DNA from: Roseburia sp. | GTDB taxonomy: Bacteria; Bacillota; Clostridia; Lachnospirales; Lachnospiraceae | Assembly: GCA_017937095.1 (NCBI GenBank) | Contig: JAGBEG010000013.1 | Span: forward strand, 310,001-374,000 | Length of the DNA stretch: 64,000 bases | Direction of reading: 5' to 3' | Part shown: positions 1 through 64,000 of the stretch, one piece after another | Layout: every line of letters starts with the position of its first letter | Numbering within the stretch: the first letter of the stretch is position 1 | The notes under the pieces: generated by a model | Seen by the model: the letters and a program-made list of their open reading frames with translations, nothing else | Told to the model about the DNA's origin: nothing | Databases searched by the model: none | Made by a program: the position numbers and the translations under genes

Positions 1-401
1 TTCACATCGACGAGCAGGACATCCTTTTCCGCTTCCCTGGTCTGATATACATTTAAAAATGTCACGACAAGATCGGCGCTCTGATCAAGCTCTGCTATTT
101 GATCCATCCCCTGCAAAAGTTCCTCGCAAAACACAACCTTTCCCGTTTGCTCCACCCCGACAAGCTTGTGGATATAGCCGACCCATGTTCCCACCTCCTC
201 CTTTTGCGCCGTTTCCTTTAAGACCACATATCCGGTTCCGTCGTATGTGACCCGCATGACATCTTCTATCGCTAACGTGCATTCCTCCTTTTCCTTCATC
301 CTCTGTTCCAACGCCTTTGCCGGCGCACTGCATCCGGCAAGTAAGCAAACTGCCGCAGCCATGCAAAAAAAGGCGATTCCGCAGCCCGATTTATGCCTCA
401 T
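1..401 (-). CDS. lanI: Lantibiotic immunity lipoprotein (NisI/SpaI-like), C-terminus off the window
   Basis: Reading the minus strand from the ATG at 401 gives an open frame of 133 residues running off the left edge. It begins with a basic, hydrophobic signal peptide and an LLAGC lipobox with Cys24, so it should be a membrane-anchored lipoprotein outside the cell. It starts inside the end of the preceding permease gene (11-base overlap), which argues for translational coupling in the lanFEG operon. In nisin and subtilin clusters a lipoprotein at this place binds the lantibiotic and protects the producer. The visible sequence is too divergent and too incomplete to prove the family; the role rests mostly on the lipobox and on position. 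Confidence 0.72.
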   Translation of the reverse strand, partial: MRHKSGCGIAFFCMAAAVCLLAGCSAPAKALEQRMKEKEECTLAIEDVMRVTYDGTGYVVLKETAQKEEVGTWVGYIHKLVGVEQTGKVVFCEELLQGMDQIAELDQSADLVVTFLNVYQTREAEKDVLLVDV

Positions 402-1125
402 ACCGTTTTCTTCCTTCCCACCTTTCAAACCACAGGACGAGCAGCAGCACTCCCGCCGCGCCGAGCGCCAGACGTATTCCCCACTGCGCGGCGTGCACCG
501 CCACATTTCCATTCAACACGTCCTTTCCCCACTCGATCTGCCACGCAAACGGAATATAACGCCAGATTCCCGCAAGCTCGATATTGCTGTAGATGATTGC
601 CTGCATACTCTCGAATACGCCAAAGAACACGGAAATCCCAAACCCGTAAGCCAGACTGATGAACAGATGGAATACATAGAGCACGATACTGCTTACCGCC
701 GCCCCCGCGAACAGCTTCATCAGCGCCGCAAGCACTTCCGCCCGCAGTTCTCCGCCAAGTCCGATTCCCGCCGCAAAGACAGCCCCCAGAATCCATAATG
801 CCAATATTCCAAAGCCCCAGAGAATCAGAAGCTTCGCCAGAAGGATTTTAAAACGCCCCTGCTCTGAAAGCAGATGAAAGAAATGGGATTCCTGTTCCTC
901 CTGCATCACAGCAATTCCCGTCATAATGCTGCACAGAAACGGAAACAGGGTCGCCGTCACCTCAAAGATCAGCCTGATGCGGTCAGACGCAAGCTGCCCC
1001 CGGTACATAACATAGTAAGCCGCAAATCCGACGGCGCCAAGAGCCGGAATCCATATATGTGAAAGAATAAAAGGCGTATGTTTTAATTTCATAAGCTCCG
1101 CCCCAAACATCCTTGTCTTTCTCAT
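391..1125 (-). CDS. lanG: Lantibiotic immunity ABC transporter permease, MutG/SpaG-like
   Basis: This 244-residue protein has about six hydrophobic segments and no nucleotide-binding motif. It is the second of two membrane subunits of equal length that follow an ABC ATPase. In LanFEG systems such subunits form the channel that expels the lantibiotic from the producer's membrane. Its ATG overlaps the stop of the preceding gene by four bases (ATGA), typical of a coupled pair. Low overall conservation means the E and G labels could be exchanged; the family assignment is inferred from architecture and context. Confidence 0.8.
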   Translation of the reverse strand: MRKTRMFGAELMKLKHTPFILSHIWIPALGAVGFAAYYVMYRGQLASDRIRLIFEVTATLFPFLCSIMTGIAVMQEEQESHFFHLLSEQGRFKILLAKLLILWGFGILALWILGAVFAAGIGLGGELRAEVLAALMKLFAGAAVSSIVLYVFHLFISLAYGFGISVFFGVFESMQAIIYSNIELAGIWRYIPFAWQIEWGKDVLNGNVAVHAAQWGIRLALGAAGVLLLVLWFERWEGRKRYEA

Positions 1126-1856
1126 CTGCCTTCCCCTCCGTATTTTTCAAACACTTTTGCATCCAGCGCCGAAAGCGCCGCATAAAACACCGCCGAGCAG
1201 ACGAGGATAAGCGCCACGCCCGGATAAGAAATTTCTGTGCTGCCGCTCCATGTGCCGTTGATGGCAATTCCCATGAAGTATTCCGCCAGCTTCGCCGGCC
1301 AGCAATACGGCCATATCCACCAGAAGGACGTATTCCCTATCAGAACGATCGTCGACAATCCGAGCAGGGCGTTCCCAATGATGGGAAGCAGGACGCCTGC
1401 CTTTCGTATCACAAGCAGGCAAAGGGGAATCTGCCAGAGGGATGCGAAGATGATCAGACTGCTGCCCACGAGCATTCTTCCGACGCTGTACACTACAAAT
1501 GCAGGCGATATGATCTGTGACAGCGACAGAAAGAGAGCTAAGAGCACGCCCGCAATCCACAGCTTTTCTGCGAGTATCATATTTTTTGACCACTCGAATT
1601 TCTGCAGATTAAGGGGCATCGAAAATACGGAATAGAACTTTCCCGCGCGCTCCTCCTTCTGCCAGGACAGTACGCACAAAACGGCGATCGTCCCCTGCAA
1701 AAGAAATGCGTACCACCAGTAAAATCCGATATACTGAAAGCTCACAAAGCCTCCGGAAAGCAGCGCAAAAAAAGCCGTACAAAGCGGGGCTATCCAGATC
1801 AGATGGTTTATCATCGTCCGTTTGCATGTCAAATGTTCTGATTTCAAATACAGCAT
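1122..1856 (-). CDS. lanE: Lantibiotic immunity ABC transporter permease, MutE/SpaE-like
   Basis: A 244-residue integral membrane protein with about six predicted transmembrane segments. It follows the ATPase gene with a gap of only three bases and overlaps the next permease gene by four. This ATPase-permease-permease order is that of LanFEG self-protection exporters, in which two similar permeases pair as a heterodimer. The N-terminus (MLYLKSEHLTCKRTMINHLI) looks like the amphipathic start common in these subunits. It would pump the subtilin-like product encoded at 2705-2869 away from the membrane. Confidence 0.82.
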   Translation of the reverse strand: MLYLKSEHLTCKRTMINHLIWIAPLCTAFFALLSGGFVSFQYIGFYWWYAFLLQGTIAVLCVLSWQKEERAGKFYSVFSMPLNLQKFEWSKNMILAEKLWIAGVLLALFLSLSQIISPAFVVYSVGRMLVGSSLIIFASLWQIPLCLLVIRKAGVLLPIIGNALLGLSTIVLIGNTSFWWIWPYCWPAKLAEYFMGIAINGTWSGSTEISYPGVALILVCSAVFYAALSALDAKVFEKYGGEGR

Positions 1857-1859
1857 CTG

Positions 1860-2567
1860 CTACTCCCTCCTGTTCTCCCTGACTACATCCATGAATATCG
1901 CTTCCAAGTCCTCCCCCTCGTGAAATTTACCCTCATACCCGAGCTTCCCGTCCGCAATGATCCCGATGTAATCGGCGACCTGCTGCACCTCGCTTAAGAT
2001 ATGGCTTGAGAGTATCACCGTCATCCCCCGCCTGGGGAAGGACGCGATGAGCCTCCGCAGTTCTTCGATTCCCACCGGGTCCAGCCCGTTCGTCGGCTCA
2101 TCCAGAATCAGCAGCTTCGGCTCATTTAACAGTGCAATCGCAATCCCAAGCCTCTGCTTCATCCCAAGTGAAAATTGTCCTGCGCGCTTTTTCTTCGTTC
2201 CGGTCAGCCCGACCGTTTCCAGTACCTCGTCAATCCTGCTCTCGCCGATTCCAAGGAGCATTGCCCTGACCTTGAGATTCTCATACGCGGTCAGATTCTG
2301 ATACAGAGGCGGCATCTCGATCAATGCGCCGATGTCCGCCAGATCCTTTCTGGACCACGGGTGTCCGTTATAAATGATCCTCCCATGCGTCGGCCGCAGG
2401 ATGCCGGTAATCATCTTCAATGTGGTCGATTTTCCCGCCCCGTTCGGTCCCAAAAGACCATAGATCGAATTTTTCGGAATATTAAGCGATATCTGATCGA
2501 CCGCGTTCTGTCCATGAAAGCATTTGCTCAACTGCTGTGTCTGCAAAATCATTTCCATATGTTTCAT
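1860..2567 (-). CDS. lanF: Lantibiotic immunity ABC transporter ATP-binding protein, MutF/SpaF-like
   Basis: An ABC ATPase with Walker A GPNGAGKST, signature FSLGMKQRLGIA and Walker B LLILDEPTNGLD. It energises the LanFEG exporter formed with the two permeases that follow. The frame is open to 2639, but the upstream residues look like translated leader DNA. I place the start at the ATG at 2567, directly behind an AAAGGAAAGG Shine-Dalgarno stretch; ATG 2558 is a good alternative. The gene lies downstream of lanA beyond a hairpin terminator, so part of its transcription probably comes from read-through from the precursor gene promoter. Confidence 0.92.
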   Translation of the reverse strand: MKHMEMILQTQQLSKCFHGQNAVDQISLNIPKNSIYGLLGPNGAGKSTTLKMITGILRPTHGRIIYNGHPWSRKDLADIGALIEMPPLYQNLTAYENLKVRAMLLGIGESRIDEVLETVGLTGTKKKRAGQFSLGMKQRLGIAIALLNEPKLLILDEPTNGLDPVGIEELRRLIASFPRRGMTVILSSHILSEVQQVADYIGIIADGKLGYEGKFHEGEDLEAIFMDVVRENRRE

Positions 2568-2658
2568 CCTTTCCTTTTGTTCTGTTTTAGCATATGGGGA
2601 ATTTTTAAAGATTTCATAAAGAAAAGATGTTTTCTGCAAAATTTATTTCCTATTGCGC

Positions 2659-2694
2659 AAAAAAGCGATGAACAATGCTTGTCCATCGCTTTTT
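2659..2694 (-). terminator. Hairpin between lanA and lanF (partial terminator)
   Basis: The arms AAAAAGCGATG and CATCGCTTTTTT flank a loop of about 12 bases, so the structure carries a U-run in either direction. It lies 11 bases past the lanA stop. In lantibiotic operons such leaky terminators keep precursor mRNA abundant and let a smaller share of transcripts reach the immunity genes; that role is inferred here. Confidence 0.75.
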
Positions 2695-2704
2695 GCCCTG
2701 TCAA

Positions 2705-2869
2705 TTAACCAATCTGGCATCCGCAGGTCGCTGTCTGAATCGCACAGGTCTGAAGGATTCCTGTGATACAGCCAGGTGTGCAAAGTGACTTGCTCTTCCA
2801 CTGTACCTCTGCGCCCGGCTTGCTGCTCTTAAGTGTTACGTCCAAATCAAAGTCGTTGAAATTTGCCAT
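2705..2869 (-). CDS. lanA: Subtilin-like class I lantibiotic precursor peptide
   Basis: This 54-codon gene starts with ATG at 2869 behind a strong AAGGAGGAG site. The leader holds FDLDV, matching the FNLD/FDLDV box used by class I LanB and LanC enzymes. The predicted cut follows the Gln of GAEVQ, giving a 31-residue core starting Trp-Lys-Ser and containing SLCTPGC. Core Ser3, Thr8, Thr13, Thr23 and Thr25 with Cys7, Cys11, Cys19, Cys26 and Cys28 match the five (methyl)lanthionine rings of subtilin and nisin; Ser5 and Thr18 are left for dehydration. Against subtilin as I recall it, 22 of 31 positions are the same; changes include Lys for Glu4 and a shorter tail ending Gln-Ile-Gly. Five Cys and seven Ser/Thr are present in the core. 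I could not compare it with all known nisin or subtilin variants. Confidence 0.96.
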   Translation of the reverse strand: MANFNDFDLDVTLKSSKPGAEVQWKSKSLCTPGCITGILQTCAIQTATCGCQIG

Positions 2870-2949
2870 TTGCTTCTCCTCCTTAAATGAAAAGATTGAT
2901 GTGATTATGTAGCTGCTAAAAGAACCATGGTATTTCTTTCAACAATTAA

Positions 2950-2981
2950 AATATAGGGCATAAAAATCAAGATAAAATCAA
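2950..2981 (-). promoter_or_regulatory. lanA promoter with spa-box-like operator
   Basis: On the minus strand two TTGAT pentamers (2977-2981 and 2966-2970) are separated by six bases, followed after ten bases by TATATT (2950-2955) as -10. SpaR of Bacillus subtilis is known to bind TTGAT direct repeats six bases apart. No good -35 is present, as expected for an activator-dependent promoter. It lies just beyond the lanK stop codon and about 80 bases before lanA. Recognition by the LanR encoded here is inferred. Confidence 0.75.
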
Positions 2982-2997
2982 ATTCGGAAACTTTTTT

Positions 2998-4374
2998 TCA
3001 AATTTTTTCCGGCAGACGAATGACCGCTCTCGCGCCGCCCTCCACGCTCACATTTTCCAGCGTCAGCGTTCCGTGATGCCTCTGCACTACGCTGTCCGCA
3101 AAGTACAGTCCCATCCCAAAATGCATCTCCGTGCTCCGGCTGTGCTCCTTCATGAAAAAAAGCTCCTTCGCATGTGCCAGCGCCTCTGCCGAAAAGCCTT
3201 CCCCGCTGTCGGTCACGTCAAGTTCCAGTTCCCCGCCCGTCACGGACGCCGCAAATACGATCCGCCCCTTTGCCGGCGTGTGCTCTACGGCATTGCCGAT
3301 CAGATTCATCACCGCCCGCTCCAGCAGCATCGCATCCCCGTAAAATTCATCGGGGACTTCACCGATTCCGGTCTCCAATGCAATTTCTTTCTTACAGCAG
3401 AGGATAGCCGCCTGCTTTTTTATGGACTCTAAAAACGCAGGCAGCGCGAACCATCTGAAATGATATTCATAGCCGACAGCGGCTCTGGAGAGCTCGATCA
3501 AAAGCTGCACATAATCCGTCATCCGCCCTACACTCTCCGACGTCTGGGAGACATACTCCATCTGCTCTTCGGTAAGCGGCGTCTCGCCCAGCAGATCCAG
3601 ATTGCCCTGTGCAATCGTCAGCGGGGTCTTTAGATCATGCGCCAGCGCCGCAATCTGTTCCTTCTGATACTGCTCACTCTTCCACTGCTTTTTCAGGGAG
3701 GCCAAAAGCTCCTCCTTCATATCAGAAAAAGAGAGCAGTATGTCCTCAAATTCTTTGATTCCGGAATGCCCCACCCCGAAATCAAGGTTCTGCGCCGTAA
3801 TCTCCCTTGTCGCCGCAAAAACAGGCGCAAGCTGGCCCTTAAGCCTTCTTTCAAAACGGGTAATCAGAAAAACAGAATACAGAATCGCATTGCACGCGAT
3901 CAGAATGACAAGAAGATACTCCGGCGAAGGCAGATGCTCCTCCATCCAGTCATTCGTATAAAAAGTTCCCATCTCATACTGTAAAATAATATAACGCCCC
4001 TCGCGCTCTATGCGCAGGTACTGTTTTCCGGCGTCGTAGGCTATCGTACCGTTTTTCACGAACTGTATCGCTCCGGCAATCTCCGCCTCGTCCATGGATG
4101 TGTCCACCACCTCGCACGCGTCATTGAGAACCAGATATTTCACCCGCGCCGAAAGTTGTCCTAACACCTCGGAATCATCCTCCGCCGTCTCAAGCAGCGA
4201 CGCGGCAGTCTTCGCTACATTTTCACTGGCATCCGCGTAATTCGCGATTCCGAAATTGACCGCCATCCAGAACAGCGCCCACGGAACTGCCACAGACAGC
4301 CCCAATCCCAACAACAATTCAATGAAAAAATGCCAGAACATTCTCCGCAATGTGATTACTCTTCCTGCTGCCAT
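2998..4374 (-). CDS. lanK: Lantibiotic-responsive sensor histidine kinase
   Basis: A membrane sensor kinase with two N-terminal transmembrane segments bracketing an extracytoplasmic region. These are followed by the H-box ALAHDLKTPLTIAQ, an N-box NLIGNAVEHTP, and ATP-lid motifs DSGEGF and GMGLYF. With the adjacent regulator it should form the two-component system that senses the mature lantibiotic and switches on its own genes, as NisRK and SpaRK do. I chose the ATG at 4374, which overlaps the end of lanR by 19 bases; the frame stays open to 4428. The gene ends 17 bases before the lanA operator. Confidence 0.92.
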   Translation of the reverse strand: MAAGRVITLRRMFWHFFIELLLGLGLSVAVPWALFWMAVNFGIANYADASENVAKTAASLLETAEDDSEVLGQLSARVKYLVLNDACEVVDTSMDEAEIAGAIQFVKNGTIAYDAGKQYLRIEREGRYIILQYEMGTFYTNDWMEEHLPSPEYLLVILIACNAILYSVFLITRFERRLKGQLAPVFAATREITAQNLDFGVGHSGIKEFEDILLSFSDMKEELLASLKKQWKSEQYQKEQIAALAHDLKTPLTIAQGNLDLLGETPLTEEQMEYVSQTSESVGRMTDYVQLLIELSRAAVGYEYHFRWFALPAFLESIKKQAAILCCKKEIALETGIGEVPDEFYGDAMLLERAVMNLIGNAVEHTPAKGRIVFAASVTGGELELDVTDSGEGFSAEALAHAKELFFMKEHSRSTEMHFGMGLYFADSVVQRHHGTLTLENVSVEGGARAVIRLPEKI

Positions 4375-5024
4375 TTGTACCCAATCCCCCATACTGTTTT
4401 TATCGGCTGTAGCTGATACCGGTTCCATTTCGCGCGGATATTCATAATATGCGTCGCAATCGTTGTGTTATCGCTCTCTCCAAACACATCAAATACCGCC
4501 TCGTAAATCTGTTCCCTCGAAAAGACCTGTCCCTTATTCCGCGCGAGATACTCACAGATTAAGTATTCGCTTTTGGTAAAGGGAAGTGCCTCCCCGTTTA
4601 CGGAAATGATCCGCGCGTCCATGTCAATCGCAATTCCGCCGAAGTTTAAGACATGATGATGCTCCCGCTTTTCCCTGCGCAAATGCGCATTGACCCTGGC
4701 TCTTAACTCCGCAATCCGAAACGGCTTCATCAGATAGTCGTCCGCCCCGATTCCAAGTCCGTAGGTAATATCCTGCTCCATTGTCTTTGCCGTCAGAAAT
4801 ATGATCGGATAATCGACGCTCTCCCTGACCTTCCTGCAAAAGTCAAATCCATCCATATCGGGCATCATCACGTCCAATATCAGCATTTCATAATGCTTCA
4901 TCTGTTTTACGTCGATTTCCTGCGCACTCGTGTATGTCTGTACGATGTGACCGTCCTTTTCCAGTCCCTTCTTAATGACTTCCAAGATTGCAGATTCATC
5001 ATCCACTGCGATAATCCTAGCCAT
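4356..5024 (-). CDS. lanR: Lantibiotic response regulator, OmpR/PhoB type
   Basis: A 222-residue response regulator. The N-terminal receiver has the acidic pair DDE near the start, the phospho-acceptor Asp in LILDVMMPDMDG, and a conserved Lys in YLMKPF. The C-terminal half is a winged-helix DNA-binding domain with the EYLICEYLARNKGQVFSREQ type helix. The start is fixed by GGAGGAATGAG before ATG. It pairs with the overlapping kinase gene and is the obvious candidate to bind the TTGAT repeats upstream of lanA and lanB. Confidence 0.93.
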   Translation of the reverse strand: MARIIAVDDESAILEVIKKGLEKDGHIVQTYTSAQEIDVKQMKHYEMLILDVMMPDMDGFDFCRKVRESVDYPIIFLTAKTMEQDITYGLGIGADDYLMKPFRIAELRARVNAHLRREKREHHHVLNFGGIAIDMDARIISVNGEALPFTKSEYLICEYLARNKGQVFSREQIYEAVFDVFGESDNTTIATHIMNIRAKWNRYQLQPIKTVWGIGYKWQQEE

Positions 5025-5085
5025 CTCATTCCTCCACTCACTGCCCTTTGTCCGGCTTTAAAGCCGCCCGGCTCTCCTGTATTTA

Positions 5086-6405
5086 CTAATCCAGCAGAAA
5101 CGCCTTTTTCCACAGGCTCCCGCCCGGATGCTCTCCCTCTAAGAGCGCAAGGCACACGCCCGCCGCCCCGTCAAGCAGCCCGGCAGCGTCGCGCGCGCAA
5201 AGCGCTCCTTTGGCACGGTCAAATTCCATGTCGGGAAAGCCAAAGATATGACGCGGGTCGTAAAAGTCCAGAATTTTCCCGCGCAGATACGCTTTTTCCT
5301 GTACGAACAACTCCCGCTTTAATAACGCCTCCGCAGCGTTTAAAATCTGGTACAGCCCGGCATATCCATGGCAGAAGGTGGGCGAAAAAATTCCCCGTAT
5401 ATCCTGCATTGTCTGTCCGATGTTTGTAATCGCATACTGCACCCATTCCGGTCTTCCGAGTGCTTCTCCCGCCGTCATTAGGGCGTAGCATATGCCGGGA
5501 GAACCATAGCACCACGCATCCCTGCGGATGATGTTCTCCTGCGAAACCTCCCCTTCCGTCACCTCCAAAAAAGCAAGCTGTCCTTTCCAGAAGTCTCTTT
5601 TGCCGTCATTGCAGCGGAACCGGAAGTAAAAGTCCACAATTTTTTCTATGGCTTCCCGCTGCCCTTCTACGATGACGCCCGCTGCGAACATTTTCGAGAG
5701 AATCACAAGCGGTCCTGCAATTCCGTGGGAAAGACTTGTGTTGAAGTTCCCCTGCGGATAAAGCCGCTGTTCCTGCTCACTGAACTGATTCACCGACGGT
5801 ATGTACCACCCGGGCACTGCGCACCCTGCAATCTGTATGTCCCCGGTAAGCTGCACCAGCGTTTGAAGTCCGCTTTTTAACGCCGCATAACAGCAATCTT
5901 CCTGCAAGAACAAAGACAGATAGCTTAGGACGCCGCTTACTCCCTCGATGACGTCATACAGAAGGCTGTGCGTTCCCTGCGGTGTGACGACATGCGCCAG
6001 ATACGCATCGAACTGCGCCGTGATTCCGGTATTGACCGTATGAATCAGCTTCCCGTATCTCTGGAAGCCGCCGGACACGCTCGCGGCGCAAAGCCCGATT
6101 CCCGCCAGGCCGGAAAACATCGACAGCCCCGGCACGCCCTGCGCATTTAGTCCCGCAACCGTCCTGCCGAGATAGTCATGTGCCAGCGCACACCACTTTT
6201 CCTGATTCGGGTAAAGCTCCATCAGCCTGCCGTATAACAGGCAGATTCCCGGCAATCCCTGGCTCAGCGTGTACAGCCTTTCCGCAGCATCGCTGATTCC
6301 CGCCACGCGCTCATACTCCCCGAGCCTTTCGGCAGTTACATTTATCATATCATCGATCCGATCCTCTGTCACACATTCCGTGACACATCCTGTCTCAACT
6401 TCCAT
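5086..6405 (-). CDS. lanC: Lantibiotic cyclase LanC
   Basis: A LanC-like zinc enzyme of about 439 residues that adds Cys thiols to dehydrated Ser/Thr in the precursor to close lanthionine rings. It shows the alpha-toroid repeat motifs (GLPGICLLYG, SHGIAGPLVIL, WCYGSPGICYAL, FCHGYAGLYQIL, DGAAGVCLAL). The zinc ligands are the Cys of WCYG and the Cys-His of FCHG, as in NisC. The frame extends to a GTG at 6417, but the ATG at 6405 follows GGAGGGAAGC and is the better start. The start lies inside an array of repeated Shine-Dalgarno/ATG units, described separately. Confidence 0.95.
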   Translation of the reverse strand: MEVETGCVTECVTEDRIDDMINVTAERLGEYERVAGISDAAERLYTLSQGLPGICLLYGRLMELYPNQEKWCALAHDYLGRTVAGLNAQGVPGLSMFSGLAGIGLCAASVSGGFQRYGKLIHTVNTGITAQFDAYLAHVVTPQGTHSLLYDVIEGVSGVLSYLSLFLQEDCCYAALKSGLQTLVQLTGDIQIAGCAVPGWYIPSVNQFSEQEQRLYPQGNFNTSLSHGIAGPLVILSKMFAAGVIVEGQREAIEKIVDFYFRFRCNDGKRDFWKGQLAFLEVTEGEVSQENIIRRDAWCYGSPGICYALMTAGEALGRPEWVQYAITNIGQTMQDIRGIFSPTFCHGYAGLYQILNAAEALLKRELFVQEKAYLRGKILDFYDPRHIFGFPDMEFDRAKGALCARDAAGLLDGAAGVCLALLEGEHPGGSLWKKAFLLD

Positions 6406-6491
6406 GCTTCCCTCCACACTTTCATGCTTTCCTCCACACTTTCATGCTTCCCTCCACACTTTCATGCTTCCTTCCACATTTCATGTTTCCT
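6403..6491 (-). repeat. Tandem 20-bp repeat, each unit carrying a Shine-Dalgarno site and ATG
   Basis: Four to five copies of a 20-base unit place ATG codons at 6484, 6465, 6445, 6425 and 6405, each behind GGAGGGAAGC or a close variant. The ATG at 6405 is the lanC start. The ATGs at 6465 and 6445 each open an eight-codon frame whose TGA overlaps the next ATG (ATGA). The ATG at 6425 opens an 18-residue frame crossing into lanC out of frame. The gap between lanT and lanC contains little else. Confidence 0.9.
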
Positions 6492-6521
6492 TCCGCAGGC
6501 TTCCTGACTTATCCGTGAAAA

Positions 6522-8327
6522 CTACATCTGCATATCTCCGTAGACCTCCGCCTGATAGAGCTTCTGATATACCGCACAGTGCGCCAACAGCTCCTCGTGC
6601 TTACCGATCGCCGCCACGCTGCCCCCGTCCATCACAATAATCTTGTCCGCCATCTTGGCGGCATTCAGCCGATGCGAGATGTATACCCCGATTTTGTCTC
6701 TGGAACGCTCGAAGAACTGTTCAAAGACCTCCTTCTCGGACACCGTATCCAGCGCTGCATTCGGCTCGTCTAATATATAAAAGGAAGCGTCCTTAAAGCA
6801 TGCCCGCGCCAGCGCAATTTTCTGCCACTGTCCCTGTGACAACTGCCGTCCGTCCTCAAACCAGTTTCCAAGCTGCATGTCCAGACGGTATGTTCCGTCC
6901 TCTGCTTCAAGAAACCCCGTCTTAAGCTCCTTAAGGATCGCAGTCATCTTTTCTTTGTTTTCCATATCGGATGCGTTTCCGAACCCGACATTTTCCTGCA
7001 GGGTAAGCTCATATTTCACAAAATCCTGAAAGAGCACGGAAAGTCTGGCGCGGTAATCTCCCATATCAAGCTCCCTCATTGGGATGCCGTTGATCTTAAT
7101 GTCCCCCGTCTCCGGCTCGTATAAGCCCGCCAGCACTTTTAACAGGGTGCTTTTCCCGGAGCCGTTCGGTCCGACGACCGCTATTTTCTCCCCTTTCCGA
7201 AAGCACAGATTCACACCGTTTAAGACATTCTTTTTGCCGTCATACGAAAATGACAGCTCCTCTATGTCCACCCTCGTGATGTCTGCGCCAAGCGTTCGCC
7301 CCTCCTTCTTTTCCTGCCTGCTGTCGTTCTCCTCCAGAAACTCGAACAGCATATTCATATACAGGGAGCAGCTATACATATTATAAATATTTTCCATCAG
7401 TTGCCCGGAATTACTCTGGACTAATCCCACGCTCCGGATATAGCTTATCACATTTCCGACCAATATTTTGCCGGTATATGCCGATAACAATGCGATTCCG
7501 ATCACTGCAAATCCGACGCACTGCACCACAACCTCATAGATCAGGTTAAAAATGGTCTTCCGGTTCAAAAGGCGGTTGTTCTGATCCATAAAGCCGGTGC
7601 TGATGTTCCAGTATTTTTTCAGCAGATAATCCTTAAGCTGTAACAGGGAAATCTCCTTAAAAGAGAAATCATGGGTCAGCAGATGCCCCAGATACCAGAT
7701 TTTGCGCTCTTCCTTCGCGCGGTTCCACATCATCTCAAATTCCTGCTGACCGATCTTTAAATAATAGAAAACAGAAATGACCGGAACGATAAACAGCAGT
7801 AATGAGACGACGGGATTCCATAAAAAGAGGAAAATGACCGAGGACGCCATGGTGACGACCGCCGTCACCATTCCGATCAGCGACAAGAGCATCTGATACG
7901 GGCGGTAGGAAATCTCTCCCGTTATCTTTTCGACCCTGTCATACATCGCGGAGCTTTCAAAATCCTTAAGCGTCATCTGCGTACACTGTTCCATCACAAA
8001 GTAATTCAATTTGTACTGCAGCAGATATTGGTATTTTTTCTGGATATACCCCTGAAGCTCTGCGATTGCTTCGCCCAAAAAGCCCGCGAGTATGTAAATG
8101 ACAAATATCATCAGGGTATCACGGAACGCCCGGTTCTCCCGCACAAGGGAATTGATCAGCTCCTGTGAAAGAACCAGTGTGACGACCGGAAAGACGCCCG
8201 CTGCGACACTTAAGACGAGAATCTGAAAAACGCTGCGCTTGTCCACTTTCAACAAAATGGCAATCGTCCTTGGAAGCTGCCGTATCGCTTTTGCCACATC
8301 ACCCAACTGCACTCTGGTCTGTTTCAT
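6522..8327 (-). CDS. lanT: Lantibiotic exporter LanT, ABC transporter without peptidase domain
   Basis: A 601-residue half-transporter. About six transmembrane helices occupy the first 320 residues. The nucleotide-binding domain follows, with Walker A GPNGSGKSTLLK near residue 388, a signature-like LSQGQWQKIALARA and Walker B FYILDEPNAAL. It has no N-terminal C39 peptidase, as is usual for class I LanT, so it exports the modified precursor with its leader still attached. Its ATG lies 29 bases inside the end of lanB, so the two genes are translationally coupled. Confidence 0.95.
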   Translation of the reverse strand: MKQTRVQLGDVAKAIRQLPRTIAILLKVDKRSVFQILVLSVAAGVFPVVTLVLSQELINSLVRENRAFRDTLMIFVIYILAGFLGEAIAELQGYIQKKYQYLLQYKLNYFVMEQCTQMTLKDFESSAMYDRVEKITGEISYRPYQMLLSLIGMVTAVVTMASSVIFLFLWNPVVSLLLFIVPVISVFYYLKIGQQEFEMMWNRAKEERKIWYLGHLLTHDFSFKEISLLQLKDYLLKKYWNISTGFMDQNNRLLNRKTIFNLIYEVVVQCVGFAVIGIALLSAYTGKILVGNVISYIRSVGLVQSNSGQLMENIYNMYSCSLYMNMLFEFLEENDSRQEKKEGRTLGADITRVDIEELSFSYDGKKNVLNGVNLCFRKGEKIAVVGPNGSGKSTLLKVLAGLYEPETGDIKINGIPMRELDMGDYRARLSVLFQDFVKYELTLQENVGFGNASDMENKEKMTAILKELKTGFLEAEDGTYRLDMQLGNWFEDGRQLSQGQWQKIALARACFKDASFYILDEPNAALDTVSEKEVFEQFFERSRDKIGVYISHRLNAAKMADKIIVMDGGSVAAIGKHEELLAHCAVYQKLYQAEVYGDMQM

Positions 8328-11300
8328 GCTCCCTCCCCTTCTCCCTGCTTCTCATGACAAACTTTTTGGCATACAATACGCTTTCCGCAAACGCCATGAC
8401 CTTTCGTTCCTGCTCTCGGTCCGTTCCGAGCAGACGGTTGCAGTGCAGATGCAGTACGCTTGCAACAATATCATTTTTAAATTCAGGCGGCCGCCCCTCT
8501 GCTGCAATTTCCTCCTTGTATGTCGCAACAAGCGGGGTTCTGCGGTTCAACAATTCATACAGCCGCTTTCCATCCCCTCTGCCGCGCAGATTTCTCCATC
8601 CGTTTTCCATGTCGCAAATTGCAAGCAGCCGTTCCTTTTTTTCCTGAAATGCGCTCCTGTAGGACGACGAATGATAGTAAAGCTCCATGAACTTAAGGCA
8701 TTCCTCGAATGAATCATAAAAATGCGTCACATACAAAAGCACGGAAATGACTGCGATTTCTTCCTGTTCTAAGGTAAGACTTCCTGTCCGCTTCCAATTC
8801 AATAGATTCTCCACCACAAAGCTGTCCTCACAGAAAAGCTGCTCCGCCCTGCCGATGAGCCGCACGCCGCCATAGCGCTCGATTTCCCGCTCATAGACGG
8901 ATATGTTCATATCCCCGATTCTGTGGTTCTTCGAAAGCTCCCTGCACCATTCCATCATAAGCGGCAGCCCCTCATACAGCTTCTTTCGCTCCCCGTGGAA
9001 TCTTAGCCTGATGTGCGGCTTCGGGTCCGCGTAGCGCATGAAAAAGGAATCGATGCCCAATCGCTCCTTTAACGGCTCGCAAAATTCCGGGATGGAAAAT
9101 CCGATCAGCTCCTCCTCGCGGTCTTCCTTGCAGTAGAGCTTGAAATACAGCCATTCCTCAAACGGATAGACCATATGCTCTTCCCTGCCCGTGAAATCCG
9201 GACACGGGAAATCAACGATCTTTTCCTTTCCCATTTTGCGGAATAACGGTACTACAATTTCCGTAGCATACGCTTTTCCGTCGTCGTAACTAATATCCTC
9301 TCCCGCCTCCGTCCTCTCGAACGTCAGATCCTCTCCCGCCTTCTTTTTCATTTCGTCGTACACGATCCGCAGGGAGATATCCGTTTTCAGATTCAGACGG
9401 ATACGGTTGTCCGCCTCTGTCAGATAAATTTCCTCCGGCAGATGCTCGGTTTGTGCAAATGCGAGGAATCGCTCCTTAAATTCGCCGTAGGGCTGTTTCT
9501 TTCCTCCCAGCTCCTGCAAGCTGATTTTCCACTTCTCGCTTTCTAACACGATATCCTCAAACCGGATTTCCGGGATATGGCGGTAATCCGCATAGACATA
9601 CCGCCAGGGCAGTTCTGACCAGTTCCTTGTCCCCTCCGCCGCAATTTCTAACAGAAACCGCATGGCATTGGGAAGCATCAGCGGATTATACATATTGTTC
9701 GATTCAAAGAGTATCCGTTTTCCGCTTACACCGTTTCTTGCATAGAAACGATTGCCCTCCACGCCGATGAAAATATCCGCCAGACGAACGCAATCCTCTT
9801 TTTCCTTACATGTTCCGGTATAGGCTGTCAGTTCCTTTTCCCTGCCGGAAAGCGCCCTTACGATATTGCCGTTTCGCACCACGGACGGAAGGAAACTCAC
9901 CTCACACAGCTCTGTGTCTTCATCCCGCCGCTTTTCCTCCTCCTGATTCAGGTCCAGCAGAACCCTTTCTATCTCCTCTGACAATATGGAAAATCTTCCG
10001 AAGGTTTTTCCCGCTCCGTTCGCGCCGCAGCCTGCCCCCAGATATAATTTCTGGCAGCCTTCCTCGTTTCTTAATCTGAAATACAGCTCCATTGAGACGG
10101 GTATCTCATTCCATGACGCCTCTTCGTCGAGCAGTTCCTCCATCTCCTTAAGCTCTAACCGGATGCAGGACTTGTCCGCAACCGCCCTCTCGTATTTGCG
10201 GATGAGATACCCTTTTAGCTTCACGTTATAGGGATTTGAAGCTGTGCGCTCCTCAAAGAAATCATTTTTCGGATTCAGATACCCCATCGGCGCACCGATT
10301 CCGACGCCTGTATCTAACATTTCCAGCAGGGGAACTTCCCTTTTCATGCCGTATTTTTCGATAAATTTGTCCCGATACTCGTCCAGATGCGTCCGGGCGT
10401 CGCGGGTTCTGCTGCTGATTGCGACAAAAAAGCCAGCCAGCCTGCGGATCTGTCCCGCCGTCTCTTTGGCAAGGCGCACATCCGCCCCGCTTATCACAGT
10501 ATCTACCTGCGTACAGAAGGGCGCGTCATAATACTTCTTCATCATCCGGGAAATCTCATGATATTTCTCCGTTCCCTCACCGATTGCCGTGCGCTCATAT
10601 ACCTGGCACTGCTCTTCTATCGTAGCGAGCTGCCCGCAGATTTCCACAAGTCCCGCGGTTTTACACTTGTCTTTTAGATATTGAAGCTGATCCTTGCAGT
10701 GAAAAGGCGGACGCAGATTTGAAATCAAAATCTGCCGTTCGACCAGCTCTGCGATATACGTCCGGATCGTCTCATCGGGCGCATCCGGATATTCCTCCTT
10801 CACCGCCGCAAAAATCTCCGGGAAGCTCCGGTATACGCTGCATACCTTATGTATCACTTCAAATACCCCCGTGTATCTGACGCTGATTTCCTCCGTATTC
10901 TTTTCTGTCGTATAGATTAACGCCGCCCGGTTGCCCCGGATGCAGCAGGCATTATTTACCTGAAACGCAAGCTGCGTCATATATTGCTGTTCGAGCTGCC
11001 TGATATAGCCATAAAGCCATTCCGCGTCAATGTTGATCTTTTTCTCATATTCCGCACCCCGGATGCCAAAGTGCGCATCCTCACCGAAGCTTCCGATTCC
11101 CACTCCGGCAAACAGACCGAAAGGGGTTGTCCTCGTTTTGCTTCTGACATAGTACTTCATCACGGAAGCCCAAAGCCCCTCTTTCTTTTTCTCTGACAGT
11201 TGTTCGGGGTGGCTCCGGTATAAATCCATCATTTCGATCAGGGATGGGGCAGCAATGTTCACCTTTTCCCGAAAAGCCGGATCGCCGCAGGCATTTCTCA

Positions 11301-11400
11301 CTTCTTCTTCTGTAAACCGGACGTCACAGACGGAATCTGTCGGTGTGCGGAACATAAAGTTTTCACTATTGCAGAATAATTCTCTCATCTTTCCTGACAT
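8299..11400 (-). CDS. lanB: Lantibiotic dehydratase LanB
   Basis: A full-length class I dehydratase of 1033 residues. The long N-terminal part is the glutamylation domain that uses glutamyl-tRNA to activate Ser and Thr of the precursor. The C-terminal part, from roughly residue 745 (EEWLYFKLYCKEDREEELIG) onward, is the SpaB_C-type elimination domain with the RYADPKPHIRLRFHG motif. The reading frame is intact. It is the first gene of the biosynthetic operon; a spa-box-like promoter lies 45-75 bases upstream. ATG 11400 is used; a second ATG at 11388 is possible. Confidence 0.96.
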   Translation of the reverse strand: MSGKMRELFCNSENFMFRTPTDSVCDVRFTEEEVRNACGDPAFREKVNIAAPSLIEMMDLYRSHPEQLSEKKKEGLWASVMKYYVRSKTRTTPFGLFAGVGIGSFGEDAHFGIRGAEYEKKINIDAEWLYGYIRQLEQQYMTQLAFQVNNACCIRGNRAALIYTTEKNTEEISVRYTGVFEVIHKVCSVYRSFPEIFAAVKEEYPDAPDETIRTYIAELVERQILISNLRPPFHCKDQLQYLKDKCKTAGLVEICGQLATIEEQCQVYERTAIGEGTEKYHEISRMMKKYYDAPFCTQVDTVISGADVRLAKETAGQIRRLAGFFVAISSRTRDARTHLDEYRDKFIEKYGMKREVPLLEMLDTGVGIGAPMGYLNPKNDFFEERTASNPYNVKLKGYLIRKYERAVADKSCIRLELKEMEELLDEEASWNEIPVSMELYFRLRNEEGCQKLYLGAGCGANGAGKTFGRFSILSEEIERVLLDLNQEEEKRRDEDTELCEVSFLPSVVRNGNIVRALSGREKELTAYTGTCKEKEDCVRLADIFIGVEGNRFYARNGVSGKRILFESNNMYNPLMLPNAMRFLLEIAAEGTRNWSELPWRYVYADYRHIPEIRFEDIVLESEKWKISLQELGGKKQPYGEFKERFLAFAQTEHLPEEIYLTEADNRIRLNLKTDISLRIVYDEMKKKAGEDLTFERTEAGEDISYDDGKAYATEIVVPLFRKMGKEKIVDFPCPDFTGREEHMVYPFEEWLYFKLYCKEDREEELIGFSIPEFCEPLKERLGIDSFFMRYADPKPHIRLRFHGERKKLYEGLPLMMEWCRELSKNHRIGDMNISVYEREIERYGGVRLIGRAEQLFCEDSFVVENLLNWKRTGSLTLEQEEIAVISVLLYVTHFYDSFEECLKFMELYYHSSSYRSAFQEKKERLLAICDMENGWRNLRGRGDGKRLYELLNRRTPLVATYKEEIAAEGRPPEFKNDIVASVLHLHCNRLLGTDREQERKVMAFAESVLYAKKFVMRSREKGREHETDQSAVG

Positions 11401-11444
11401 GATTGATTCCTATATTCCTTTCCTTATTTTATAGAACACTATTT

Positions 11445-11476
11445 AACTTAACAGAAAAATATCAGAGAAAAATCAA
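11445..11476 (-). promoter_or_regulatory. lanB promoter with spa-box-like operator
   Basis: On the minus strand TTGAT (11472-11476) and CTGAT (11461-11465) are six bases apart, with a -10-like TAAGTT (11445-11450) ten bases further on. Spacing is identical to that at lanA (2950-2981), though the second repeat and the -10 are weaker. The match in layout supports one regulator driving both the biosynthetic operon and the precursor gene. Confidence 0.68.
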
Positions 11477-11477
11477 A

Positions 11478-11517
11478 TGACCCTGAAGTGAAGGTATTAA
11501 CCCTCATTTCAAGGTCA
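11478..11517. other. Long hairpin between metQ and the lanB promoter
   Basis: TGACCCTGAAGTGAAGG and CCCTCATTTCAAGGTCA form an imperfect 17-bp stem around a six-base loop. Read on the minus strand it is followed by a T-rich stretch (TTTGATTTTT) that overlaps the lanB operator. It could terminate metNIQ transcription, or serve as a binding site of a dimeric regulator. The sequence does not decide between these. Confidence 0.6.
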
Positions 11518-11521
11518 TGTG

Positions 11522-11585
11522 TCTTTCCGGTCTTTCCGCTCTTTCCGGTCTTTCCGTTTTTTCCGGTTTTTCTGGTCTTTCCGGT
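11522..11585. repeat. 9-bp minisatellite (TCTTTCCGG units) after metQ
   Basis: About seven imperfect copies of TCTTTCCGG run in tandem immediately downstream of the metQ stop codon. On the minus strand they read as Gly-Lys-Thr repeats in a frame opened by TTG, but no ribosome binding site precedes that frame. I treat the stretch as a non-coding minisatellite. Confidence 0.75.
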
Positions 11586-11622
11586 CGCAGCTTCCTGCTT
11601 CTTTTCTGACTTTGTACGCTTC

Positions 11623-12564
11623 TTACTCCTCAAACGGAATTACCGCGCCGTTATAGGTGTCATTGATGTACTGTTTGATCGCATCGGACTTTAATACCTC
11701 GACCAGCGCCTGAATGCCCTCATTCTGCTCGTTTCCTTCCTTCACCGCAATGACATTCACGTATGTCTGCGCCGCCTCGGAGTCATTCGTCTCGTATGCA
11801 ATCGAATCATTTGCCACGGTGTAACCTGCCTGCAGTGCGTAGTTACCGTTTAATACGACAAATGCCACCTCCGGCACGACTCTTGCCACCTGTGCCGCCT
11901 CAAGCTCCTGAATCTCAACCCCATATGGGTTCTCCACGATGTCGTTGACCGTTGCGGTAAGTCCTGCATCCTCCTTTAAAGTGATGACGCCGTTCGCCTG
12001 TAACAGAAGAAGCGCTCTCGCCTCGTTCGTCGTATCATTCGGCACTGCAATCACATCGCCCTCTGCAAGTTCGGAGAGATCCTTCTTTGTGCCCGGATAG
12101 ATGCCGAACGGCTCGTAGTGGACGCCTCCCGCATTGACAAGATGCGTGCCCTTTGTCTCATTGAAATCCTCCAGATACGGGATGTGCTGGAAATAGTTCG
12201 CGTCAAATTCGCCGCTCTCCACGACCTCATTCGGCTGTACATAATCGTCAAATACCGTCACCTGTAAATCCCAGCCCTGCTCTGCAAGGATTGCCTTTGC
12301 CTGCTCTAAGATCTCCGCGTGCGGCGTTGCAGAAGCCGCTACCGTAATCGTGCCCTTTGCCTCGGGCTGCCCTTCCCCGACTGCATCCGCGGCATGCTCT
12401 GTCGCCTGCGCGCTCTCTGCGCCCGCCGTCTCATCCGCTGCCGCCGCCGTCTCATCCGCTGCTGCCTGATTTTCTGCCGCGTCCGTGCCGCTGTTTCCGC
12501 AGCCAGTAAGTGTACCGATTGCCAATACGCCTGCTAAAATACCTGTTAAAATTTTCTTCTTCAT
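11623..12564 (-). CDS. metQ: Methionine ABC transporter substrate-binding lipoprotein MetQ (NlpA family)
   Basis: The protein starts MKKKILTGILAGVLAIGTLT and has the lipobox LTGC, so it is anchored to the outer face of the membrane. A Glu/Ala-rich linker follows, then the NlpA-type binding domain (VTVFDDYVQPNEVVESGEFD, YFQHIPYLEDFN, GVHYEPFGIYPG). It captures methionine or a related compound for the MetNI importer encoded just upstream. The open frame extends to 12585, but the ATG at 12564 fits the signal peptide. It is the last gene of metNIQ. Confidence 0.94.
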   Translation of the reverse strand: MKKKILTGILAGVLAIGTLTGCGNSGTDAAENQAAADETAAAADETAGAESAQATEHAADAVGEGQPEAKGTITVAASATPHAEILEQAKAILAEQGWDLQVTVFDDYVQPNEVVESGEFDANYFQHIPYLEDFNETKGTHLVNAGGVHYEPFGIYPGTKKDLSELAEGDVIAVPNDTTNEARALLLLQANGVITLKEDAGLTATVNDIVENPYGVEIQELEAAQVARVVPEVAFVVLNGNYALQAGYTVANDSIAYETNDSEAAQTYVNVIAVKEGNEQNEGIQALVEVLKSDAIKQYINDTYNGAVIPFEE

Positions 12565-12680
12565 AATATCCTCCATCCTGCGCACATTCCTTTTTTATAA
12601 CGGGCTGCATCCGGTGCGCGCCGACGCATATCCCGCGTATTTCGAAAGCTGCGCACTGCGCCGCTTCCGTAGTTACCATA

Positions 12681-13340
12681 TCATTTTCGTTTGTCCAGAC
12701 GGGATGCCGCCCGCATTCCGATGGTCTGGAAAATCTGTACCAGCACAATGAGCAGAATCACCGTCACTGCCATAATGTCCGTCTCGTACCGGTAATATCC
12801 GTAGCGGATTGCAATATCGCCAAGCCCGCCTCCTCCGACGCTTCCCGCCATCGCCGAGTAGCCGAGAATCGTGCCAAGTGCGATCGTGCTCCCCACAACC
12901 AAAGACGTCCGCGCCTCCACCAGAAGCACCTTCGTGATAATCGTCACATTGTCCGCGCCCATCGAGCGCGCCGCCTCAATCACTCCGGGGTCTACCTCCT
13001 TTAAGGAGGACTCCACCATGCGGGCGATAAACGGCGCCGCCGCAATGACGAGCGGTACGATCGTCGCCGTCGGTCCGTAGCTCTTTCCGACCAGCGCTCT
13101 GGTAAACGGAATCAGCAGGATCAGCAGAATCAGAAACGGAATACTCCTTAAGATATTTACGATCACATCGAAGATCTTGTAGATAGCAGCATTCGGGTGA
13201 ATACCGTCCCTGTCCGTCACCGCGAGCAGGATTCCCACCGGAAGCCCGAGCAGATAACCGAACACCGTCCCCCCGATTGTCATATAGAGGGATTCTCCGA
13301 TTCCCCGGATAATCATCTCTGTCACTTCACTACTCCACAT
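12681..13340 (-). CDS. metI: Methionine ABC transporter permease MetI
   Basis: A 219-residue permease with five or so transmembrane helices and the EAA loop common to binding-protein-dependent importers (EAARSMGADNVTIITKVLL). It forms the membrane channel with MetN as motor and MetQ as binding protein. Its start overlaps the end of metN by 11 bases. The N-terminal TIGGTVFGYLLGLPVGILL segment is typical of MetI. Confidence 0.95.
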   Translation of the reverse strand: MWSSEVTEMIIRGIGESLYMTIGGTVFGYLLGLPVGILLAVTDRDGIHPNAAIYKIFDVIVNILRSIPFLILLILLIPFTRALVGKSYGPTATIVPLVIAAAPFIARMVESSLKEVDPGVIEAARSMGADNVTIITKVLLVEARTSLVVGSTIALGTILGYSAMAGSVGGGGLGDIAIRYGYYRYETDIMAVTVILLIVLVQIFQTIGMRAASRLDKRK

Positions 13341-14424
13341 CCTCTGTCACCTCCTCAATCTCAAGTCCCTTTTCCACAAGATAAGCTTCCATTTCCGCCC
13401 AGAGTTCGCGCTCGGGGGGAAGGCCCAATATCATCTCACCCTTGGCAAATCCGCCGACATTTTTGGTGTCCGCCCGGAGGATGTTCACCGGAACGCCGAA
13501 TTTCAGCACCATGTTGGCAATGACCGGCTCAAACGCGGAGTTTTCTGAAAAGACGATGCGCAGCTTTCTGTCTCCGCGCAGCGTCGCGCGCTGGCGGTTC
13601 TCCCCGCTCCACTCTTCCACTCCCCCATATGAAGCATCTCCGCCATCCTGCCCCGCCGTCTGACCTTCCCAGCTTCCCTCTGCACGGTCGCTTAGAATCA
13701 GGCTGCGCGCCACCTTAGAGCGCGGATGATTGAAAATATCCTCGACCAGCCCCTGTTCTACAATCTGTCCCTGCTCTACGATAGCGACATGACTGCAGAT
13801 TTCGCGGATGACCGACATCTGATGTGTGATAATCACAATTGTAATGCCGAATTTCTGATTGATTTCCCTAAGCAGTGCGAGAATGGATGCGGTCGTCTGC
13901 GGGTCTAACGCGCTTGTCGCCTCGTCACAGAGCAGAATCTTCGGATCGGATGCGAGCGCCCTTGCGATCGCAACTCTCTGCCGCTGTCCTCCCGAAAGCT
14001 GCGACGGATAGGCACGCGCCTTGTCGGATAAACCGACCGTCCGAAGAAGCTCCAACGCTTTTTCTCTGGCTTCCCGCTTCTTTATCTTCTGAATCTGCAT
14101 CGGAAAGCAGATATTATCCACCACATTTTTCTGCATCAGCAGATTGAAATTCTGGAAAATCATCGCGATATCGCTCCGCTGTGCGCGAAGCTCCTTTCCG
14201 CTTAGCGTTCCGAGCTCTCTTCCGCCGATGATGACTTCACCGCTTGTCGGTTTCTCTAAGTAATTGAAACATCGAACCAGCGTACTTTTTCCGGCGCCCG
14301 ACATTCCGATAATTCCGTAGATATCTCCCTCCTCGATCGTCAGTGAGATATCCTTTAGCGCTTCCACGCTGTTCCCCTTCTGCTCGAAGGTCTTTGTTAG
14401 ATGACGTACCTCGATTGCTGGCAT
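13330..14424 (-). CDS. metN: Methionine ABC transporter ATP-binding protein MetN
   Basis: An ABC ATPase with Walker A GMSGAGKSTL, signature LSGGQRQRVAIARAL and Walker B ILLCDEATSALD, followed by a C-terminal NIL domain that senses intracellular methionine in this family. A Gly/Ser/Gln-rich linker separates the two. The ATG at 14424 (MPAIEVRHLTK) is chosen because upstream codons are translated repeat DNA. No S-box (SAM-I) riboswitch could be recognised ahead of it, which is unusual for metNIQ in Firmicutes. Confidence 0.94.
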   Translation of the reverse strand: MPAIEVRHLTKTFEQKGNSVEALKDISLTIEEGDIYGIIGMSGAGKSTLVRCFNYLEKPTSGEVIIGGRELGTLSGKELRAQRSDIAMIFQNFNLLMQKNVVDNICFPMQIQKIKKREAREKALELLRTVGLSDKARAYPSQLSGGQRQRVAIARALASDPKILLCDEATSALDPQTTASILALLREINQKFGITIVIITHQMSVIREICSHVAIVEQGQIVEQGLVEDIFNHPRSKVARSLILSDRAEGSWEGQTAGQDGGDASYGGVEEWSGENRQRATLRGDRKLRIVFSENSAFEPVIANMVLKFGVPVNILRADTKNVGGFAKGEMILGLPPERELWAEMEAYLVEKGLEIEEVTEDVE

Positions 14425-14465
14425 ATGTGAATCCTTTCTCCTTCTTGCTGGTCTTACATTCGAAT

Positions 14466-14547
14466 TTCCCGGCAGGGCTTTTTGCTCTATAGGAATCATT
14501 ACTTTCACGCTTTACAACAACATGGTATTTCCTATCGCACAAAAAAA
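14466..14547 (-). repeat. Dispersed intergenic repeat, copy 1
   Basis: About 80 bases closely match 25220-25300. Shared blocks on the plus strand are CAGGGCTTTTTGCTCTA, CTTTCACGCTTTA and GTATTTCCTA. Both copies lie just past a minus-strand rho-independent terminator and before the next minus-strand gene. Here it occupies the space between a small Cys-rich ORF and metN. Confidence 0.8.
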
Positions 14548-14564
14548 GCAGCCCCTCGGCTGCC
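14541..14564 (-). terminator. Rho-independent terminator after the Cys-rich small ORF
   Basis: On the minus strand GCAGCC, GAGG loop and GGCTGC are followed by seven T. It lies about 25 bases beyond the stop of the small ORF at 14590-14739 and would separate that gene from metN. Confidence 0.85.
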
Positions 14565-14589
14565 CATACACACAAACGCTTTATCCCGT

Positions 14590-14739
14590 CTATTCTTCTC
14601 TCCTGTCGCAGGAAACGGAAGTCTCCGGGAAAAACCGTGCACGAAAGACAGCCATACCACAGCGCATCATGCCCTTGCACATGCACATTGTCTGGCACAT
14701 CATACATTCTGTTCTCATCTGGCGTGTTGTATTCGTCAT
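14590..14739 (-). CDS. Small Cys/Met-rich protein of unknown function
   Basis: A 49-residue frame begins with ATG behind the strong site AAGGAGGATTGT and ends at a terminator, so it has the layout of a real gene. The centre contains ECMMCQTMCMCKGMMRCG: five Cys and many Met within 18 residues. This suggests metal binding or a redox role, but I recognise no family. It is monocistronic, lying between lysR and metN. The alternative is a chance frame; the start site argues against that. Confidence 0.6.
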   Translation of the reverse strand: MTNTTRQMRTECMMCQTMCMCKGMMRCGMAVFRARFFPETSVSCDRREE

Positions 14740-14885
14740 ACAATCCTCCTTCGTTTTGCGGAGCAAAATGCGACTGCCCTTGCATGGAGCAATGCTCAGC
14801 AAGCTGTGCAGGATTTTCCTCCCTTGTTTTGCTTCCTGTTTACAAAAGCTATTATAGCAGGTCGCAAAAAAAGGTGTTAATACGT

Positions 14886-14934
14886 GAAGCCGATAGTTAG
14901 TTATAGGTTCTCCCTATAACTAACTACCGGCTTC
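14886..14934. terminator. Very stable 20-bp hairpin downstream of lysR
   Basis: GAAGCCGATAGTTAGTTATAG pairs with CTATAACTAACTACCGGCTTC around a seven-base loop, with one mismatch. No long U-run follows. It lies 12 bases past the lysR stop and probably ends that transcript or protects its 3' end. Confidence 0.75.
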
Positions 14935-14946
14935 TATGTCTGCCCT

Positions 14947-15852
14947 CTACATGATTTTTTCCCTGTATTTCTTCAACTCTTCTATATAAATCTCTCCGAT
15001 ATGGCTGATGCCCGCGCCCTTGCGCTTCACATAACCAATCCGCATTTTCTCTGTCTCTTTGAGCGGAACCGCCATATAGTCGCTGCCGTTTAGTTCCTCA
15101 CAGATAATGCCGGAGCAAAGCGTATAGGCGTTCAGCCCGATCATGAAATTCAGCAGTGTCGCACGGTCGTTCGCTTTGATCAGACGCTTGTAATCATAAG
15201 TGCTCTTCATCTCCTCGGCGAGATAGAGCGAATGATTCGCACCCTGATCGAAGGAAAGACACGGATACTCGTCCAGTTCCTCCATGGAAATCACCGCCTG
15301 TCCTGCAAGCGGATGCCCCGACCAGAGGTACACATAGGTGTCGCACGAGAACAGTTCCGTAAATTCCAGTCCCTTTTCCCGGATGATCTTCATCATGACC
15401 TTCTCGTTGAAGTCGTTCAGGTACAGCACGCCGATTTCACTCTTGAAATTGCGGACATTCTCCATGACGTCATAGGTCGTCGTCTCGTGCGCCGCGAACT
15501 CGTAGCTGTCCATTCCGGCTTTCTTGACCATCTCCACGAACGCCTTGACGGCGAAGGTATAATGCTGCATGGAAACGCTGAACTTCTCCTTGCGCTGCTT
15601 CTCCACATAGCGCGCCTTAAGGATGCCGAACTGCTCCGTCACCTGTCTGGCATACCCTAAGAACTCTTCCCCCTCCGGGGTGATGACGATTCCCCTGTTC
15701 GACCGCAGAAAAATCTGTAAGCCGATTTCCTGCTCCAGCTCCTTCATCGTCTCCGAAAGGCTCGGCTGCGATAAAAACAGGCGTTTTGCCGCTTCGTTCA
15801 TGGAACCGCAGTCTGCGATTGTCAGTGCGTAGTGTAACTGTTGAAGTGTCAT
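14947..15852 (-). CDS. LysR-family transcriptional regulator
   Basis: A 301-residue regulator with an N-terminal winged helix-turn-helix (MTLQQLHYALTIADCGSMNE, then AAKRLFLSQPSLSETMKELE) and a C-terminal effector-binding domain of the periplasmic-binding fold. Its ATG overlaps the stop of the YitT gene by four bases, so it is cotranscribed with it. Having a LysR gene as last gene of the operon it may control is less common than divergent placement. The ligand cannot be told from sequence. Confidence 0.92.
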   Translation of the reverse strand: MTLQQLHYALTIADCGSMNEAAKRLFLSQPSLSETMKELEQEIGLQIFLRSNRGIVITPEGEEFLGYARQVTEQFGILKARYVEKQRKEKFSVSMQHYTFAVKAFVEMVKKAGMDSYEFAAHETTTYDVMENVRNFKSEIGVLYLNDFNEKVMMKIIREKGLEFTELFSCDTYVYLWSGHPLAGQAVISMEELDEYPCLSFDQGANHSLYLAEEMKSTYDYKRLIKANDRATLLNFMIGLNAYTLCSGIICEELNGSDYMAVPLKETEKMRIGYVKRKGAGISHIGEIYIEELKKYREKIM

Positions 15853-16730
15853 TGCACGGTTTCTTCCTTTTCCAAATATCGTTTCTTGCTCGAAAAGCCT
15901 CTGCCGGATACCTCGCTGACGCGGCTTATGATGACAAATGCGTTTTCATCCACGGCGTGAATGAGTTTTTCCGTCTTTGCCAGTTCCCGCATGGAGACAA
16001 CGGTGAGCAGCATTTCCGTCTGCTGTCCCATATACCCGGTCTCGCTTTTTATCATTGTAACACCGCGGTCGATATCTGTTAAGACCGCGCTGCGGATTTC
16101 ACCGATCTTATCGCTGACGACCTTAAGCTGCATCTTTGCCGTACCGAGCATCAGACATTTGTCCAGCACGATGCTGTAGACAATCACAAGCAGGATGCCG
16201 TAGAGAATCTGCTCCCCGGTGCTCCCCGCCGCCTGCAGCAGAAGAATCAGCATATCGAACAGGTAAATGGAGCGCGACACCGGAATCTTAAAATAGCGGT
16301 TCAGTACAAGCGGAGGAATATCCATTCCTCCACTCGAAGCGCCTGCACGCACAATGAGCCCGATCGCGCCTCCGATACAGATACCGCCGAATACCGTACA
16401 CAAAATGAGGTCATTTGTCAGCGTATAGCCGTTTGCAATACGTGTAATGAGTTCCAATGCAACCGGATAGCTTACGGTGCTGACCAATGTATTCGCCGCG
16501 AATTTCCACCCAAAGACAAGGAAACCGACGGCGAACATGACCGCATTAAAAATAAGCACAAATGCCGACACCGGAAATCCCGACACGCGGTTCACGAAAA
16601 GTGCAATACCCGTCGTTCCCCCGGTAATCAGCCCGCCTGGCAGGATGAACATTGCGATGCCGAACGCATACAACAGATTTCCCAGCAGCACGAGAAACGT
16701 TTCAAATAATCTGCGATATAAGTTATTCAT
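15849..16730 (-). CDS. YitT family membrane protein (DUF161/DUF2179)
   Basis: A 293-residue protein with about five transmembrane segments in the first 200 residues (LLGNLLYAFGIAMFILPGGL; TGIALFVNRVSGFPVSAFV) and a C-terminal soluble DUF2179 domain with TDIDRGVTMIKSETGYMGQQ. This is the standard YitT layout; the transported substrate is unknown for the family. Its start overlaps the preceding membrane protein gene by eight bases, and the lysR gene follows at once. Confidence 0.93.
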   Translation of the reverse strand: MNNLYRRLFETFLVLLGNLLYAFGIAMFILPGGLITGGTTGIALFVNRVSGFPVSAFVLIFNAVMFAVGFLVFGWKFAANTLVSTVSYPVALELITRIANGYTLTNDLILCTVFGGICIGGAIGLIVRAGASSGGMDIPPLVLNRYFKIPVSRSIYLFDMLILLLQAAGSTGEQILYGILLVIVYSIVLDKCLMLGTAKMQLKVVSDKIGEIRSAVLTDIDRGVTMIKSETGYMGQQTEMLLTVVSMRELAKTEKLIHAVDENAFVIISRVSEVSGRGFSSKKRYLEKEETVQ

Positions 16731-17130
16731 CTTCCTTTGACCCCCGGATCAGACTTCGGATTGCCTTGTATACTTCCCGGATAATCGCGAAAATAAGGAA
16801 CATGACGACAAAACCGATCACGCCCATCATAATATCCGCAAACTCCATATTTCCGGTATTCGTCACCTTCTGCCCGATCTCGATTGCAAAGGTGATTACG
16901 ATAATGAGCGTAAACACATAGATCCACGCAATCACCATCACATGGTCGTGCTTGGCAAGCCACTTAAAAATCGGATAGATGATGAAAATAAATCCCATCC
17001 CCATCAGACCTATCACCAGAAAATGCAGCTCCTTATCTGTGAAATTATATTCGTAGGCGTCGTTCAGCCGCAAAATATAGCTATGAATCTTCGCGATACA
17101 CTCCACAATCCAATACAAAAGCTCTTTCAT
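16723..17130 (-). CDS. Small integral membrane protein, unknown function
   Basis: 135 residues with three hydrophobic stretches (LHFLVIGLMGMGFIFIIYPI, VIAWIYVFTLIIVITFAIEI, ADIMMGVIGFVVMFLIFAII) and a charged tail GSKEDE. The start is fixed at ATG 17130 by GGAGGTTTCT, so the longer upstream open frame is discounted. It is the first gene of a unit with YitT and LysR. I do not recognise a characterised family. Confidence 0.82.
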   Translation of the reverse strand: MKELLYWIVECIAKIHSYILRLNDAYEYNFTDKELHFLVIGLMGMGFIFIIYPIFKWLAKHDHVMVIAWIYVFTLIIVITFAIEIGQKVTNTGNMEFADIMMGVIGFVVMFLIFAIIREVYKAIRSLIRGSKEDE

Positions 17131-17264
17131 AGAAACCTCCATTCCAACTCGCTTCACACCGCTATGTATACAATGGCACATCACCATTTCCAGCGGCGTA
17201 CCGCCGTTTCGAATAAGATTACTACAAATTTCCCGCAAACGCAAGCTGTCATGGCAGTATGATG

Positions 17265-17304
17265 GCACGTTACCCGGATAAAATGCACGTTACCCGGATA
17301 AAAT
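17265..17304. repeat. Perfect 20-bp tandem direct repeat in a divergent promoter region
   Basis: The 20-mer GCACGTTACCCGGATAAAAT occurs twice back to back, followed by the start of a third copy (GCACCTC). It lies between the minus-strand membrane operon and the plus-strand Crp/Fnr gene. The rest of this 280-base gap holds no other feature I can support. Confidence 0.9.
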
Positions 17305-17410
17305 GCACCTCTCTTGCCATCCGCGCAATTTCCATGTATGATATTCCCATGCAATCTTTCTATGAGTTTTGAGCGAAATGCATGATTTGTTTTCGGAAAG
17401 GAATTTTAAG

Positions 17411-18082
17411 ATGTTACGTGAAGAAGATCTTTCTCTGCTTCGTTCCCGCCTGTCATTCTGGGAGCATTTAAATGAGGGAGAGCGCGAACTTCTGCTAAAT
17501 GGCACCAGCCCCGCGCATTTTTCCGCAGGACAATCGCTGCACTGCGGCGAGCGCGACTGTATCGGCATACTCCTCGTAAAGAGCGGGAGCATCCGCATTT
17601 ATATCACCTCCGAGGAGGGCAGGGAGGTCACGCTCTACCGTCTGGAAGCGGGCGATATCTGCGTGCTCTCTGCCTCCTGCGTGATGTCCTCCATTGATTT
17701 CGACGTCTCCATTGACGCGGAGACCGACTGTGAGGTCCTGCAGATTTCCGCGGCTTGCTTTTCCAGACTCTCCGCGGGAAATGTCTACGTGGAGCTGTTC
17801 TCCTACAAGCTTGCCGCCGAGCGCTTCTCCGATGTGATGTGGGCGATGCAGCAGATTCTTTTTACAAGCTTCGACCGCAGGCTTGCCGCCTTTTTGCTCG
17901 AGGAATCCGCGAAAAGCCAATCCGCCGTACTCCACATGACGCATGAGCAGATTGCAAAATACCTCGGCTCTGCGCGCGAGGTCGTCTCAAGAATGCTGAG
18001 TTATTTTGCGAAGGAAGGGTATGTGACGCTGGCGCGGGGAAGTATTACAATTGTAGATGCGGAGGGATTGCGAAGATTGTGA
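17411..18082 (+). CDS. Crp/Fnr family transcriptional regulator
   Basis: A 223-residue regulator with an N-terminal cyclic-nucleotide-binding-like beta barrel (SIRIYITSEEGREVTLYRLE, EAGDICVLSASCVM) and a C-terminal Crp-type helix-turn-helix (MTHEQIAKYLGSAREVVSRM). I see no N-terminal four-Cys cluster, so an iron-sulphur Fnr is unlikely. The start is placed at ATG 17411 behind GGAAAGGAA; the frame is open from a TTG at 17369. It is one of few plus-strand genes and ends at a shared terminator with trxA. Confidence 0.93.
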   Translation: MLREEDLSLLRSRLSFWEHLNEGERELLLNGTSPAHFSAGQSLHCGERDCIGILLVKSGSIRIYITSEEGREVTLYRLEAGDICVLSASCVMSSIDFDVSIDAETDCEVLQISAACFSRLSAGNVYVELFSYKLAAERFSDVMWAMQQILFTSFDRRLAAFLLEESAKSQSAVLHMTHEQIAKYLGSAREVVSRMLSYFAKEGYVTLARGSITIVDAEGLRRL

Positions 18083-18101
18083 CGCTATCATCAGCATTCA
18101 A

Positions 18102-18149
18102 AACGGAGGCATTCCCTGACTATTTCCAGCCGTTTGGAATACCTCCGTT
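18102..18149. terminator. Bidirectional terminator between crp-like gene and trxA
   Basis: AACGGAGG-C-ATTCC pairs with GGAAT-A-CCTCCGTT around an 18-base loop, lying between two converging genes. U-runs are weak. Confidence 0.75.
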
Positions 18150-18177
18150 CTTACATTTTGCGTAAGTGATTTTATTT

Positions 18178-18489
18178 CTATCCTCTTACCAGTTTCAAAA
18201 TCTCATCCTTCGGAATTACCCCGATGGATGTATTTACGACCTTGCCGTCTTTTACGACCATAAGCGTCGGAATTGTCATGACCTTGTACCGCTGCGCCAG
18301 CTCCGGCTCCTCGTCAACGTTGACCTTGCAGATCTTCGCGTCTGTGACTTCGTCTGCAAGCTCCTCGATGACCGGGAGCAGCATCTGGCACGGTCCGCAC
18401 CAGGATGCCCAGAAGTCCACCAATACCGGTTTCTCTGATTTCAATACCTCATTTTCAAATGTTGCCGTTGTAACATGTAATGCTGCCAT
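18178..18489 (-). CDS. trxA: Thioredoxin
   Basis: A 103-residue classical thioredoxin with the active site WCGPC in VDFWASWCGPCQMLLP and the cis-Pro of TIPTLMVVKDG. It reduces disulphides in cytoplasmic proteins using electrons from thioredoxin reductase. It is monocistronic and preceded by a good ribosome binding site (GGAGAGA). No reductase gene is nearby. Confidence 0.97.
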   Translation of the reverse strand: MAALHVTTATFENEVLKSEKPVLVDFWASWCGPCQMLLPVIEELADEVTDAKICKVNVDEEPELAQRYKVMTIPTLMVVKDGKVVNTSIGVIPKDEILKLVRG

Positions 18490-18618
18490 ATGTGTTCTCT
18501 CCTTTACTTTTTGTTTTCTGTTCTGAATACTATTCTACCCATTTTTTTGATTTTATCTGTGAGTTAGTCACATATATCCGGCAGCAGCATTTAACAGCGC
18601 ATGATCGGCATTCGCCGT

Positions 18619-19710
18619 TTATTCAATGACAATACTCGCGCAGCTCAAATCCCCCGCAAGATCGTACAGCTTGCCGGAGCTTAACCCAACGACCTTCGGT
18701 CGCAGGATATAGCCGTCGTTATTCTCGACGACCTGTGCGTTCTCGCCATTGCTGAGCTTTACCTCGCAGCCCACCGGATAGAGAATGACGCTCTCCAAGA
18801 AGCTCTTTAACGCCGTGATATCCAGCTCTCCCGTGAGCGCCATGATCATCTCGACCGCATCGCGCTTTGACATCGGTTTCTTATATGGGCGCTCCGTCAC
18901 AAGCGCATCGTAAATATCCGCTACCGATATAATCTTGGCATAGAGAGAAATCTCGTCTCCTGCCAGTCCGAGCGGATAGCCCATGCCGTTGATCTTCTCA
19001 TGATGCTGCAAGACGCCAAGCGCAACCTCTTCCGGAACGCCTTCCTTTTCCTTTAAGAGGTTGTAGCCAAGCCTCGTATGCTCCCGCATAACGTTAAATT
19101 CCTCCTCGGTCAGCTTTCCCGTCTTATTGAGCACCTCGTTCGGTATCCGGGCTTTGCCGACGTCGTGAAGCAGACCGGCAATTCCAAGCTGATGAAGTTC
19201 CTCATCCGAAAGCCCGTATCTCTTTCCTATCACCATCGACATCGTCGCCACGTCAACACAGTGCTTAAAGGTGTACTCGTCGCTTACTTTAAGCGCCTCA
19301 ATGTCCACCGCTACGGCATCATTCTCCGTAATCGCCCGCATCAGATCATCCGCGATTCCGTTCGTCGTCTGCACAAAATCCTCGGAATCCGTGTCACTGT
19401 AGAGATACTGGATTCCCTCCGAGACACGCTTTTTCACACTCTCGGAGAGCTGTACCTTCGCGCGGTCTGGCACAGAGTATTTCCTGATGTTCTCCTTCGC
19501 CTTCGCACATGCCTTCGGCTCCTCCGGCTCATCCTCACCCTCGCTGATGTATACGCCCGTGATATTTAATTTCTGAAGTCCTTCGATCAGATAATCATTT
19601 AATTCGGTACCGCGCACGATGAGCTTGCGCCCCATCCTGTCTATAATCGCCTGATCGATACACATTCCCGCTTTTAAACTGCTTACCCTGACAAATCTCC
19701 GTCTCTTCAT
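18619..19710 (-). CDS. HD-GYP domain protein, probable c-di-GMP phosphodiesterase
   Basis: 363 residues. The central HD-GYP domain shows HCVDVATMSM, LLHDVGKARIPNEVLNK, REHTRLGYNLL and LQHHEKINGMGYPLGLAGDE, all metal or signature motifs of the family, which hydrolyses cyclic di-GMP. The N-terminal ~100 residues resemble the DUF3391-like region often fused to HD-GYP (RVSSLKAGMCIDQAIIDRMG). No receiver or membrane sensor is present. A TATAAT -10 lies about 30 bases upstream of the start codon. Confidence 0.93.
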   Translation of the reverse strand: MKRRRFVRVSSLKAGMCIDQAIIDRMGRKLIVRGTELNDYLIEGLQKLNITGVYISEGEDEPEEPKACAKAKENIRKYSVPDRAKVQLSESVKKRVSEGIQYLYSDTDSEDFVQTTNGIADDLMRAITENDAVAVDIEALKVSDEYTFKHCVDVATMSMVIGKRYGLSDEELHQLGIAGLLHDVGKARIPNEVLNKTGKLTEEEFNVMREHTRLGYNLLKEKEGVPEEVALGVLQHHEKINGMGYPLGLAGDEISLYAKIISVADIYDALVTERPYKKPMSKRDAVEMIMALTGELDITALKSFLESVILYPVGCEVKLSNGENAQVVENNDGYILRPKVVGLSSGKLYDLAGDLSCASIVIE

Positions 19711-19878
19711 TCATATCATCCCTTAAGAAAAAAGATATACTATGTATATTATATCTAATATTTCGGCGAAATTCATCACGTTTCTTACCGATTCCTGCAT
19801 TTTTCAGAAAATTTTTCCAGCCGTATGCTCCATTTCGCGCTGACAGCGCACAGACCCGTCCCGGACAGCCGCCGGGGA

Positions 19879-20757
19879 CTATAGGGCGTCAAATAAACTC
19901 ATCTGCTCAAATCCCCTGTTTTCCGGGAACTCATGCAGGTAGGAAAAGACTTTTGATGCGTCGCTTTCTATCCCCTTCTCCCTGCACTTCTCACGGATGA
20001 TGTGCATCAGTTCCTCATTATGATCGCTGGTGACCTCATACGCATAGCCGTATTTCCTGTGATAGCGTCCCTTCATCCCCGGAAAATGCTGATCCAACGC
20101 TTCGTAGAAATATTCTCGGTTGCCCTGCCGCAGTGTCAGCCCGACCTCAAAGCAGATAATACCATATACCTTTGCCCGGATGCAGTAGTCCAAAATGCCC
20201 TCAATATTTTCCCGCGTATCATTGATAAACGGCAAAAACGGCGTCATCCATACAACTGTAGGAATCCCGTTTTCACGCAGGATTTCCAGAACCTCAAAAC
20301 GCCGCGCCGTCGTTGCAACGTGCGGTTCCACGATTTTACAAAGCGCTTCGTCGAAGGTCGTCATGGTAATCTGCACGACACATTTCGCCTTGCGGTTGAT
20401 ACTCTTAAGGAGATCCAGGTCCCGCAGGATGCGGTCGGATTTCGTCTGAATTGCAAGTCCGAATCCATACTCGTCTATGATTTCCAGACAGCGTCTGGTA
20501 AGCCCCAGCTCCATTTCACAGTGCATATACGGATCGCACATCGCGCCTGTCCCGATCATGCATCGTTTCCGTTTCGAGCGAAGCGCCTGTTCCAATAGCT
20601 GCGGCGCATTCTGCTTCACCTCGATATCCTCAAAATCGTGCGTAAACTGATAGCATCTGCTGCGGCTGTCACAGTAAATACACCCGTGCGTACAGCCACG
20701 GTATATATTCATGCCGTTTTCCGCTGATAAAATCCCCTTTGCGTCCACAAAATGCAT
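19879..20757 (-). CDS. Radical SAM protein, SPL/Rv2578c-like
   Basis: 292 residues with the iron-sulphur motif RGCTHGCIYCDS (Cys22, Cys26, Cys29). This is the CxxxCxxC binding site for the cluster that cleaves S-adenosylmethionine. Overall it looks like the COG1533-type DNA repair photolyase-like family related to spore photoproduct lyase, but substrate is unknown. It lies 3 kb from the true SplB gene and so may share the DNA-repair context. Start ATG 20757. Confidence 0.88.
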   Translation of the reverse strand: MHFVDAKGILSAENGMNIYRGCTHGCIYCDSRSRCYQFTHDFEDIEVKQNAPQLLEQALRSKRKRCMIGTGAMCDPYMHCEMELGLTRRCLEIIDEYGFGLAIQTKSDRILRDLDLLKSINRKAKCVVQITMTTFDEALCKIVEPHVATTARRFEVLEILRENGIPTVVWMTPFLPFINDTRENIEGILDYCIRAKVYGIICFEVGLTLRQGNREYFYEALDQHFPGMKGRYHRKYGYAYEVTSDHNEELMHIIREKCREKGIESDASKVFSYLHEFPENRGFEQMSLFDAL

Positions 20758-20868
20758 GTCCCATCCCTTCCCGCTTCCGCTTCTGCCTTCTCAAGCTGCG
20801 GTAATCTTTTGCCCCTGCGCTGCGTTTTCCGCCGTACAGACCGCCGCCCGCAATCCTTTTGCTGTTGT

Positions 20869-22203
20869 TTACTGCTTCTGTTCCCGAAGCACCGGCATAC
20901 GGAAAATCTGCACCAGAAGCGGAATGACCATGATAAACCACACAAGCGGCTCCGCCACGATCACGCCCGTATAGCCAAGCCACGGAACAAGCGTCGCCGC
21001 AATCACGATTTTCCCGACCATTTCAAGGGAGCTCGACACCAGCGGCGTGATGTGTTCGCCAAGCCCCTGCATGGCGTTTCTTAACACACAGATGACCGCC
21101 GTGACATAATAGAAAATCGTGTCAAACTTAAGATAGTTCGTCGCATTTAAGATGACCGTCTCATTCCTGCTCCCTGACACGAGGTAGACAAGCTGATCAC
21201 CGATCGTATAGCTTGCCACAATCGCAAGCGTACACCAGATGCACGTATAAAGGATTGCAAGCCGGATTCCCTTTTTAATGCGTCCGATCTCGCCCGCGCC
21301 GAGATTCTGCCCGCAGTAGGTCGCCATCGTCTGTCCGAATACGCTGAACATAATCATAAAAATCTCGGAGATTTTGCGCGCGGCAGTGTGCGCTACGATG
21401 ATGTCCTGTCCCAGCTTGTTAATTGCCGTCTGCAAGGTCAGAGAACCGATATTTACCAGCGAACTCATAAAACCCATCGACAGCCCGGAGCTTAACATGA
21501 ACCGTATCTGTTCCGCGTCCATTCCCTTAAAGTCAGCCGGCGTCAGGCGCAGAATGTCATACCGTTTTAACATATAAAGCCAGCAGATCACAAACGCCAG
21601 AAGCTGCGACAGCACCGTAGCAATCGCCGCGCCCCGCACTCCGGTCTTTAATACAAGGATAAAAAACAAGTCGCCCGCGATATTAAGAAGTACCGATACC
21701 GCCAGAATGATAAGCGGCGTCACCGTATCGCCAAGCGCGCGCAATGTCGCCGCACACACATCATAGAGCAGTGTCGCCAGAAGTCCTGCAATAATGACAA
21801 AACTGTACTCTCTCGCCACGAAAAGCAGCTCTTCCGGAACATTTAAGAAACGAAGAATCGGATTTAAAAATATAAGCCCTACTATTGTAAGTGATGCTGC
21901 GATTGCGATTCCAAGCATAAGAGACGCCGCAAAGGATTTCTTTAACCCGCGGATATCCTTTGCCCCGAAGCGCTGCGCTGCAATGATTGCAAAGCCGTTT
22001 GCAAGCCCCAGGAGAAAACCGATGATCAGGTTGCTTAATGTCGTGGTCGCTCCGACTGCCGCCAGCGCATCCTCCCCCAGAAAAGAGCCGACAATTCGCG
22101 TATCGATCAGGCTGTAGGTGAGCTGAAGCAGATTTCCCAGAAAAATCGGCAGCGCAAATGTCAGAATAAATATCGATGGTCTTCCTTTCGTGAGGTCTTT
22201 CAT
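20869..22203 (-). CDS. MATE family efflux transporter
   Basis: A 444-residue multidrug and toxin extrusion protein with about twelve transmembrane helices in two similar halves (FALPIFLGNLLQLTYSLIDT; GQTMATYCGQNLGAGEIGRI). It exports drugs or cationic metabolites with Na+ or H+ as counter-ion. Its ATG overlaps the stop of the SDR gene by four bases, so the two are coupled. It may be unrelated to the lantibiotic. Confidence 0.95.
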   Translation of the reverse strand: MKDLTKGRPSIFILTFALPIFLGNLLQLTYSLIDTRIVGSFLGEDALAAVGATTTLSNLIIGFLLGLANGFAIIAAQRFGAKDIRGLKKSFAASLMLGIAIAASLTIVGLIFLNPILRFLNVPEELLFVAREYSFVIIAGLLATLLYDVCAATLRALGDTVTPLIILAVSVLLNIAGDLFFILVLKTGVRGAAIATVLSQLLAFVICWLYMLKRYDILRLTPADFKGMDAEQIRFMLSSGLSMGFMSSLVNIGSLTLQTAINKLGQDIIVAHTAARKISEIFMIMFSVFGQTMATYCGQNLGAGEIGRIKKGIRLAILYTCIWCTLAIVASYTIGDQLVYLVSGSRNETVILNATNYLKFDTIFYYVTAVICVLRNAMQGLGEHITPLVSSSLEMVGKIVIAATLVPWLGYTGVIVAEPLVWFIMVIPLLVQIFRMPVLREQKQ

Positions 22204-23006
22204 TGCTTTCGTTCCTTTCTCCTGATTCTGTGAAGCTGCGGGCGCAGCGTAAGATCCGATACGACCAGCCCTTCTCTCTGGCTTAAGACAAACTCTACCG
22301 CCTGCGCCACCTCCTCAGGCAGCAGATAGCTTTCGGTCTCCTCGCCCACGGTAAAATCGGCGTTCCGGTAAAGCTCTGTCTTTGTCATATCCGGGCAGAT
22401 TGCCACGACGCGCACGCCGTACTTTCTTGCCTCGTCAAACAGGCTGTGTGAAAAACTGACAAGTCCCGCCTTCGTCGCTCCGTAAGCGCAGCCGTGCGGA
22501 TTGGACTGATTTGCGGTGACGGAGGCAATATTGATGATACAGCCCGCATGTTTTTTCAAATCGCGCAAAAGCTGCTGTGTGAGAATCATCGGCACTTCCA
22601 GATTCGTGCGCACCATCTCCTTGATCTTTCCCGGATTTAACTCCTCATGAAGCCCGTAATAGGCAGTTCCCGCATTGTTCACAAGAACCCGCACTTTGTT
22701 TTCGCCCGCAATTTTCTTAACCAGCCCACAGAGCTTTTCCGTGTCCGTTATATCACAGATCACTGCATGAAAACCAGCCTCCGGCAATTCCGCCGACGGA
22801 AGCTTCACTCCCGAAAAATCCCTTCCGAAACCGTACACCTCATATCCCAGACGGCACAAGGTTTTTGCAATTTCAAGCCCGATTCCCGAGGACGCGCCCG
22901 TGACGATCGCCGCACCCCTCGTTTCTTCTGCGGCGGCTGCTCTCTCCATTCTGTTTATCGATTTCACTGCATTCGTCGTTTTTCCTTCTGTTTCTTCCTG
23001 CCTCAT
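22200..23006 (-). CDS. SDR family NAD(P)-dependent oxidoreductase
   Basis: A short-chain dehydrogenase with the cofactor motif TGASSGIGLEIA, structural NNAG, catalytic Ser in INIASV and Tyr-Lys in YGATKAG. Substrate unknown. The first 45 residues are a hydrophilic extension before the Rossmann fold. The frame is open to a GTG at 23042, but ATG 23006 is preceded by AAGGAGTCGAC and is preferred. It follows splB closely and overlaps the MATE gene. Confidence 0.92.
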   Translation of the reverse strand: MRQEETEGKTTNAVKSINRMERAAAAEETRGAAIVTGASSGIGLEIAKTLCRLGYEVYGFGRDFSGVKLPSAELPEAGFHAVICDITDTEKLCGLVKKIAGENKVRVLVNNAGTAYYGLHEELNPGKIKEMVRTNLEVPMILTQQLLRDLKKHAGCIINIASVTANQSNPHGCAYGATKAGLVSFSHSLFDEARKYGVRVVAICPDMTKTELYRNADFTVGEETESYLLPEEVAQAVEFVLSQREGLVVSDLTLRPQLHRIRRKERKQ

Positions 23007-23026
23007 GTCGACTCCTTCTTCTGCCC

Positions 23027-24064
23027 CTACGTTTCCTGCCACTTAAAAATCTTCTCCTTCGGGATCCGCTCCGACAGCCGTTCCACCATATGGCGCTCCA
23101 TCTTCTCCATCAGCTCCGTCGGATAATGATAGACGCCGCCGTCATTCTGATAAGGGAACTGCACCACTGCGGAATACGGCTCGCTCCTCCGCATCTTTTT
23201 CAGATAATCCTGTGAGACGCGGAATGTGCCGACGCTGACATCCACAAGCTTCTCCATGTCGATATGCGCGTACACCTGCGCGAGCATTTCATCATACTGT
23301 TCTTCCCAATCCCTGCAATAAAGCATCGGATCAAAGCAGAGCCTCACCGGAAAGCCTGCCTGCATCGCCTCCGCGGCGCAAAGCAGCCGCTGTTCTAACG
23401 ACGGCGTGCGGTGCTCACATGCATCGATCACCGCCTGCGGCGATAGCGTAAACGCACAGATGACGCCGGGATGCGGCGGCACTTTTTGCCACAATTCCCT
23501 GCCCGCGCATTTTGTCCGGAGTTCGATTTTAAGACAGCCAGACTGTAGTTCGTTCTGCTCTCGCACAAATGCAATCCATCTGGAAGCATACCCTGTGATG
23601 TGTTCAATTGCAAGCAGATCCGTGTCGTAGGATACGCAAAGGTACATCGGATGCTCCGCCAACCGCTCCCCGACCTCTGCAAAAATATCCTCCAGGTTCA
23701 CGAAAATCACCAGATTTCCCGACGGATACATTCCCTTAAGGTAGCAGTACTCACAGTCGTAAACACAGTTCATCACACAGGACGTGTAATAAAAATACGC
23801 ATTTCCGAAGCTCTGACAGACGGGCGCTCCCTCGTACAAAAGGCTGCCGTGCTTCACCGCAAGAATCAGGCTCTGCGCGCGATGCTGCGCCGCATAATCC
23901 TGCCTGCTCCGGCAGAACACATCCTTATAGTGGTCAATGATAATCCGCTTCGCATGTGGAAACCGGGCGAGAATCTCCCTCGTTTTGGCATACGCAAGCG
24001 CCCCACGCTCTACATAAACATGAGAGAACAAAGGATTATAAAAGTTCCCGTTTAAGTTCTTCAA
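23027..24064 (-). CDS. splB: Spore photoproduct lyase
   Basis: A radical SAM repair enzyme that reverses the UV-induced spore photoproduct thymine dimer when spores germinate. It has CVMNCVYDCEYCYLKGMYPS with the CxxxCxxC cluster site and the family stretch SGNLVIFVNLEDIF. A Cys in CVSYDTDLLAIEHITGY lies where B. subtilis SplB has its hydrogen-donor Cys. The start is uncertain: a TTG at 24064 preceded by GGGGAAGG overlaps the end of the nucleosidase gene by 29 bases; the frame is open to 24160. It marks the host as an endospore former. Confidence 0.93.
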   Translation of the reverse strand: MKNLNGNFYNPLFSHVYVERGALAYAKTREILARFPHAKRIIIDHYKDVFCRSRQDYAAQHRAQSLILAVKHGSLLYEGAPVCQSFGNAYFYYTSCVMNCVYDCEYCYLKGMYPSGNLVIFVNLEDIFAEVGERLAEHPMYLCVSYDTDLLAIEHITGYASRWIAFVREQNELQSGCLKIELRTKCAGRELWQKVPPHPGVICAFTLSPQAVIDACEHRTPSLEQRLLCAAEAMQAGFPVRLCFDPMLYCRDWEEQYDEMLAQVYAHIDMEKLVDVSVGTFRVSQDYLKKMRRSEPYSAVVQFPYQNDGGVYHYPTELMEKMERHMVERLSERIPKEKIFKWQET

Positions 24065-25109
24065 AACGCACCTTCCCCTCTCTCTTATCCCGGCACGGCA
24101 GCCTGCCGTCCTCATACATTTGCCGTATCTTCCCATCATAATCAACTCCGGACAGTGCAAGATAGCGGAAATGCTGCTGCACCGAAGCGCGCATGACCGC
24201 CGAGCAGTGCAAATCGGCGCAGAGCTTCTCTAACATGTCCGGCTTATTCCCCGCCTCTCCCTGCTTATCCATGGAAAATGTCATACGATTCTTAAGTTCC
24301 CGCTCTTCTTCCCCTACACGGCGCAGCGTTTCGATATAAGAAACGATGTTCTCCCGGTTCTCCTCCATCAGACATTCGATCTGCTCCGGCGATACGCCGT
24401 CTGCGTCTCCGTTATCCGATACGATTTTAAAAAAAGACATCTGGTGCGGCGCGAAGAAATACGCGCCCGCCTGATAAACGGCGGCAGCTTCCATGTCGTA
24501 GAGGACTTGCTGTAAACCGTCTGAAAGATCGCGGATTTCTGCGCCATTCCCGCTGACGGCGGGCTCCATGTATTTTCTTCCCCGCGTACCGCATACGGAC
24601 TCCTCCCCATCCCCGCTGACGGCTGCTTCCATGTACTTTCGTCCCCGCATACCGCATACGGACTTCTCCGCTCCGGTTTGACTCATCCACAGGTTTCTCC
24701 CGGTAATCACACAGCCCTCTGCAAAATCATGCCGATACAGCATGTCGGGATAAAATGTCCTGCCCGTCTCCAGTTCTATCAACTGATTGCACAAAAACAT
24801 CTGCCCGCACAGATTCCTGTTCTTCCCGCTTTCTCCGGCGTTTTTCTCAGCTTGGATTTTCTCTGCCGCCCCGGCTGCACAGGTACCGATATTTATCAGG
24901 AAATCCCCCCGCTCCGGCTGCCGTCCGGTGCAGATGCCTGCGACTGCCACTGCCGCCGCGATCTCACCCACTCCGGTAACGGTAAGACGGATTCCGTCGT
25001 CCTCATTGCAAAACACCTGAAAACGCGGATTTGCCGTGTCCCTTTTTAAGTTGTAATACGAAATGAGGCTGTGCGCCTCATGGTAAAGTGCAGTAAATAT
25101 ATAAATCAA
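24036..25109 (-). CDS. Nucleosidase-like protein (PNP/UDP superfamily), coupled to splB
   Basis: The frame is open to 25316, but its first ~69 codons are a terminator and a dispersed repeat. I place the start at TTG 25109, behind GGAGGAGAAACGTTAC, giving about 357 residues beginning with IYIFTALYHEAHSLI. The core has VTGVGEIAAAVAVAG, LINIGTCAAGA and DMEAAAVYQAG, matching the substrate site of MTA/SAH nucleosidases and relatives. A 63-base in-frame duplication (24544-24669) inserts two 21-residue copies of a CGxRGRKYME segment. It overlaps splB, which suggests a joint role, perhaps in handling nucleoside by-products. Confidence 0.75.
   Translation of the reverse strand: MIYIFTALYHEAHSLISYYNLKRDTANPRFQVFCNEDDGIRLTVTGVGEIAAAVAVAGICTGRQPERGDFLINIGTCAAGAAEKIQAEKNAGESGKNRNLCGQMFLCNQLIELETGRTFYPDMLYRHDFAEGCVITGRNLWMSQTGAEKSVCGMRGRKYMEAAVSGDGEESVCGTRGRKYMEPAVSGNGAEIRDLSDGLQQVLYDMEAAAVYQAGAYFFAPHQMSFFKIVSDNGDADGVSPEQIECLMEENRENIVSYIETLRRVGEEERELKNRMTFSMDKQGEAGNKPDMLEKLCADLHCSAVMRASVQQHFRYLALSGVDYDGKIRQMYEDGRLPCRDKREGKVRFEELKRELL
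24544..24669 (-). repeat. In-frame 63-bp tandem duplication inside the nucleosidase-like gene
   Basis: Unit 24544-24606 and unit 24607-24669 differ at only a few positions and keep the reading frame. Each encodes 21 residues containing SVCGxRGRKYME. The insert lies in a loop between LWMSQTG and the DMEAAAVY active-site segment. Confidence 0.9.
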
Positions 25110-25219
25110 GTAACGTTTCTCCTCCGCACTGTTGAAATATCTGATGTTATTATACCTCACAGGTTCTGTCCCGTACAGCAAGAAGTTTCCGGCTGTCTGC
25201 CGCTCCGTGAAATGCGCAT

Positions 25220-25300
25220 CCTGCCAGACAGGGCTTTTTGCTCTACAGGGATCAGCGCTTTCACGCTTTATAACAACACAGTATTTCCTAATAGGGCAAA
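25220..25300 (-). repeat. Dispersed intergenic repeat, copy 2
   Basis: Matches copy 1 at 14466-14547 over about 80 bases, including CAGGGCTTTTTGCTCTA and CTTTCACGCTTTA. As there, it follows a minus-strand terminator directly and precedes a minus-strand gene. On the minus strand it contains TTGTTATAAAG, which could act as part of a promoter. Confidence 0.8.
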
Positions 25301-25356
25301 AAACCGGGGCGCCCACAGACAGCCCTTCACGCCGCCTGTCTGCATCCCGGTTTTCC
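25300..25356 (-). terminator. Terminator after the ROK glucokinase gene
   Basis: Arms AACCGGGATGCAGACAG and CTGTCTGTGGGCGCCCCGGTT face each other on the minus strand, followed by TTTTTT. It lies about 40 bases past the glucokinase stop. Confidence 0.8.
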
Positions 25357-25395
25357 TATGTCGCTCATATTTGATTATTTAATTGACGATGTGTT

Positions 25396-26340
25396 TCAAA
25401 TCAGGTTTGCCGCTCCGATAATGCCTGCGCTGTTTCCCAAAATCGCGCATTTCACTTCGGGAACAAACGCGCGCTCTTTTGCAAAGCATTTATCCTTAAT
25501 ATACAAGCTCAGGGGCTTCGTCAGCTTCTCCCCCTGATTGCATACCCCGCCGGACAGCAGTATCACATCCGGTCTGAAAATATTGACAAAGTTGGCAATC
25601 GCCTCTCCGAGATATGTGATGTAATTCTCCACGACCTCTTTTGCAGCGGTATCTCCATCCCATGCCGCATCAAACGGAATCTTGCCGTTCATATTGGTAA
25701 GGTCACCGCCGCAAAGTTCGTTCATCTTCGACGCGGGATGTTTCTCTGCCGCCCGCTTTGCATCACGGATCAGCGCCGTCGCGGAAACATACGCCTCCAC
25801 GCAGCCCTTCCTGCCACAGGTACATGCCTCCCCGCCGAAAATCAGGCTGGTATGTCCAAGCTCCGCGCCTCCGGCGTGCGCTCCCTCGAATACCTTTCCG
25901 TCAATAATGACGCCGCCGCCCACACCTGTGCCAAGCGTTAAAAGTATCGCATTGGCAATCTTCTTCGCAGCTCCCGCCTTCACCTCGCCGAGCGCCGCAC
26001 AATTCGCATCGTTGGAAATCCCGACCGGGCACGAAAAATAAGCTCCAAGCTCTGCCGCCAGCGGAACGTTCTCCCAGTCAAAATTATTGGAATAAAGCAC
26101 CACGCCCTTCGCCGCATCCACCGTTCCCGGACTACCGACGCCCACGCCTGCAAGCACATCCTCACCGATACCAAGCTGTGCAAGCAGCTTCTTCACAAGC
26201 TCCGCCATGTCCTTAATGACTTCCTGATACGGGCGCTTTGCCCGCGTCGGCACGGAATCCTCTATAAGAATCCTCTGATTCTCATCCACGATTCCCGCCT
26301 TAATATTCGTTCCTCCTAAATCAATTCCTGCTCTGTACAT
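25396..26340 (-). CDS. glcK: ROK family glucokinase
   Basis: A 314-residue sugar kinase with the N-terminal phosphate loop GIDLGGTNIKAGIV, the catalytic Asp in ISNDANCAALGE, the ROK zinc motif CTCGRKGCVEAY (with an upstream His in ELGHTSL), and GGGVIIDGKVF. It phosphorylates glucose in the cytoplasm. ATG 26340 is used because AGGTGG precedes it; the open frame begins nine bases earlier. No HTH is present, so it is an enzyme rather than a ROK repressor. Confidence 0.94.
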   Translation of the reverse strand: MYRAGIDLGGTNIKAGIVDENQRILIEDSVPTRAKRPYQEVIKDMAELVKKLLAQLGIGEDVLAGVGVGSPGTVDAAKGVVLYSNNFDWENVPLAAELGAYFSCPVGISNDANCAALGEVKAGAAKKIANAILLTLGTGVGGGVIIDGKVFEGAHAGGAELGHTSLIFGGEACTCGRKGCVEAYVSATALIRDAKRAAEKHPASKMNELCGGDLTNMNGKIPFDAAWDGDTAAKEVVENYITYLGEAIANFVNIFRPDVILLSGGVCNQGEKLTKPLSLYIKDKCFAKERAFVPEVKCAILGNSAGIIGAANLI

Positions 26341-26445
26341 GCTTTCCACCTCATCTTTTTAGTAGAAACGGTTCTCATGAATTATTTATATCAATTTCCG
26401 TGGGAAATGTAAAGAGGACCAGCGCTTTCTATTTCCAAAATGCGA

Positions 26446-27000
26446 TTACCGGGCTATCGCATTTTTCCACCACGCTTTATTCTGGAAACAGAGATCGAGC
26501 AGTTTAAACAGCCCATAGCCAATCACGCCTCCGACCGTGTTCATGATGAGGTCATCCACATCCGCCGACCGCCCGATAAAGTACTGCACCGTCTCGATGC
26601 ACAACGCAAAAAGCAGTACGCCGCACATCACGCGCCACCACTTTCGCAGGGCCGGAAACGCCGCCGCCCAAAACAGCCCCAGCGGAACAAACATTGCAAT
26701 ATTTAATAAAAGCTGCTGAATCATTTTGTGAAATCCCATCGCATAGGTTTCTTTTACCCATATAAACGGAACCAGATTCAAGAAATGATATTCCACCGGA
26801 AAGTGCTCTGGAAGCCCGCCCCAGAAAATCGTCAGAAACAGAATACTCCACACAACGCCAATCGACGCATAGACCGTCAGATGCCGGATCAGCGGCAGCT
26901 TGCGCCCTCCTTTTCTCCCTCGCAGATACACGGGCAGATAGCAGAGAAGGGATATGACTGCCACCACCGGAAATATAAAGATCAGATAACCCAGAAACAT
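26446..27000 (-). CDS. VanZ-like membrane protein
   Basis: 184 residues with four to five transmembrane segments and the VanZ family stretches NIAMFVPLGLFWAAAFPALR and ETVQYFIGRSADVDDLIMNT, followed by VGGVIGYGLF. VanZ proteins affect resistance to glycopeptides in some settings, but most chromosomal copies have no known role. The start is fixed at ATG 27000 by GAAGGAGGAGCACA. It stands alone, with no van cluster nearby. Confidence 0.9.
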   Translation of the reverse strand: MFLGYLIFIFPVVAVISLLCYLPVYLRGRKGGRKLPLIRHLTVYASIGVVWSILFLTIFWGGLPEHFPVEYHFLNLVPFIWVKETYAMGFHKMIQQLLLNIAMFVPLGLFWAAAFPALRKWWRVMCGVLLFALCIETVQYFIGRSADVDDLIMNTVGGVIGYGLFKLLDLCFQNKAWWKNAIAR

Positions 27001-27131
27001 TGTGCTCCTCCTTCGTTTTCTTTTTATGATAAAAAAGAAATGCAGAGGGTTCAAGAAGTTGCGGGTTAAGGTTTTCTTATGACTTTCTTAAATTTGTCTG
27101 GCAAACGGCATTTCCAAATCTCCGCTCCTCC

Positions 27132-27881
27132 TTACTGTAACCCATATGTATCTATAAGCACTTGTTTTATATCTGCCTCATGAACTCCTGTAATTTTTAA
27201 ATTCTTCAATTCCATATCTGTCACGTGTAGCTTTTCAATAAATTCTTTCATATCTGCCCTAACCACTTCCGATAATTTGCAGGATTCCAGCACAAACTCA
27301 GAAACAATTCTTAATATATCATTTTTATGCTTTTTAATGTCTCTGGAATCAACTTTCTCGCCCTCTTCTGCTCTCTTGCTCAAATCCAACCACGCTTTTG
27401 CTTTAAACGGAACCAGCCATGTCGGCTTCAACACAGAAACCCCTTCCATCACATCTCTTCCGGCAAGCAATGTTTCGTAATACGCATCGTCAAGAAGTAT
27501 TGCGGAAAGACTGTATACAGCATCATCTATATGCACAGGCGTAAGAATCGCATCATCCGCTAATATCCAACTTGATCTGGCAAATAGTTCGAGCATTGCA
27601 GGATAGCCCGGTTCCTGCGGCTTATCAAAACGATAGAATTGCGGACTTCCATTACTTCTCGCTCTGTTTATATACTTTCCATCCTCTATAAACTGCCAAA
27701 ACCTCTGACCAAACTCTTTTGTCTGAGCCTCTACAATCAATACAACATCCAAATCCTTTGTTGCCCGAAAATCCGTCTCGTTTTCCCTAAAGGATATATC
27801 ACAGGCTGCACCGCCAATCAAAACGTATTGGTCTGTATATTGTGCAAAATAGTCACGAAATATATCTAACCCTTTTACCAT
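27132..27881 (-). CDS. Nucleotidyltransferase, AbiEii-like toxin candidate
   Basis: 249 residues with a nucleotidyltransferase-like GG motif (VLIGGAACDI) and the paired acidic residues of the fold (ATKDLDVVLIV). The 3' part is helical and charged. It overlaps the preceding HTH gene by seven bases. This arrangement resembles AbiE-type type IV toxin-antitoxin pairs, in which the AbiEii nucleotidyltransferase inhibits growth and the AbiEi HTH protein neutralises it. The match is by fold motif and gene pairing; it could also be an antibiotic-type nucleotidyltransferase. Confidence 0.72.
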   Translation of the reverse strand: MVKGLDIFRDYFAQYTDQYVLIGGAACDISFRENETDFRATKDLDVVLIVEAQTKEFGQRFWQFIEDGKYINRARSNGSPQFYRFDKPQEPGYPAMLELFARSSWILADDAILTPVHIDDAVYSLSAILLDDAYYETLLAGRDVMEGVSVLKPTWLVPFKAKAWLDLSKRAEEGEKVDSRDIKKHKNDILRIVSEFVLESCKLSEVVRADMKEFIEKLHVTDMELKNLKITGVHEADIKQVLIDTYGLQ

Positions 27882-28822
27882 ACATATCCCTCCAGCATTT
27901 CCTCCAACGCTTTATCTATACGAGGATCTTCCCTTTCTGCTTCCAACAGCATCCATACGGTTAATGGATCTATTGATCCTGACTCCCTATAATTGATTGC
28001 ATATCCCACTTCCTGCAAAATGCATCCGGGAGTTTCCCCCATAGGAACTTGTTTTTTTATTTTAATGTCAGATTCCGCAAGCTGTGACTTGAGAATTGCA
28101 TATGTTTTATATCCGTTATCATCTAACATGGAATATTCGCATAATGCAGAAATCCCGCTCTTGGGCAGATCATGTATCCGTTTTTCTTCTAAATGAAACT
28201 CCTGTATCAAAGGATTTCTCATGTACGGTTTTATCAAATTCCACATTTCCCTTTTATCCATGCAGCTGCGCAGAAACCTCGTTCTTCCTTTTTTGTATAA
28301 TACTGGTATTTCGAGACTTTCTATCTCATCATAACAACGTGTAATGGACATTTTTGAAACATGCAGCTTTTCTGCTGCAAATGTAACTGTTGCATTTTGC
28401 CACTGATTATAAAGCGTCATCAGCAAAAGCTTTTGTGTGAGAAAAGATATCTTTGTACAAGGCTTCAATATTCTTGTCTCATTTTGCCTTAACAAAATCC
28501 CCAGAAACGGCATATATATCTGATGATTCTCCCATATAAAGGAAATTCCTTCTTCCAGCATCCTATCCCTCGGATAAGATTGCAGCTTCTTAAAATAAAG
28601 AACACAATATTGCTCTGTCAACTGCTCCAATTTTCGTTGCTGCTTTCTTAATGTAGCAAGCCCCAAATCCTCTATGGGTTCAGCCAGAATGCAACTTTGT
28701 CCATTTATAATCAAAACAAAAAGATTATAGTTTCCCCGCAAAACCAGCGGAAGATTATTTGCATTCTCGTAAGTCCTTATTTCTACTTGTTGGTGTAAGA
28801 TATCTTCTATAAACTGCTTCAA
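27875..28822 (-). CDS. Winged-HTH protein paired with the nucleotidyltransferase, AbiEi-like antitoxin candidate
   Basis: 315 residues; a likely helix-turn-helix lies near residues 140-190 (NATVTFAAEKLHVSKMSITR), followed by a mostly helical C-terminal region. It probably starts at TTG 28822 behind GAGGTGATAG. A promoter (TTGATT, 17 bases, TACAAT at 28849-28877) lies just ahead, and the nucleotidyltransferase gene overlaps its end. It likely represses the pair and offsets the partner's activity. The N-terminal ~130 residues match no family I know. Confidence 0.68.
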   Translation of the reverse strand: MKQFIEDILHQQVEIRTYENANNLPLVLRGNYNLFVLIINGQSCILAEPIEDLGLATLRKQQRKLEQLTEQYCVLYFKKLQSYPRDRMLEEGISFIWENHQIYMPFLGILLRQNETRILKPCTKISFLTQKLLLMTLYNQWQNATVTFAAEKLHVSKMSITRCYDEIESLEIPVLYKKGRTRFLRSCMDKREMWNLIKPYMRNPLIQEFHLEEKRIHDLPKSGISALCEYSMLDDNGYKTYAILKSQLAESDIKIKKQVPMGETPGCILQEVGYAINYRESGSIDPLTVWMLLEAEREDPRIDKALEEMLEGYVW

Positions 28823-28848
28823 ACTATCACCTCAAAAACATTTTTTAC

Positions 28849-28877
28849 ATTGTAACTCTTTTTAGGATACAAATCAA
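28849..28877 (-). promoter_or_regulatory. SigA-type promoter of the AbiE-like pair
   Basis: On the minus strand TTGATT (28872-28877) and TACAAT (28849-28854) are 17 bases apart, about 27 bases ahead of the first gene's start. Confidence 0.7.
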
Positions 28878-28936
28878 ATATTGTTTTTTGACAAATAGCT
28901 TTTATTACATTAAGAAGCCTACAGGTGTCTTCCTTC

Positions 28937-29377
28937 TCACGTATCAATCCGCACCATTTCCTTCATACTTTTATTCCGATAAACAAGATCTTCCCTGCTT
29001 GTAAATCCAATGCTTTCCCAGAACAAATTTCCAAGTTCATTTCGCTCAAACGCCACGAGCGCCACCTTGTTGATTCCCTCTTCCTCGAGCGCTTTTAGTG
29101 CGCAGTCCACCAGATTTCGCCCGATTCCGCGCTTGCGGTAATCCTCCGCCACTGTCGTATGATGGATAAAGCCACGCCTGCCGTCGTGCCCGGACAATAT
29201 GACGCCTACTATTTTTCCTTCATCAACGGTCACAAAGCATGAGGTCGGATTGCGCTTCAAATATTTCGCAATCCCCTCCCTGGAATCGTCCAGATTGTTC
29301 AGTCCCATTCCCGGTGTACCAAGCCACAGATTGTATACCTGCTCATAATCCTCTATTGTCATAATTCGTGTTTCCAT
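28937..29377 (-). CDS. GNAT family N-acetyltransferase
   Basis: 146 residues with the acetyl-CoA-binding signature GFIHHTTVAEDYRKRGIGRN (R/Q-x-x-G-x-G/A as RKRGIG) and the flanking strands VGVILSGHDGR and VALVAFERNE. The substrate is unknown. It begins 27 bases after the OLD nuclease gene and is probably cotranscribed with it, though a shared task is not evident. Confidence 0.9.
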   Translation of the reverse strand: METRIMTIEDYEQVYNLWLGTPGMGLNNLDDSREGIAKYLKRNPTSCFVTVDEGKIVGVILSGHDGRRGFIHHTTVAEDYRKRGIGRNLVDCALKALEEEGINKVALVAFERNELGNLFWESIGFTSREDLVYRNKSMKEMVRIDT

Positions 29378-29404
29378 TGTTTTACCTCAACCGAACAATT
29401 TTTC

Positions 29405-31264
29405 TCAGCCGTCCCCCTCCGAGTACTTGTTAAAATAAACAAACGAATCGATCGCATCCAGAATATTCGCAAAATCCTCTCTCGGCGCAAGCTCCAGATA
29501 TTTTTGTAGGATTTCCGTTTCCTGTGCCCGGTACCGTCCGTAAAAAATATCGTACAGGTTATGCCCGCGCATATAGATCTTAAATTCTTCAAAATGCTCT
29601 TTCAGATCGGCGACAGAACGGATTTCTTTTCCCAGAACCTCCGTAAGATGCTGCCCGCTCGTAAGCCGGTGCAGATACTGCTCCCATTTTGCAAACAGTA
29701 TTTCCCAAAACTTCTCCTCGCTCTCTACAATTCCAAGCTGCGCCATGATTTTCGGATTCAGAAAATAGTTCTCAAAAGAATAGTACTTTAAAACCAGCAC
29801 GTTCTGCCTGGAAACCCGCGGCAGCTTATCAATATCCTGCCGGTTCTGTTTGCTGTAATAACGGCAGAGCTGGCTCGCAAGCTCCTCTCTGTCTTTGCCG
29901 TCCCCGTCCCGGATCATCAAAAAACGATCCCGCAGATAGAGCTGATTCATATACTTCAAATTCGCATAGGTTTTGATATTGGTACAGCTATTGGTCGTAA
30001 TGATGGCAATACGGGACAAGCCTCCGTTCTCGTCGTGCACTTCGGGATAATACTTTTCCAGAAGGAGCGGGAGCCTTGTTTTATCCTGCTTTCCCTCCAC
30101 AATAAACACAAAGTCCACATTCAGAAAATCATTGGCACTATAGCCGAGATCATTCAGAATCTCGTCGATATCCGCGTTCTGGTGCGCAGCCGAATATCCC
30201 TCCTCATCCAAAACGATCTGGCAGATCTGACCTTTTGTAAAATTCGCGACCATGTTGGGTGAATGCGTCGTAAAAATCACCTGATTTTTCTTGGAAAGGC
30301 GGTAAAGAATCCTGCTTGCAGTCTTCTGCAGGGAGGGGTGAAGAAACAGTTCCGGATACTCCACCATAATGATGCTGGGAATCCTTTTTTCATCCTCGAT
30401 ATATGTTTCCAGAAGCGAAAGCATATAAATACTTTTCATGCCATTTCCAAGCTGATCCACGGGACTTAAATGACCAAGTTCTTCATGCCACGCGTTCACT
30501 TCCACGCCGAACATTTTATCCATGTCGCAGGAGAGGGTATAACGGATTTCCTCGGCGCCGCCGTTTTTCCGGTAATTTTCATTTACCTTCTGCGAAAATT
30601 CACTGAGATTCAGTTGATACATTTTGTACTCCAAAAGTCTCGCTGTCTCATATAGCTGCAAATCCTCCGGTTTCTTCTGATTGATCAGACCGATGCAGCT
30701 AAAACAGTGGTTGCAGATTCGCGCCGTGTCGAACATGCAGACGTTGGAACGCAGCGAAATAAGCTCCTCCGATTTCTGAAACAGCAGCAGGTCTTCCTGA
30801 AACGAAGCTAAATTCCGGTTCGTGTCAATAAAATGAAGCTTTGGCAAAACCTGTGGAATATAGCGGTTATTTTTGTGCAAGCCATCCTCGTAACGTATTT
30901 TCCCGTTATGATTTATCGTGCAGCAAAAGGTCAGCTTCCCGTCAGAAAAAGACGGCAGTTTTTCACAAAAGTCATGCTTCCATGCTTCATATCGCTTGAA
31001 GGGACTGACAACGCCATGTGTGTGAAACTGATGCAGATCCTCTTCCATGATTTCAAGGACCATTGCAATTTCAATATTCTGCCTTTTCTCATTAAAGTCG
31101 GTTTCCCGCACAGTATAATTGCCGGTGACAGCCCGGATTGCATCCAGAACGACGGTCTTTCCGGTATTGTTTTTCCCAACCAGAATCAGGGAGCTTTCAA
31201 TATCTTTTATCTCAAGCTCCCGGATAGATTTAAAATTCTTGATATGTAAGGATTTAATCTGCAT
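29405..31264 (-). CDS. OLD family ATP-dependent endonuclease (AAA + TOPRIM)
   Basis: 619 residues. The N-terminal ATPase begins MQIKSLHIKNFKSIRELEIK with Walker A LVGKNNTGKTVVLDA; QLGNGMKSIYMLSLLETYI is the ABC-type signature region, MVEYPELFLHP the Walker B and TTHSPNMV the switch. The C-terminal part has the TOPRIM motifs FVFIVEGKQDKTRL and MIRDGDGKDREEL. Such OLD proteins degrade DNA or RNA and include anti-phage nucleases. No gabija-type UvrD helicase or reverse transcriptase is adjacent, so it would be a class 1 stand-alone OLD. Confidence 0.92.
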   Translation of the reverse strand: MQIKSLHIKNFKSIRELEIKDIESSLILVGKNNTGKTVVLDAIRAVTGNYTVRETDFNEKRQNIEIAMVLEIMEEDLHQFHTHGVVSPFKRYEAWKHDFCEKLPSFSDGKLTFCCTINHNGKIRYEDGLHKNNRYIPQVLPKLHFIDTNRNLASFQEDLLLFQKSEELISLRSNVCMFDTARICNHCFSCIGLINQKKPEDLQLYETARLLEYKMYQLNLSEFSQKVNENYRKNGGAEEIRYTLSCDMDKMFGVEVNAWHEELGHLSPVDQLGNGMKSIYMLSLLETYIEDEKRIPSIIMVEYPELFLHPSLQKTASRILYRLSKKNQVIFTTHSPNMVANFTKGQICQIVLDEEGYSAAHQNADIDEILNDLGYSANDFLNVDFVFIVEGKQDKTRLPLLLEKYYPEVHDENGGLSRIAIITTNSCTNIKTYANLKYMNQLYLRDRFLMIRDGDGKDREELASQLCRYYSKQNRQDIDKLPRVSRQNVLVLKYYSFENYFLNPKIMAQLGIVESEEKFWEILFAKWEQYLHRLTSGQHLTEVLGKEIRSVADLKEHFEEFKIYMRGHNLYDIFYGRYRAQETEILQKYLELAPREDFANILDAIDSFVYFNKYSEGDG

Positions 31265-31331
31265 ACATCACATCCCCTTTGCTTTGCGGCTTGTTTTCCT
31301 CAAAGAAACATTGTATATCCGTCTGTTAAAA

Positions 31332-32060
31332 TCAGTTCAGCGAAACCGGCAAAAATGCAATCACTACCGCAACAATAATTGCCGGCAGCAAATTTGCCAC
31401 CCGGATTTTCTTTCCCCACACCAGATTTATTCCGACACAGAAAATCAGAATCGAACCGATCAAGGATAAGTTCGACAATGCCGCTTCCGTCATAAGCGGC
31501 TTAATAAATCTTGCAAGACAGGTTATAACTCCCTGAAAACATGCCACCGGAATAAATGAAAATACACAGCCCTTTCCCATGGAACAGGTCATCACGAGGA
31601 CAATGATAAAGTCGAGAACCGCCTTTGTTGCAAGTATCGAATAATCTCCAAAAATACCGTCCTGAATCGAGCCTACAATTGCCATTGCCCCAATGCAGAC
31701 GGTAAGCGAAGCAGTTACAAAGGCATCCACGAAGTTCTTTTCTTTGGAATTTCCGGTTTTCACCTTTAGCCACTCCCCGAATTTCTCCATCCAGTCCTCA
31801 AGGTTTAAAAGTTCTCCCAGAAATGCTCCGATTGCAATGGATATGACTATGAGCATGGAACTTCCGCTGACGATCGAACCGCCGTCTATACGAAGCATTC
31901 CTTCCAAAGCTCCGCCTATCCCGATAAACAGCACCGCTACGCCGCAGGCTTTGCTCAATGTATCCTGATATCGTTCGGAAAGGAATCCCCCGAACAATTT
32001 TCCAAACAGTCCTCCCGCTATAATTCCTATGACATTAATAATTGTTCCCAGTCCGATCAT
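31332..32060 (-). CDS. DUF554 family membrane protein
   Basis: 242 residues, about seven transmembrane helices, with the family opening GLGTIINVIGIIAGGLFGKL and internal GIGGALEGML and GAFLGELLNLEDWMEKFGEW. The family is widespread in Firmicutes and sometimes described as a putative transporter; its function is unknown. It stands alone. Confidence 0.92.
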   Translation of the reverse strand: MIGLGTIINVIGIIAGGLFGKLFGGFLSERYQDTLSKACGVAVLFIGIGGALEGMLRIDGGSIVSGSSMLIVISIAIGAFLGELLNLEDWMEKFGEWLKVKTGNSKEKNFVDAFVTASLTVCIGAMAIVGSIQDGIFGDYSILATKAVLDFIIVLVMTCSMGKGCVFSFIPVACFQGVITCLARFIKPLMTEAALSNLSLIGSILIFCVGINLVWGKKIRVANLLPAIIVAVVIAFLPVSLN

Positions 32061-32212
32061 TTCTTACCTCATTTTCAGTCTTTTGTTTTTCTTAATCATT
32101 CTAATCTTTTGTATAAATATTGGCAACAATTATTATTTCGGAACTTAATAACAGATTTCTTTACGGCTTCATACAACCACCGGTTGAATTTACGTTTCTT
32201 ATGCCTGTATCG

Positions 32213-32248
32213 AAAAAGGAGAATTTCCACCTTTCGCAGAACTTCTCC
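32213..32248 (-). terminator. Terminator of the DUF6442-XRE operon
   Basis: On the minus strand GGAGAAGTTC pairs with GGAAATTCTCC, followed by TTTTT. The surrounding 230-base gap between the XRE gene and the DUF554 start shows no other feature. Confidence 0.75.
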
Positions 32249-32294
32249 CTCTGAACGCTTATCTAATCTTCATGATGCTTCCATGACGAAACCC

Positions 32295-32504
32295 TTATTC
32301 AAAATAGAATATCTCTTCAAATTTCTTTTCGACTGCAATACAGATAATCAACGCGAGCTTTGCCGTCGGATTAAATTGTCCTGTCTCAATCGAGCTGATG
32401 GTATTTCTGGATACGCCGACCAGCTCCGCCAGCTCCGATTGTGACAGCCCTTTTTCTTTGCGAATCTCCTTTAAATGATTCTTTAAAATCAGTTTATCTT
32501 CCAC
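32295..32504 (-). CDS. XRE-type transcriptional regulator, small
   Basis: 69 residues, almost entirely a Cro/C1 helix-turn-helix (LKEIRKEKGLSQSELAELVG, then VSRNTISSIETGQFNPTA) with a short tail KKFEEIFYFE. Such proteins usually pair with a small membrane protein gene, as here, and repress their own operon. Palindromic sites overlapping the operon promoter at 32916-32944 fit this. It starts 13 bases after the DUF6442 stop. Confidence 0.94.
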   Translation of the reverse strand: MEDKLILKNHLKEIRKEKGLSQSELAELVGVSRNTISSIETGQFNPTAKLALIICIAVEKKFEEIFYFE

Positions 32505-32517
32505 TTATATTCCTCCC

Positions 32518-32859
32518 TTATAAAATATTCGAAAGGAATAACCCGATCATTCCCGCAGCAGCAAATAACATCAAGATACAGCCGATTATATTCATTTTAT
32601 TCTTTAAGTGATAGCCTGTATATCCCTCGTACACCGCACCATAAATACAGTATAGAGCTACCATTGCCGTACCGATGACCGCGCTGCCGAACTGTCTGAC
32701 ATTCTCCAGCAGGTATCCGTCCACGACAAAGCTTAGTGCCATAACAGCTACAAATACGCCCATCACTTCCGATGCATACTTATACGCCGTATTCTTGATG
32801 ACTAACTCTCTCTCATCTGTTTCCTTCTGTGCCTTTGCTAAAATTTCCTCTCTGTTCAT
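32518..32859 (-). CDS. DUF6442-like small membrane protein
   Basis: 113 residues with a charged N-terminus (EEILAKAQKETDERELVIKN) and three hydrophobic segments. It precedes the XRE gene in the same operon; this pairing is common in Lachnospiraceae and Clostridia. The role is unknown. The start ATG 32859 is supported by a GGAGGACGAAAGT site. Confidence 0.82.
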   Translation of the reverse strand: MNREEILAKAQKETDERELVIKNTAYKYASEVMGVFVAVMALSFVVDGYLLENVRQFGSAVIGTAMVALYCIYGAVYEGYTGYHLKNKMNIIGCILMLFAAAGMIGLFLSNIL

Positions 32860-32915
32860 ACTTTCGTCCTCCGTTTTTTGGGTTTATTTTGTTGCCAAGT
32901 TTTCTTTACATTTTC

Positions 32916-32944
32916 ATTATACATATGCCAAGTATACTTGTCAA
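32916..32944 (-). promoter_or_regulatory. Consensus promoter overlapped by a palindromic operator
   Basis: On the minus strand a perfect TTGACA (32939-32944) and perfect TATAAT (32916-32921) are 17 bases apart. The 12-bp palindrome CAAGTATACTTG (32929-32940) covers the -35 and the spacer. Related half sites (AAGAAAACTTGGC; ACAAGAAAACTTTGC) flank it on both sides. This is a strong promoter built to be shut off, most simply by the XRE protein of the operon. Confidence 0.85.
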
Positions 32945-33005
32945 CACTTTTTGCAAAGTTTTCTTGTCAAAAAACAAGGGGCCAGAAAATAAGAATCAAT
33001 TATCG

Positions 33006-34808
33006 TTACAGAAGTCCTCTCCTCTTTGCTTCTTCCATCAGCTTCGGCTGTATCTGGGGGTATGTCCAATCAAGCGGCAGTTGCTCCGTAATTACAATTT
33101 TCTCTATCTCACGATGCAATTCCTGTTCAAACCCGCGGATTTCGGCATAATAAAGCATTCCAAAGCTCTCCTGTCCGTCGAAATTATCCTTCGCCGTCAC
33201 AGAGTAGACGCAGATCGGCTTTATATCGAAATCAAGCGCTCCTGTCTCCTCGTACAACTCTCTTTTCGCCGTCTCTAAAATATCCTCTCCCGGTTCTCTG
33301 TGTCCTCCCGGGACTTCCCATGTGTCTCTGTCCCTGTGCTTGCAGAACACATATTTTCCCTCTGTTTTCGCAATGATGACCGCAAATTTTAATAATGCAT
33401 CCTCGACCTCTTCATAGAAATTTACCTTCACGGTTTTTCTCCGATCCTGCCTTATAAAAGGCTCTGCGATTTCCTCCGACACCAAAAGCCCGTATTTCTC
33501 CGGCCGTCTGTAGGCATTTCCGTGCACCTCACGCCCACGATATTCCCTCATCTCGTCGATTGGAAAATCCGCAATAAAAATCCCCTCCGCTTCGTCTGCC
33601 TCCACAATCAGCGTATCTCTGGAACCGGCATCCTGCGGGCGGTATGCAATCCCGTCAAATGCAGTCGAATGCCCGTTGCAGTCTGGACAGTTGCCCGGAT
33701 AATTGACTGTCGCAATTCCTGTCATATTCTCATAGGCTCTCGCCCGAAGCTGCGAAATACGGTTGATTTCCATCGGACACGCATTCGGAACCAGCAGGAT
33801 TTCTGCGCCTTTTAACATCAGGATTCTTGCACTCTCCGGAAATTCCCTGTCGTAACAGATCATGCTGCCAACCCTGACAGTTCCCTTTTCGGTGTCCAGA
33901 TCCGCCACAAAAAAATCTTCTCCGGGAGTCAGCCTGCACTCATCCCCGAAATCACAGGTATGTACCTTCGCGTAGGTATATACCTCATTTCCAAAACGGT
34001 CAATAAGGCATATCGTATTTCTCGGACGCGGCTCGTAAGCCTCCAAAAAAGTAACGCCGATTGCCATATTCAGTTTCTTCGCCAGTTTCTTATATTCAGA
34101 TACAAACGTACTATTTTTATCGATTGCCAATGCCCCTAGTTCTTCTATGTCCTCAGGAATGCGGTAGCCGCAGCTCCACATTTCCGGGAACAGCGCGATA
34201 TCTGCGCCAAGCTCCTTCGCCTGTCTGCAGGCGCCAAGCCCCTTTTCCATATTTCCTTCCAGCGTTCCGGTCGGCGCGATCTGCAGCAATGCTACCCGTA
34301 TCGCATTTATTTTTAACAATTCCTGCATCACCATTGTCTCCCGCATGATCCACGGAATCTTCTCATACCGTTCCACCGCCTCATTCTTGCGAATAATTTC
34401 AGGCAGAGACAGCCACGCAACCTGATAGTCGTATTCTTTTTCGTAGTCATCCAGATTGCGCTCCCCTGCCGTCTCCTCCACATCACAAAAATAGTACCAT
34501 GAATCCATTTCCAGCAAATCGTCAGGATCGCCCTTTCGTTTCTCATGCACGAGAATGTAATCCGACACACTATCCGCCACGACCTTATAACCAGTCTCTT
34601 CCTGCACTTCCCGGATCAGCGTATCGAGCAGTTCCTCTCCGCGCTTCCTGCCGCCGCCGGGAAATTTGTAGTCTCCGTACTTTCCATGAATGACCAGATA
34701 TTTGTCTTTGTGCCGGATAATGCCTCTGACGGCTTCTCTCTTAAAAACTGTGCCGCCCTCCCTGTAGTCCTTCAAATCTAAGGTCAGTTCTTTGATGCAT
34801 TTATTCAT
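33006..34808 (-). CDS. NUDIX-nitrilase-NUDIX fusion hydrolase
   Basis: About 600 residues in three domains. The first NUDIX domain (to ~165) has a full Nudix box GGRKRGEELLDTLIREVQEE followed by TGY. The middle carbon-nitrogen hydrolase (about 175-450) shows the Glu-Lys-Cys triad in ALFPEMWSCG, YAKVHTCDFG and SMICYDREFPE. The C-terminal NUDIX domain has GGHREPGEDILETAKRELYE followed by ETG. All catalytic boxes are intact. The start ATG 34808 follows GGAGGATTGGAGAT. A single protein that cleaves an N-acyl/amide or nitrile bond and nucleoside-diphosphate-type bonds suggests salvage or detoxification of a modified nucleotide or cofactor. The substrate is unknown. Confidence 0.9.
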   Translation of the reverse strand: MNKCIKELTLDLKDYREGGTVFKREAVRGIIRHKDKYLVIHGKYGDYKFPGGGRKRGEELLDTLIREVQEETGYKVVADSVSDYILVHEKRKGDPDDLLEMDSWYYFCDVEETAGERNLDDYEKEYDYQVAWLSLPEIIRKNEAVERYEKIPWIMRETMVMQELLKINAIRVALLQIAPTGTLEGNMEKGLGACRQAKELGADIALFPEMWSCGYRIPEDIEELGALAIDKNSTFVSEYKKLAKKLNMAIGVTFLEAYEPRPRNTICLIDRFGNEVYTYAKVHTCDFGDECRLTPGEDFFVADLDTEKGTVRVGSMICYDREFPESARILMLKGAEILLVPNACPMEINRISQLRARAYENMTGIATVNYPGNCPDCNGHSTAFDGIAYRPQDAGSRDTLIVEADEAEGIFIADFPIDEMREYRGREVHGNAYRRPEKYGLLVSEEIAEPFIRQDRRKTVKVNFYEEVEDALLKFAVIIAKTEGKYVFCKHRDRDTWEVPGGHREPGEDILETAKRELYEETGALDFDIKPICVYSVTAKDNFDGQESFGMLYYAEIRGFEQELHREIEKIVITEQLPLDWTYPQIQPKLMEEAKRRGLL

Positions 34809-34863
34809 ATCTCCAATCCTCCTGCTGTCCTGCGTCCAGACCGCTATGCCTTGTAAAATATGC

Positions 34864-34898
34864 AAAACGGGAAGTCACTAAAAACTGGCTTCCCGTTA
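34864..34898 (-). terminator. Terminator after pyrF
   Basis: AACGGGAAGCCAGT and ACTTCCCGTT pair around a short loop, with TTTTGC following on the minus strand. It separates the pyrE-pyrF unit from the NUDIX fusion gene. Confidence 0.78.
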
Positions 34899-34975
34899 TA
34901 TTCCGATTCTTCAAATCCCGCTTATTCTATTATACCAGACTCCATTAAAAACGCAACTTTTAAGAGGAGGAAATC

Positions 34976-35884
34976 TTAATAGCATATTTCTTTGCAGCTT
35001 TCTTTTAACGCTCTGTATACTTCCTGCTGCATTTTCTCTGCCTGCGCATGTACGATGTCCTGATACATTTTTTTGCTTCCGTCATATTCTTTGCTATCCC
35101 TATATTTATATAAAACTCCTCTTGAAGAACTCACAAGCGCCCCCAATCCGTCTTCGTTAAAGCAAGCCGTCACATCCTTTGCACTTCCCCCCTGCGCGCC
35201 GAATCCCGGAACAAGAAAATAGCTGTTCTTCATCCTTTTTCTTAATTCTGCCGCCTCTCTTGGAAACGTCGCTCCGACAACAGCCCCCAGCGCCGAATAT
35301 CCGCTTTTTCCTATGCAGCCGCTGCCCGCTTCATCCAGATACCCCGCAAGCCAGTCACTCACATCTTCACCATTTGCTTTCACAGCTTCGGCAATTTCCG
35401 AAGAGCTGGGATTCGAAGTTCTTACCAATACAAATATTCCTTTGTCTTCTTTGACCGCCATATCTATAAATGGTTTCATACTGTCTGTTCCCAAAAACGG
35501 GGAAACTGTCAAAAAATCTGCATTAATTGGTCCCTCCTTCGCAAGGTGTGCAAACGCATACGCTCTTGCCGTATTACCGATATCATTTCGTTTGCTGTCG
35601 TCAACAACAATCAATCCCTGTTTTTTCGCATATTCCGATACTTTTTCAAATACCCGGAAGCCATCTGCGCCATATACTTCATAAAATGCCATCTGAGGCT
35701 TCACGGCAATTACAATATCCTTAACAGCATCGATCACATCCTTTGCCCATTCCCAGATAACCTCTGCCTTTGATAATGCATCTGGTTTATAGCAATCAGG
35801 AATCATGTCCCACTCCGGATCAATTCCTGTGATACAGGGATTCTTCTTTTTCATTGTTTCACGAACCACTCTGTCAATCAGCAT
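34976..35884 (-). CDS. pyrF: Orotidine 5'-phosphate decarboxylase
   Basis: A long-form (type 2) OMP decarboxylase of about 302 residues that makes UMP, the last step of pyrimidine synthesis. The active site is seen in GLIVVDDSKRNDIGNTA (Asp-Lys-Asp pattern), with FLTVSPFLGTDSMKP and FLVPGFGAQGG for phosphate binding. ATG 35884 follows GGAGGGAAATAGA and lies one base beyond the pyrE stop, so the two genes are tightly coupled. Confidence 0.95.
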   Translation of the reverse strand: MLIDRVVRETMKKKNPCITGIDPEWDMIPDCYKPDALSKAEVIWEWAKDVIDAVKDIVIAVKPQMAFYEVYGADGFRVFEKVSEYAKKQGLIVVDDSKRNDIGNTARAYAFAHLAKEGPINADFLTVSPFLGTDSMKPFIDMAVKEDKGIFVLVRTSNPSSSEIAEAVKANGEDVSDWLAGYLDEAGSGCIGKSGYSALGAVVGATFPREAAELRKRMKNSYFLVPGFGAQGGSAKDVTACFNEDGLGALVSSSRGVLYKYRDSKEYDGSKKMYQDIVHAQAEKMQQEVYRALKESCKEICY

Positions 35885-35885
35885 T

Positions 35886-36716
35886 CTATTTCCCTCCATA
35901 TCGCTCCTTGTACTGCTGCAAAGCATCAAGATACTCTGACGCCGGAATCACACCATTTTTGATTGCACTGATAATGTCCTGCAATGTCACAATAGAGTAA
36001 ATTCTTATTCCATATTCCTCTTCTATATGTTTTTTCGCTGTTCCTGATAAAGCTCCACTCTTTTCCATTCTGTCAACAGATACCACCACATCAATCTCAC
36101 TATCAGACGCATTTCCCCGGATGCTTTTGAGGGTTTCGCAAAGTGTGTTCCCCGAAGTCAGCGTGTCCTCAATGATTGTGATATTCTTACCTGACGTCAG
36201 ATTTGCTCCTATCGTATTTCCAATGCTGTACTCTATATCACGTCCATATTTTTCGAACAAAACCATACTTGTCGCTATCACTAATGGTGCTTTTTGATTT
36301 GCAGGCGCGCAGAGCATCTCAGAGTGAACATTGTTTTCTATCATGCATTCTGCATAGAATTTACCAAGCTTCGTAATCTGGGAGGCAGATTTGTAACTCG
36401 ATGTATCAATATAATAGGGCGAAACCCTTCCGCTTTGCAGCCCAAATTCGCCAAACTTTAATACCCCATTGTCCGCCATAAAGCGCACAAAGCGTTCTCT
36501 GTAGTTGAGCGCATCCTGACGGTAATTAAAAAGCTCGTCCATCGTAATTCCAAAATATCTTGCAATGATTGGTAATAGCTCGATGTCAGGTGTGGAAATG
36601 CCGTTTTCCCATTTGCTCACAGCCTGAGAAGAAACCGCTAAAACTTCGGCAAGCTGCTCCTGCGTTATTTTCTTGTTTTTTCTCAATGCTTTGATCTTCT
36701 TTGCGATTACTTCCAT
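35886..36716 (-). CDS. pyrE: XRE helix-turn-helix / orotate phosphoribosyltransferase fusion
   Basis: 276 residues. Residues 1-70 are a Cro/C1 HTH (IKALRKNKKITQEQLAEVLA, then VSSQAVSKWENG). The rest is a type I phosphoribosyltransferase: GEFGLQSGRVSPYYIDTSSY is the OPRT start, LCAPANQKAPLVIATSM the substrate loop, and ITIIEDTLTSGNTLCETLK the PRPP motif. It should form OMP from orotate, feeding PyrF next door, and may also bind DNA. The canonical PRPP motif is slightly altered (DTLTSG). Start ATG 36716 behind GGAGGGACGAA. Confidence 0.9.
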   Translation of the reverse strand: MEVIAKKIKALRKNKKITQEQLAEVLAVSSQAVSKWENGISTPDIELLPIIARYFGITMDELFNYRQDALNYRERFVRFMADNGVLKFGEFGLQSGRVSPYYIDTSSYKSASQITKLGKFYAECMIENNVHSEMLCAPANQKAPLVIATSMVLFEKYGRDIEYSIGNTIGANLTSGKNITIIEDTLTSGNTLCETLKSIRGNASDSEIDVVVSVDRMEKSGALSGTAKKHIEEEYGIRIYSIVTLQDIISAIKNGVIPASEYLDALQQYKERYGGK

Positions 36717-36805
36717 TTCGTCCCTCCTTGTATCTATCACTATAAAATCAATTTGGGAATTACACCAGCATTTATTTTTATAGATTTATACAACGGATGG
36801 TTGAA

Positions 36806-36844
36806 TAAAAAGCGTGCAGTTATCCCAAGAGATAACCGCACGCT
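36806..36844 (-). terminator. Terminator upstream of pyrE
   Basis: On the minus strand AGCGTGCGGTTATC pairs with GATAACTGCACGCT around a six-base loop, followed by TTTTT. It ends the short transcript of the 79-residue gene before pyrE begins. Confidence 0.88.
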
Positions 36845-36863
36845 CTGACCGCAAACAATAGGA

Positions 36864-37103
36864 CTAATCCAGATAGTGCCCTACCGGAGATGTATTATAT
36901 TGTTTCTTAATCTCAATCATAACAGAACCATCCGCCTGCGTTTCTTCTGAAAGAATCTTATACCGTGTCTTATTCTTGTTAAGCTGTTCCTTGTATTTTT
37001 TCACTTCTTCATTAACAAGCTTCACAGCATAATCATGCCCGATATCTTCCTTCAATAAGAAATGTAATGTTTGTGTAATGCACGCTGCTTTTACTCTTTT
37101 CAT
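36864..37103 (-). CDS. Conserved-looking small protein, unknown
   Basis: 79 residues, soluble, basic in the middle (NEEVKKYKEQLNKNKTRYKI) and ending NTSPVGHYLD. It has an AGG-containing site before the ATG and its own terminator, so it is likely to be a real single-gene transcript. I recognise no family or motif, and neither neighbour gives a clue to its role. Confidence 0.65.
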   Translation of the reverse strand: MKRVKAACITQTLHFLLKEDIGHDYAVKLVNEEVKKYKEQLNKNKTRYKILSEETQADGSVMIEIKKQYNTSPVGHYLD

Positions 37104-37281
37104 TTTCTACCTGCCTTTTGTTGTTGAATAAGTTTACGGTTTTATTATAAATGAAAAAATATTTTTTTGTAAGCAAAAGTCGCCAGCTTTTGTGCATTTC
37201 GTCACTTTTCCATATGCTATCGCGTTTATATTTTGTGCATTTTGTCTTTACATAATTGAATGCACCGTCTGAAATTCCTTT

Positions 37282-37635
37282 CTATGACTTAATCCACTTC
37301 CGGTTTCGTTCTGGCTTTCCATGTCCAAAATAAATCATTTTCCCTAAGCATGTCTTTGCCGATAAAGGCTGAACTCTGTTATCCGGTATCAGATTCCTGT
37401 CCTTTTCACTCATGGCGATCGGTATCTGCAACGCATCAGCAAGATAGGCTGCATTCTGGCAATGATCCATGTGTCCGTGTGTAAGCACAATTAAACCTAC
37501 GTGAAACTCCTTACACTTTTTCAGGATTCTGTCGCGATGTTTCTTTCTGCCAGTGTCAATTAAGATTGCCTTGTCATTATCAGCTACAATATAGCAATTT
37601 ACATTTCCACCCGCGATTCTATGTATTTTAACCAT
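37282..37635 (-). pseudogene. MBL-fold metallo-hydrolase, internally deleted
   Basis: 117 residues. The N-terminal metallo-beta-lactamase motif THGHMDHCQNAAYLADAL is intact. Soon after, the frame jumps to what looks like the C-terminal end of the family (IYFGHGKPERNRKW). The usual MBL hydrolase is over 200 residues, so the stretch carrying the later His and Asp metal ligands seems to have been lost in frame. It is unlikely to be active. A shortened functional protein cannot be excluded. Confidence 0.7.
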
Positions 37636-37806
37636 GATAGATATATTTAACCCCTCTTACGCTGCACCTGGCAATCTCTATTTCACGTATCTTCCAGAAC
37701 AATATCATCTGTCCTCATGCATCTATCTAAGAAGATATCTCCATGCTTATCATATTCCAAAATTTAATTTCTAAATATTCTTTAGGCTATATTTACTAAA
37801 GTAAAA

Positions 37807-37995
37807 TCACTTTGTTTCTAAATATTTTTTATGCCTCTCGCATCCATCAATAGTAAGCCCTACAATCACAACAGCAAAAAAGATAATTACTACTGTCCAA
37901 ATGCACACTTCTGATGTACTAATAACAGCTAAATAAAAGAATACCAAACTAATAATTGCCATAGATGCAGAGACACTTTTGAATTGATTTACCAC
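37807..37995 (-). CDS. Possible small two-helix membrane protein
   Basis: 62 residues with two hydrophobic stretches (MAIISLVFFYLAVISTSEVC and WTVVIIFFAVVIVGLTI) and a charged tail. It starts at GTG with only a weak ribosome binding site. The surrounding AT-rich sequence (37636-38138) contains nothing else I can name. It may be a chance frame. Confidence 0.4.
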   Translation of the reverse strand: MVNQFKSVSASMAIISLVFFYLAVISTSEVCIWTVVIIFFAVVIVGLTIDGCERHKKYLETK

Positions 37996-38138
37996 AAACT
38001 ATATTTTCACGTTAAAGTATAAATAGTCCCCACTGTCATTTTTACACTTAAAATCCCTTGTAAATGAATCTCTCCAGACATTCAAAAAATACAGCTATAG
38101 CCAATACGTATTTTCATTACGAAAAACCGGGGCAGGCA

Positions 38139-38591
38139 TTACCTGCCCCTATGCTTCTCTTTTCTTTTCTGCTGTTTCAGTTCAAACTGGCGCTGCTTCT
38201 CTGCTTCTTTTTGCTCCTTGCCGATAGCCTTACGCTCTGTTTTTAACTGCTCCTGCTGCAATTTCAATGCCTGCTGCGATTTCGTTCCCACACCAGCATC
38301 TTCCATCTGCTTTCGCGCCTCCCGCTGCTTCCGCTTGAGATTCGCCTTCTGCTCCTTTACAACAGTTGCCACAGCCGGACTAAATCGTAATTGAAAATAA
38401 TTCTTTCCGATAAACTCAGACACCTCATATTCCTTCGGCTCTGCGCCAAATGTAACCTTGCATACAGAAAGTTTACCCTTGTCAACCCTTTCGAAAATAC
38501 CTACCCAAAAAGGTTCTTCAAAAAATACTTTCAATGTTCCCGACACCGAAGAATCCCCCGATTCCTCTGTCAATTTTCCTGACTTGTCCAT
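38139..38591 (-). CDS. yjdF: YjdF family protein (DUF2992)
   Basis: 150 residues. The N-terminal half has the YjdF signature (KVFFEEPFWVGIFERVDKGK; LSVCKVTFGAEPKEYEV; NYFQLRFSPAV). The C-terminal half is a highly charged Lys/Gln/Glu-rich helix. Function unknown; in Firmicutes it is controlled by the yjdF riboswitch, present just upstream at 38632-38715. Start ATG 38591 behind AAAGGAGGAATTTGTC. Confidence 0.93.
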   Translation of the reverse strand: MDKSGKLTEESGDSSVSGTLKVFFEEPFWVGIFERVDKGKLSVCKVTFGAEPKEYEVSEFIGKNYFQLRFSPAVATVVKEQKANLKRKQREARKQMEDAGVGTKSQQALKLQQEQLKTERKAIGKEQKEAEKQRQFELKQQKRKEKHRGR

Positions 38592-38631
38592 GACAAATTC
38601 CTCCTTTATGTCTTGCGCTTCCCGCAAGCCG

Positions 38632-38715
38632 TAATACACAAAGAATGGACGGCCCAAGGAGGGAGGGCTACTTACATTCCACAGAATGCGTACGGACTAC
38701 CTACCGTATCTGCAC
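38632..38715 (-). ncRNA. yjdF-motif riboswitch
   Basis: On the minus strand the leader shows GGTAGGTAGTCCG, AATGTAAGTAGCCCTCC and TTGGGCCGTCC, the conserved blocks of the yjdF motif, which binds azaaromatic compounds. It ends about 45 bases before the yjdF start codon. The same blocks recur at 49585-49665. Confidence 0.88.
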
Positions 38716-38875
38716 GAAAAATCATGCGTTTGTGTTTTTATCTTTGCTTTTACATTGTAGCATAGTGGCGGGCATTTTTCTATCATCTACTATTATTCGC
38801 TCATTTTTTCGTTCGTAATTCGTTCATCACAAATGCTTGAATCAACTTTTTCTTTCACTGCCAGCATTGCCGCTC

Positions 38876-40648
38876 TTAAACCCGTTCCCGTATCAAAGAA
38901 TTTAAAAGCTCCGGTATCTCCTCATACCTGTCAACCCACAAAATATTAATGCCAAGAGATTTGTAATACTCCTCCCGGATGCGAGCGTCCATCTCACTGT
39001 ATTTCTGAAGTAGTTCCTTTTGCTTTTTATCTCCTGTCATGGGATGTTCTTTCTTTTTTATGATTGCAAAATGCCGCGGCTTCTCATCGTTTCTGGATGC
39101 CACATCCAAAAGTCTCCGCATATTCGGATCTGTCAGCGAACTGCCGATAAAAAGACAGGTACTATCCCGAAAAGCATTGAGCTGTACGATATTCGACCAG
39201 CAATAAGCATCTCTGTAAACTTTATGATAATCCTCTTCTGAAAAAACCAGTTCACAGTTCTTCCAGTCTTCCGTTTCCGCTTCCATCGGCAGGAAACCAT
39301 GTACATGATATACACTCAATTTATTAATATCCGGAATATCTTCTTCTCTGTATATCGTTTTATATGCAACCTTGTTTTTCAAGTTCTGTTCAACGAGATC
39401 ATCGAAATTATAGGTTACAATACATTTTACCCCAATATGATTGCGCCGCGGTGTCGCCAAATTCGCAATTTCTTTCAAAAGCTTCGTATTCCACTTCGGC
39501 TTTTTTTCGTATAATATTTTATGCACCAGTTCAAAATATTCTTCATCCTCAAAGGCAGAGCGGATATATCTCATCTGGATAATAGGCGAATCTTCTCTGT
39601 CGCCATATGCCAGTTTGCTTATCTTCTCCACATCCTCTTCCGAATCGATGACACCTAAATTGACATTTATCATATTAATCAGGAGCTTATGAATCAGATC
39701 ATCCCATAAAGGCACTCCGGCATCCGCTGAAACTCCCGCGCCTAAAAACAATGATACATCCTGCTTGTCATATGCCGTTTTTAATCTGCGAATCAGTTCT
39801 TCTCTTTTGCGTTTCTGCTCCGTTTGAGAAGACGCAGACAGCAGAGTCTCTTCCAACATCATTCTTTTGGGATTGGTCAGATATTCTACATTCATTCCCG
39901 TATCCTTCATCTTTTCCACAAAGTCTACATAATCCCAAACTGTCACCTTAACATTTCCGGAAACGGATATCTCATTTAGCTCCTCTTTGGTCTCCTCCAA
40001 CATTTCTGCCCCGAAAATGACCAATATCTCTGTCTTTTCATCCCTGTCTGCAAACTTTTCAACCGTTTTTCCGACAACACTCCTGTAATAATTTTTGTCC
40101 GCCTGCATACCTGCCACATACTTTACCTCTATATAAGTCGGAGTTGTGTCAATGATACCGCTCTCAAAAAACATGTCGTACTGCTCTTCTCCATCCGGCA
40201 GTCTGCATGTGATGTGATTTAACTCCGCATATCTTTGTAAACCGGAAAGCACAAAACGCTCAAACGCTTCCGCCGATTCCAGTTTCGTCATATCCTGATC
40301 TTTGAAATTTTTCAGTGTCTGACGGCTTACCGCTGCAACAATTTGTCTCGAATCTATTTCTGGGACATTTCCCGAGAACTGCTCTGTCAGCTTCCAGACG
40401 CCGCGTTTCGGGTTATAAATCAATCCATACTTTTTCAAATATGTCTTCGCCCAGGCAATTCTGTAAGAAACCTCCGTCTGTCTGCCATGCCCGTGAGGAA
40501 TCTTTGCGGTTTCATCAGAAAGTTTCATAATGGAAACTACTTCTTTGTCAATCACCTCATTCTCAGCCATGCCGCCATTCTTATGCAATACATCGATTAC
40601 CGGCTGCATCATCTTGTCAAAAGTCGGAACATCATTTTTATCATACAT
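38876..40648 (-). CDS. Mrr_N / PD-(D/E)XK-like / SIR2 fusion protein, defence candidate
   Basis: About 590 residues. The N-terminal ~95 form a winged-helix region like Mrr_N (VSYRIAWAKTYLKKYGLIYN, then PKRGVWKLTE). Residues ~130-260 have a restriction-endonuclease-like pattern, with an acidic residue in EEQYDMFFESG and the ExK of TYIEVKYV. From about 295 on there is a SIR2 domain (SLFLGAGVSADAGVPLWDDL; CIVTYNFDDLVEQNL; YHVHGFLPM) of the kind that depletes NAD+ in phage defence. ATG 40648 follows AAAGGAGATTCCT. It lies 70 bases downstream of the WYL-helicase gene, so the two probably form one operon. Confidence 0.85.
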   Translation of the reverse strand: MYDKNDVPTFDKMMQPVIDVLHKNGGMAENEVIDKEVVSIMKLSDETAKIPHGHGRQTEVSYRIAWAKTYLKKYGLIYNPKRGVWKLTEQFSGNVPEIDSRQIVAAVSRQTLKNFKDQDMTKLESAEAFERFVLSGLQRYAELNHITCRLPDGEEQYDMFFESGIIDTTPTYIEVKYVAGMQADKNYYRSVVGKTVEKFADRDEKTEILVIFGAEMLEETKEELNEISVSGNVKVTVWDYVDFVEKMKDTGMNVEYLTNPKRMMLEETLLSASSQTEQKRKREELIRRLKTAYDKQDVSLFLGAGVSADAGVPLWDDLIHKLLINMINVNLGVIDSEEDVEKISKLAYGDREDSPIIQMRYIRSAFEDEEYFELVHKILYEKKPKWNTKLLKEIANLATPRRNHIGVKCIVTYNFDDLVEQNLKNKVAYKTIYREEDIPDINKLSVYHVHGFLPMEAETEDWKNCELVFSEEDYHKVYRDAYCWSNIVQLNAFRDSTCLFIGSSLTDPNMRRLLDVASRNDEKPRHFAIIKKKEHPMTGDKKQKELLQKYSEMDARIREEYYKSLGINILWVDRYEEIPELLNSLIRERV

Positions 40649-40718
40649 AGGAATCTCCTTTCTCACTTCCCCACACTCCGACGCAGATCTCACTGCGTCG
40701 TCTCTTCATAAAATGCCG

Positions 40719-43700
40719 TCAATGCATCACAGAAAAGTAATTGATCAGTATTTCTTTGATGTGGTTATATCTTCTGGCGTAAGCATTTTCTACACGGATA
40801 ATCTGGAGATTATGCGCTTTGCAGATTTCATTTTTCTTTCTGTCCCTGTTCTTCACAATCTCGTTGTCGAAATGCTCTTTTCCGTCCAGTTCGATTGCCA
40901 GAATCGGAATTTCCTGCCCTTCCTGCTTCTCATATACCACAAAGTCAAAACGCCCGTTGTAAAAGAGGTCGTTGTAATCCTCATTTTCCCAGAACACATG
41001 TGCAATCGCAACCTCCTTGTGCACCGTGTATCTGCTCTGGGTCAGCCATATGTTTTCCAGCGCATGATTCAGATTCTGCAAAAAATCTTCCTCCATCGCA
41101 CTGCTGAAAGGCTTGACGCCGAGCGCTCTGGAATTTGCCCGCTTGGGCGTCACCACGGTGCTGCCGCCTGATTTTACATACCGGGCAAGCTCGTACAGAT
41201 CGTCATCCCCATCGTTTCGATGCAGGCGCTCCAGATTTTTCGTGCTGGACAGCAGAATCAGCTTGTCCTTCGCCCGGGACGTCGCCACATTAATCAGTTC
41301 TTTATTATTTTTAAGCCACTCGTACGTTCCCATCTGCGTCTGATCCGTGATGGCAGTCGAAAACAGGATCACATCTTTCTCATCCCCCTGAAATGCATGT
41401 ACCGTTCCGCAGCTCACATTCGTTACCCCTGCGTGTTTTAATTCCTTTTCAATTAATTCCTTTTGATTCACGAAGGGCGTGATGACTCCGATACTCTTAT
41501 CGCGGTTGTGCGCCGCATAATTTGCGATCTCCCGCGCTTCCGCCGGTGCTGTGTTTTTATAATTTGTGGTCGCCTCCATCATCTCCACATATAAAAGCGG
41601 CTGCTCCTCTTTGCTCTCAGAACAAATATTCAGCCGGGAATTGTAGTATTTCCGGTTATTAAATCCAATGATGCTCTTATGGCAGCGATAATGATTGTGA
41701 AGCAGTATCTCATCACTGACCGCATCACAGGCGAGATACGTCTTATAAATAGAGTTTTTCCGGTAATCATACTCATTCGACACCGCATAACGCTTTTTCA
41801 GTTTTTCATTCGTGATCTCGTCAAGCAGAATGACCGGATTAAGCTGCTGCGGATCGCCCACCAGCATCAGACTCTCTCCCCTCACAATGGGCACTAGCGA
41901 CACGGCCGTATTGCACTGGCTCGCCTCATCCATGATTACCATGTCAAACATCGGCTCTGCCTCTCCCAGCCGATGCGCAGAAATACAGGTCGTCGCAATC
42001 ACCGGAAAAATCTTTTGCAGCTTTGCAATGTTTTCTTTTTTCGCAAGATATTTTGAAAAAGCTTCCGCACGCTTTTCCTCATCATTCATCTCTATAATTT
42101 CCCTGAGATCAGAATTTCTGGGATTATTTATTTTCTGAATATAACGCGCAGAGGTGTAATACAGATATTTTTTCAGTTCTTCCGTATCGTCATCCAAAAG
42201 CGAGATTGCCTCTTCTTCCGACACCTCGCCTGCCGCTTCCATCTTTCTGTTAATCTGCCTGCGCTGTCTCCCGCCCAGATCCGCCTCAAACGGCAGCATC
42301 TGCAGCGAAGCGCTGTTTTTCTTCTCATAGTCAAGCAGACGGTCGATCGTCTCTTCCCGCTCCTTTAAGTCCAATAGCTCCTCGTAGCGTTTCAAGAGTT
42401 CAGACAACCGCCTTGCGCGCTTCTTCCGGTCGTCCTTGTTCCGGTCTAAGGTTCCCTCAAATACCTGCACCTTCTTTACACTCTCGTATAACTTTTGCAT
42501 GGTGGCAAGCGCTTCTTTTACCTTTTCGTTATTTCCAAGACGCAGGATTGGAAACGGAATCGTCTTTCCCTTGTATTTTATCTGGGAAAGCTTCTCATAG
42601 ACGCCGTTGATCGGGTGATTGTTGTAAGAGGCAAACAGCACCGTCCGCTCGTTAAAAAAGGCTGTCACAATCGTGTTGATGATCGTATTTGTTTTTCCCG
42701 TGCCCGGAGGTCCCTGAATATAAGCCACCGGGTATTTCATGGCATTATGAATCGCGAGGAGCTGATCCATATTAATTCTCTGGTTAATCAGCGCAATCGG
42801 GTATGCCGCCGTCCTTCTCGGCCGTTCCAGCAGATCCCCGAAAAATGCCTTGATCGGTACAGGCACTTCGCCTTTCTGGTACATTTTCATGATAGCCCCG
42901 TATTCCTTGTGAAGATCAAGCGGAATGTCCATTCCCAGACCTATGATATAAGGCATATCGTCCACATTACTGCCCTGCTGCGTGTGCTTCATCATGCAGT
43001 CTTTGATTCTCTCCTGATTCGCCTCAAAATCACGCAGCAGTTCGTATTCCTCCGCATCCAGATAGCGTCGTATGCTCTGCGTCGTACCGTTCAGCGTAAA
43101 TTCCGTGCAGACCGTGATTTCCTCATCCGGTTTCAGCACGCGCTGTTTTACATCCAGATTCAGCTTGCGGTATGCCAGAACATGCAATCCTTCTTTGGTA
43201 TGGACGCTCAGAACATTCATGGCAAGCTGTTTGATACGCAGTCCTCCATCCGAGCGTTCCTCTCCTCCCACGCGATATTGGAAATTCTTTACAATGGTCT
43301 GGAATTGTTCCTGCGTCAACTCGTAAAATTCTCCCTGCAACCGCTCACGATCCAGATAGCGTACCAGTGCAAAATCTGATATATATGGAGTGGTATTCAT
43401 CCGGTTGCACATTTCCAGATAGCTTAGTATTTTCAAATTTGCCGTATTGTCAAACAGGGAACTGTATTTGTGAGGATTTAAGTAGATGTCTTCGACCAGA
43501 GTTTCATTGACAGGACAATAAGAGCCTTCCACAATGCTGGAAGATAAAATAGAGTCGATCTTGATTTTCGGAAACGACTCCACCGTGTATTTGCCAAGGT
43601 GGAGTCCGTCGACCGCCAGACTGCGCCCGCGAATATCGAGGTCACGGATACCGATCCAGTATTTCGTGATCTGTTCCTCTTTGTTGCGATATTCGATACT

Positions 43701-43754
43701 TAACCATTTTCCTTCGTGGATGGCACGAAATATGTCCCGGAAAACTGTATTCAT
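40719..43754 (-). CDS. WYL domain / SF1 helicase / nuclease fusion protein, defence candidate
   Basis: 1011 residues. Residues 1-80 look like a WYL ligand-sensing domain (IFRAIHEGKWLSIEYRNKEE). A superfamily 1 Upf1-like helicase follows: Walker A IQGPPGTGKTNTIIN near residue 350, VIMDEASQCNTAVSL near 610, VGDPQQLNPVI, and C-terminal motifs GVITPFVNQKELI, GTVHAFQGDEKD and NVATSRAKDKLILL. The last ~110 residues resemble a DUF2726/Vsr-like nuclease (IPILAIELDGKEHFDN; then LQIIRVENA). It has its own promoter at 43787-43815 and leads the operon with the SIR2 fusion gene. Confidence 0.88.
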   Translation of the reverse strand: MNTVFRDIFRAIHEGKWLSIEYRNKEEQITKYWIGIRDLDIRGRSLAVDGLHLGKYTVESFPKIKIDSILSSSIVEGSYCPVNETLVEDIYLNPHKYSSLFDNTANLKILSYLEMCNRMNTTPYISDFALVRYLDRERLQGEFYELTQEQFQTIVKNFQYRVGGEERSDGGLRIKQLAMNVLSVHTKEGLHVLAYRKLNLDVKQRVLKPDEEITVCTEFTLNGTTQSIRRYLDAEEYELLRDFEANQERIKDCMMKHTQQGSNVDDMPYIIGLGMDIPLDLHKEYGAIMKMYQKGEVPVPIKAFFGDLLERPRRTAAYPIALINQRINMDQLLAIHNAMKYPVAYIQGPPGTGKTNTIINTIVTAFFNERTVLFASYNNHPINGVYEKLSQIKYKGKTIPFPILRLGNNEKVKEALATMQKLYESVKKVQVFEGTLDRNKDDRKKRARRLSELLKRYEELLDLKEREETIDRLLDYEKKNSASLQMLPFEADLGGRQRRQINRKMEAAGEVSEEEAISLLDDDTEELKKYLYYTSARYIQKINNPRNSDLREIIEMNDEEKRAEAFSKYLAKKENIAKLQKIFPVIATTCISAHRLGEAEPMFDMVIMDEASQCNTAVSLVPIVRGESLMLVGDPQQLNPVILLDEITNEKLKKRYAVSNEYDYRKNSIYKTYLACDAVSDEILLHNHYRCHKSIIGFNNRKYYNSRLNICSESKEEQPLLYVEMMEATTNYKNTAPAEAREIANYAAHNRDKSIGVITPFVNQKELIEKELKHAGVTNVSCGTVHAFQGDEKDVILFSTAITDQTQMGTYEWLKNNKELINVATSRAKDKLILLSSTKNLERLHRNDGDDDLYELARYVKSGGSTVVTPKRANSRALGVKPFSSAMEEDFLQNLNHALENIWLTQSRYTVHKEVAIAHVFWENEDYNDLFYNGRFDFVVYEKQEGQEIPILAIELDGKEHFDNEIVKNRDRKKNEICKAHNLQIIRVENAYARRYNHIKEILINYFSVMH

Positions 43755-43786
43755 GGGCTTCCCCTTTTCGTTTGCTTGATGGGGTT

Positions 43787-43815
43787 ATTTTACACCTTTA
43801 GTTGAGAATTGGCAA
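43787..43815 (-). promoter_or_regulatory. Promoter of the helicase-SIR2 operon
   Basis: On the minus strand TTGCCA (43810-43815) and TAAAAT (43787-43792) are 17 bases apart, followed about 20 bases later by AAAAGGGGAAGCCC and the ATG. Confidence 0.7.
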
Positions 43816-43825
43816 GTTCCCCATA

Positions 43826-44911
43826 TCAACCTGCCTCCTTATCGCTTCGCGGATTTTCCAGATATATCTTTTTCTGCCTCATGTCAACCTTTGCGACAAC
43901 GCCATACTGCAATGCGCACCGCGGCGTCGCATGACCGAAATTCACATTATAAACAACCGGAAGCTTCGCATTATCTATCACTCTGATAAGAATGTCTTTA
44001 TATTCCTGATAATAAGCCTCATCCTGCGGTTTTCCGACCAAAACACCGTTTACCACCTCAAATACGCCTTTGTTCTTAAGCGCAATTATTTCCTTTTCAA
44101 ACAATTCCGGTGCAGGCTTTTCTTCACAGGTTTCTATAAACAGAATTTTCCCTGTCCACTCTTCTTTGCTTGGAAATAGTCCGTATTTTTCACAGACTTC
44201 TTTTTCGTCTTCATATCTGGTGGTTGTCAATACATCATAAAAGCTTTCCAGACATCCGCCCAGCAGCTCCCCTTGAAAAACTTCACTGCCCTGCAAAAGC
44301 TCGAAGCCTCGTTCTTCCTTGTGTGCTATTCTGTCTGTTCCGACTGCTTCTCTGGAAAAATCCTGCCGCTCTTCGTACCATATTTCACTGGATACAATCT
44401 CTCTGCATTCATTTCCTTCTAAATAACTTTCAAATGCTTTTTTGCTGTATGGCAGCATTTCATATGCAATTTCTCCTAAATCGCATATGAAATTCGGACC
44501 GTAATATGTAGACAGCCCAAGCTTATAAAACATCAAATGATTAATTGTGGTATCAGAAAATCCGGTAAATAATTTCGGATTCTTTTCTATAGCCCGGATA
44601 AATTCTGCATCTTCCATCAAATATGGCAGGAGTCTGTATGTATCATCGCCGCCTATTGCACAAATAATTCCTGCAATGGAATCATCTAAAAAAGCATCTT
44701 TTAAATCCTCTGCTCTTGCTTTTGGATGCTCCTTTAAATATTCAATCCCCTTTAAGGCGTTCGGCATAAATACCGGCTTGAGTCCATACTCTTTTAATCT
44801 CTTTACACCTATTTCTATATTGTGGCTGCAAAAATCTTCGCCTAACATTCCGCTTGATAAGCTTACGATTGCTACCTTGTCACCTTTTCTTAATTTTCTT
44901 GCATATTGCAT
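43826..44911 (-). CDS. S66 family peptidase, LD-carboxypeptidase/MccF-like
   Basis: 361 residues with the nucleophile elbow around TGFSDTTINHLMFYK (Ser of GFSDT), GIICAIGGDDTYRLLPYL before it, and late catalytic-region segments LFIETCEEKPAPELFE and YNVNFGHATPRCALQYG, whose Glu and His complete the Ser-Glu-His triad. Family members trim muropeptides or, as MccF, cleave microcin C-type antibiotics. Which applies here cannot be told; no microcin genes are near. It follows the DUF3795 gene by about 20 bases. Confidence 0.9.
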   Translation of the reverse strand: MQYARKLRKGDKVAIVSLSSGMLGEDFCSHNIEIGVKRLKEYGLKPVFMPNALKGIEYLKEHPKARAEDLKDAFLDDSIAGIICAIGGDDTYRLLPYLMEDAEFIRAIEKNPKLFTGFSDTTINHLMFYKLGLSTYYGPNFICDLGEIAYEMLPYSKKAFESYLEGNECREIVSSEIWYEERQDFSREAVGTDRIAHKEERGFELLQGSEVFQGELLGGCLESFYDVLTTTRYEDEKEVCEKYGLFPSKEEWTGKILFIETCEEKPAPELFEKEIIALKNKGVFEVVNGVLVGKPQDEAYYQEYKDILIRVIDNAKLPVVYNVNFGHATPRCALQYGVVAKVDMRQKKIYLENPRSDKEAG

Positions 44912-44932
44912 GGCTCTGTTCCCTTGTTCATT

Positions 44933-45310
44933 TCATTTTCTCAAATTGTTTTCCTTATCAAAAAAAGCCTTCGCTAACGCAATGTATTCCTCTTGTGAGC
45001 ACACTTCTTTGCACTTTTCCTGATATTTTTCTGAGCGTTTCAGCATTTCCTCAATCTTATCGCACGGAAATGCTTCGCATTGATTGCATTTTTCCACACC
45101 ATGCTTTCTTGTACAATCCACCAGACCATATGTACAGGTTTTATGAGAAGAACATCCCTTACAAACAATTTCATCATTCGATACCACTGTGTCTCGCCAT
45201 CCGACCCGATGCCATAACTCTGCAACTTTTCTTAATTCCGCTTCGCTATGTGCGTTATACCTTGGACACCAGATACAATTATCTCCGCATAAAGTAATCA
45301 TTTCTTTCAT
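44933..45310 (-). CDS. DUF3795 domain protein, Cys-rich
   Basis: 125 residues with metal-binding-like Cys pairs: LCGDNCIWCPRYNAH at the start, CKGCSSHKTC in the middle and CNQCEAFPCDKI near the end. DUF3795 proteins are common in anaerobes and probably bind a metal or iron-sulphur centre; the role is unknown. It sits between a GNAT gene and the S66 peptidase gene with short gaps. A second, different DUF3795 gene starts at 63811. Confidence 0.9.
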   Translation of the reverse strand: MKEMITLCGDNCIWCPRYNAHSEAELRKVAELWHRVGWRDTVVSNDEIVCKGCSSHKTCTYGLVDCTRKHGVEKCNQCEAFPCDKIEEMLKRSEKYQEKCKEVCSQEEYIALAKAFFDKENNLRK

Positions 45311-45336
45311 AATAAAATCTCCCCATTACACAACGC

Positions 45337-46080
45337 TTAATATTCCATTATTTCATAAGCAGTGTATTCATGACTAAATTGATATCCCAGTTTTTCCGCC
45401 AACGCGATCGACCACTTATTCTGCGCATCCCAGCTTGGATATAAGCCCTTCTTCAGACATTCCAAAACCAGTTTCGCACCGCACGCATATGCCAGTCCTT
45501 TTCTTCGGTGATCTTCTCTCGTGTCGATTTCGATTTCAATCCCTGCGTTGTAGGTGCTATAAGATGATGCTCCTGCGACCAGCTCTCCATCCTTTAAGGC
45601 AACCACGCCCAAGCCCAACTCTCTGTATGTATCATAATCCTTGTATTGGGACACCAGATCCTTCGCCCAACCACTGTTTTGGCACATGTTATATTCCTGC
45701 GCTCCCAGCATTTTTAATTGATATTCTTCCGGCAAATCCGAAACTGCTCTCTCTAATTTAGATACGTCAAAAACATTTTGTTTCTTTTCCGTTGCATACC
45801 TCGTAACCTTCCTGGCTTTATCTCCATAACACATTTCAATCAATTTCGCCCACTCATCGTTCTGCGGAACCATAATTATAAAATCCTGCCTGCAGTTTTC
45901 CGGTTTCCATCGAACCAGCTCCTCACTTGGATTTCCGGCAAAAAAAGCAAAATCTCCTAATATTGCCATCGCTGCATCTTCTGTGGAGTTCGTATGTATT
46001 TGTCCCATTATTCCCTGTAAGCAGGACCATATAAGTGTTTCATTCCAATTTTCAAATACTTCTCTTAAATTCTCCTTCAT
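45337..46080 (-). CDS. GNAT family N-acetyltransferase, two-domain
   Basis: 247 residues. The C-terminal half has the acetyltransferase fold with a CoA-site like EDHRRKGLAYACGAKLVLEC and a final strand WSIALAEKLGYQFSHEYTAY. The N-terminal ~120 residues (QGIMGQIHTNSTEDAAMAIL; GDFAFFAGNP) match the partner domain of the GNAT_acetyltr_2-type family. Substrate unknown. Start ATG 46080 behind GGAGGGGCAA. Confidence 0.88.
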   Translation of the reverse strand: MKENLREVFENWNETLIWSCLQGIMGQIHTNSTEDAAMAILGDFAFFAGNPSEELVRWKPENCRQDFIIMVPQNDEWAKLIEMCYGDKARKVTRYATEKKQNVFDVSKLERAVSDLPEEYQLKMLGAQEYNMCQNSGWAKDLVSQYKDYDTYRELGLGVVALKDGELVAGASSYSTYNAGIEIEIDTREDHRRKGLAYACGAKLVLECLKKGLYPSWDAQNKWSIALAEKLGYQFSHEYTAYEIMEY

Positions 46081-46121
46081 TTGCCCCTCCACAAAACGCA
46101 GCGATAACAACGCTTATCAAA

Positions 46122-46943
46122 TCACTTCGTCTTCTCTAAGATACCACATTCTTCCATAAAAGACGCTATTCCCTCTTCATCGTTTGAGCCGATTACAATG
46201 TCCGCTCTATTTTTCACTTCATCGATTGCGTTCCCCATTGCAACGCCTAAGCCGCAAAGTTCCAACATACCTATATCTGCAAAATCATCACCAAATGCAA
46301 TCATGGATTCCGTACCAAATCCGCACGCTTCGGCAATCCTCGCAATCGCATTTTCTTTCGTCACATTCTTCTTAGTGAATTTATACCAATATCCATCTGA
46401 AAAACGAATGCAGTCGCATTGTTCCAGTCTTTCAGCCAGCTTATCCGCTTTTTCTTTGTCGAAAATCTCGACACACATTTTCAATGCACATTCTGAAAAA
46501 TCGTTAAAATCTGTATAAATGCTATCTCCCCAACTTTGGTCAAATTTCTTAGGATCTATTTTATAATTCCAATAATGTGCGTCTGTTGTATCAATCGTTA
46601 TTTCACAATCTTCTCCACAGACAGTTCTTGCCACATCTATCATATTTCTGGTTTCAACTTCCGTAAACTCTGCTTTATAAATATATTCTGTTCCAATTTT
46701 TACGAGTGCACCGCCGCTCGATATCAAAATGTCCGGCATAAGTTCGTTCAAAAATGTCATAGAATTCTGTTCACTCCTGGATGTAGAAACACCAATCAGC
46801 ATTCCTTTTTCCCTGCACTGCTTTAATGTTGAAAGAGTTTTTGCAGATATGGTCTTATCATTCTGTAACAGAGTTCCATCTAAATCAAATAAGAGTAATT
46901 TATATTTATGATTTTTCAGTGCATTCTCTTCTATGCATAACAT
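46122..46943 (-). CDS. HAD superfamily hydrolase, Cof type
   Basis: 273 residues with all HAD motifs: [26 protein letters not shown], a Lys in [11 protein letters not shown] and [21 protein letters not shown] cap domain of the Cof/YkrA type sits between them. It is likely to dephosphorylate small metabolites such as sugar phosphates. Its ATG lies inside the end of a broken HD hydrolase gene and uses the site GAGGAAGAAAGAT. Confidence 0.92.
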
Positions 46944-47363
46944 ATCTTTCTTCCTCTGCCGCCACCATATGCAAATGTTCTGGCAATTCCAATCGCCCCT
47001 ATCGCATCAAGTCTGTCTGCATCCTGTACACATTTCCCCTCTATTGTATTGGGCACAACTGAATCTTCTCGCAAATGAGACTTCATCTATAATTTTACAC
47101 ACCGTCTCTATAACTTTTCATCTATCTTATTATCTGTCATAAATCGACAGCATTCTTCTTTGTACCATAAGTTTCTGATGAAAGCTTAATATCATCTACA
47201 TCATGTAACAGTGCAGCTAACTGAACTATATTAATATCTGCATTTTCCTGTTTTGCAATCTCCGTAGCTAATTTGTAACCCCTAATGGTGTGGTAATAAT
47301 CATGTCCACTACTGTCCCTTGAAAAAATATCTTTGATATACTCTATATCGCATTATCGATCAT
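46930..47363 (-). pseudogene. HD-domain phosphohydrolase remnant (YpgQ/YedJ-like)
   Basis: Translated fragments in different frames read [60 protein letters not shown] and, later, [20 protein letters not shown]. These are the HD motif and the DADRLDA block of small HD phosphohydrolases. A two-base insertion near the start, a stop after KNAVDL and a further frameshift break the gene. The C-terminal part is missing; the HAD gene begins there. Confidence 0.85.
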
Positions 47364-47429
47364 GTCGTCTCCCAATCATTCCTATAAAGTATTATACAAC
47401 ATTTCAGCAAAATCTTTACTCTGCGCAAA

Positions 47430-47520
47430 AATAGGGTCAAAGTAGCACCATTTGATAAAGCAAATGCCAAAAACCCGCACAAATACAGGTTTTCGGCATT
47501 GCTGTTGGTCCTTCGAATTC
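47430..47520 (-). repeat. Hairpin-bearing repeat, copy A
   Basis: About 90 bases match 52600-52692: AGTAGC(A/G)CCATTTGATAAA, CAAATGCC, ACCCGCA and ACAGGTTTTCGGCATTGCTG are shared. The arms AATGCCGAAAACCTG and AACCCGCA..GGCATT form a hairpin. The two copies bracket the 47.6-52.6 kb block. Confidence 0.8.
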
Positions 47521-47635
47521 CTCGGCGGATAATTTAAATTGCCGATTTTTCTTTGATTTTTAGTGATTTTATTATTCTTCAAAAAATGCTCTCATTATTA
47601 ATGCCAACCCCAATTTTCAGAGTCTAAATAGAGCG
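47519..47635 (-). repeat. Dispersed repeat, copy A (partner at 54177-54298)
   Basis: Shared landmarks with the second copy are CTCCTCGGCGGATAA, TGATTTTTAG, ATTCTTCAAAAAATG and TAGAGC at the end. It adjoins the hairpin repeat at 47430-47520. No intact gene is present in it; short frames here are fragments. Confidence 0.75.
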
Positions 47636-47640
47636 ATATT

Positions 47641-49059
47641 TCAACAAACAATAGTATTTATTGCTGTTGACGCCGAATTAGACGCTGCACGTGAATCGCT
47701 AGGGGTTTTTCCTAAAGTAATAAGATATCTGTCATCATCATGAAAATATAATTTATTATGTTTATTTTCTCTACTAACAAATCCCAATTCCCTTAATCTC
47801 TTTCTGTCTTTTGCATTTATTCTATCTATTCTACTTAATATATCTTTTAATTCTGTGTCAAGATCCTGACCCTTTCCAACAATTTCGTTATCTTTGAGGA
47901 GCGCTTCCAAAACATGATACCTTCGCCACCCCCTCTGATTGGGATCTGTGTCCATTTTTTTCTTTTCATCTTGCAATAATTTTAGAATCATATCTTTTAT
48001 TTCGCCTTCAAAAAACTCCTCCTCACTACAGTTAAACATGATATTTCCTATTTGCTCTTTTTTTCTACTTTGGAAAGCATATTCATAATTTTGCACTTTA
48101 CTTCTCAGTTCATTGAGTTCTAATTCCATATCGGCAACCAATTGTGCATGTTCTTTTTCCTTTAGCTCAAGAATTTCCTCACATACTTTTTCCAATTCGG
48201 AGTTTTCCTTCTGATCTTGTCGATATTTCTCTAATAGCTTTTGATATCTTATTGTACCCCAGGTATATTTATCATCAACTTTAACTTGAGAAAGTCTTCG
48301 ACATACAGAATTAACTATTTTAAATCTAAACGCATTAGCTTTACTAAAATCGTCTGGAATAATTCTTGTCCCCACTTTATCTGTATAATAAATATGCACT
48401 GCTCCATTAAAGGGATTTATTCCATTAGTCCTTTCTTTCAATTTTGCCGTTATTTCTGTACTTTCCTCTACAATTACATGTGCAGTTCCAGCTAAATCTT
48501 TCGCCAATTCTTTTGTGTCGAGGATCGTAACATTATCTATAAAACGCTTTGTCACATATACTACCGGAAGTAGATATTTCGTTCTTCCACATATAACCTT
48601 TTCAGCCAGATCCAGATTATTTTCAGTAATTAGAATTTCTCGATCTGAAATCAACAAATTGTTATCTTCAGCTCCGTATCCCAATTTCAATATCGTTTTC
48701 ATTAGTCTTGGGCGATTATATCCCCTCGTTACGATACTTTCCTTATCAACTGCATCACGAGCCAAACGTACTAACAATATATTATCCTTATCGCATTCTT
48801 CATAAACAAAATCATTCGTCCATAAAACATTGTCATTATCTATATTTTCCAATCTTATCGCTAGTATCTTTGAGTCATTTGATTGAACCACTGAAAATTT
48901 TTGTTTTTCGGTTTCCCGCTCATATAAATCTTCCCCGCTCCAACTAATATTATCAAATCCGTAATGTGGACTATTATTTACCCATTCAAACGCAAGTTCT
49001 ATCAATTTTTCTTTCGTTAATTCTTTTGTTACATAAAACATTGTGGAAAATATAACCAT
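47641..49059 (-). CDS. Unknown 472-residue protein with central coiled coil
   Basis: The N-terminal ~200 residues form a mixed alpha/beta domain (LPVVYVTKRFIDNVTILDTK; ELAKDLAGTAHVIVEE; NPFNGAVHIYY). Residues ~270-340 are a charged coiled coil (LEKVCEEILELKEKEHAQLV). The last part is helical and basic (RDRKRLRELGF-like), ending SDSRAASNSAS. The AHVIVEE/GAVHIYY pattern is one I associate with uncharacterised large proteins of mobile islands, but I cannot name a family. ATG 49059 follows AAAGGAGAAGAAGAT. A near-perfect palindrome lies 28 bases upstream. The gene is intact although its neighbours are decayed. Confidence 0.8.
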   Translation of the reverse strand: MVIFSTMFYVTKELTKEKLIELAFEWVNNSPHYGFDNISWSGEDLYERETEKQKFSVVQSNDSKILAIRLENIDNDNVLWTNDFVYEECDKDNILLVRLARDAVDKESIVTRGYNRPRLMKTILKLGYGAEDNNLLISDREILITENNLDLAEKVICGRTKYLLPVVYVTKRFIDNVTILDTKELAKDLAGTAHVIVEESTEITAKLKERTNGINPFNGAVHIYYTDKVGTRIIPDDFSKANAFRFKIVNSVCRRLSQVKVDDKYTWGTIRYQKLLEKYRQDQKENSELEKVCEEILELKEKEHAQLVADMELELNELRSKVQNYEYAFQSRKKEQIGNIMFNCSEEEFFEGEIKDMILKLLQDEKKKMDTDPNQRGWRRYHVLEALLKDNEIVGKGQDLDTELKDILSRIDRINAKDRKRLRELGFVSRENKHNKLYFHDDDRYLITLGKTPSDSRAASNSASTAINTIVC

Positions 49060-49087
49060 ATCTTCTTCTCCTTTGTTTTTATATATT

Positions 49088-49107
49088 ACATGGTGCTAAC
49101 ACCATGT
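49088..49107. repeat. 20-bp palindrome, copy 1
   Basis: ACATGGTGCTAACACCATGT is self-complementary apart from the centre. It lies between the broken yjdF gene and the 472-residue gene. A related perfect palindrome lies at 54336-54355. Confidence 0.85.
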
Positions 49108-49142
49108 AAGCACTACACTCAACGAAGAAGTTAGAGCAGATA

Positions 49143-49555
49143 TTACCTACCCCTATACTTCGCTTTCCTACTCTGCTGTTTCAGTTCAAACTGCTGCTTC
49201 TCTGCTTCCCATTGTTCCCGTCTCACAGCCTTGCGTTCAGTTTCAACTGCTCCTGCTGTAATTTCAAATCCTGTTGCGGTTTTGTGCTTATCCCTGTATT
49301 CTACACCTGTTTTCGCCCTTCTCTCTGTACCCTTTTCGGATTACAACCAACTTCTTTTACATCAGTTGCCACAGCCGGACTAAACTGCAGTCGGTAGTAA
49401 TTTTTCAGGACAAAATCATATATCTCATAGTCTTTCGGTTCCACACCAAGCGTAACCTTGCATACAGATAGCTTCCCCATCGATATGCATTCAAACACGC
49501 CTATCCATAATGGTTTCTCAAAAAATACTGTCAATCTGCCCAATACTTTTTCCAT
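49143..49555 (-). pseudogene. yjdF: Second yjdF, frameshifted
   Basis: The first 84 codons read as a YjdF N-terminal domain (TVFFEKPLWIGVFECISMGK; LSVCKVTLGVEPKDYEI; RLQFSPAVATDV). The frame then fails, and the charged tail ending KQQFELKQQSRKAKYRGR continues in another frame to the stop at 49143. Total length is 413 bases, not a multiple of three. Its riboswitch upstream looks intact. Confidence 0.9.
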
Positions 49556-49584
49556 GACAATTCCTCCTTAAAAATTGTACTGAA

Positions 49585-49665
49585 CAAAGAACGGACGACC
49601 CAAGGAGAGTGGGCTACTTACACCAAAGTGGTGCGACCTGACTACCTACCGGCTCTATAAGAGAT
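49585..49665 (-). ncRNA. yjdF-motif riboswitch, second copy
   Basis: The minus strand shows GGTAGGTAGTCAGG, TGGTGTAAGTAGCCCACTC and TTGGGTCGTCCG in the same order and spacing as the copy at 38632-38715. It precedes the frameshifted yjdF. Confidence 0.87.
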
Positions 49666-49758
49666 ATTATCCCTTACGTTGTGTCTTATCTCTGTTCCTT
49701 GATTTTACATACTATCAGCGATTTTTCTACAAGAAATAAAGGCACAGCAGTCGCAATT

Positions 49759-50195
49759 TGTAGGATTACAATATATGTGTTACAACCGAATAATTAAAAA
49801 GCAGAGATACTGCCTTTGTGTTATATTTAAGTCACCACAACAAAAATCTAACAAAAGGAGTTCTCTGCTATGACTACTATAACACAAGATATGAAGTATC
49901 GTCTATCACTGATTCGTTACGCCGAGAAATATGGTATCGCCAAAGCTGCCATTAAATACAAGACCAACCGACAGTATATTTAACGTTGGAAAAGGCGCTA
50001 TGACGGCTCTATCGAATCTTTGCTTAATCATTCTAGACGACCACATCATCATCCAAATCAGCATACCTCGAATGAAATCAAACTCATTTCTGATTTGCGA
50101 AGACATAATCCTGATGCCTGACTAGTCGTTCTTTGGATCAAACTTATGCAGCGTGGCTATACCCGCTCCATCCCCGCTCTTTACCGTTTTCTTCC
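49759..50195 (+). mobile_element. 5' remnant of an IS closely related to the intact IS at 55065
   Basis: The left inverted repeat (TGTAGGATTACAATA...), the leader, and the first part of the transposase (ATG 49870) are nearly the same as at 55065-55560. In-frame stops (TAA after the RQYI codons, TGA after DA) and the loss of everything after about 50195 make it dead. Confidence 0.9.
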
Positions 50196-50288
50196 ACCAG
50201 TAGTGCGAGATTTATTATACGTTATCAATATTATACTATAATTGTATTGTTTTTTCAATCAATTTCAAACATTATCATCTAACACAAT

Positions 50289-50870
50289 GTAGAGTTACAA
50301 TAGATGTGACACCGTGCTACTATACAAAAACGGTTGAATCCTATAGAATTTTAATTGCCAAACCAAAAGTCTATAAAAAGGAACTCAACCGTCATGAATA
50401 CTATAACACATTCTCAACAATATTTGCCACATGAAATTAACACAAAATTCTATGCCTTTAAACTTTATCGCACTGGAGTCGGTGTCTCCTTTGTTTGCAG
50501 GCGATACCATATTTCCAAATCATCCCTGCTCCGCTGGAATAAGAAATTTGACGGCTCTTTATATCGTGTTTATCATAGACTTGGTTACTCCGGCTATACT
50601 CCTTCTGCAAAAAGAGAGCATACCCACCCCTACGATACGCCAATAGAATTAAGTGCCAAATGGATGTAAAATACGTTCTCGCTATCTGCTACACCAGACA
50701 AGCTCCACAAAAATTTTACCATTATACCGTTATTGACGAAGCTTCCAAGAAACGATTTATTTATCCTTACATGGAACAAAGCAACTATTCAACGATGGAT
50801 TTCCTTAAAAGAGCCATTCTCTATTTCGGGTATCCACCTCTGATTCTGCAACCATATGTCCATGAAATGT
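50289..50870 (+). mobile_element. Remnant of a second, diverged IS of the same family
   Basis: TGTAGAGTTACAATAGATGTG at 50289 resembles the left end of the neighbouring IS. The following transposase fragments (CRRYHISKSSLLRWNKKFDG; then FYHYTVIDEASKKRFIYPYM) match an HTH and part of a DDE core. A large internal deletion joins the two and the 3' end is missing. The 94 bases between this and the previous remnant show nothing else. Confidence 0.82.
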
Positions 50871-50915
50871 TGGTGTCACACCATTACCTAATATACACAT
50901 CTTTTCAAAGCTATC

Positions 50916-51686
50916 TTATAACTTTCTTGCCTTTATACAAAATGAAATCGGCAACATCTTTGCTTTCTTTGTTTTTGGATCAACCTCACCCATAGCATTT
51001 AATGATTTCTCATCTGACTCTTCCACTAATTGCTCTATCATAAATCCAGCTTTTGCCTATGCATTAATATATGTTGAAATCTTTCTATTACACAGAACAA
51101 TTTCACTATCATGCACAGGCATTTTAAAGTATGATTCATCGTAATAGCTCTTCGTCATTACCAACTTTTCATCCTCAAAAGCCTCCTTACGTTCATCACA
51201 TGACCACGCCACACAATAATTCAATGTATGATGCCAGCTAAATATAAATATACCATCCTTTTTCAAATACGAAGCAATCTTATCAAATGTGCCTTGCAAA
51301 TCTATTGTCCAACCAATACCATATATGGAATATACATAATCAAAATAATCATTAGGTACATCAAGTTCATCTTCCATCTTCGAACATATCAGTTTTGCCG
51401 AATGACCTCTGGTCTTCAGAAGTTTAGCTGCATTATCCAGTTGCTTTTGTGATAAATCAACTCCCCATAGCTCCTCTGCACCTTTTTCAGCATTGTATTT
51501 TAAAGAATGTCCACTTCCACAGCATATCTCCAACATTTTCTTCCCTGTAACATCACCAAACAAGTGTAAATCATCTTCTGTTGGAAATCTTACCCCATAC
51601 ACCGGAAGCGCTGTTGTTCCATACCACAAATCAGCATGGTCATTCCAATATGTTCTATTACACTCAATTATCTCTTCTTTTTTCAT
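50916..51686 (-). pseudogene. Class I SAM-dependent methyltransferase with an in-frame amber codon
   Basis: Residues 1-209 contain the SAM-binding motif MLEICCGSGHSLKYNAEKG and WGVDLSQKQL. A TAG at 51057-51059 interrupts the frame after KISTYINA, but the same frame goes on with AKAGFMIEQLVEESDEKSLN and ends at 50916 with a natural-looking tail, for 256 codons in all. The simplest reading is a recent nonsense mutation; the SAM-binding core would remain in the shortened product. Confidence 0.85.
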
Positions 51687-51695
51687 ATATTCTTC

Positions 51696-52538
51696 CTACC
51701 TTAATCCTATCCCTTTTAAAACCTCATTTGTTGTGATTCCTGCATAACAGTATTCCAGTTCCTGCTTGCTGACTGGCAACAGTTTGTATTCTCCAAGCTT
51801 AATTATTAAATAATTTAATCTAAGTTTCTCAGCATTTCTTATAATTGATTCTTTTACAGATGTCTTCTTAATATTGTCCACATTGGCTATAATATTCTCA
51901 AGTGTTCCAAGCTCTTCAAGTAACATAGCCGCTGTCTTAACCCCAACTTTCTCTGCTCCCTTTATATTGTCTGCTGCATCACCTACAAGCGATTTAAAAT
52001 CCGCATACTGTTCAGGTACAATACCAAACTTGTCCATAACATATTCAGGTGTGCAAATAACAGTTTTTTCGCCACGATATCTAAGCACGGATACATTATT
52101 TGTTATTAATTGAAAAAAATCGCTATCAAACGATGAAATAATAATTTCCATTTGTTGACCAAATGATAAAGCATAACTGGCTATAAGATCGTCAGCCTCA
52201 CAATCCGTAGTTTCTATATGTTTAATTCCAAGATAATCCAACGCATTATATACATCCTGCAATTGTGAAAATGGATTTTCTTCCTCACCTACTGTACTAT
52301 AATCAATTCGATTGGCTTTATATTCTGAATCAAGATCACATCGCTCATTTTCATGTTCTCCATCAAACACTACAAACATATGTGAAGGTTCCACCTTGCG
52401 AATTATTTTTAACATAGCACCCACAAAACCGAGTGTTCCTTGAATTGCTTTTCCCTGATTATTTACTATTCTTGCAGGCATACCAAAAAACATCTGAAAT
52501 AATAAGTTACTGCCATCAATAATTAAAAGTTTCTCCAT
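51696..52538 (-). CDS. Stand-alone 5'-3' exonuclease / flap endonuclease (PolA N-terminal-like)
   Basis: 280 residues matching the N-terminal nuclease domain of DNA polymerase I: LLIIDGSNLLFQMFFGMP, MFVVFDGEHENERCDLDSEY, TTDCEADDLIASYA and SFDSDFFQLI provide the metal-binding acids; VGDAADNIKGAEKVGVKTAA is the helix-hairpin-helix. It would remove RNA or flap strands at replication forks. Only nine bases separate it from the methyltransferase gene. ATG 52538 follows AAAGGGGAAATA. As a single-domain protein in an accessory region it may belong to a mobile element. Confidence 0.92.
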   Translation of the reverse strand: MEKLLIIDGSNLLFQMFFGMPARIVNNQGKAIQGTLGFVGAMLKIIRKVEPSHMFVVFDGEHENERCDLDSEYKANRIDYSTVGEEENPFSQLQDVYNALDYLGIKHIETTDCEADDLIASYALSFGQQMEIIISSFDSDFFQLITNNVSVLRYRGEKTVICTPEYVMDKFGIVPEQYADFKSLVGDAADNIKGAEKVGVKTAAMLLEELGTLENIIANVDNIKKTSVKESIIRNAEKLRLNYLIIKLGEYKLLPVSKQELEYCYAGITTNEVLKGIGLR

Positions 52539-52599
52539 TATTTCCCCTTTATTCCATAACCACATTGCTACTATGTTCTATGCAACTATTACTCCGCCC

Positions 52600-52692
52600 A
52601 CAAATAGCGCCAAAGTAGCGCCATTTGATAAAACAAATGCCGGAAACCCGCATAAATAAAATACAGGTTTTCGGCATTGCTGTCGGTTATTC
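52600..52692 (-). repeat. Hairpin-bearing repeat, copy B
   Basis: Second copy of the element at 47430-47520, with the extra bases AATAAAAT in the loop. The hairpin arms are AATGCCGGAAACCCG and CAGGTTTTCGGCATT. Confidence 0.8.
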
Positions 52693-52697
52693 AAACT

Positions 52698-52762
52698 CGG
52701 CGTGTCCTTCGCTACTATTAACTGTATTTGTTTAAGTTTTATACAAATACACGCCGTTTTTT
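52698..52762 (+). terminator. Large inverted repeat with a plus-strand U-run
   Basis: CGGCGTGT...ATTTGT and ACAAAT-ACACGCCG are mutually complementary, with TTTTTT following on the plus strand. All nearby genes are on the minus strand, so it may end an unannotated plus-strand RNA. The rest of the 320-base gap (52539-52859) holds only repeat copy B. Confidence 0.6.
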
Positions 52763-52859
52763 ACTTCAATTACATCAATTATTCTGGCTTGCTGATTTTC
52801 TGTTACCAAAATGTTGCCATCACTCCAAAGCCAATCAATCTACATTATATCAAATGATT

Positions 52860-53996
52860 TTATTTCTTTAATAAAATATCAAGATACATTGTTCCTTCGG
52901 TTTGAAGAGCAGCCTGAATATGTTTACTTAAATTAGGAACATCCCGCTCTATTGTTGATTTCCATAAATTCCGATCATAATCGTACACTCTCATAAGATT
53001 GTCAACATCAAAAATTGCGGGTGTTCCTTTTGCTCTAATAAGAACAACTCGCTTTTTAAAAGCAATCGCAAGCCCTAGTTCAAACAACACATTAGGATTA
53101 TGCTCTGTTAAATCTGCTAATATAATCTGAGCATTATATATGTCGCTCACAATAGTACTGTGAATAATATCACTACCAGACCTTTTAGCTGTCTTCGGTG
53201 TCAATCCAGCCTCCACTGCTGCTGGAACCAAAAGGCTACTATAGACCTCGTCAAAATATCCTTTAGGATATTCTGCCGTTTTTTCAGAAAACGGCATGAT
53301 AACAAACAATTCACCTGTATTTTCTTGATTAATATTATCTATGTGATTGTTTTGTGTATTAAAAGCAGATGCAATTGATAAAACATTCTGCCCCATCTGC
53401 CTATTCTGATTGAGCAATTCTATATTACTCTTAAAAATATTGAGAAACTCTTGATGATACATTGTATCAATATTAAAATTTTCTTTTAATGTATTACAAA
53501 AATATCTATCCTCTGGATAAGAACTTCCCTGATAATAGTCATAAACACTTTTAAAAACTTCAACATTGCAAAAAGCATCCCATATTGCTTGTGCTTCATC
53601 CTCTGCCGACTCTGGAAATGCAATTTTTCTCCCAAGCGCTGTCAATTCAATTGTTTTGGCCCTACTAGTTCCAGTAGTAAAACCATAATCACGAGAAGCC
53701 GAGGTCAAATAAAAGAAACTATTCGTTCCTTTAGATGTATTTAACGCAGTTGCAACATGCTCCACCAACCAAGGATTTCCTGCATTCTGTGCACCTATAA
53801 CTTTAGGAATTTGCATAGATTCTTTTATAGAGAATTGAGGAAATGCGCGGACTGGCTTAGTTGGTCTACCTCTTTTTTTCCCTGCTTCACTATCAACTGT
53901 ATTTTCTTTGTGTAAGGATTCTTTATCAAGCTGTTCTGTTCCTATTTCTGGTGCACTTTCTAAATCAACAATTTTATCTTCTGTTAATTCACTCAT
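52860..53996 (-). CDS. Protein with C-terminal NDT/TIR-like nucleotide-binding domain, defence candidate
   Basis: 378 residues. The acidic N-terminus is followed by a basic GKKRGRPTKPVRAFP patch and a helical middle domain (~60-230). The C-terminal ~150 residues (LFVIMPFSEKTAEYPKGYFD; SDIYNAQIILADLTEHNPNV; LFELGLAIAFKKRVVLI) look like the nucleoside 2-deoxyribosyltransferase/TIR-like fold found in several immune effectors that act on nucleotides or NAD+. Substrate and trigger are unknown. It is a single gene between repeats. Confidence 0.75.
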   Translation of the reverse strand: MSELTEDKIVDLESAPEIGTEQLDKESLHKENTVDSEAGKKRGRPTKPVRAFPQFSIKESMQIPKVIGAQNAGNPWLVEHVATALNTSKGTNSFFYLTSASRDYGFTTGTSRAKTIELTALGRKIAFPESAEDEAQAIWDAFCNVEVFKSVYDYYQGSSYPEDRYFCNTLKENFNIDTMYHQEFLNIFKSNIELLNQNRQMGQNVLSIASAFNTQNNHIDNINQENTGELFVIMPFSEKTAEYPKGYFDEVYSSLLVPAAVEAGLTPKTAKRSGSDIIHSTIVSDIYNAQIILADLTEHNPNVLFELGLAIAFKKRVVLIRAKGTPAIFDVDNLMRVYDYDRNLWKSTIERDVPNLSKHIQAALQTEGTMYLDILLKK

Positions 53997-54176
53997 ACAT
54001 ATATCCCTCCCATTTGTTCATCCGCAAAATACAGTAGGTTTTTATCTTAACCCAATATCTTTTCTGGCAACAAAAAAATCTATAAAACTAATTAACCCTT
54101 GTAATCAGTATACTACATATAATATTCTAAACTAACTACTATGCAAAATAATCTATACGCTTTCGTACTATTCAAA

Positions 54177-54298
54177 CTCCTCGGCGGATAACTTGAACTG
54201 GCTGTTTTTCTCTGATTTTTAGCAGATTTATTATCCGTATTCTTCAAAAAATGTTCTCGTATTTGTGCCAGTCCAAATTTTAGAGCCAAAATAGAGCC
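54177..54298 (-). repeat. Dispersed repeat, copy B (partner at 47519-47635)
   Basis: The same landmarks as in copy A appear in the same order (CTCCTCGGCGGATAA, TGATTTTTAG, ATTCTTCAAAAAATG, AAAATAGAGCC). Copies A and B enclose the 47.6-54.2 kb block. The remaining part of 53997-54378 holds no gene. Confidence 0.75.
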
Positions 54299-54335
54299 AG
54301 CCAGAACTGTCATTTTCTCTTTGTCCGCCCTATCT

Positions 54336-54355
54336 ACATGGCGCTAGCGCCATGT
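54336..54355. repeat. 20-bp perfect palindrome, copy 2
   Basis: ACATGGCGCTAGCGCCATGT reads the same on both strands. It lies just after the stop codon of the ToxN-like gene. It resembles the palindrome at 49088-49107 (17 of 20 positions). Confidence 0.9.
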
Positions 54356-54378
54356 AATTATTATATCAACAAGAAAAT

Positions 54379-54849
54379 CTATCTGCGTTCCCTCAGCTTC
54401 TCCAATATCGCCATAACGTCCGGCTGCATTGGAGTGAATTTGATACCACGCTTCAACATACCCATGACTTTTCTCGCTTTCTGCTCAATTTCTCTGGCAG
54501 TATGCTCACTCGTCAACATCAGATGATTTCCGGCGATTGTATATTCCCGTTCTATGTATTCCTCCGTTATCGGAAACATATCCTGTATCAAAAATGCGCT
54601 CTCCCGACTGTCGTCCAGTTTGACGATATGGAGAATATCACAGGGTTTCCCCGCTTTTTCCTTTTTCTCCATAATCCGTTTGTATTTATCAATGCGGCTG
54701 GACAACGGTATCATCCAATATATCCCAATACTTGTATCTTCAAAGCAGTAATAATGCGGTCTGTTTCCTGCCTTATTTCCTTTGAGATACGGGTCTGGCA
54801 TATCTTCAAAAAATTTATCCTTAATAATGTAAAAGCCTGTTTTCTTCAT
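54379..54849 (-). CDS. cptN: Type III toxin, ToxN/AbiQ family endoribonuclease (CptN-like)
   Basis: 156 residues with the ToxN family layout: start GFYIIKDKFFEDMPDPYLKG, then GNRPHYYCFE, IYWMIPLSSRIDKYKRIMEK and DILHIVKLDDSRESAFLIQD. Such toxins cut cellular mRNA and are held inactive by short RNAs that they excise from a repeat transcript. The upstream order (promoter, two 45-base repeats, terminator, toxin gene) at 54869-55035 is that of type III systems. Two 45-base repeats fit the CptIN group as I recall it. ATG 54849 behind AGGACAGGCAA. Confidence 0.93.
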   Translation of the reverse strand: MKKTGFYIIKDKFFEDMPDPYLKGNKAGNRPHYYCFEDTSIGIYWMIPLSSRIDKYKRIMEKKEKAGKPCDILHIVKLDDSRESAFLIQDMFPITEEYIEREYTIAGNHLMLTSEHTAREIEQKARKVMGMLKRGIKFTPMQPDVMAILEKLRERR

Positions 54850-54868
54850 TTGCCTGTCCTCATTACGG

Positions 54869-54897
54869 AAAAGTCCCTCGCCTTGCGGCGAAGGACT
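54869..54897 (-). terminator. Attenuating terminator between cptI and cptN
   Basis: On the minus strand AGTCCTTCGCC, loop GCAA, GGCGAGGGACT and TTTT. In type III systems this hairpin keeps antitoxin RNA in excess over toxin mRNA. Confidence 0.92.
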
Positions 54898-54899
54898 AT

Positions 54900-54989
54900 A
54901 CTTTCAACCCAACCATTTATATACCGCATATCGGTCAGCGGTAAACTTTCAACCCGACCATTTATATACCACATATCGGTCAGTGGTAA
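54900..54989 (-). ncRNA. cptI: Type III antitoxin RNA, two 45-nt repeats
   Basis: Two tandem 45-base units (54945-54989 and 54900-54944 in transcription order) differ at only three positions. Each contains GACCGATATGYGGTATATAA on the minus strand. They lie between a consensus promoter and the terminator ahead of the toxin gene. A partial third unit (ACTTTC) follows the promoter. Confidence 0.92.
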
Positions 54990-55006
54990 ACTTTCTTTGT
55001 ACCTAC

Positions 55007-55035
55007 ATTCTAGCAAGCGCAAAGAGGAAAGTCAA
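55007..55035 (-). promoter_or_regulatory. Promoter of the cptIN operon
   Basis: On the minus strand TTGACT (55030-55035), 17 bases, TAGAAT (55007-55012). Transcription should begin near 55000, at the first repeat. The IS target duplication begins five bases upstream of the -35 box. Confidence 0.9.
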
Positions 55036-55064
55036 TAGGGCTTTCCATTAAAATTTTATGCTCC

Positions 55065-56133
55065 TGTAGGATTACAATACATGTGTTACAACTGAATAAT
55101 TAAAAAGCAGAGATACTGCCTTTGTGTTATATTTAAGTCACCACAACAAAAATCCAACAAAAGGAGTTCTCTGCTATGTCCACTATAACACAAGATATGA
55201 AGTATCGTCTATCACTGATTCGCTATGCTGAAAAATATGGTGTTACAAAAGCTGCCATCAAATACAAAACTAACCGGCAGTACATTTATCGCTGGAAACG
55301 CCGCTATGACGGTTCTATTGAATCCCTCCGCGAACTTTCCAGACGCCCGCATCATCATCCGAACCGACATACACCGAAAGAAATCAAGCTCATTTCTGAT
55401 ATGCGCAGACGTAATCCGGATGCAGGACTTGTTGTTTTCTGGGTCAAGCTTATGCAGCGGGGCTATACCCGCTCTATCCCCGGTCTTTACCGTTTTCTGC
55501 GCAAACGAGATATGATGGCTAAAAAACCTGCAAACCCGAAATATATTGCCAAACCTTATGAGCAGATGTCTTATCCCGGACAGCGGGTTCAAATTGATGT
55601 AAAATTCGTTCCTTCCGCATGTCTGGTAAATGAAGCAAGAGGACAAAAGTTTTATCAGTATACCGCTATTGATGAATACTCTCGCTGGCGTTTTGTAGAA
55701 GCTTTTGAAGAACATAGTACTTTTTCCTCCATGCGTTTCCTACAGCACCTGATAAAAGCCTTTCCTGCGCCCATTGAATGCGTACAGACCGATAATGGAA
55801 CCGAGTTTACAAAACGTTTTTCTTCTAATGTGCAGGAAGGAAATCTCACACTTTTCGAAGAAGAATTGATGAAACACGGGATTCGCCATAAGCTGATCCG
55901 CCCCTTTACGCCACGACATAATGGCAAAGTAGAACGCAGTCATCGCAAGGATAACGAAAGATTTTATGCAACGCATACTTTTTATTCCTTTGCTGATTTT
56001 GCAAAACAGCTTCAGGTATACAACAAGCGGGACTATAACCGTTTTCCAATGCGACCTCTGGGCTGGAAATCACCACAGGCTGTCTTAAAGGCTTTTATTG
56101 AGGATGGTGTAACATATGTTTGACAAACCCACA
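55065..56133 (+). mobile_element. Complete single-ORF IS (IS481/IS1202-like), 1069 bp, with 25-bp target duplication
   Basis: Imperfect 26-bp inverted repeats bound the element: 55065-55090 (TGTAGGATTACAATACATGT...) and 56108-56133 (complement TGTGGGTTTGTCAAACATAT...). Exactly repeated 25-base flanks, 55040-55064 and 56134-56158 (GCTTTCCATTAAAATTTT...), are a target duplication. The transposase is intact. A truncated sibling lies at 49759. Confidence 0.93.
55176..56123 (+). CDS. DDE transposase, IS481-like
   Basis: 315 residues. The N-terminal HTH (AEKYGVTKAAIKYKTNRQYI, then YRWKRRYDG) is followed by an integrase-core domain with catalytic Asp in VQIDVKF, Asp in VQTDNGTEF and Glu in HNGKVERSHRKDN. 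It cuts and joins the element ends. It has no programmed frameshift, unlike IS3. ATG 55176 follows AAAGGAGTTCTCTGCT. The family is set by architecture; the long target duplication points toward IS1202-like elements. Confidence 0.93.
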   Translation: MSTITQDMKYRLSLIRYAEKYGVTKAAIKYKTNRQYIYRWKRRYDGSIESLRELSRRPHHHPNRHTPKEIKLISDMRRRNPDAGLVVFWVKLMQRGYTRSIPGLYRFLRKRDMMAKKPANPKYIAKPYEQMSYPGQRVQIDVKFVPSACLVNEARGQKFYQYTAIDEYSRWRFVEAFEEHSTFSSMRFLQHLIKAFPAPIECVQTDNGTEFTKRFSSNVQEGNLTLFEEELMKHGIRHKLIRPFTPRHNGKVERSHRKDNERFYATHTFYSFADFAKQLQVYNKRDYNRFPMRPLGWKSPQAVLKAFIEDGVTYV

Positions 56134-56223
56134 GCTTTCCATTAAAATTTTATGCTCCATAACGAGAATTATACACTATTTTTGGTTATTTATTTCGCCA
56201 AACCAAAATTCAAATACACCACA

Positions 56224-57903
56224 TCAAGAAATAACATCTCCATTTTTTATTTCATCAAACATTTCCTTCACAGAAGGAGCATTCTTTGTCAATTTCTTAA
56301 TGCTTAAATCTTCTGCCTTATTATTAGCTAAACGGAGTTGATTCTCAGACGAAAGCAGTGCTTCTCTTGTCTTTTGCAAGTGCGAAATTGTTTTATCAAT
56401 CTCGTCAATCGCAGTCTTAAATTTATCACTGGCAATTCTATAGTTGCGTGCAAATCCCTCTTTAAAGGCATTCATGTTGTCTTCAAAATTCAAAATATCT
56501 ATCTGCTGATGCTTTGCTAGTTCTAATTCTTGACGATATTTTAACGAATTCAACGCTGCATTTCGCAACAATGTAATAAGCGGAATAAAAAATTGAGGGC
56601 GTATTACATACATTTTTTCATATCTGTAAGAAACATCTACAATACCATTATTATACAATTCATTATCAATTTCCAGCAAAGAAACCAGTACCGCATATTC
56701 ACATCCTTTTTCACGTCTATCTCTATCAAGTTCTTTAAAAAAATCCTCATTCTTGTGTTTAGTCACTGTTTCATCCATTTCATTTTTCATTTCAAACATA
56801 ATGGAGATAAACTCTATTCCTTCCGCTGATTCTCTAAAAAAAAAATCCCCTTTACTCCCTGTTTTCGTGTCATTATCTTTTTCAAAATATGCTGTTGGAA
56901 ATGCCGTCATTCTTAAAGAATTAAATTGATTCAAACAATGCTGCTCAAGACTTTCTCCTATCATTTTAGTAGATTGTCTTGCTTTAAAATCTTTATAATA
57001 CTCAATCAACTCATCTTTTGACTTAAGCTTGTCTTCATATTCTCTTTGCAAAGATTGTTCTTTTAATTGGTTTTCTGTATCTTTATTCGATAGTTGACTT
57101 TTTAATTCTGTAATTTCTGTTAATTTTTGAGAAAGTTCCTTTTCCTTCTCCTGAACCGCCTCTGAAACTGCCAGTTTCTTTTCTGTTTCACTATTTCCAA
57201 GTTTAGCTTTTAATTCTTCAATCATGCGATTTTTTTCTGTCAGTTCCTCGCTTTTTCTTTCTAATGCCTCTTGTTTTTCCTTATCCTTTTTATTAACAGC
57301 TTCACTAACCGCTAACTGTTTTTCGGTTTCACTCCCAGACATTTGAGCCTTTAGCTGCTCAATGACTTTATCCTTTTCTCTGTCCTCAGCAGAAAACTTT
57401 TCTTTCAACGCATTAATTTCTTCTATTTTCTTTGAAATTTCTTTTTCTTTACCACTAACCGCCTCAGAAATAGCTAGTTTCCTTTCATTTTCACTATTAT
57501 CTATTTGAGCTTTAAGTTGAGCAATCAAACGATCCTTGTCCGCTAATTCGTCATTTTTCTTTTCAACTACAAGTTCTCGTTCCTTATCCTTTTTATTAAT
57601 AGCTTCGCTTATTGCAAGCTGTTTCTCCGTCTCATTTCCAGATACTTGTGTCTTTAATTGTTCAATCAATTTGTCCCTCTCTACAAGTTCTGTTTCTTTT
57701 GAAGAAAGTAATTTATCAAACTCCTCTTGCTGCTTCATTTTAGCTAATTCTAAATCTTTTTCTTTCATTTCTTCAAAATTTTTTTCTCTTCGCTTGATTT
57801 CTTCATCAAATTCTTTATCTCTAACTTGTTGAACAATCTGTGCATAACCAGATTCATCAACCACAAAAACTTCTCCACAATTAGGACATTTAATCTCCTG
57901 CAT
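56224..57903 (-). CDS. DUF2130 protein with long internal coiled-coil repeats
   Basis: 559 residues. It starts with a zinc-ribbon-like EIKCPNCGEVFVVDE. Residues ~30-300 are a coiled coil built of repeats (EKQLAISEAINKKDKERELV; EKQLAVSEAVNKKDKEKQEA; EKKLAVSEAVQEKEKELSQK). The C-terminal ~250 residues are the DUF2130 domain, with a nuclease-like pattern GSKGDFFFRES followed by MFEMKNEMDE (possible D..ExK). The family has been suggested to be a PD-(D/E)XK nuclease but has no proven role. It lies between the IS and the mobilisable element. Confidence 0.9.
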   Translation of the reverse strand: MQEIKCPNCGEVFVVDESGYAQIVQQVRDKEFDEEIKRREKNFEEMKEKDLELAKMKQQEEFDKLLSSKETELVERDKLIEQLKTQVSGNETEKQLAISEAINKKDKERELVVEKKNDELADKDRLIAQLKAQIDNSENERKLAISEAVSGKEKEISKKIEEINALKEKFSAEDREKDKVIEQLKAQMSGSETEKQLAVSEAVNKKDKEKQEALERKSEELTEKNRMIEELKAKLGNSETEKKLAVSEAVQEKEKELSQKLTEITELKSQLSNKDTENQLKEQSLQREYEDKLKSKDELIEYYKDFKARQSTKMIGESLEQHCLNQFNSLRMTAFPTAYFEKDNDTKTGSKGDFFFRESAEGIEFISIMFEMKNEMDETVTKHKNEDFFKELDRDRREKGCEYAVLVSLLEIDNELYNNGIVDVSYRYEKMYVIRPQFFIPLITLLRNAALNSLKYRQELELAKHQQIDILNFEDNMNAFKEGFARNYRIASDKFKTAIDEIDKTISHLQKTREALLSSENQLRLANNKAEDLSIKKLTKNAPSVKEMFDEIKNGDVIS

Positions 57904-58025
57904 AGTCTTACATCCTTCCTATATGTATTTCTTCGCACTATGACTATCTTTATGCTCTAATTTTACCACAATATAGGAGATTTTTCCACAAGAAATAAGG
58001 GACACAGCCGCCATGCCCCAAATTT

Positions 58026-58340
58026 CTACCGTTCCAATGCTCTCTCTATTTTTTGCTTTTGCCCTTTCAAATCGTTCTGTTTCTCATACAAGCTGTCACG
58101 TTCTTTACAAAGTGATTTCATGCGCTCCAACTGCGCCCGCACTCCCTCCCGGCAATCTGGCTCTATCCGCTTATATTCCCCTGTCAGACTTCGTATTTCA
58201 TTATTATTTGATTTTATCTGCTCCGACACACATATCCAGTCAATCAGATTGCGTACTTCCATATCTGTATCGTACAAATCTGTTTCCGAAAGAATTTTCG
58301 CACACAGCCGAACCATGACTTTTTTCTCCATATCGGTCAC
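58026..58340 (-). CDS. Small helical protein downstream of the MobV relaxase
   Basis: 104 residues, mostly charged helix (RAQLERMKSLCKERDSLYEK). It begins with GTG 58340 behind GGAGGATTGATA, 14 bases after the relaxase gene, and is probably cotranscribed with it. Genes of this sort are frequent next to MobV relaxases in gut Firmicute elements, with no known role. Confidence 0.75.
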   Translation of the reverse strand: MTDMEKKVMVRLCAKILSETDLYDTDMEVRNLIDWICVSEQIKSNNNEIRSLTGEYKRIEPDCREGVRAQLERMKSLCKERDSLYEKQNDLKGQKQKIERALER

Positions 58341-58354
58341 TCTATCAATCCTCC

Positions 58355-59725
58355 CTATCTGCTCATATCAAATGCACGTTTCGGACACTTATTTACCTTT
58401 TCCGCCCGTTCCAGAGTCTTAGACCGCTCAACTATCGACTGAACCTGTTCTCTGCCGAAATAACGCTCTAATCGCCCCAAATCTGCCACTTTCTCCTGCA
58501 ATCGGTCAATAGTGTCGCTCTGCTCCATGACCTTATCTGTCAGTCGGCTGATCTGCTGCTCCTGCCGGGTAACTTTATCTTTCAGTTTCTTTCCCTGTTC
58601 CGCAAGCTGAACGCATTTAATCGTTAGTGCTTTTATCGTTTCTTTCAATTTTTCCACAAGCGGCGAAGCTTTTTTATCCTTATAAGCCTTTGCAGACATC
58701 AAGGTCACTGGCTCCGGCAACTGCCACTTCTCCTCCTCATCATAGGCGTGTATGTTCCGTTCCATGACCGCCTTAGATTGAACCATTTTCTCAATCTCCT
58801 GTTGTAATTTTTTCTGTTGCTTCTCCAATTTCTCATTATCAGACAGCAGCTTTTCCTTGTCCTCTGCCAGCGTTGCCGCCTGCTCCTTCAGCAAATTATT
58901 TGTTTCCGAAAGTTCCGATACTTCCTGCCGGATTGCTTCGCCCTCCTGTCGTATCTGCTCTGTTTCCTGCTCTGCTTTCCTCTGCTGAATCTGAATATTT
59001 GATAATCGCTCTTTCCCGTCAGAAATAGATTGTTCCAGTTCCGCAACTTCCTTTGCCCTCTCCTTTTTCTCAAAATCCAGAACGGATAAATGCTTCTCAT
59101 GTGTACCTTTCTTCTCCCACTCAATTCCATGCTCCAGCATGACAGCGGCAAGCTGTTCTTTCTCATAAGCCACCCACTGATTTAATTCCGTTTCCCGTCT
59201 CGTACCGCCTTTAAAGCCAAGAGCCGCTAACGCCTGTTTCAAAGATACTCTTGTATCAAGCCCCCGCTTGCTTCCTGTTGTATATGGCACAAAATCTATA
59301 TGAAGATGCGGAGAAGCTTCGTCCATGTGGAGGTAGGCACTGAATACCCTTAACGTAGGATTTCTCTGCTGGAAGTCCTGCATATATTTATCCAGCACCT
59401 TTGCCGCAAGCTTTCCATTCTCCGTCTTTGCTCCCATGTTGTCCTTATCCCCGATTTGCAGGATAATCTCATGGAATGGTTTTTCCTGCTTACCAGAACG
59501 GATTTTCTCATAATAATCATCAATCCGGCGGTCACTTCTAGTCTGCTTCTCATTGTACCGGGCGAGTGCTTCATCAAACAATTCGTGATATACGTCCTTA
59601 ACATTTTCGTTGCAGTATTCCACGTTCAGACAGCTTCTCTCCGGGTCAGTATTCTTTGCATGGAATTTTCTGCTGTTATGGTTGACAGAACCTTTTCCTG
59701 TCATAAAGCTGATCGTTCGCTTCAA
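58355..59725 (-). CDS. mobV: MobV family relaxase (Pre/Mob)
   Basis: 456 residues. The N-terminal ~200 hold the relaxase: ISFMTGKGSVNHNSRKFHAK, LNVEYCNENVKDVYHELFDE and the His cluster HMDEASPHLHIDFVP that holds the metal. Thereafter comes a long coiled coil (KEVAELEQSISDGKERLSNI onwards). It nicks the transfer origin so the element can be mobilised by a helper. It seems intact. Start taken as TTG 59725 after AGAAAGGATATTGA; ATG 59704 is possible. Confidence 0.93.
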   Translation of the reverse strand: MKRTISFMTGKGSVNHNSRKFHAKNTDPERSCLNVEYCNENVKDVYHELFDEALARYNEKQTRSDRRIDDYYEKIRSGKQEKPFHEIILQIGDKDNMGAKTENGKLAAKVLDKYMQDFQQRNPTLRVFSAYLHMDEASPHLHIDFVPYTTGSKRGLDTRVSLKQALAALGFKGGTRRETELNQWVAYEKEQLAAVMLEHGIEWEKKGTHEKHLSVLDFEKKERAKEVAELEQSISDGKERLSNIQIQQRKAEQETEQIRQEGEAIRQEVSELSETNNLLKEQAATLAEDKEKLLSDNEKLEKQQKKLQQEIEKMVQSKAVMERNIHAYDEEEKWQLPEPVTLMSAKAYKDKKASPLVEKLKETIKALTIKCVQLAEQGKKLKDKVTRQEQQISRLTDKVMEQSDTIDRLQEKVADLGRLERYFGREQVQSIVERSKTLERAEKVNKCPKRAFDMSR

Positions 59726-59785
59726 TCAATATCCTTTCTCCCTGTTCGGGTAATCAGCGCCGGATACGGCGCATAATAGAGGAAC

Positions 59786-59949
59786 CTTCCCGAACATTAG
59801 TAGTCCGGGAAGTATCGGGGCGAAGCCCCTCCTTTGTTACTTTCGCCGAAAGTAACGCAAAAGCACTTTTGACAGCCGTTCCGTCCATCAAAAGCTGCCT
59901 TTGCGCTCTCCGAGGGTGCAAGACGTCCGGGGGACGTCTGCTCTGCACC
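59786..59949. other. Cluster of inverted repeats upstream of mobV, candidate oriT
   Basis: Four hairpins stand in a row: CTTCCCG..CGGGAAG (59786-59811), GGGGCGAAGCCCC (59817-59829), GTTACTTTCGCCGAAAGTAAC (59836-59856) and AGACGTCCGGGGGACGTCT (59931-59949). Transfer origins of MobV elements lie in structured DNA just upstream of the relaxase gene, as here. No nick site could be assigned. The GC content is clearly higher than in the neighbours. Confidence 0.55.
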
Positions 59950-59979
59950 GACCGAAGCGGAGCGGAGACCTTTTCCGTC

Positions 59980-60219
59980 CTACGGACGGAGCGGCTGTTC
60001 CCGCCGCTTTGCTTCCGCCGCCATAGCTTTTCGGATAGCCGAAAGTACGTTTTTTACCGTACATTCTTCCCACCCGCACAGCCATACCAGCGTCCGCATT
60101 TCTGCCGCAGTCAGTTCCACATCCCCGAATATTTCATTGAGTGCGGCAATCCTCCGGGCTTCACTCTCGTAAAAATATTTGTTCACGTTTCTTGTTCCCC
60201 ATTCCGGCGGTCGTATCAT
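59980..60219 (-). CDS. Small unknown protein of the mobilisable element
   Basis: 79 residues starting at ATG 60219 behind AAAGGAGGGCGAAC. It contains EWGTRNVNKYFYESEARRIA and ends MAAEAKRREQPLRP; a conserved aromatic/charged core (EMRTLVWLCGWEECTVKNVL) suggests a helical DNA- or protein-binding role. No family recognised. It lies between the RepA-like and MobV genes. Confidence 0.7.
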   Translation of the reverse strand: MIRPPEWGTRNVNKYFYESEARRIAALNEIFGDVELTAAEMRTLVWLCGWEECTVKNVLSAIRKAMAAEAKRREQPLRP

Positions 60220-60327
60220 GTTCGCCCTCCTTTTCAAGACCGCAACAACGCAAGGTCTATACCTTTTGCAACCTTGCAGACACCAAGCCCGCAAATTCTA
60301 TATACTCTGCATTGTTGCGCTGTTGCC

Positions 60328-61320
60328 TTATTCCAATTTGATTTTATCCAATTCCCAATACCACGAATTGTTTATCCGCTTTGCTCTGATACCCAATTCC
60401 TTTTTTGCATTTTCAAGCGTCCGTCTGGATATACCCTGTTCCTCCGCAAGATTGAAAATCTCATTGCTCTGCATGGCATTGTTTGTTTCCGCTACCTCTC
60501 GGAGCAGACGCTTCGCCTGTTCCAGCTCATTCGCTTTCGGAGCGATACCGCCCAGCACTTCATCAACGGTAATCTCATAATCTCCAAGTCAGCGAAAACC
60601 GTCCTCCGACAATTCAAAGGCTTTCGGGTGTCCGAACGCCGCCAGATTGTTTTTTATCTGGACTACCGTCCTTATATTCGCTTCGCCCTCCACTCTGCCG
60701 ACCAGCAGGACGCTCCTTGCCACCGTAAAGAAATCAATGGAACCCATGCCCCGGTATGCCGCCTTATTTCCAGCCGCTTTGTTCATGTGCCCTACAAGTA
60801 CAATGGCACATTGATATTTCTCCGCCAGAGCCGCCAGCTTCTTTGTCATATCCCTTGCTTCATTTGCCCGGTTCATATCCATACCGCCGCCGAGATACGC
60901 CTGTATCGGGTCTAAAATCAGCAGCTTCGCCTTTGTCCTTATGACCGCTTCTTCCAGACGTTCATCTATCATGGAAAGTGATTTTATGCTCTCGTCTATG
61001 ACAGAAATATTTTCACAGTTTGCTCCTGCCGCTTCCAGCCGGGGCTTCACCGTATCGGCAAGCCCGTCCTATGCACTCTGGTAAATCACAGTTAGCGGCT
61101 CCGTCAGCTTCATCTCACTGTCTATGCCTTCGCCCTTTGACAGCTTCGCCGCTATATTCAGCACCAGCGTTGTTTTACCGTCTCCCGGATCGCCCTGCAC
61201 AATCGTCAGCTTCCCATAAGGGATAAATGGATACCACAACCATGCCACCTCCTGCGACTGTATCTCCGACATTTTAATCATCTGTAATTCTGTTCTGGTT
61301 CCCTCCATAAAGTCCTCCAT
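60328..61320 (-). pseudogene. RepA-like AAA ATPase with two in-frame stops
   Basis: One continuous frame of 331 codons is cut by TAG (61069-61071) and TGA (60589-60591). The pieces read, in order, YGKLTIVQGDPGDGKTTLVL (Walker A), LLILDPIQAYLGGGMDMNRA (Walker B), LVGHMNKAAGNKAAYRGMGS and a C-terminal LEEQGISRRTL-type helix-turn-helix. This is the RecA-like helicase/RepA type seen in mobilisable elements. TGA replaces a likely Trp codon. Neither stop is followed by a good restart site. Confidence 0.88.
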
Positions 61321-61348
61321 TTCTAAAAAATTCCGTTATCACTGGAAG

Positions 61349-61392
61349 AAACCTCTGCTATACTTGAATTGTGATTGTTGATAACAGAGGTT
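61349..61392 (-). terminator. Hairpin between the mobC-like gene and the ATPase pseudogene
   Basis: On the minus strand AACCTCTGTTATC faces GTATAGCAGAGGTT around a loop of about 17 bases, followed by TCTTCC. A weak terminator or an iteron-like site. Confidence 0.5.
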
Positions 61393-61409
61393 TTCCAATT
61401 ATCACAGCC

Positions 61410-61787
61410 CTAACAGTTGCCGCTGTCGGGGCTTTTTTCTTCGCCTTGCCATAGATACCTTGCACCGTCCAGCATCCAGAGAATTGCTTTCAGCATATCC
61501 AGACAGTCATTCCTCATGTCCTGCAATCCCTCCGCAGATAATGTGACTTTTGCCTGTTCAAACTGTTCTGTCACTTCCCGGATATTTGTCTGCATGATTT
61601 TCAATTTCTCCACCAACTGATAAATCAGCTCTTTCCTGCCGACCACGCACACCCGGTTATAAATACAGGAGCGGACAAAGTAATCCTTTTTTGACATTCC
61701 GCTCGCTAAAATCTTTGCTTCGATTTCTACCCTCTCTCTGGGCGAAATACGGAAGCTGATTGTCGGATATTTATGAGCTCTACTCAT
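61410..61787 (-). CDS. mobC: MobC-like relaxosome protein
   Basis: 125 residues with an N-terminal ribbon-helix-helix-like segment (TISFRISPRERVEIEAKILA; SGMSKKDYFVRSCI) and a helical C-terminus. MobC proteins bind oriT and help the relaxase open the strands. Its start overlaps the integrase stop by four bases. Confidence 0.85.
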   Translation of the reverse strand: MSRAHKYPTISFRISPRERVEIEAKILASGMSKKDYFVRSCIYNRVCVVGRKELIYQLVEKLKIMQTNIREVTEQFEQAKVTLSAEGLQDMRNDCLDMLKAILWMLDGARYLWQGEEKSPDSGNC

Positions 61788-62848
61788 TCTTCATCCTCCC
61801 TGTTATTCTCCATTTCCAACCTATCCGCAAGTTCTCCCTGTTTATTGGGGTATAAATGGGAATAGGTGTTCAATGTGGTTTCGATTTTTTCATGCCCCAG
61901 ACGCTCCGCAATCGCAAGCGGCGTGAAGCCCATTTCCACGAGCAGAGAAGCGTGTGAGTGCCTCAAATCGTGCAGGCGTATCCGTTTTACTCCGGAAGCC
62001 TTGATACCTCTGATAATTTCATGCTCCATATAGGATTTTGTAAAGCGGAACATTCTTTCATCTTCCATAATTCCGTACAAGTGGGAGATATACTCTCGTA
62101 ATTCTTCTGCAAGAAACGGCGGTATCGTCACAATCCGTTTACTCTTAGGCGTTTTCGGTGGTGTGATAATATCTCTACCGTCCAGACGCTGATAGGATTT
62201 ATTGATTGAAATTGTTTGCTTTTCCAAATCAATATCCTTATAAGTCAATGCCAGCAACTCCCCTATTCTCATACCCGTCCAATAAAGAAGCAGGAACGCC
62301 GTTTTTGTTTCCGGCTTATCCTCTACAGTCACAAGAAACTGTTTGAACTCCTGCTTTGTCCAAAATTCCTTTTCCTCTGCATGACTTTTCCCAATACTCC
62401 CAGCTTTCCGGCAAGGGTTGTCTTTCAAGTCATAGTATCAAACCGCATAATTGAAAATCGCTGATAGCTGATTATTGACTGTTTTCAAATACGTTTGAGA
62501 ATAATCTTTTTTCATCAGAGCATTTTGCCATGCCCGAATATCGGAAGCCCTAATCTCGCTTATACTCTTTTTCTTGAAATACGGAATGATTTTCAAATCA
62601 ATAATGAATTTCTTTGTCCGCATGGTATTCTCACGCAGACGGTGTTCCATATCCTCATAGTAAATTTGAACGAAATTCTCAAAATTGATATTCAAATCTT
62701 TCTGTTGTTGTTGCAGGAAATCCCGCTCCCATTGCTCCGCTTCCGCCTTTGTTTTAAAACCTCTCTTATTTTTCTTATGGCTCACGCCCTGCCAGTCCTT
62801 ATAGTAAAACTGGCAGCGCCACATTTTCCCGTCTCTTGTTGCCGACAT
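61784..62848 (-). pseudogene. int: Tyrosine integrase with an in-frame opal codon
   Basis: A 355-codon frame is broken by TGA at 62438-62440 after FNYAV, where CGA (Arg) would be expected. The upstream part has the AP2-like arm domain (WRCQFYYKDWQGVSHKKNKR) and the core-binding domain. The downstream part has the catalytic Arg in MRIGELLALTY, HDLRHSHASLL and the Tyr of LNTYSHL. All catalytic residues lie beyond the stop, so the product should be inactive. Confidence 0.93.
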
Positions 62849-62863
62849 AACAGTCCTCCTCTC

Positions 62864-63058
62864 CTACATGGCTACGGTCAGACCGTAAAATTTTTCTTCA
62901 AAGTATTTTGTCGGAACCTTGCCGCAGATTGTCCGATAACCCTTTGCTTTCAATTCTTCGTTGAGCCCTCGGATAATCTTGTAGGCATAGCCTGTTGACA
63001 CGCCAAGCATTTCTGCCGCTTCCTCTGCTGTTACATACATTTTTTTCGTTTTCTCCAT
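62864..63058 (-). CDS. xis: Excisionase-like DNA-binding protein
   Basis: 64 residues with a MerR/excisionase-type helix-turn-helix (MYVTAEEAAEMLGVSTGYAY), immediately upstream of the integrase gene. Together they form the excision module of the element. Start ATG 63058 behind CAGGAGGACAATGA. Confidence 0.88.
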   Translation of the reverse strand: MEKTKKMYVTAEEAAEMLGVSTGYAYKIIRGLNEELKAKGYRTICGKVPTKYFEEKFYGLTVAM

Positions 63059-63083
63059 TCATTGTCCTCCTGTTTTTATATTA

Positions 63084-63199
63084 GGGACTTTTGTCCCTTT
63101 CTTGTATTTTGATTATATAGGCTCTTTTGTCCCTTACCAATATATTTTTCAGATTTTATTTGCTTATTTTAGCCGCATATATCAGAATACAAATGTCCC
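63084..63199. promoter_or_regulatory. Operator array between xis and the XRE repressor
   Basis: The palindrome GGGACTTTTGTCCC (63084-63097), a related GGCTCTTTTGTCCC (63120-63133) and a half site ACAAATGTCCCT (63189-63200) occur in the divergent promoter region. Repeated GTCCC sites in such a place fit binding by the XRE repressor that controls excision genes. Confidence 0.7.
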
Positions 63200-63235
63200 T
63201 ATTTTTTATATTATCAACATTAAAGGAGTTGTCCT

Positions 63236-63787
63236 ATGACAGTAGGAGAGAAAATTAAGACATTCCGAAATATCCGGGGAATTTCACAGAATATGCTGGG
63301 GGAACTGGCAGGTATAGACGGAACCACTATCCGCAAATATGAGTTGGGAAGCCGGAACCCTAAGCCCGACCAGCTTTTGAAGATTGCCAACGCTCTGGGT
63401 GTGAGTATCAATGTCTTTACAGATTTTGATATAGAAACCGCTTCCGATGTTCTTACTCTGCTTTTTAAAATGGACGAGCAAATAGATATGGAAATTGACG
63501 GGGAAAAGGATAAAGACGGAAATCTCATTCCAGACACGATATATATTCGTTTTAAGCACCCGGAAATCAATAGCCGCCTTGCGAAATTTGCAAAAGCCAA
63601 GAAATTGCAGGAGAATCTGATTGCTTCCAAAGACGCATTTCCAAGCGAGGAAGCCTTTCAGCATGAAGTCGAGCAGATGAGTGAAACATGTGAGCAGATC
63701 AAGCAGCATTTAGTTGATACAAATAAGGTTGTGAAAAAGGGAACATCTGGTATCGCTGTCAAAGTATATCCCCAAAATACACCTTAG
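63236..63787 (+). CDS. XRE family repressor of the mobilisable element
   Basis: 183 residues with an N-terminal Cro/C1 HTH (RNIRGISQNMLGELAGIDGT; TIRKYELGSRNPKPDQLL) and a helical C-terminal part. It is divergent from xis-int, like a phage repressor, and probably controls them through the GTCCC sites at 63084-63199. ATG 63236 behind AAAGGAGTTGTCCT. Confidence 0.92.
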   Translation: MTVGEKIKTFRNIRGISQNMLGELAGIDGTTIRKYELGSRNPKPDQLLKIANALGVSINVFTDFDIETASDVLTLLFKMDEQIDMEIDGEKDKDGNLIPDTIYIRFKHPEINSRLAKFAKAKKLQENLIASKDAFPSEEAFQHEVEQMSETCEQIKQHLVDTNKVVKKGTSGIAVKVYPQNTP

Positions 63788-63810
63788 CGCTTACCATAAG
63801 AGGATTTTCT

Positions 63811-64000
63811 ATGAAAAATTTCAAGAGAGAAAATTTATTATTTTCCCTATGTGGATTAAATTGTGGCTTATGCCCTATGAACCTAAATCAATACTGTCCT
63901 GGCTGTGGGGGCGGAGAGGGAAACCAATCCTGTTCCATAGCAAAATGCAGTTTACAGCATGGGAATGCAGACTATTGTTTTCAGTGTGAAAATTATCCCT
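63811..64000 (+). CDS. DUF3795 domain protein, C-terminus off the window
   Basis: The frame opens at ATG 63811 behind AAGAGGATTTTCT and runs to the window edge (63 codons). It reads LCGLNCGLCPMNLNQYCPGC, then SCSIAKC and YCFQCENYP, the Cys pattern of DUF3795, probably metal-binding. It follows the XRE gene on the same strand. It differs clearly from the DUF3795 protein at 44933-45310. Confidence 0.88.
   Translation, partial: MKNFKRENLLFSLCGLNCGLCPMNLNQYCPGCGGGEGNQSCSIAKCSLQHGNADYCFQCENYP

Follow-up and report, generated by a model that had tools for sequence, protein, structure and literature searches.

The 64,000-nucleotide stretch of DNA analysed here (the window), together with the adjoining part of its contig, very probably carries the full gene set of a class I lantibiotic from the nisin/subtilin group, including its precursor gene lanA (2705..2869, minus strand). 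The gene starts with ATG directly downstream of an AAGGAGG ribosome-binding site, ends with a stop codon at 2705-2707 on the minus strand, and encodes a 54-residue precursor with the lantibiotic features of an FxLD-type leader (FDLDV, residues 7-11) and a Ser/Thr/Cys-rich core. The precursor matches TIGR03731, the gallidermin/nisin family (56.1 bits, the cut-off being 29.3; E = 2.8e-15), and the Pfam family Gallidermin PF02052 (31.7 bits, cut-off 21, E = 1.9e-7). Considering these E-values and the complete lan operon around the gene, the family match is far beyond chance. Alignment to W-start cores, such as that of PDB 7k1q, predicts a leader of residues 1-23 ending in Val-Gln and a core of residues 24-54. 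This predicted 31-residue core has Cys at positions 7, 11, 19, 26 and 28, and Ser/Thr at 3, 5, 8, 13, 18, 23 and 25. In the nisin ring pattern the pairs are 3-7, 8-11, 13-19, 23-26 and 25-28, and judged by residue spacing all five nisin/subtilin pairs are present in the predicted core. The open frame, the family matches and this spacing confirm what the first-pass annotation had described as a 54-residue precursor with an FDLDV leader box and a 31-residue core with five ring pairs. Core residues 5 and 18 lie outside the ring pairs and would potentially give Dha5 and Dhb18, so that up to seven dehydrations are expected; the monoisotopic mass computed for the core after seven dehydrations is 3058.45 Da. 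The predicted core also fits the nisin-like regular expression of PMC12506125 and contains the CTPGC motif.

The surrounding genes follow the order lanB-T-C-R-K-A-F-E-G on the minus strand with all frames open, and the operon is apparently intact. Profile searches returned a family match for every gene, and the gene identities, like the ring-forming residues of the core, can be read from the sequence itself. The lanB gene (8299..11400) encodes a 1033-residue dehydratase carrying both Pfam domains, PF04738 and PF14028, which matches NisB (PDB 4wd9) with E = 1.3e-122 over query residues 27-1017, nearly its whole length, and the solved LanB-like chain 9g04 with 5.1e-173. It is followed on the same strand by lanT (6522..8327; ABC exporter of 601 residues, ABC_tran), lanC (5086..6417; cyclase of 443 residues, PF05147), lanR (4356..5024; response regulator of 222 residues with a Trans_reg_C domain) and lanK (2998..4428; sensor histidine kinase of 476 residues with HisKA and HATPase_c). 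LanC matches NisC with 3e-40 over aligned residues 49-371 and keeps the NisC-aligned DAWCYG and CHG (Cys, Cys-His) motifs. The presence of a separate LanB dehydratase and LanC cyclase within one operon places the system among the class I lanthipeptides.

Downstream of lanA, also on the minus strand, lie the immunity genes: lanF, an ABC ATPase (1860..2570; TIGR03740), and the permeases lanE (1122..1856; TIGR03732) and lanG (391..1125; TIGR03733, 113.6 bits, slightly under the NCBIfam cut-off of 117.2). The operon is cut by the window edge, with the N-terminal part of lanI at 1..401 (minus strand), and the immunity set ends on the contig left of the window (L024), where the whole lanI gene occupies 8580-9401. 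The lanI start codon, an ATG, overlaps the 3' end of lanG, and the gene product is a 273-residue lipoprotein that matches NF033433, the NisI/SpaI-family immunity profile (166.2 bits, cut-off 35), PF18218 (Spa1_C; 147.6 bits, cut-off 26.4) and the NisI structure 5xhb. LanFEG together with a NisI/SpaI-type lipoprotein is the immunity equipment of the nisin/subtilin group. Directly after lanI there is a second response regulator gene of the Trans_reg_C type (L024:7890-8576) without an adjacent kinase gene, and a relative of this regulator also follows lanI in the Lachnospiraceae RUI302 cluster.

Modification, export, cleavage, autoinduction and killing can be proposed from known relatives. LanB would dehydrate as many as seven core Ser/Thr residues, LanC would close five thioether rings and LanT would export the peptide, whose leader would be cut off after Val-Gln by a protease encoded elsewhere. 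The mature cationic peptide of ~3.06 kDa would bind lipid II via rings A/B and permeabilise Gram-positive membranes, with LanFEG and the lipoprotein LanI protecting the producer. LanRK would sense the peptide and, acting at the spa-box-like repeats, induce lanA and lanB. The lantibiotic cluster is real and probably functional.

At the level of leader processing, a Pfam scan revealed no protease among the 9 operon proteins and 15 neighbours, one of these neighbours (16726-17268) having no Pfam match. Gut trypsin has been proposed as the processing enzyme for nisin O (PMC11811420); trypsin cuts after Lys/Arg and should not free this core at Trp1, since residue -1 is Gln. The genome itself contains three S8 loci, the best match being a protein of 302 residues, in which no signal peptide was seen by eye, and the others open frames of 719 and 565 residues; inspection of the first protein yielded no convincing secreted candidate. 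Val-Gln also closes the leaders of two RUI302 precursors, the remaining RUI302 leader having Ala-Gln, and it recurs in a precursor from genome G768 whose core starts with Phe-Lys-Ser; the leaders of Velocimicrobium porci end in Pro-Arg. G768 (L044-L049) has four precursors, three with I-T-S-K cores after Val-Lys and one with an aromatic F-K-S core after Val-Gln. This hints at covariation between the last leader residue and the beginning of the core, a pattern that RUI302, with Gln before I-T-S-K, does not fit.

The regulatory regions contain two spa-box-like direct repeats on the minus strand. The first, TTGAT-N6-TTGAT (2966..2981), lies, counted from its first base, 112 bp ahead of the lanA start, and the second, TTGAT-N6-CTGAT (11461..11476), 76 bp upstream of lanB; paired TTGAT-type repeats with six-base spacing have the geometry of the subtilin spa-box. 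The reported pattern is the YTGAT form, fixed after the two sites were seen, and a looser NTGATN6NTGAT pattern has 6 sites in the window. Local shuffles reproduced a match in 2/2000 cases for the stretch upstream of lanA and in 1/2000 for that upstream of lanB, whereas the window-wide count of 3 against 1.04 expected is not unusual, being reached by 9/100 shuffles. Seven of the 20 upstream stretches tested, which cover 8/19 precursor loci and use approximate lanB starts in the relatives, contain the motif. It lies upstream of lanA in 4/9 cases (the window, V. porci, the Lacrimispora locus L006 and RUI302; none in L007, L010, L011, L021 and L022) and upstream of lanB in 3/5 (the window, V. porci and RUI302; none in L006 and L007), with 0/4 upstream of lanF and 0/2 upstream of lanC and lanR. 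The cluster suggests that subtilin-type regulatory repeats extend into Lachnospiraceae clusters. Two hairpins, also on the minus strand, accompany these elements, in each case with 0/200 shuffles equally stable. One (2658..2695; -24.6 kcal/mol, z -6.6) has a T-run, is situated between lanA and lanF, is terminator- or attenuator-like and is absent from the list of the consensus terminator scan; the other (11477..11519; -26.6 kcal/mol, z -6.1) lies in the metQ-lanB interval, immediately ahead of the spa-box-like repeat. The consensus promoter and terminator scans were set aside because they gave no excess over shuffles (7 vs 10.3 and 8 vs 9.7, respectively). Four short imperfect ACCGGAAA-type repeats are also found between metQ and lanB (11521-11587).

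The cluster is rare among relatives. Counting its own genome each time, LanB was detected in 1/62 genomes of the genus and 2/397 sampled genomes of the family, and TIGR03731 was above cut-off in 1/299 family, 3/392 order and 2/398 phylum genomes, three samples that overlap; the precursor was found in 1/98 relatives. Such an isolated occurrence within the genus, together with an operon that lacks a protease, could be expected of a silent or decaying cluster that makes no antibiotic and whose peptide is only a signal, or unused. That explanation is very improbable, given that the reading frames are uninterrupted and their domains intact, that the repeats are common to relatives, and that the absence of a linked protease is normal in the group: lanP is reported to be missing in V. 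porci, which still makes active nisin VP (PMC12506125), and nisin O-like clusters also lack a linked protease (PMC11811420).

Horizontal transfer probably brought the cluster to its place between metQ and the gene for a CxxCxxCC (YkgJ-like, PF03692) protein, the alternative being its loss in all sampled congeners. The flanking metI gene is present in 34/62 and the CxxCxxCC gene in 38/62 genus genomes, from which 8 congeners were fetched for comparison. The gap between the metQ side and the YkgJ side measures ~20 bp in L036 and ~97 bp in L038, as opposed to 12.7-12.8 kb in the cluster's own genome. There are 1.5 kb between the flanks in L035, including a gene that by eye looks MFS-like, and 0.8-2.6 kb in L037, L039 and L042; L041 is arranged differently, and L040 shows no YkgJ-side match in the alignment, a partial protein match placing that gene ~90 bp away. 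These data fit acquisition at a site where insertions are frequent. The cluster has a GC content of 50.6%, like that of window positions 12000-28000, and so shows no sign of a recent donor with another GC content. Carriage by a phage or plasmid was rejected: searching viral_contigs with LanA produced 8 pattern matches and no confirmed relative, the matches to plasmids (20 records) and phages (1 record) all had <60% identity, and the two end stretches (~220 and ~320 bases) have in common no exact repeat of at least 10 bases, with one 9-base match.

Farther along the window, between 28000 and 64000, GC drops from ~50% to 36-46% and several genes resemble a mobile or defence island. Among them are an OLD/GajA-like AAA ATPase (29405-31264), a Mob_Pre relaxase (58355-59725), and an Mrr_N plus SIR2-like protein (38876-40693) whose neighbour is a large AAA_11/AAA_12 protein (40719-43754). 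The protein at 33006-34865 has a carbon-nitrogen hydrolase domain in front of a NUDIX domain, an unusual-looking pair, and weakly matches the PADLOC candidate PDC-S07 via its NUDIX part.

With regard to kinship, the precursor search yielded 19 loci in named genomes, the nearest being V. porci (70%) and a Lacrimispora MAG (65%), followed by Clostridium sp. E02 and RUI302 (56% each). The cores compared include subtilin and nisin A, along with the RL cores and bagelicin as given in Table 1 of PMC7507342. Identity to the predicted core is 26/31 for nisin VP, 25/31 for Lacrimispora L006, 24/31 for RL4 (Blautia coccoides) and RL8, 23/31 for RL11, 22/31 for subtilin, RL2 and RL13, 22/30 for bagelicin and CMB001, 20/31 for CE02 and 18/31 for nisin A. 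LanB is 45% identical to that of V. porci, 38% to that of RUI302 and 35% to those of L006 and L007, compared with 33-35% for Paenibacillus and Geobacillus types (some Geobacillus 34-35%); with L006 and L007 at only 35%, the Lachnospiraceae as a whole are not set apart. A 17-row LanB tree groups the window protein with RUI302, a long branch, with moderate support (83/99), V. porci being nearest by path. A single clade of the five Lachnospiraceae-type rows (one titled Clostridium sp. E02) is not supported, 2 changes being needed, and 6% of 200 bootstrap trees require 1 change. The tree was built without L009 (Corynebacterium, too divergent), L015 and L017 (frames <850 aa), L018 and L023 (no LanB match) and L016 (contig shared with L012), as well as without SpaB, its Bacillales rows being other types.

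These comparisons bear on the term subtilin-type that had been applied to the precursor. The evidence supports a lantibiotic precursor that starts like subtilin, with Trp1-Lys2-Ser3, in a member of the Lachnospiraceae, and the claim that nine of 31 core positions differ from subtilin is correct; the published W-start Bacillus core RL2 (PMC7507342), once the added IT is taken off, likewise has nine differences. As for nearest kin, the term is not supported: a plain subtilin homologue was rejected because nisin VP is nearer in both core and LanB. A true subtilin-lineage (Bacillus-type) cluster transferred into the Lachnospiraceae would account for the Trp1-Lys2-Ser3 start, the Gln before the predicted cleavage site, the spa-box-like repeats and the lack of a linked protease, traits that resemble subtilin (in part PMC8991943); this origin is nevertheless very unlikely, the core being nearer to nisin VP than to subtilin and LanB nearer to V. 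porci and RUI302 than to the Paenibacillus/Geobacillus types.

Within the nisin/subtilin group, a more specific and tentative proposal is that the peptide would be the first Trp1-type five-ring lantibiotic in Lachnospiraceae, a natural mosaic that joins the N-terminus of a subtilin to a body like that of nisin VP, freed by an unlinked protease cutting after Gln; its Lys4 could avoid Glu4-driven loss of Dha5, which may lengthen the lifetime of the peptide and alter its range of targets. The loss of subtilin activity has been attributed to Glu4 acting on Dha5, and Gln4 likely helps CMB001 (PMC7721686); Lys4 may act on Dha5 like the Gln4 of CMB001. Lys4, singled out earlier as a replacement of subtilin Glu4, does differ from subtilin, but it is not peculiar to this core, as it is also present in nisin VP, L006 and RL4. 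Nor is the Trp-Lys-Ser-Lys start unique, since the W-K-S-K-S start also occurs in locus L050 (G926), from another Bacillota family. The string WKSKSLCTPGC was in none of the paper texts searched, and SLCTPGCITG occurs in one paper, within other cores. The exact core sequence may be new, and could already stand in published supplementary tables.

Various studies have reported related peptides. Active nisin-like lantibiotics of Lachnospiraceae have already been published (PMC12506125, PMC10877564), and rumen Pseudobutyrivibrio carries nisin variants (PMC13289728). PMC12506125 reports 164 distinct nisin-like cores, with Trp, Ile and Val the most conserved residues at position one, and describes the production and activity of nisin VP, terming its hinge completely novel. 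Several gut cores are active, and the N-terminus, residues 1-2 included, and the hinge are presented as regions with a more direct effect on activity (PMC10877564). If active, the peptide would be one more lantibiotic from a gut-type anaerobe, offering a natural combination of N-terminus and hinge.

Nisin VP of V. porci has in common with the window system the five rings, the Ala20-Ile21-Gln22 hinge, the FDLD leader box, LanFEG plus LanI immunity, the lack of a linked protease and spa-box-like repeats upstream of lanA and lanB. The window core differs from it in Trp1-Lys2 instead of Ile1-Thr2, in Ile12 and Gln29, and in ending with Gly31 where nisin VP ends in T-G-K, and the leader ends in VQ instead of PKPR. 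The window has one precursor gene and V. porci two, followed there by lanFEG and lanI with lanBTC on the opposite strand, unlike the window. Subtilin, RL2, RL11 and CMB001, from Bacillus and Paenibacillus, have the same Trp1-Lys2-Ser3, Gln17, Gln22 and five rings. They differ in having Glu or Gln for Lys4, Phe-Leu or Phe-Ile for Ala20-Ile21 and, except for CMB001, which also has Ala, Leu or Ile for Ala24; Gly27, Gln29 and a shorter tail further mark the window core. RL4 (PMC7507342) has the same CGCQI tail and differs by Ile1-Thr2, Val12, Met17, a Pro20-Val21 hinge and a T-G-K end; RL4 may be blauticin, whose precursor PMC10877564 places in B. coccoides. The L050 precursor is identical to the window core at 23/31 residues, and differs in Phe6, an FLQ hinge, a C-terminal NCHFGK and a leader ending in EVD. 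The RUI302 cluster has the same gene order, B-T-C-R-K-A-F-E-G-I-R2, including lanI and the second regulator, with three precursors that start with I-T-S-K-F-L and whose C-terminal half is unlike that of the window core. The nisin O group, compared by its published description, has two RK systems and a GC of 31.8% for nisin O-like clusters, its members being 98.4-100% nucleotide-identical to the Blautia obeum A2-162 cluster (PMC11811420); the window cluster has two response regulators, one kinase and a GC of ~50%. The cluster opens no new class, and its interest lies in the mixed N-terminus and hinge.
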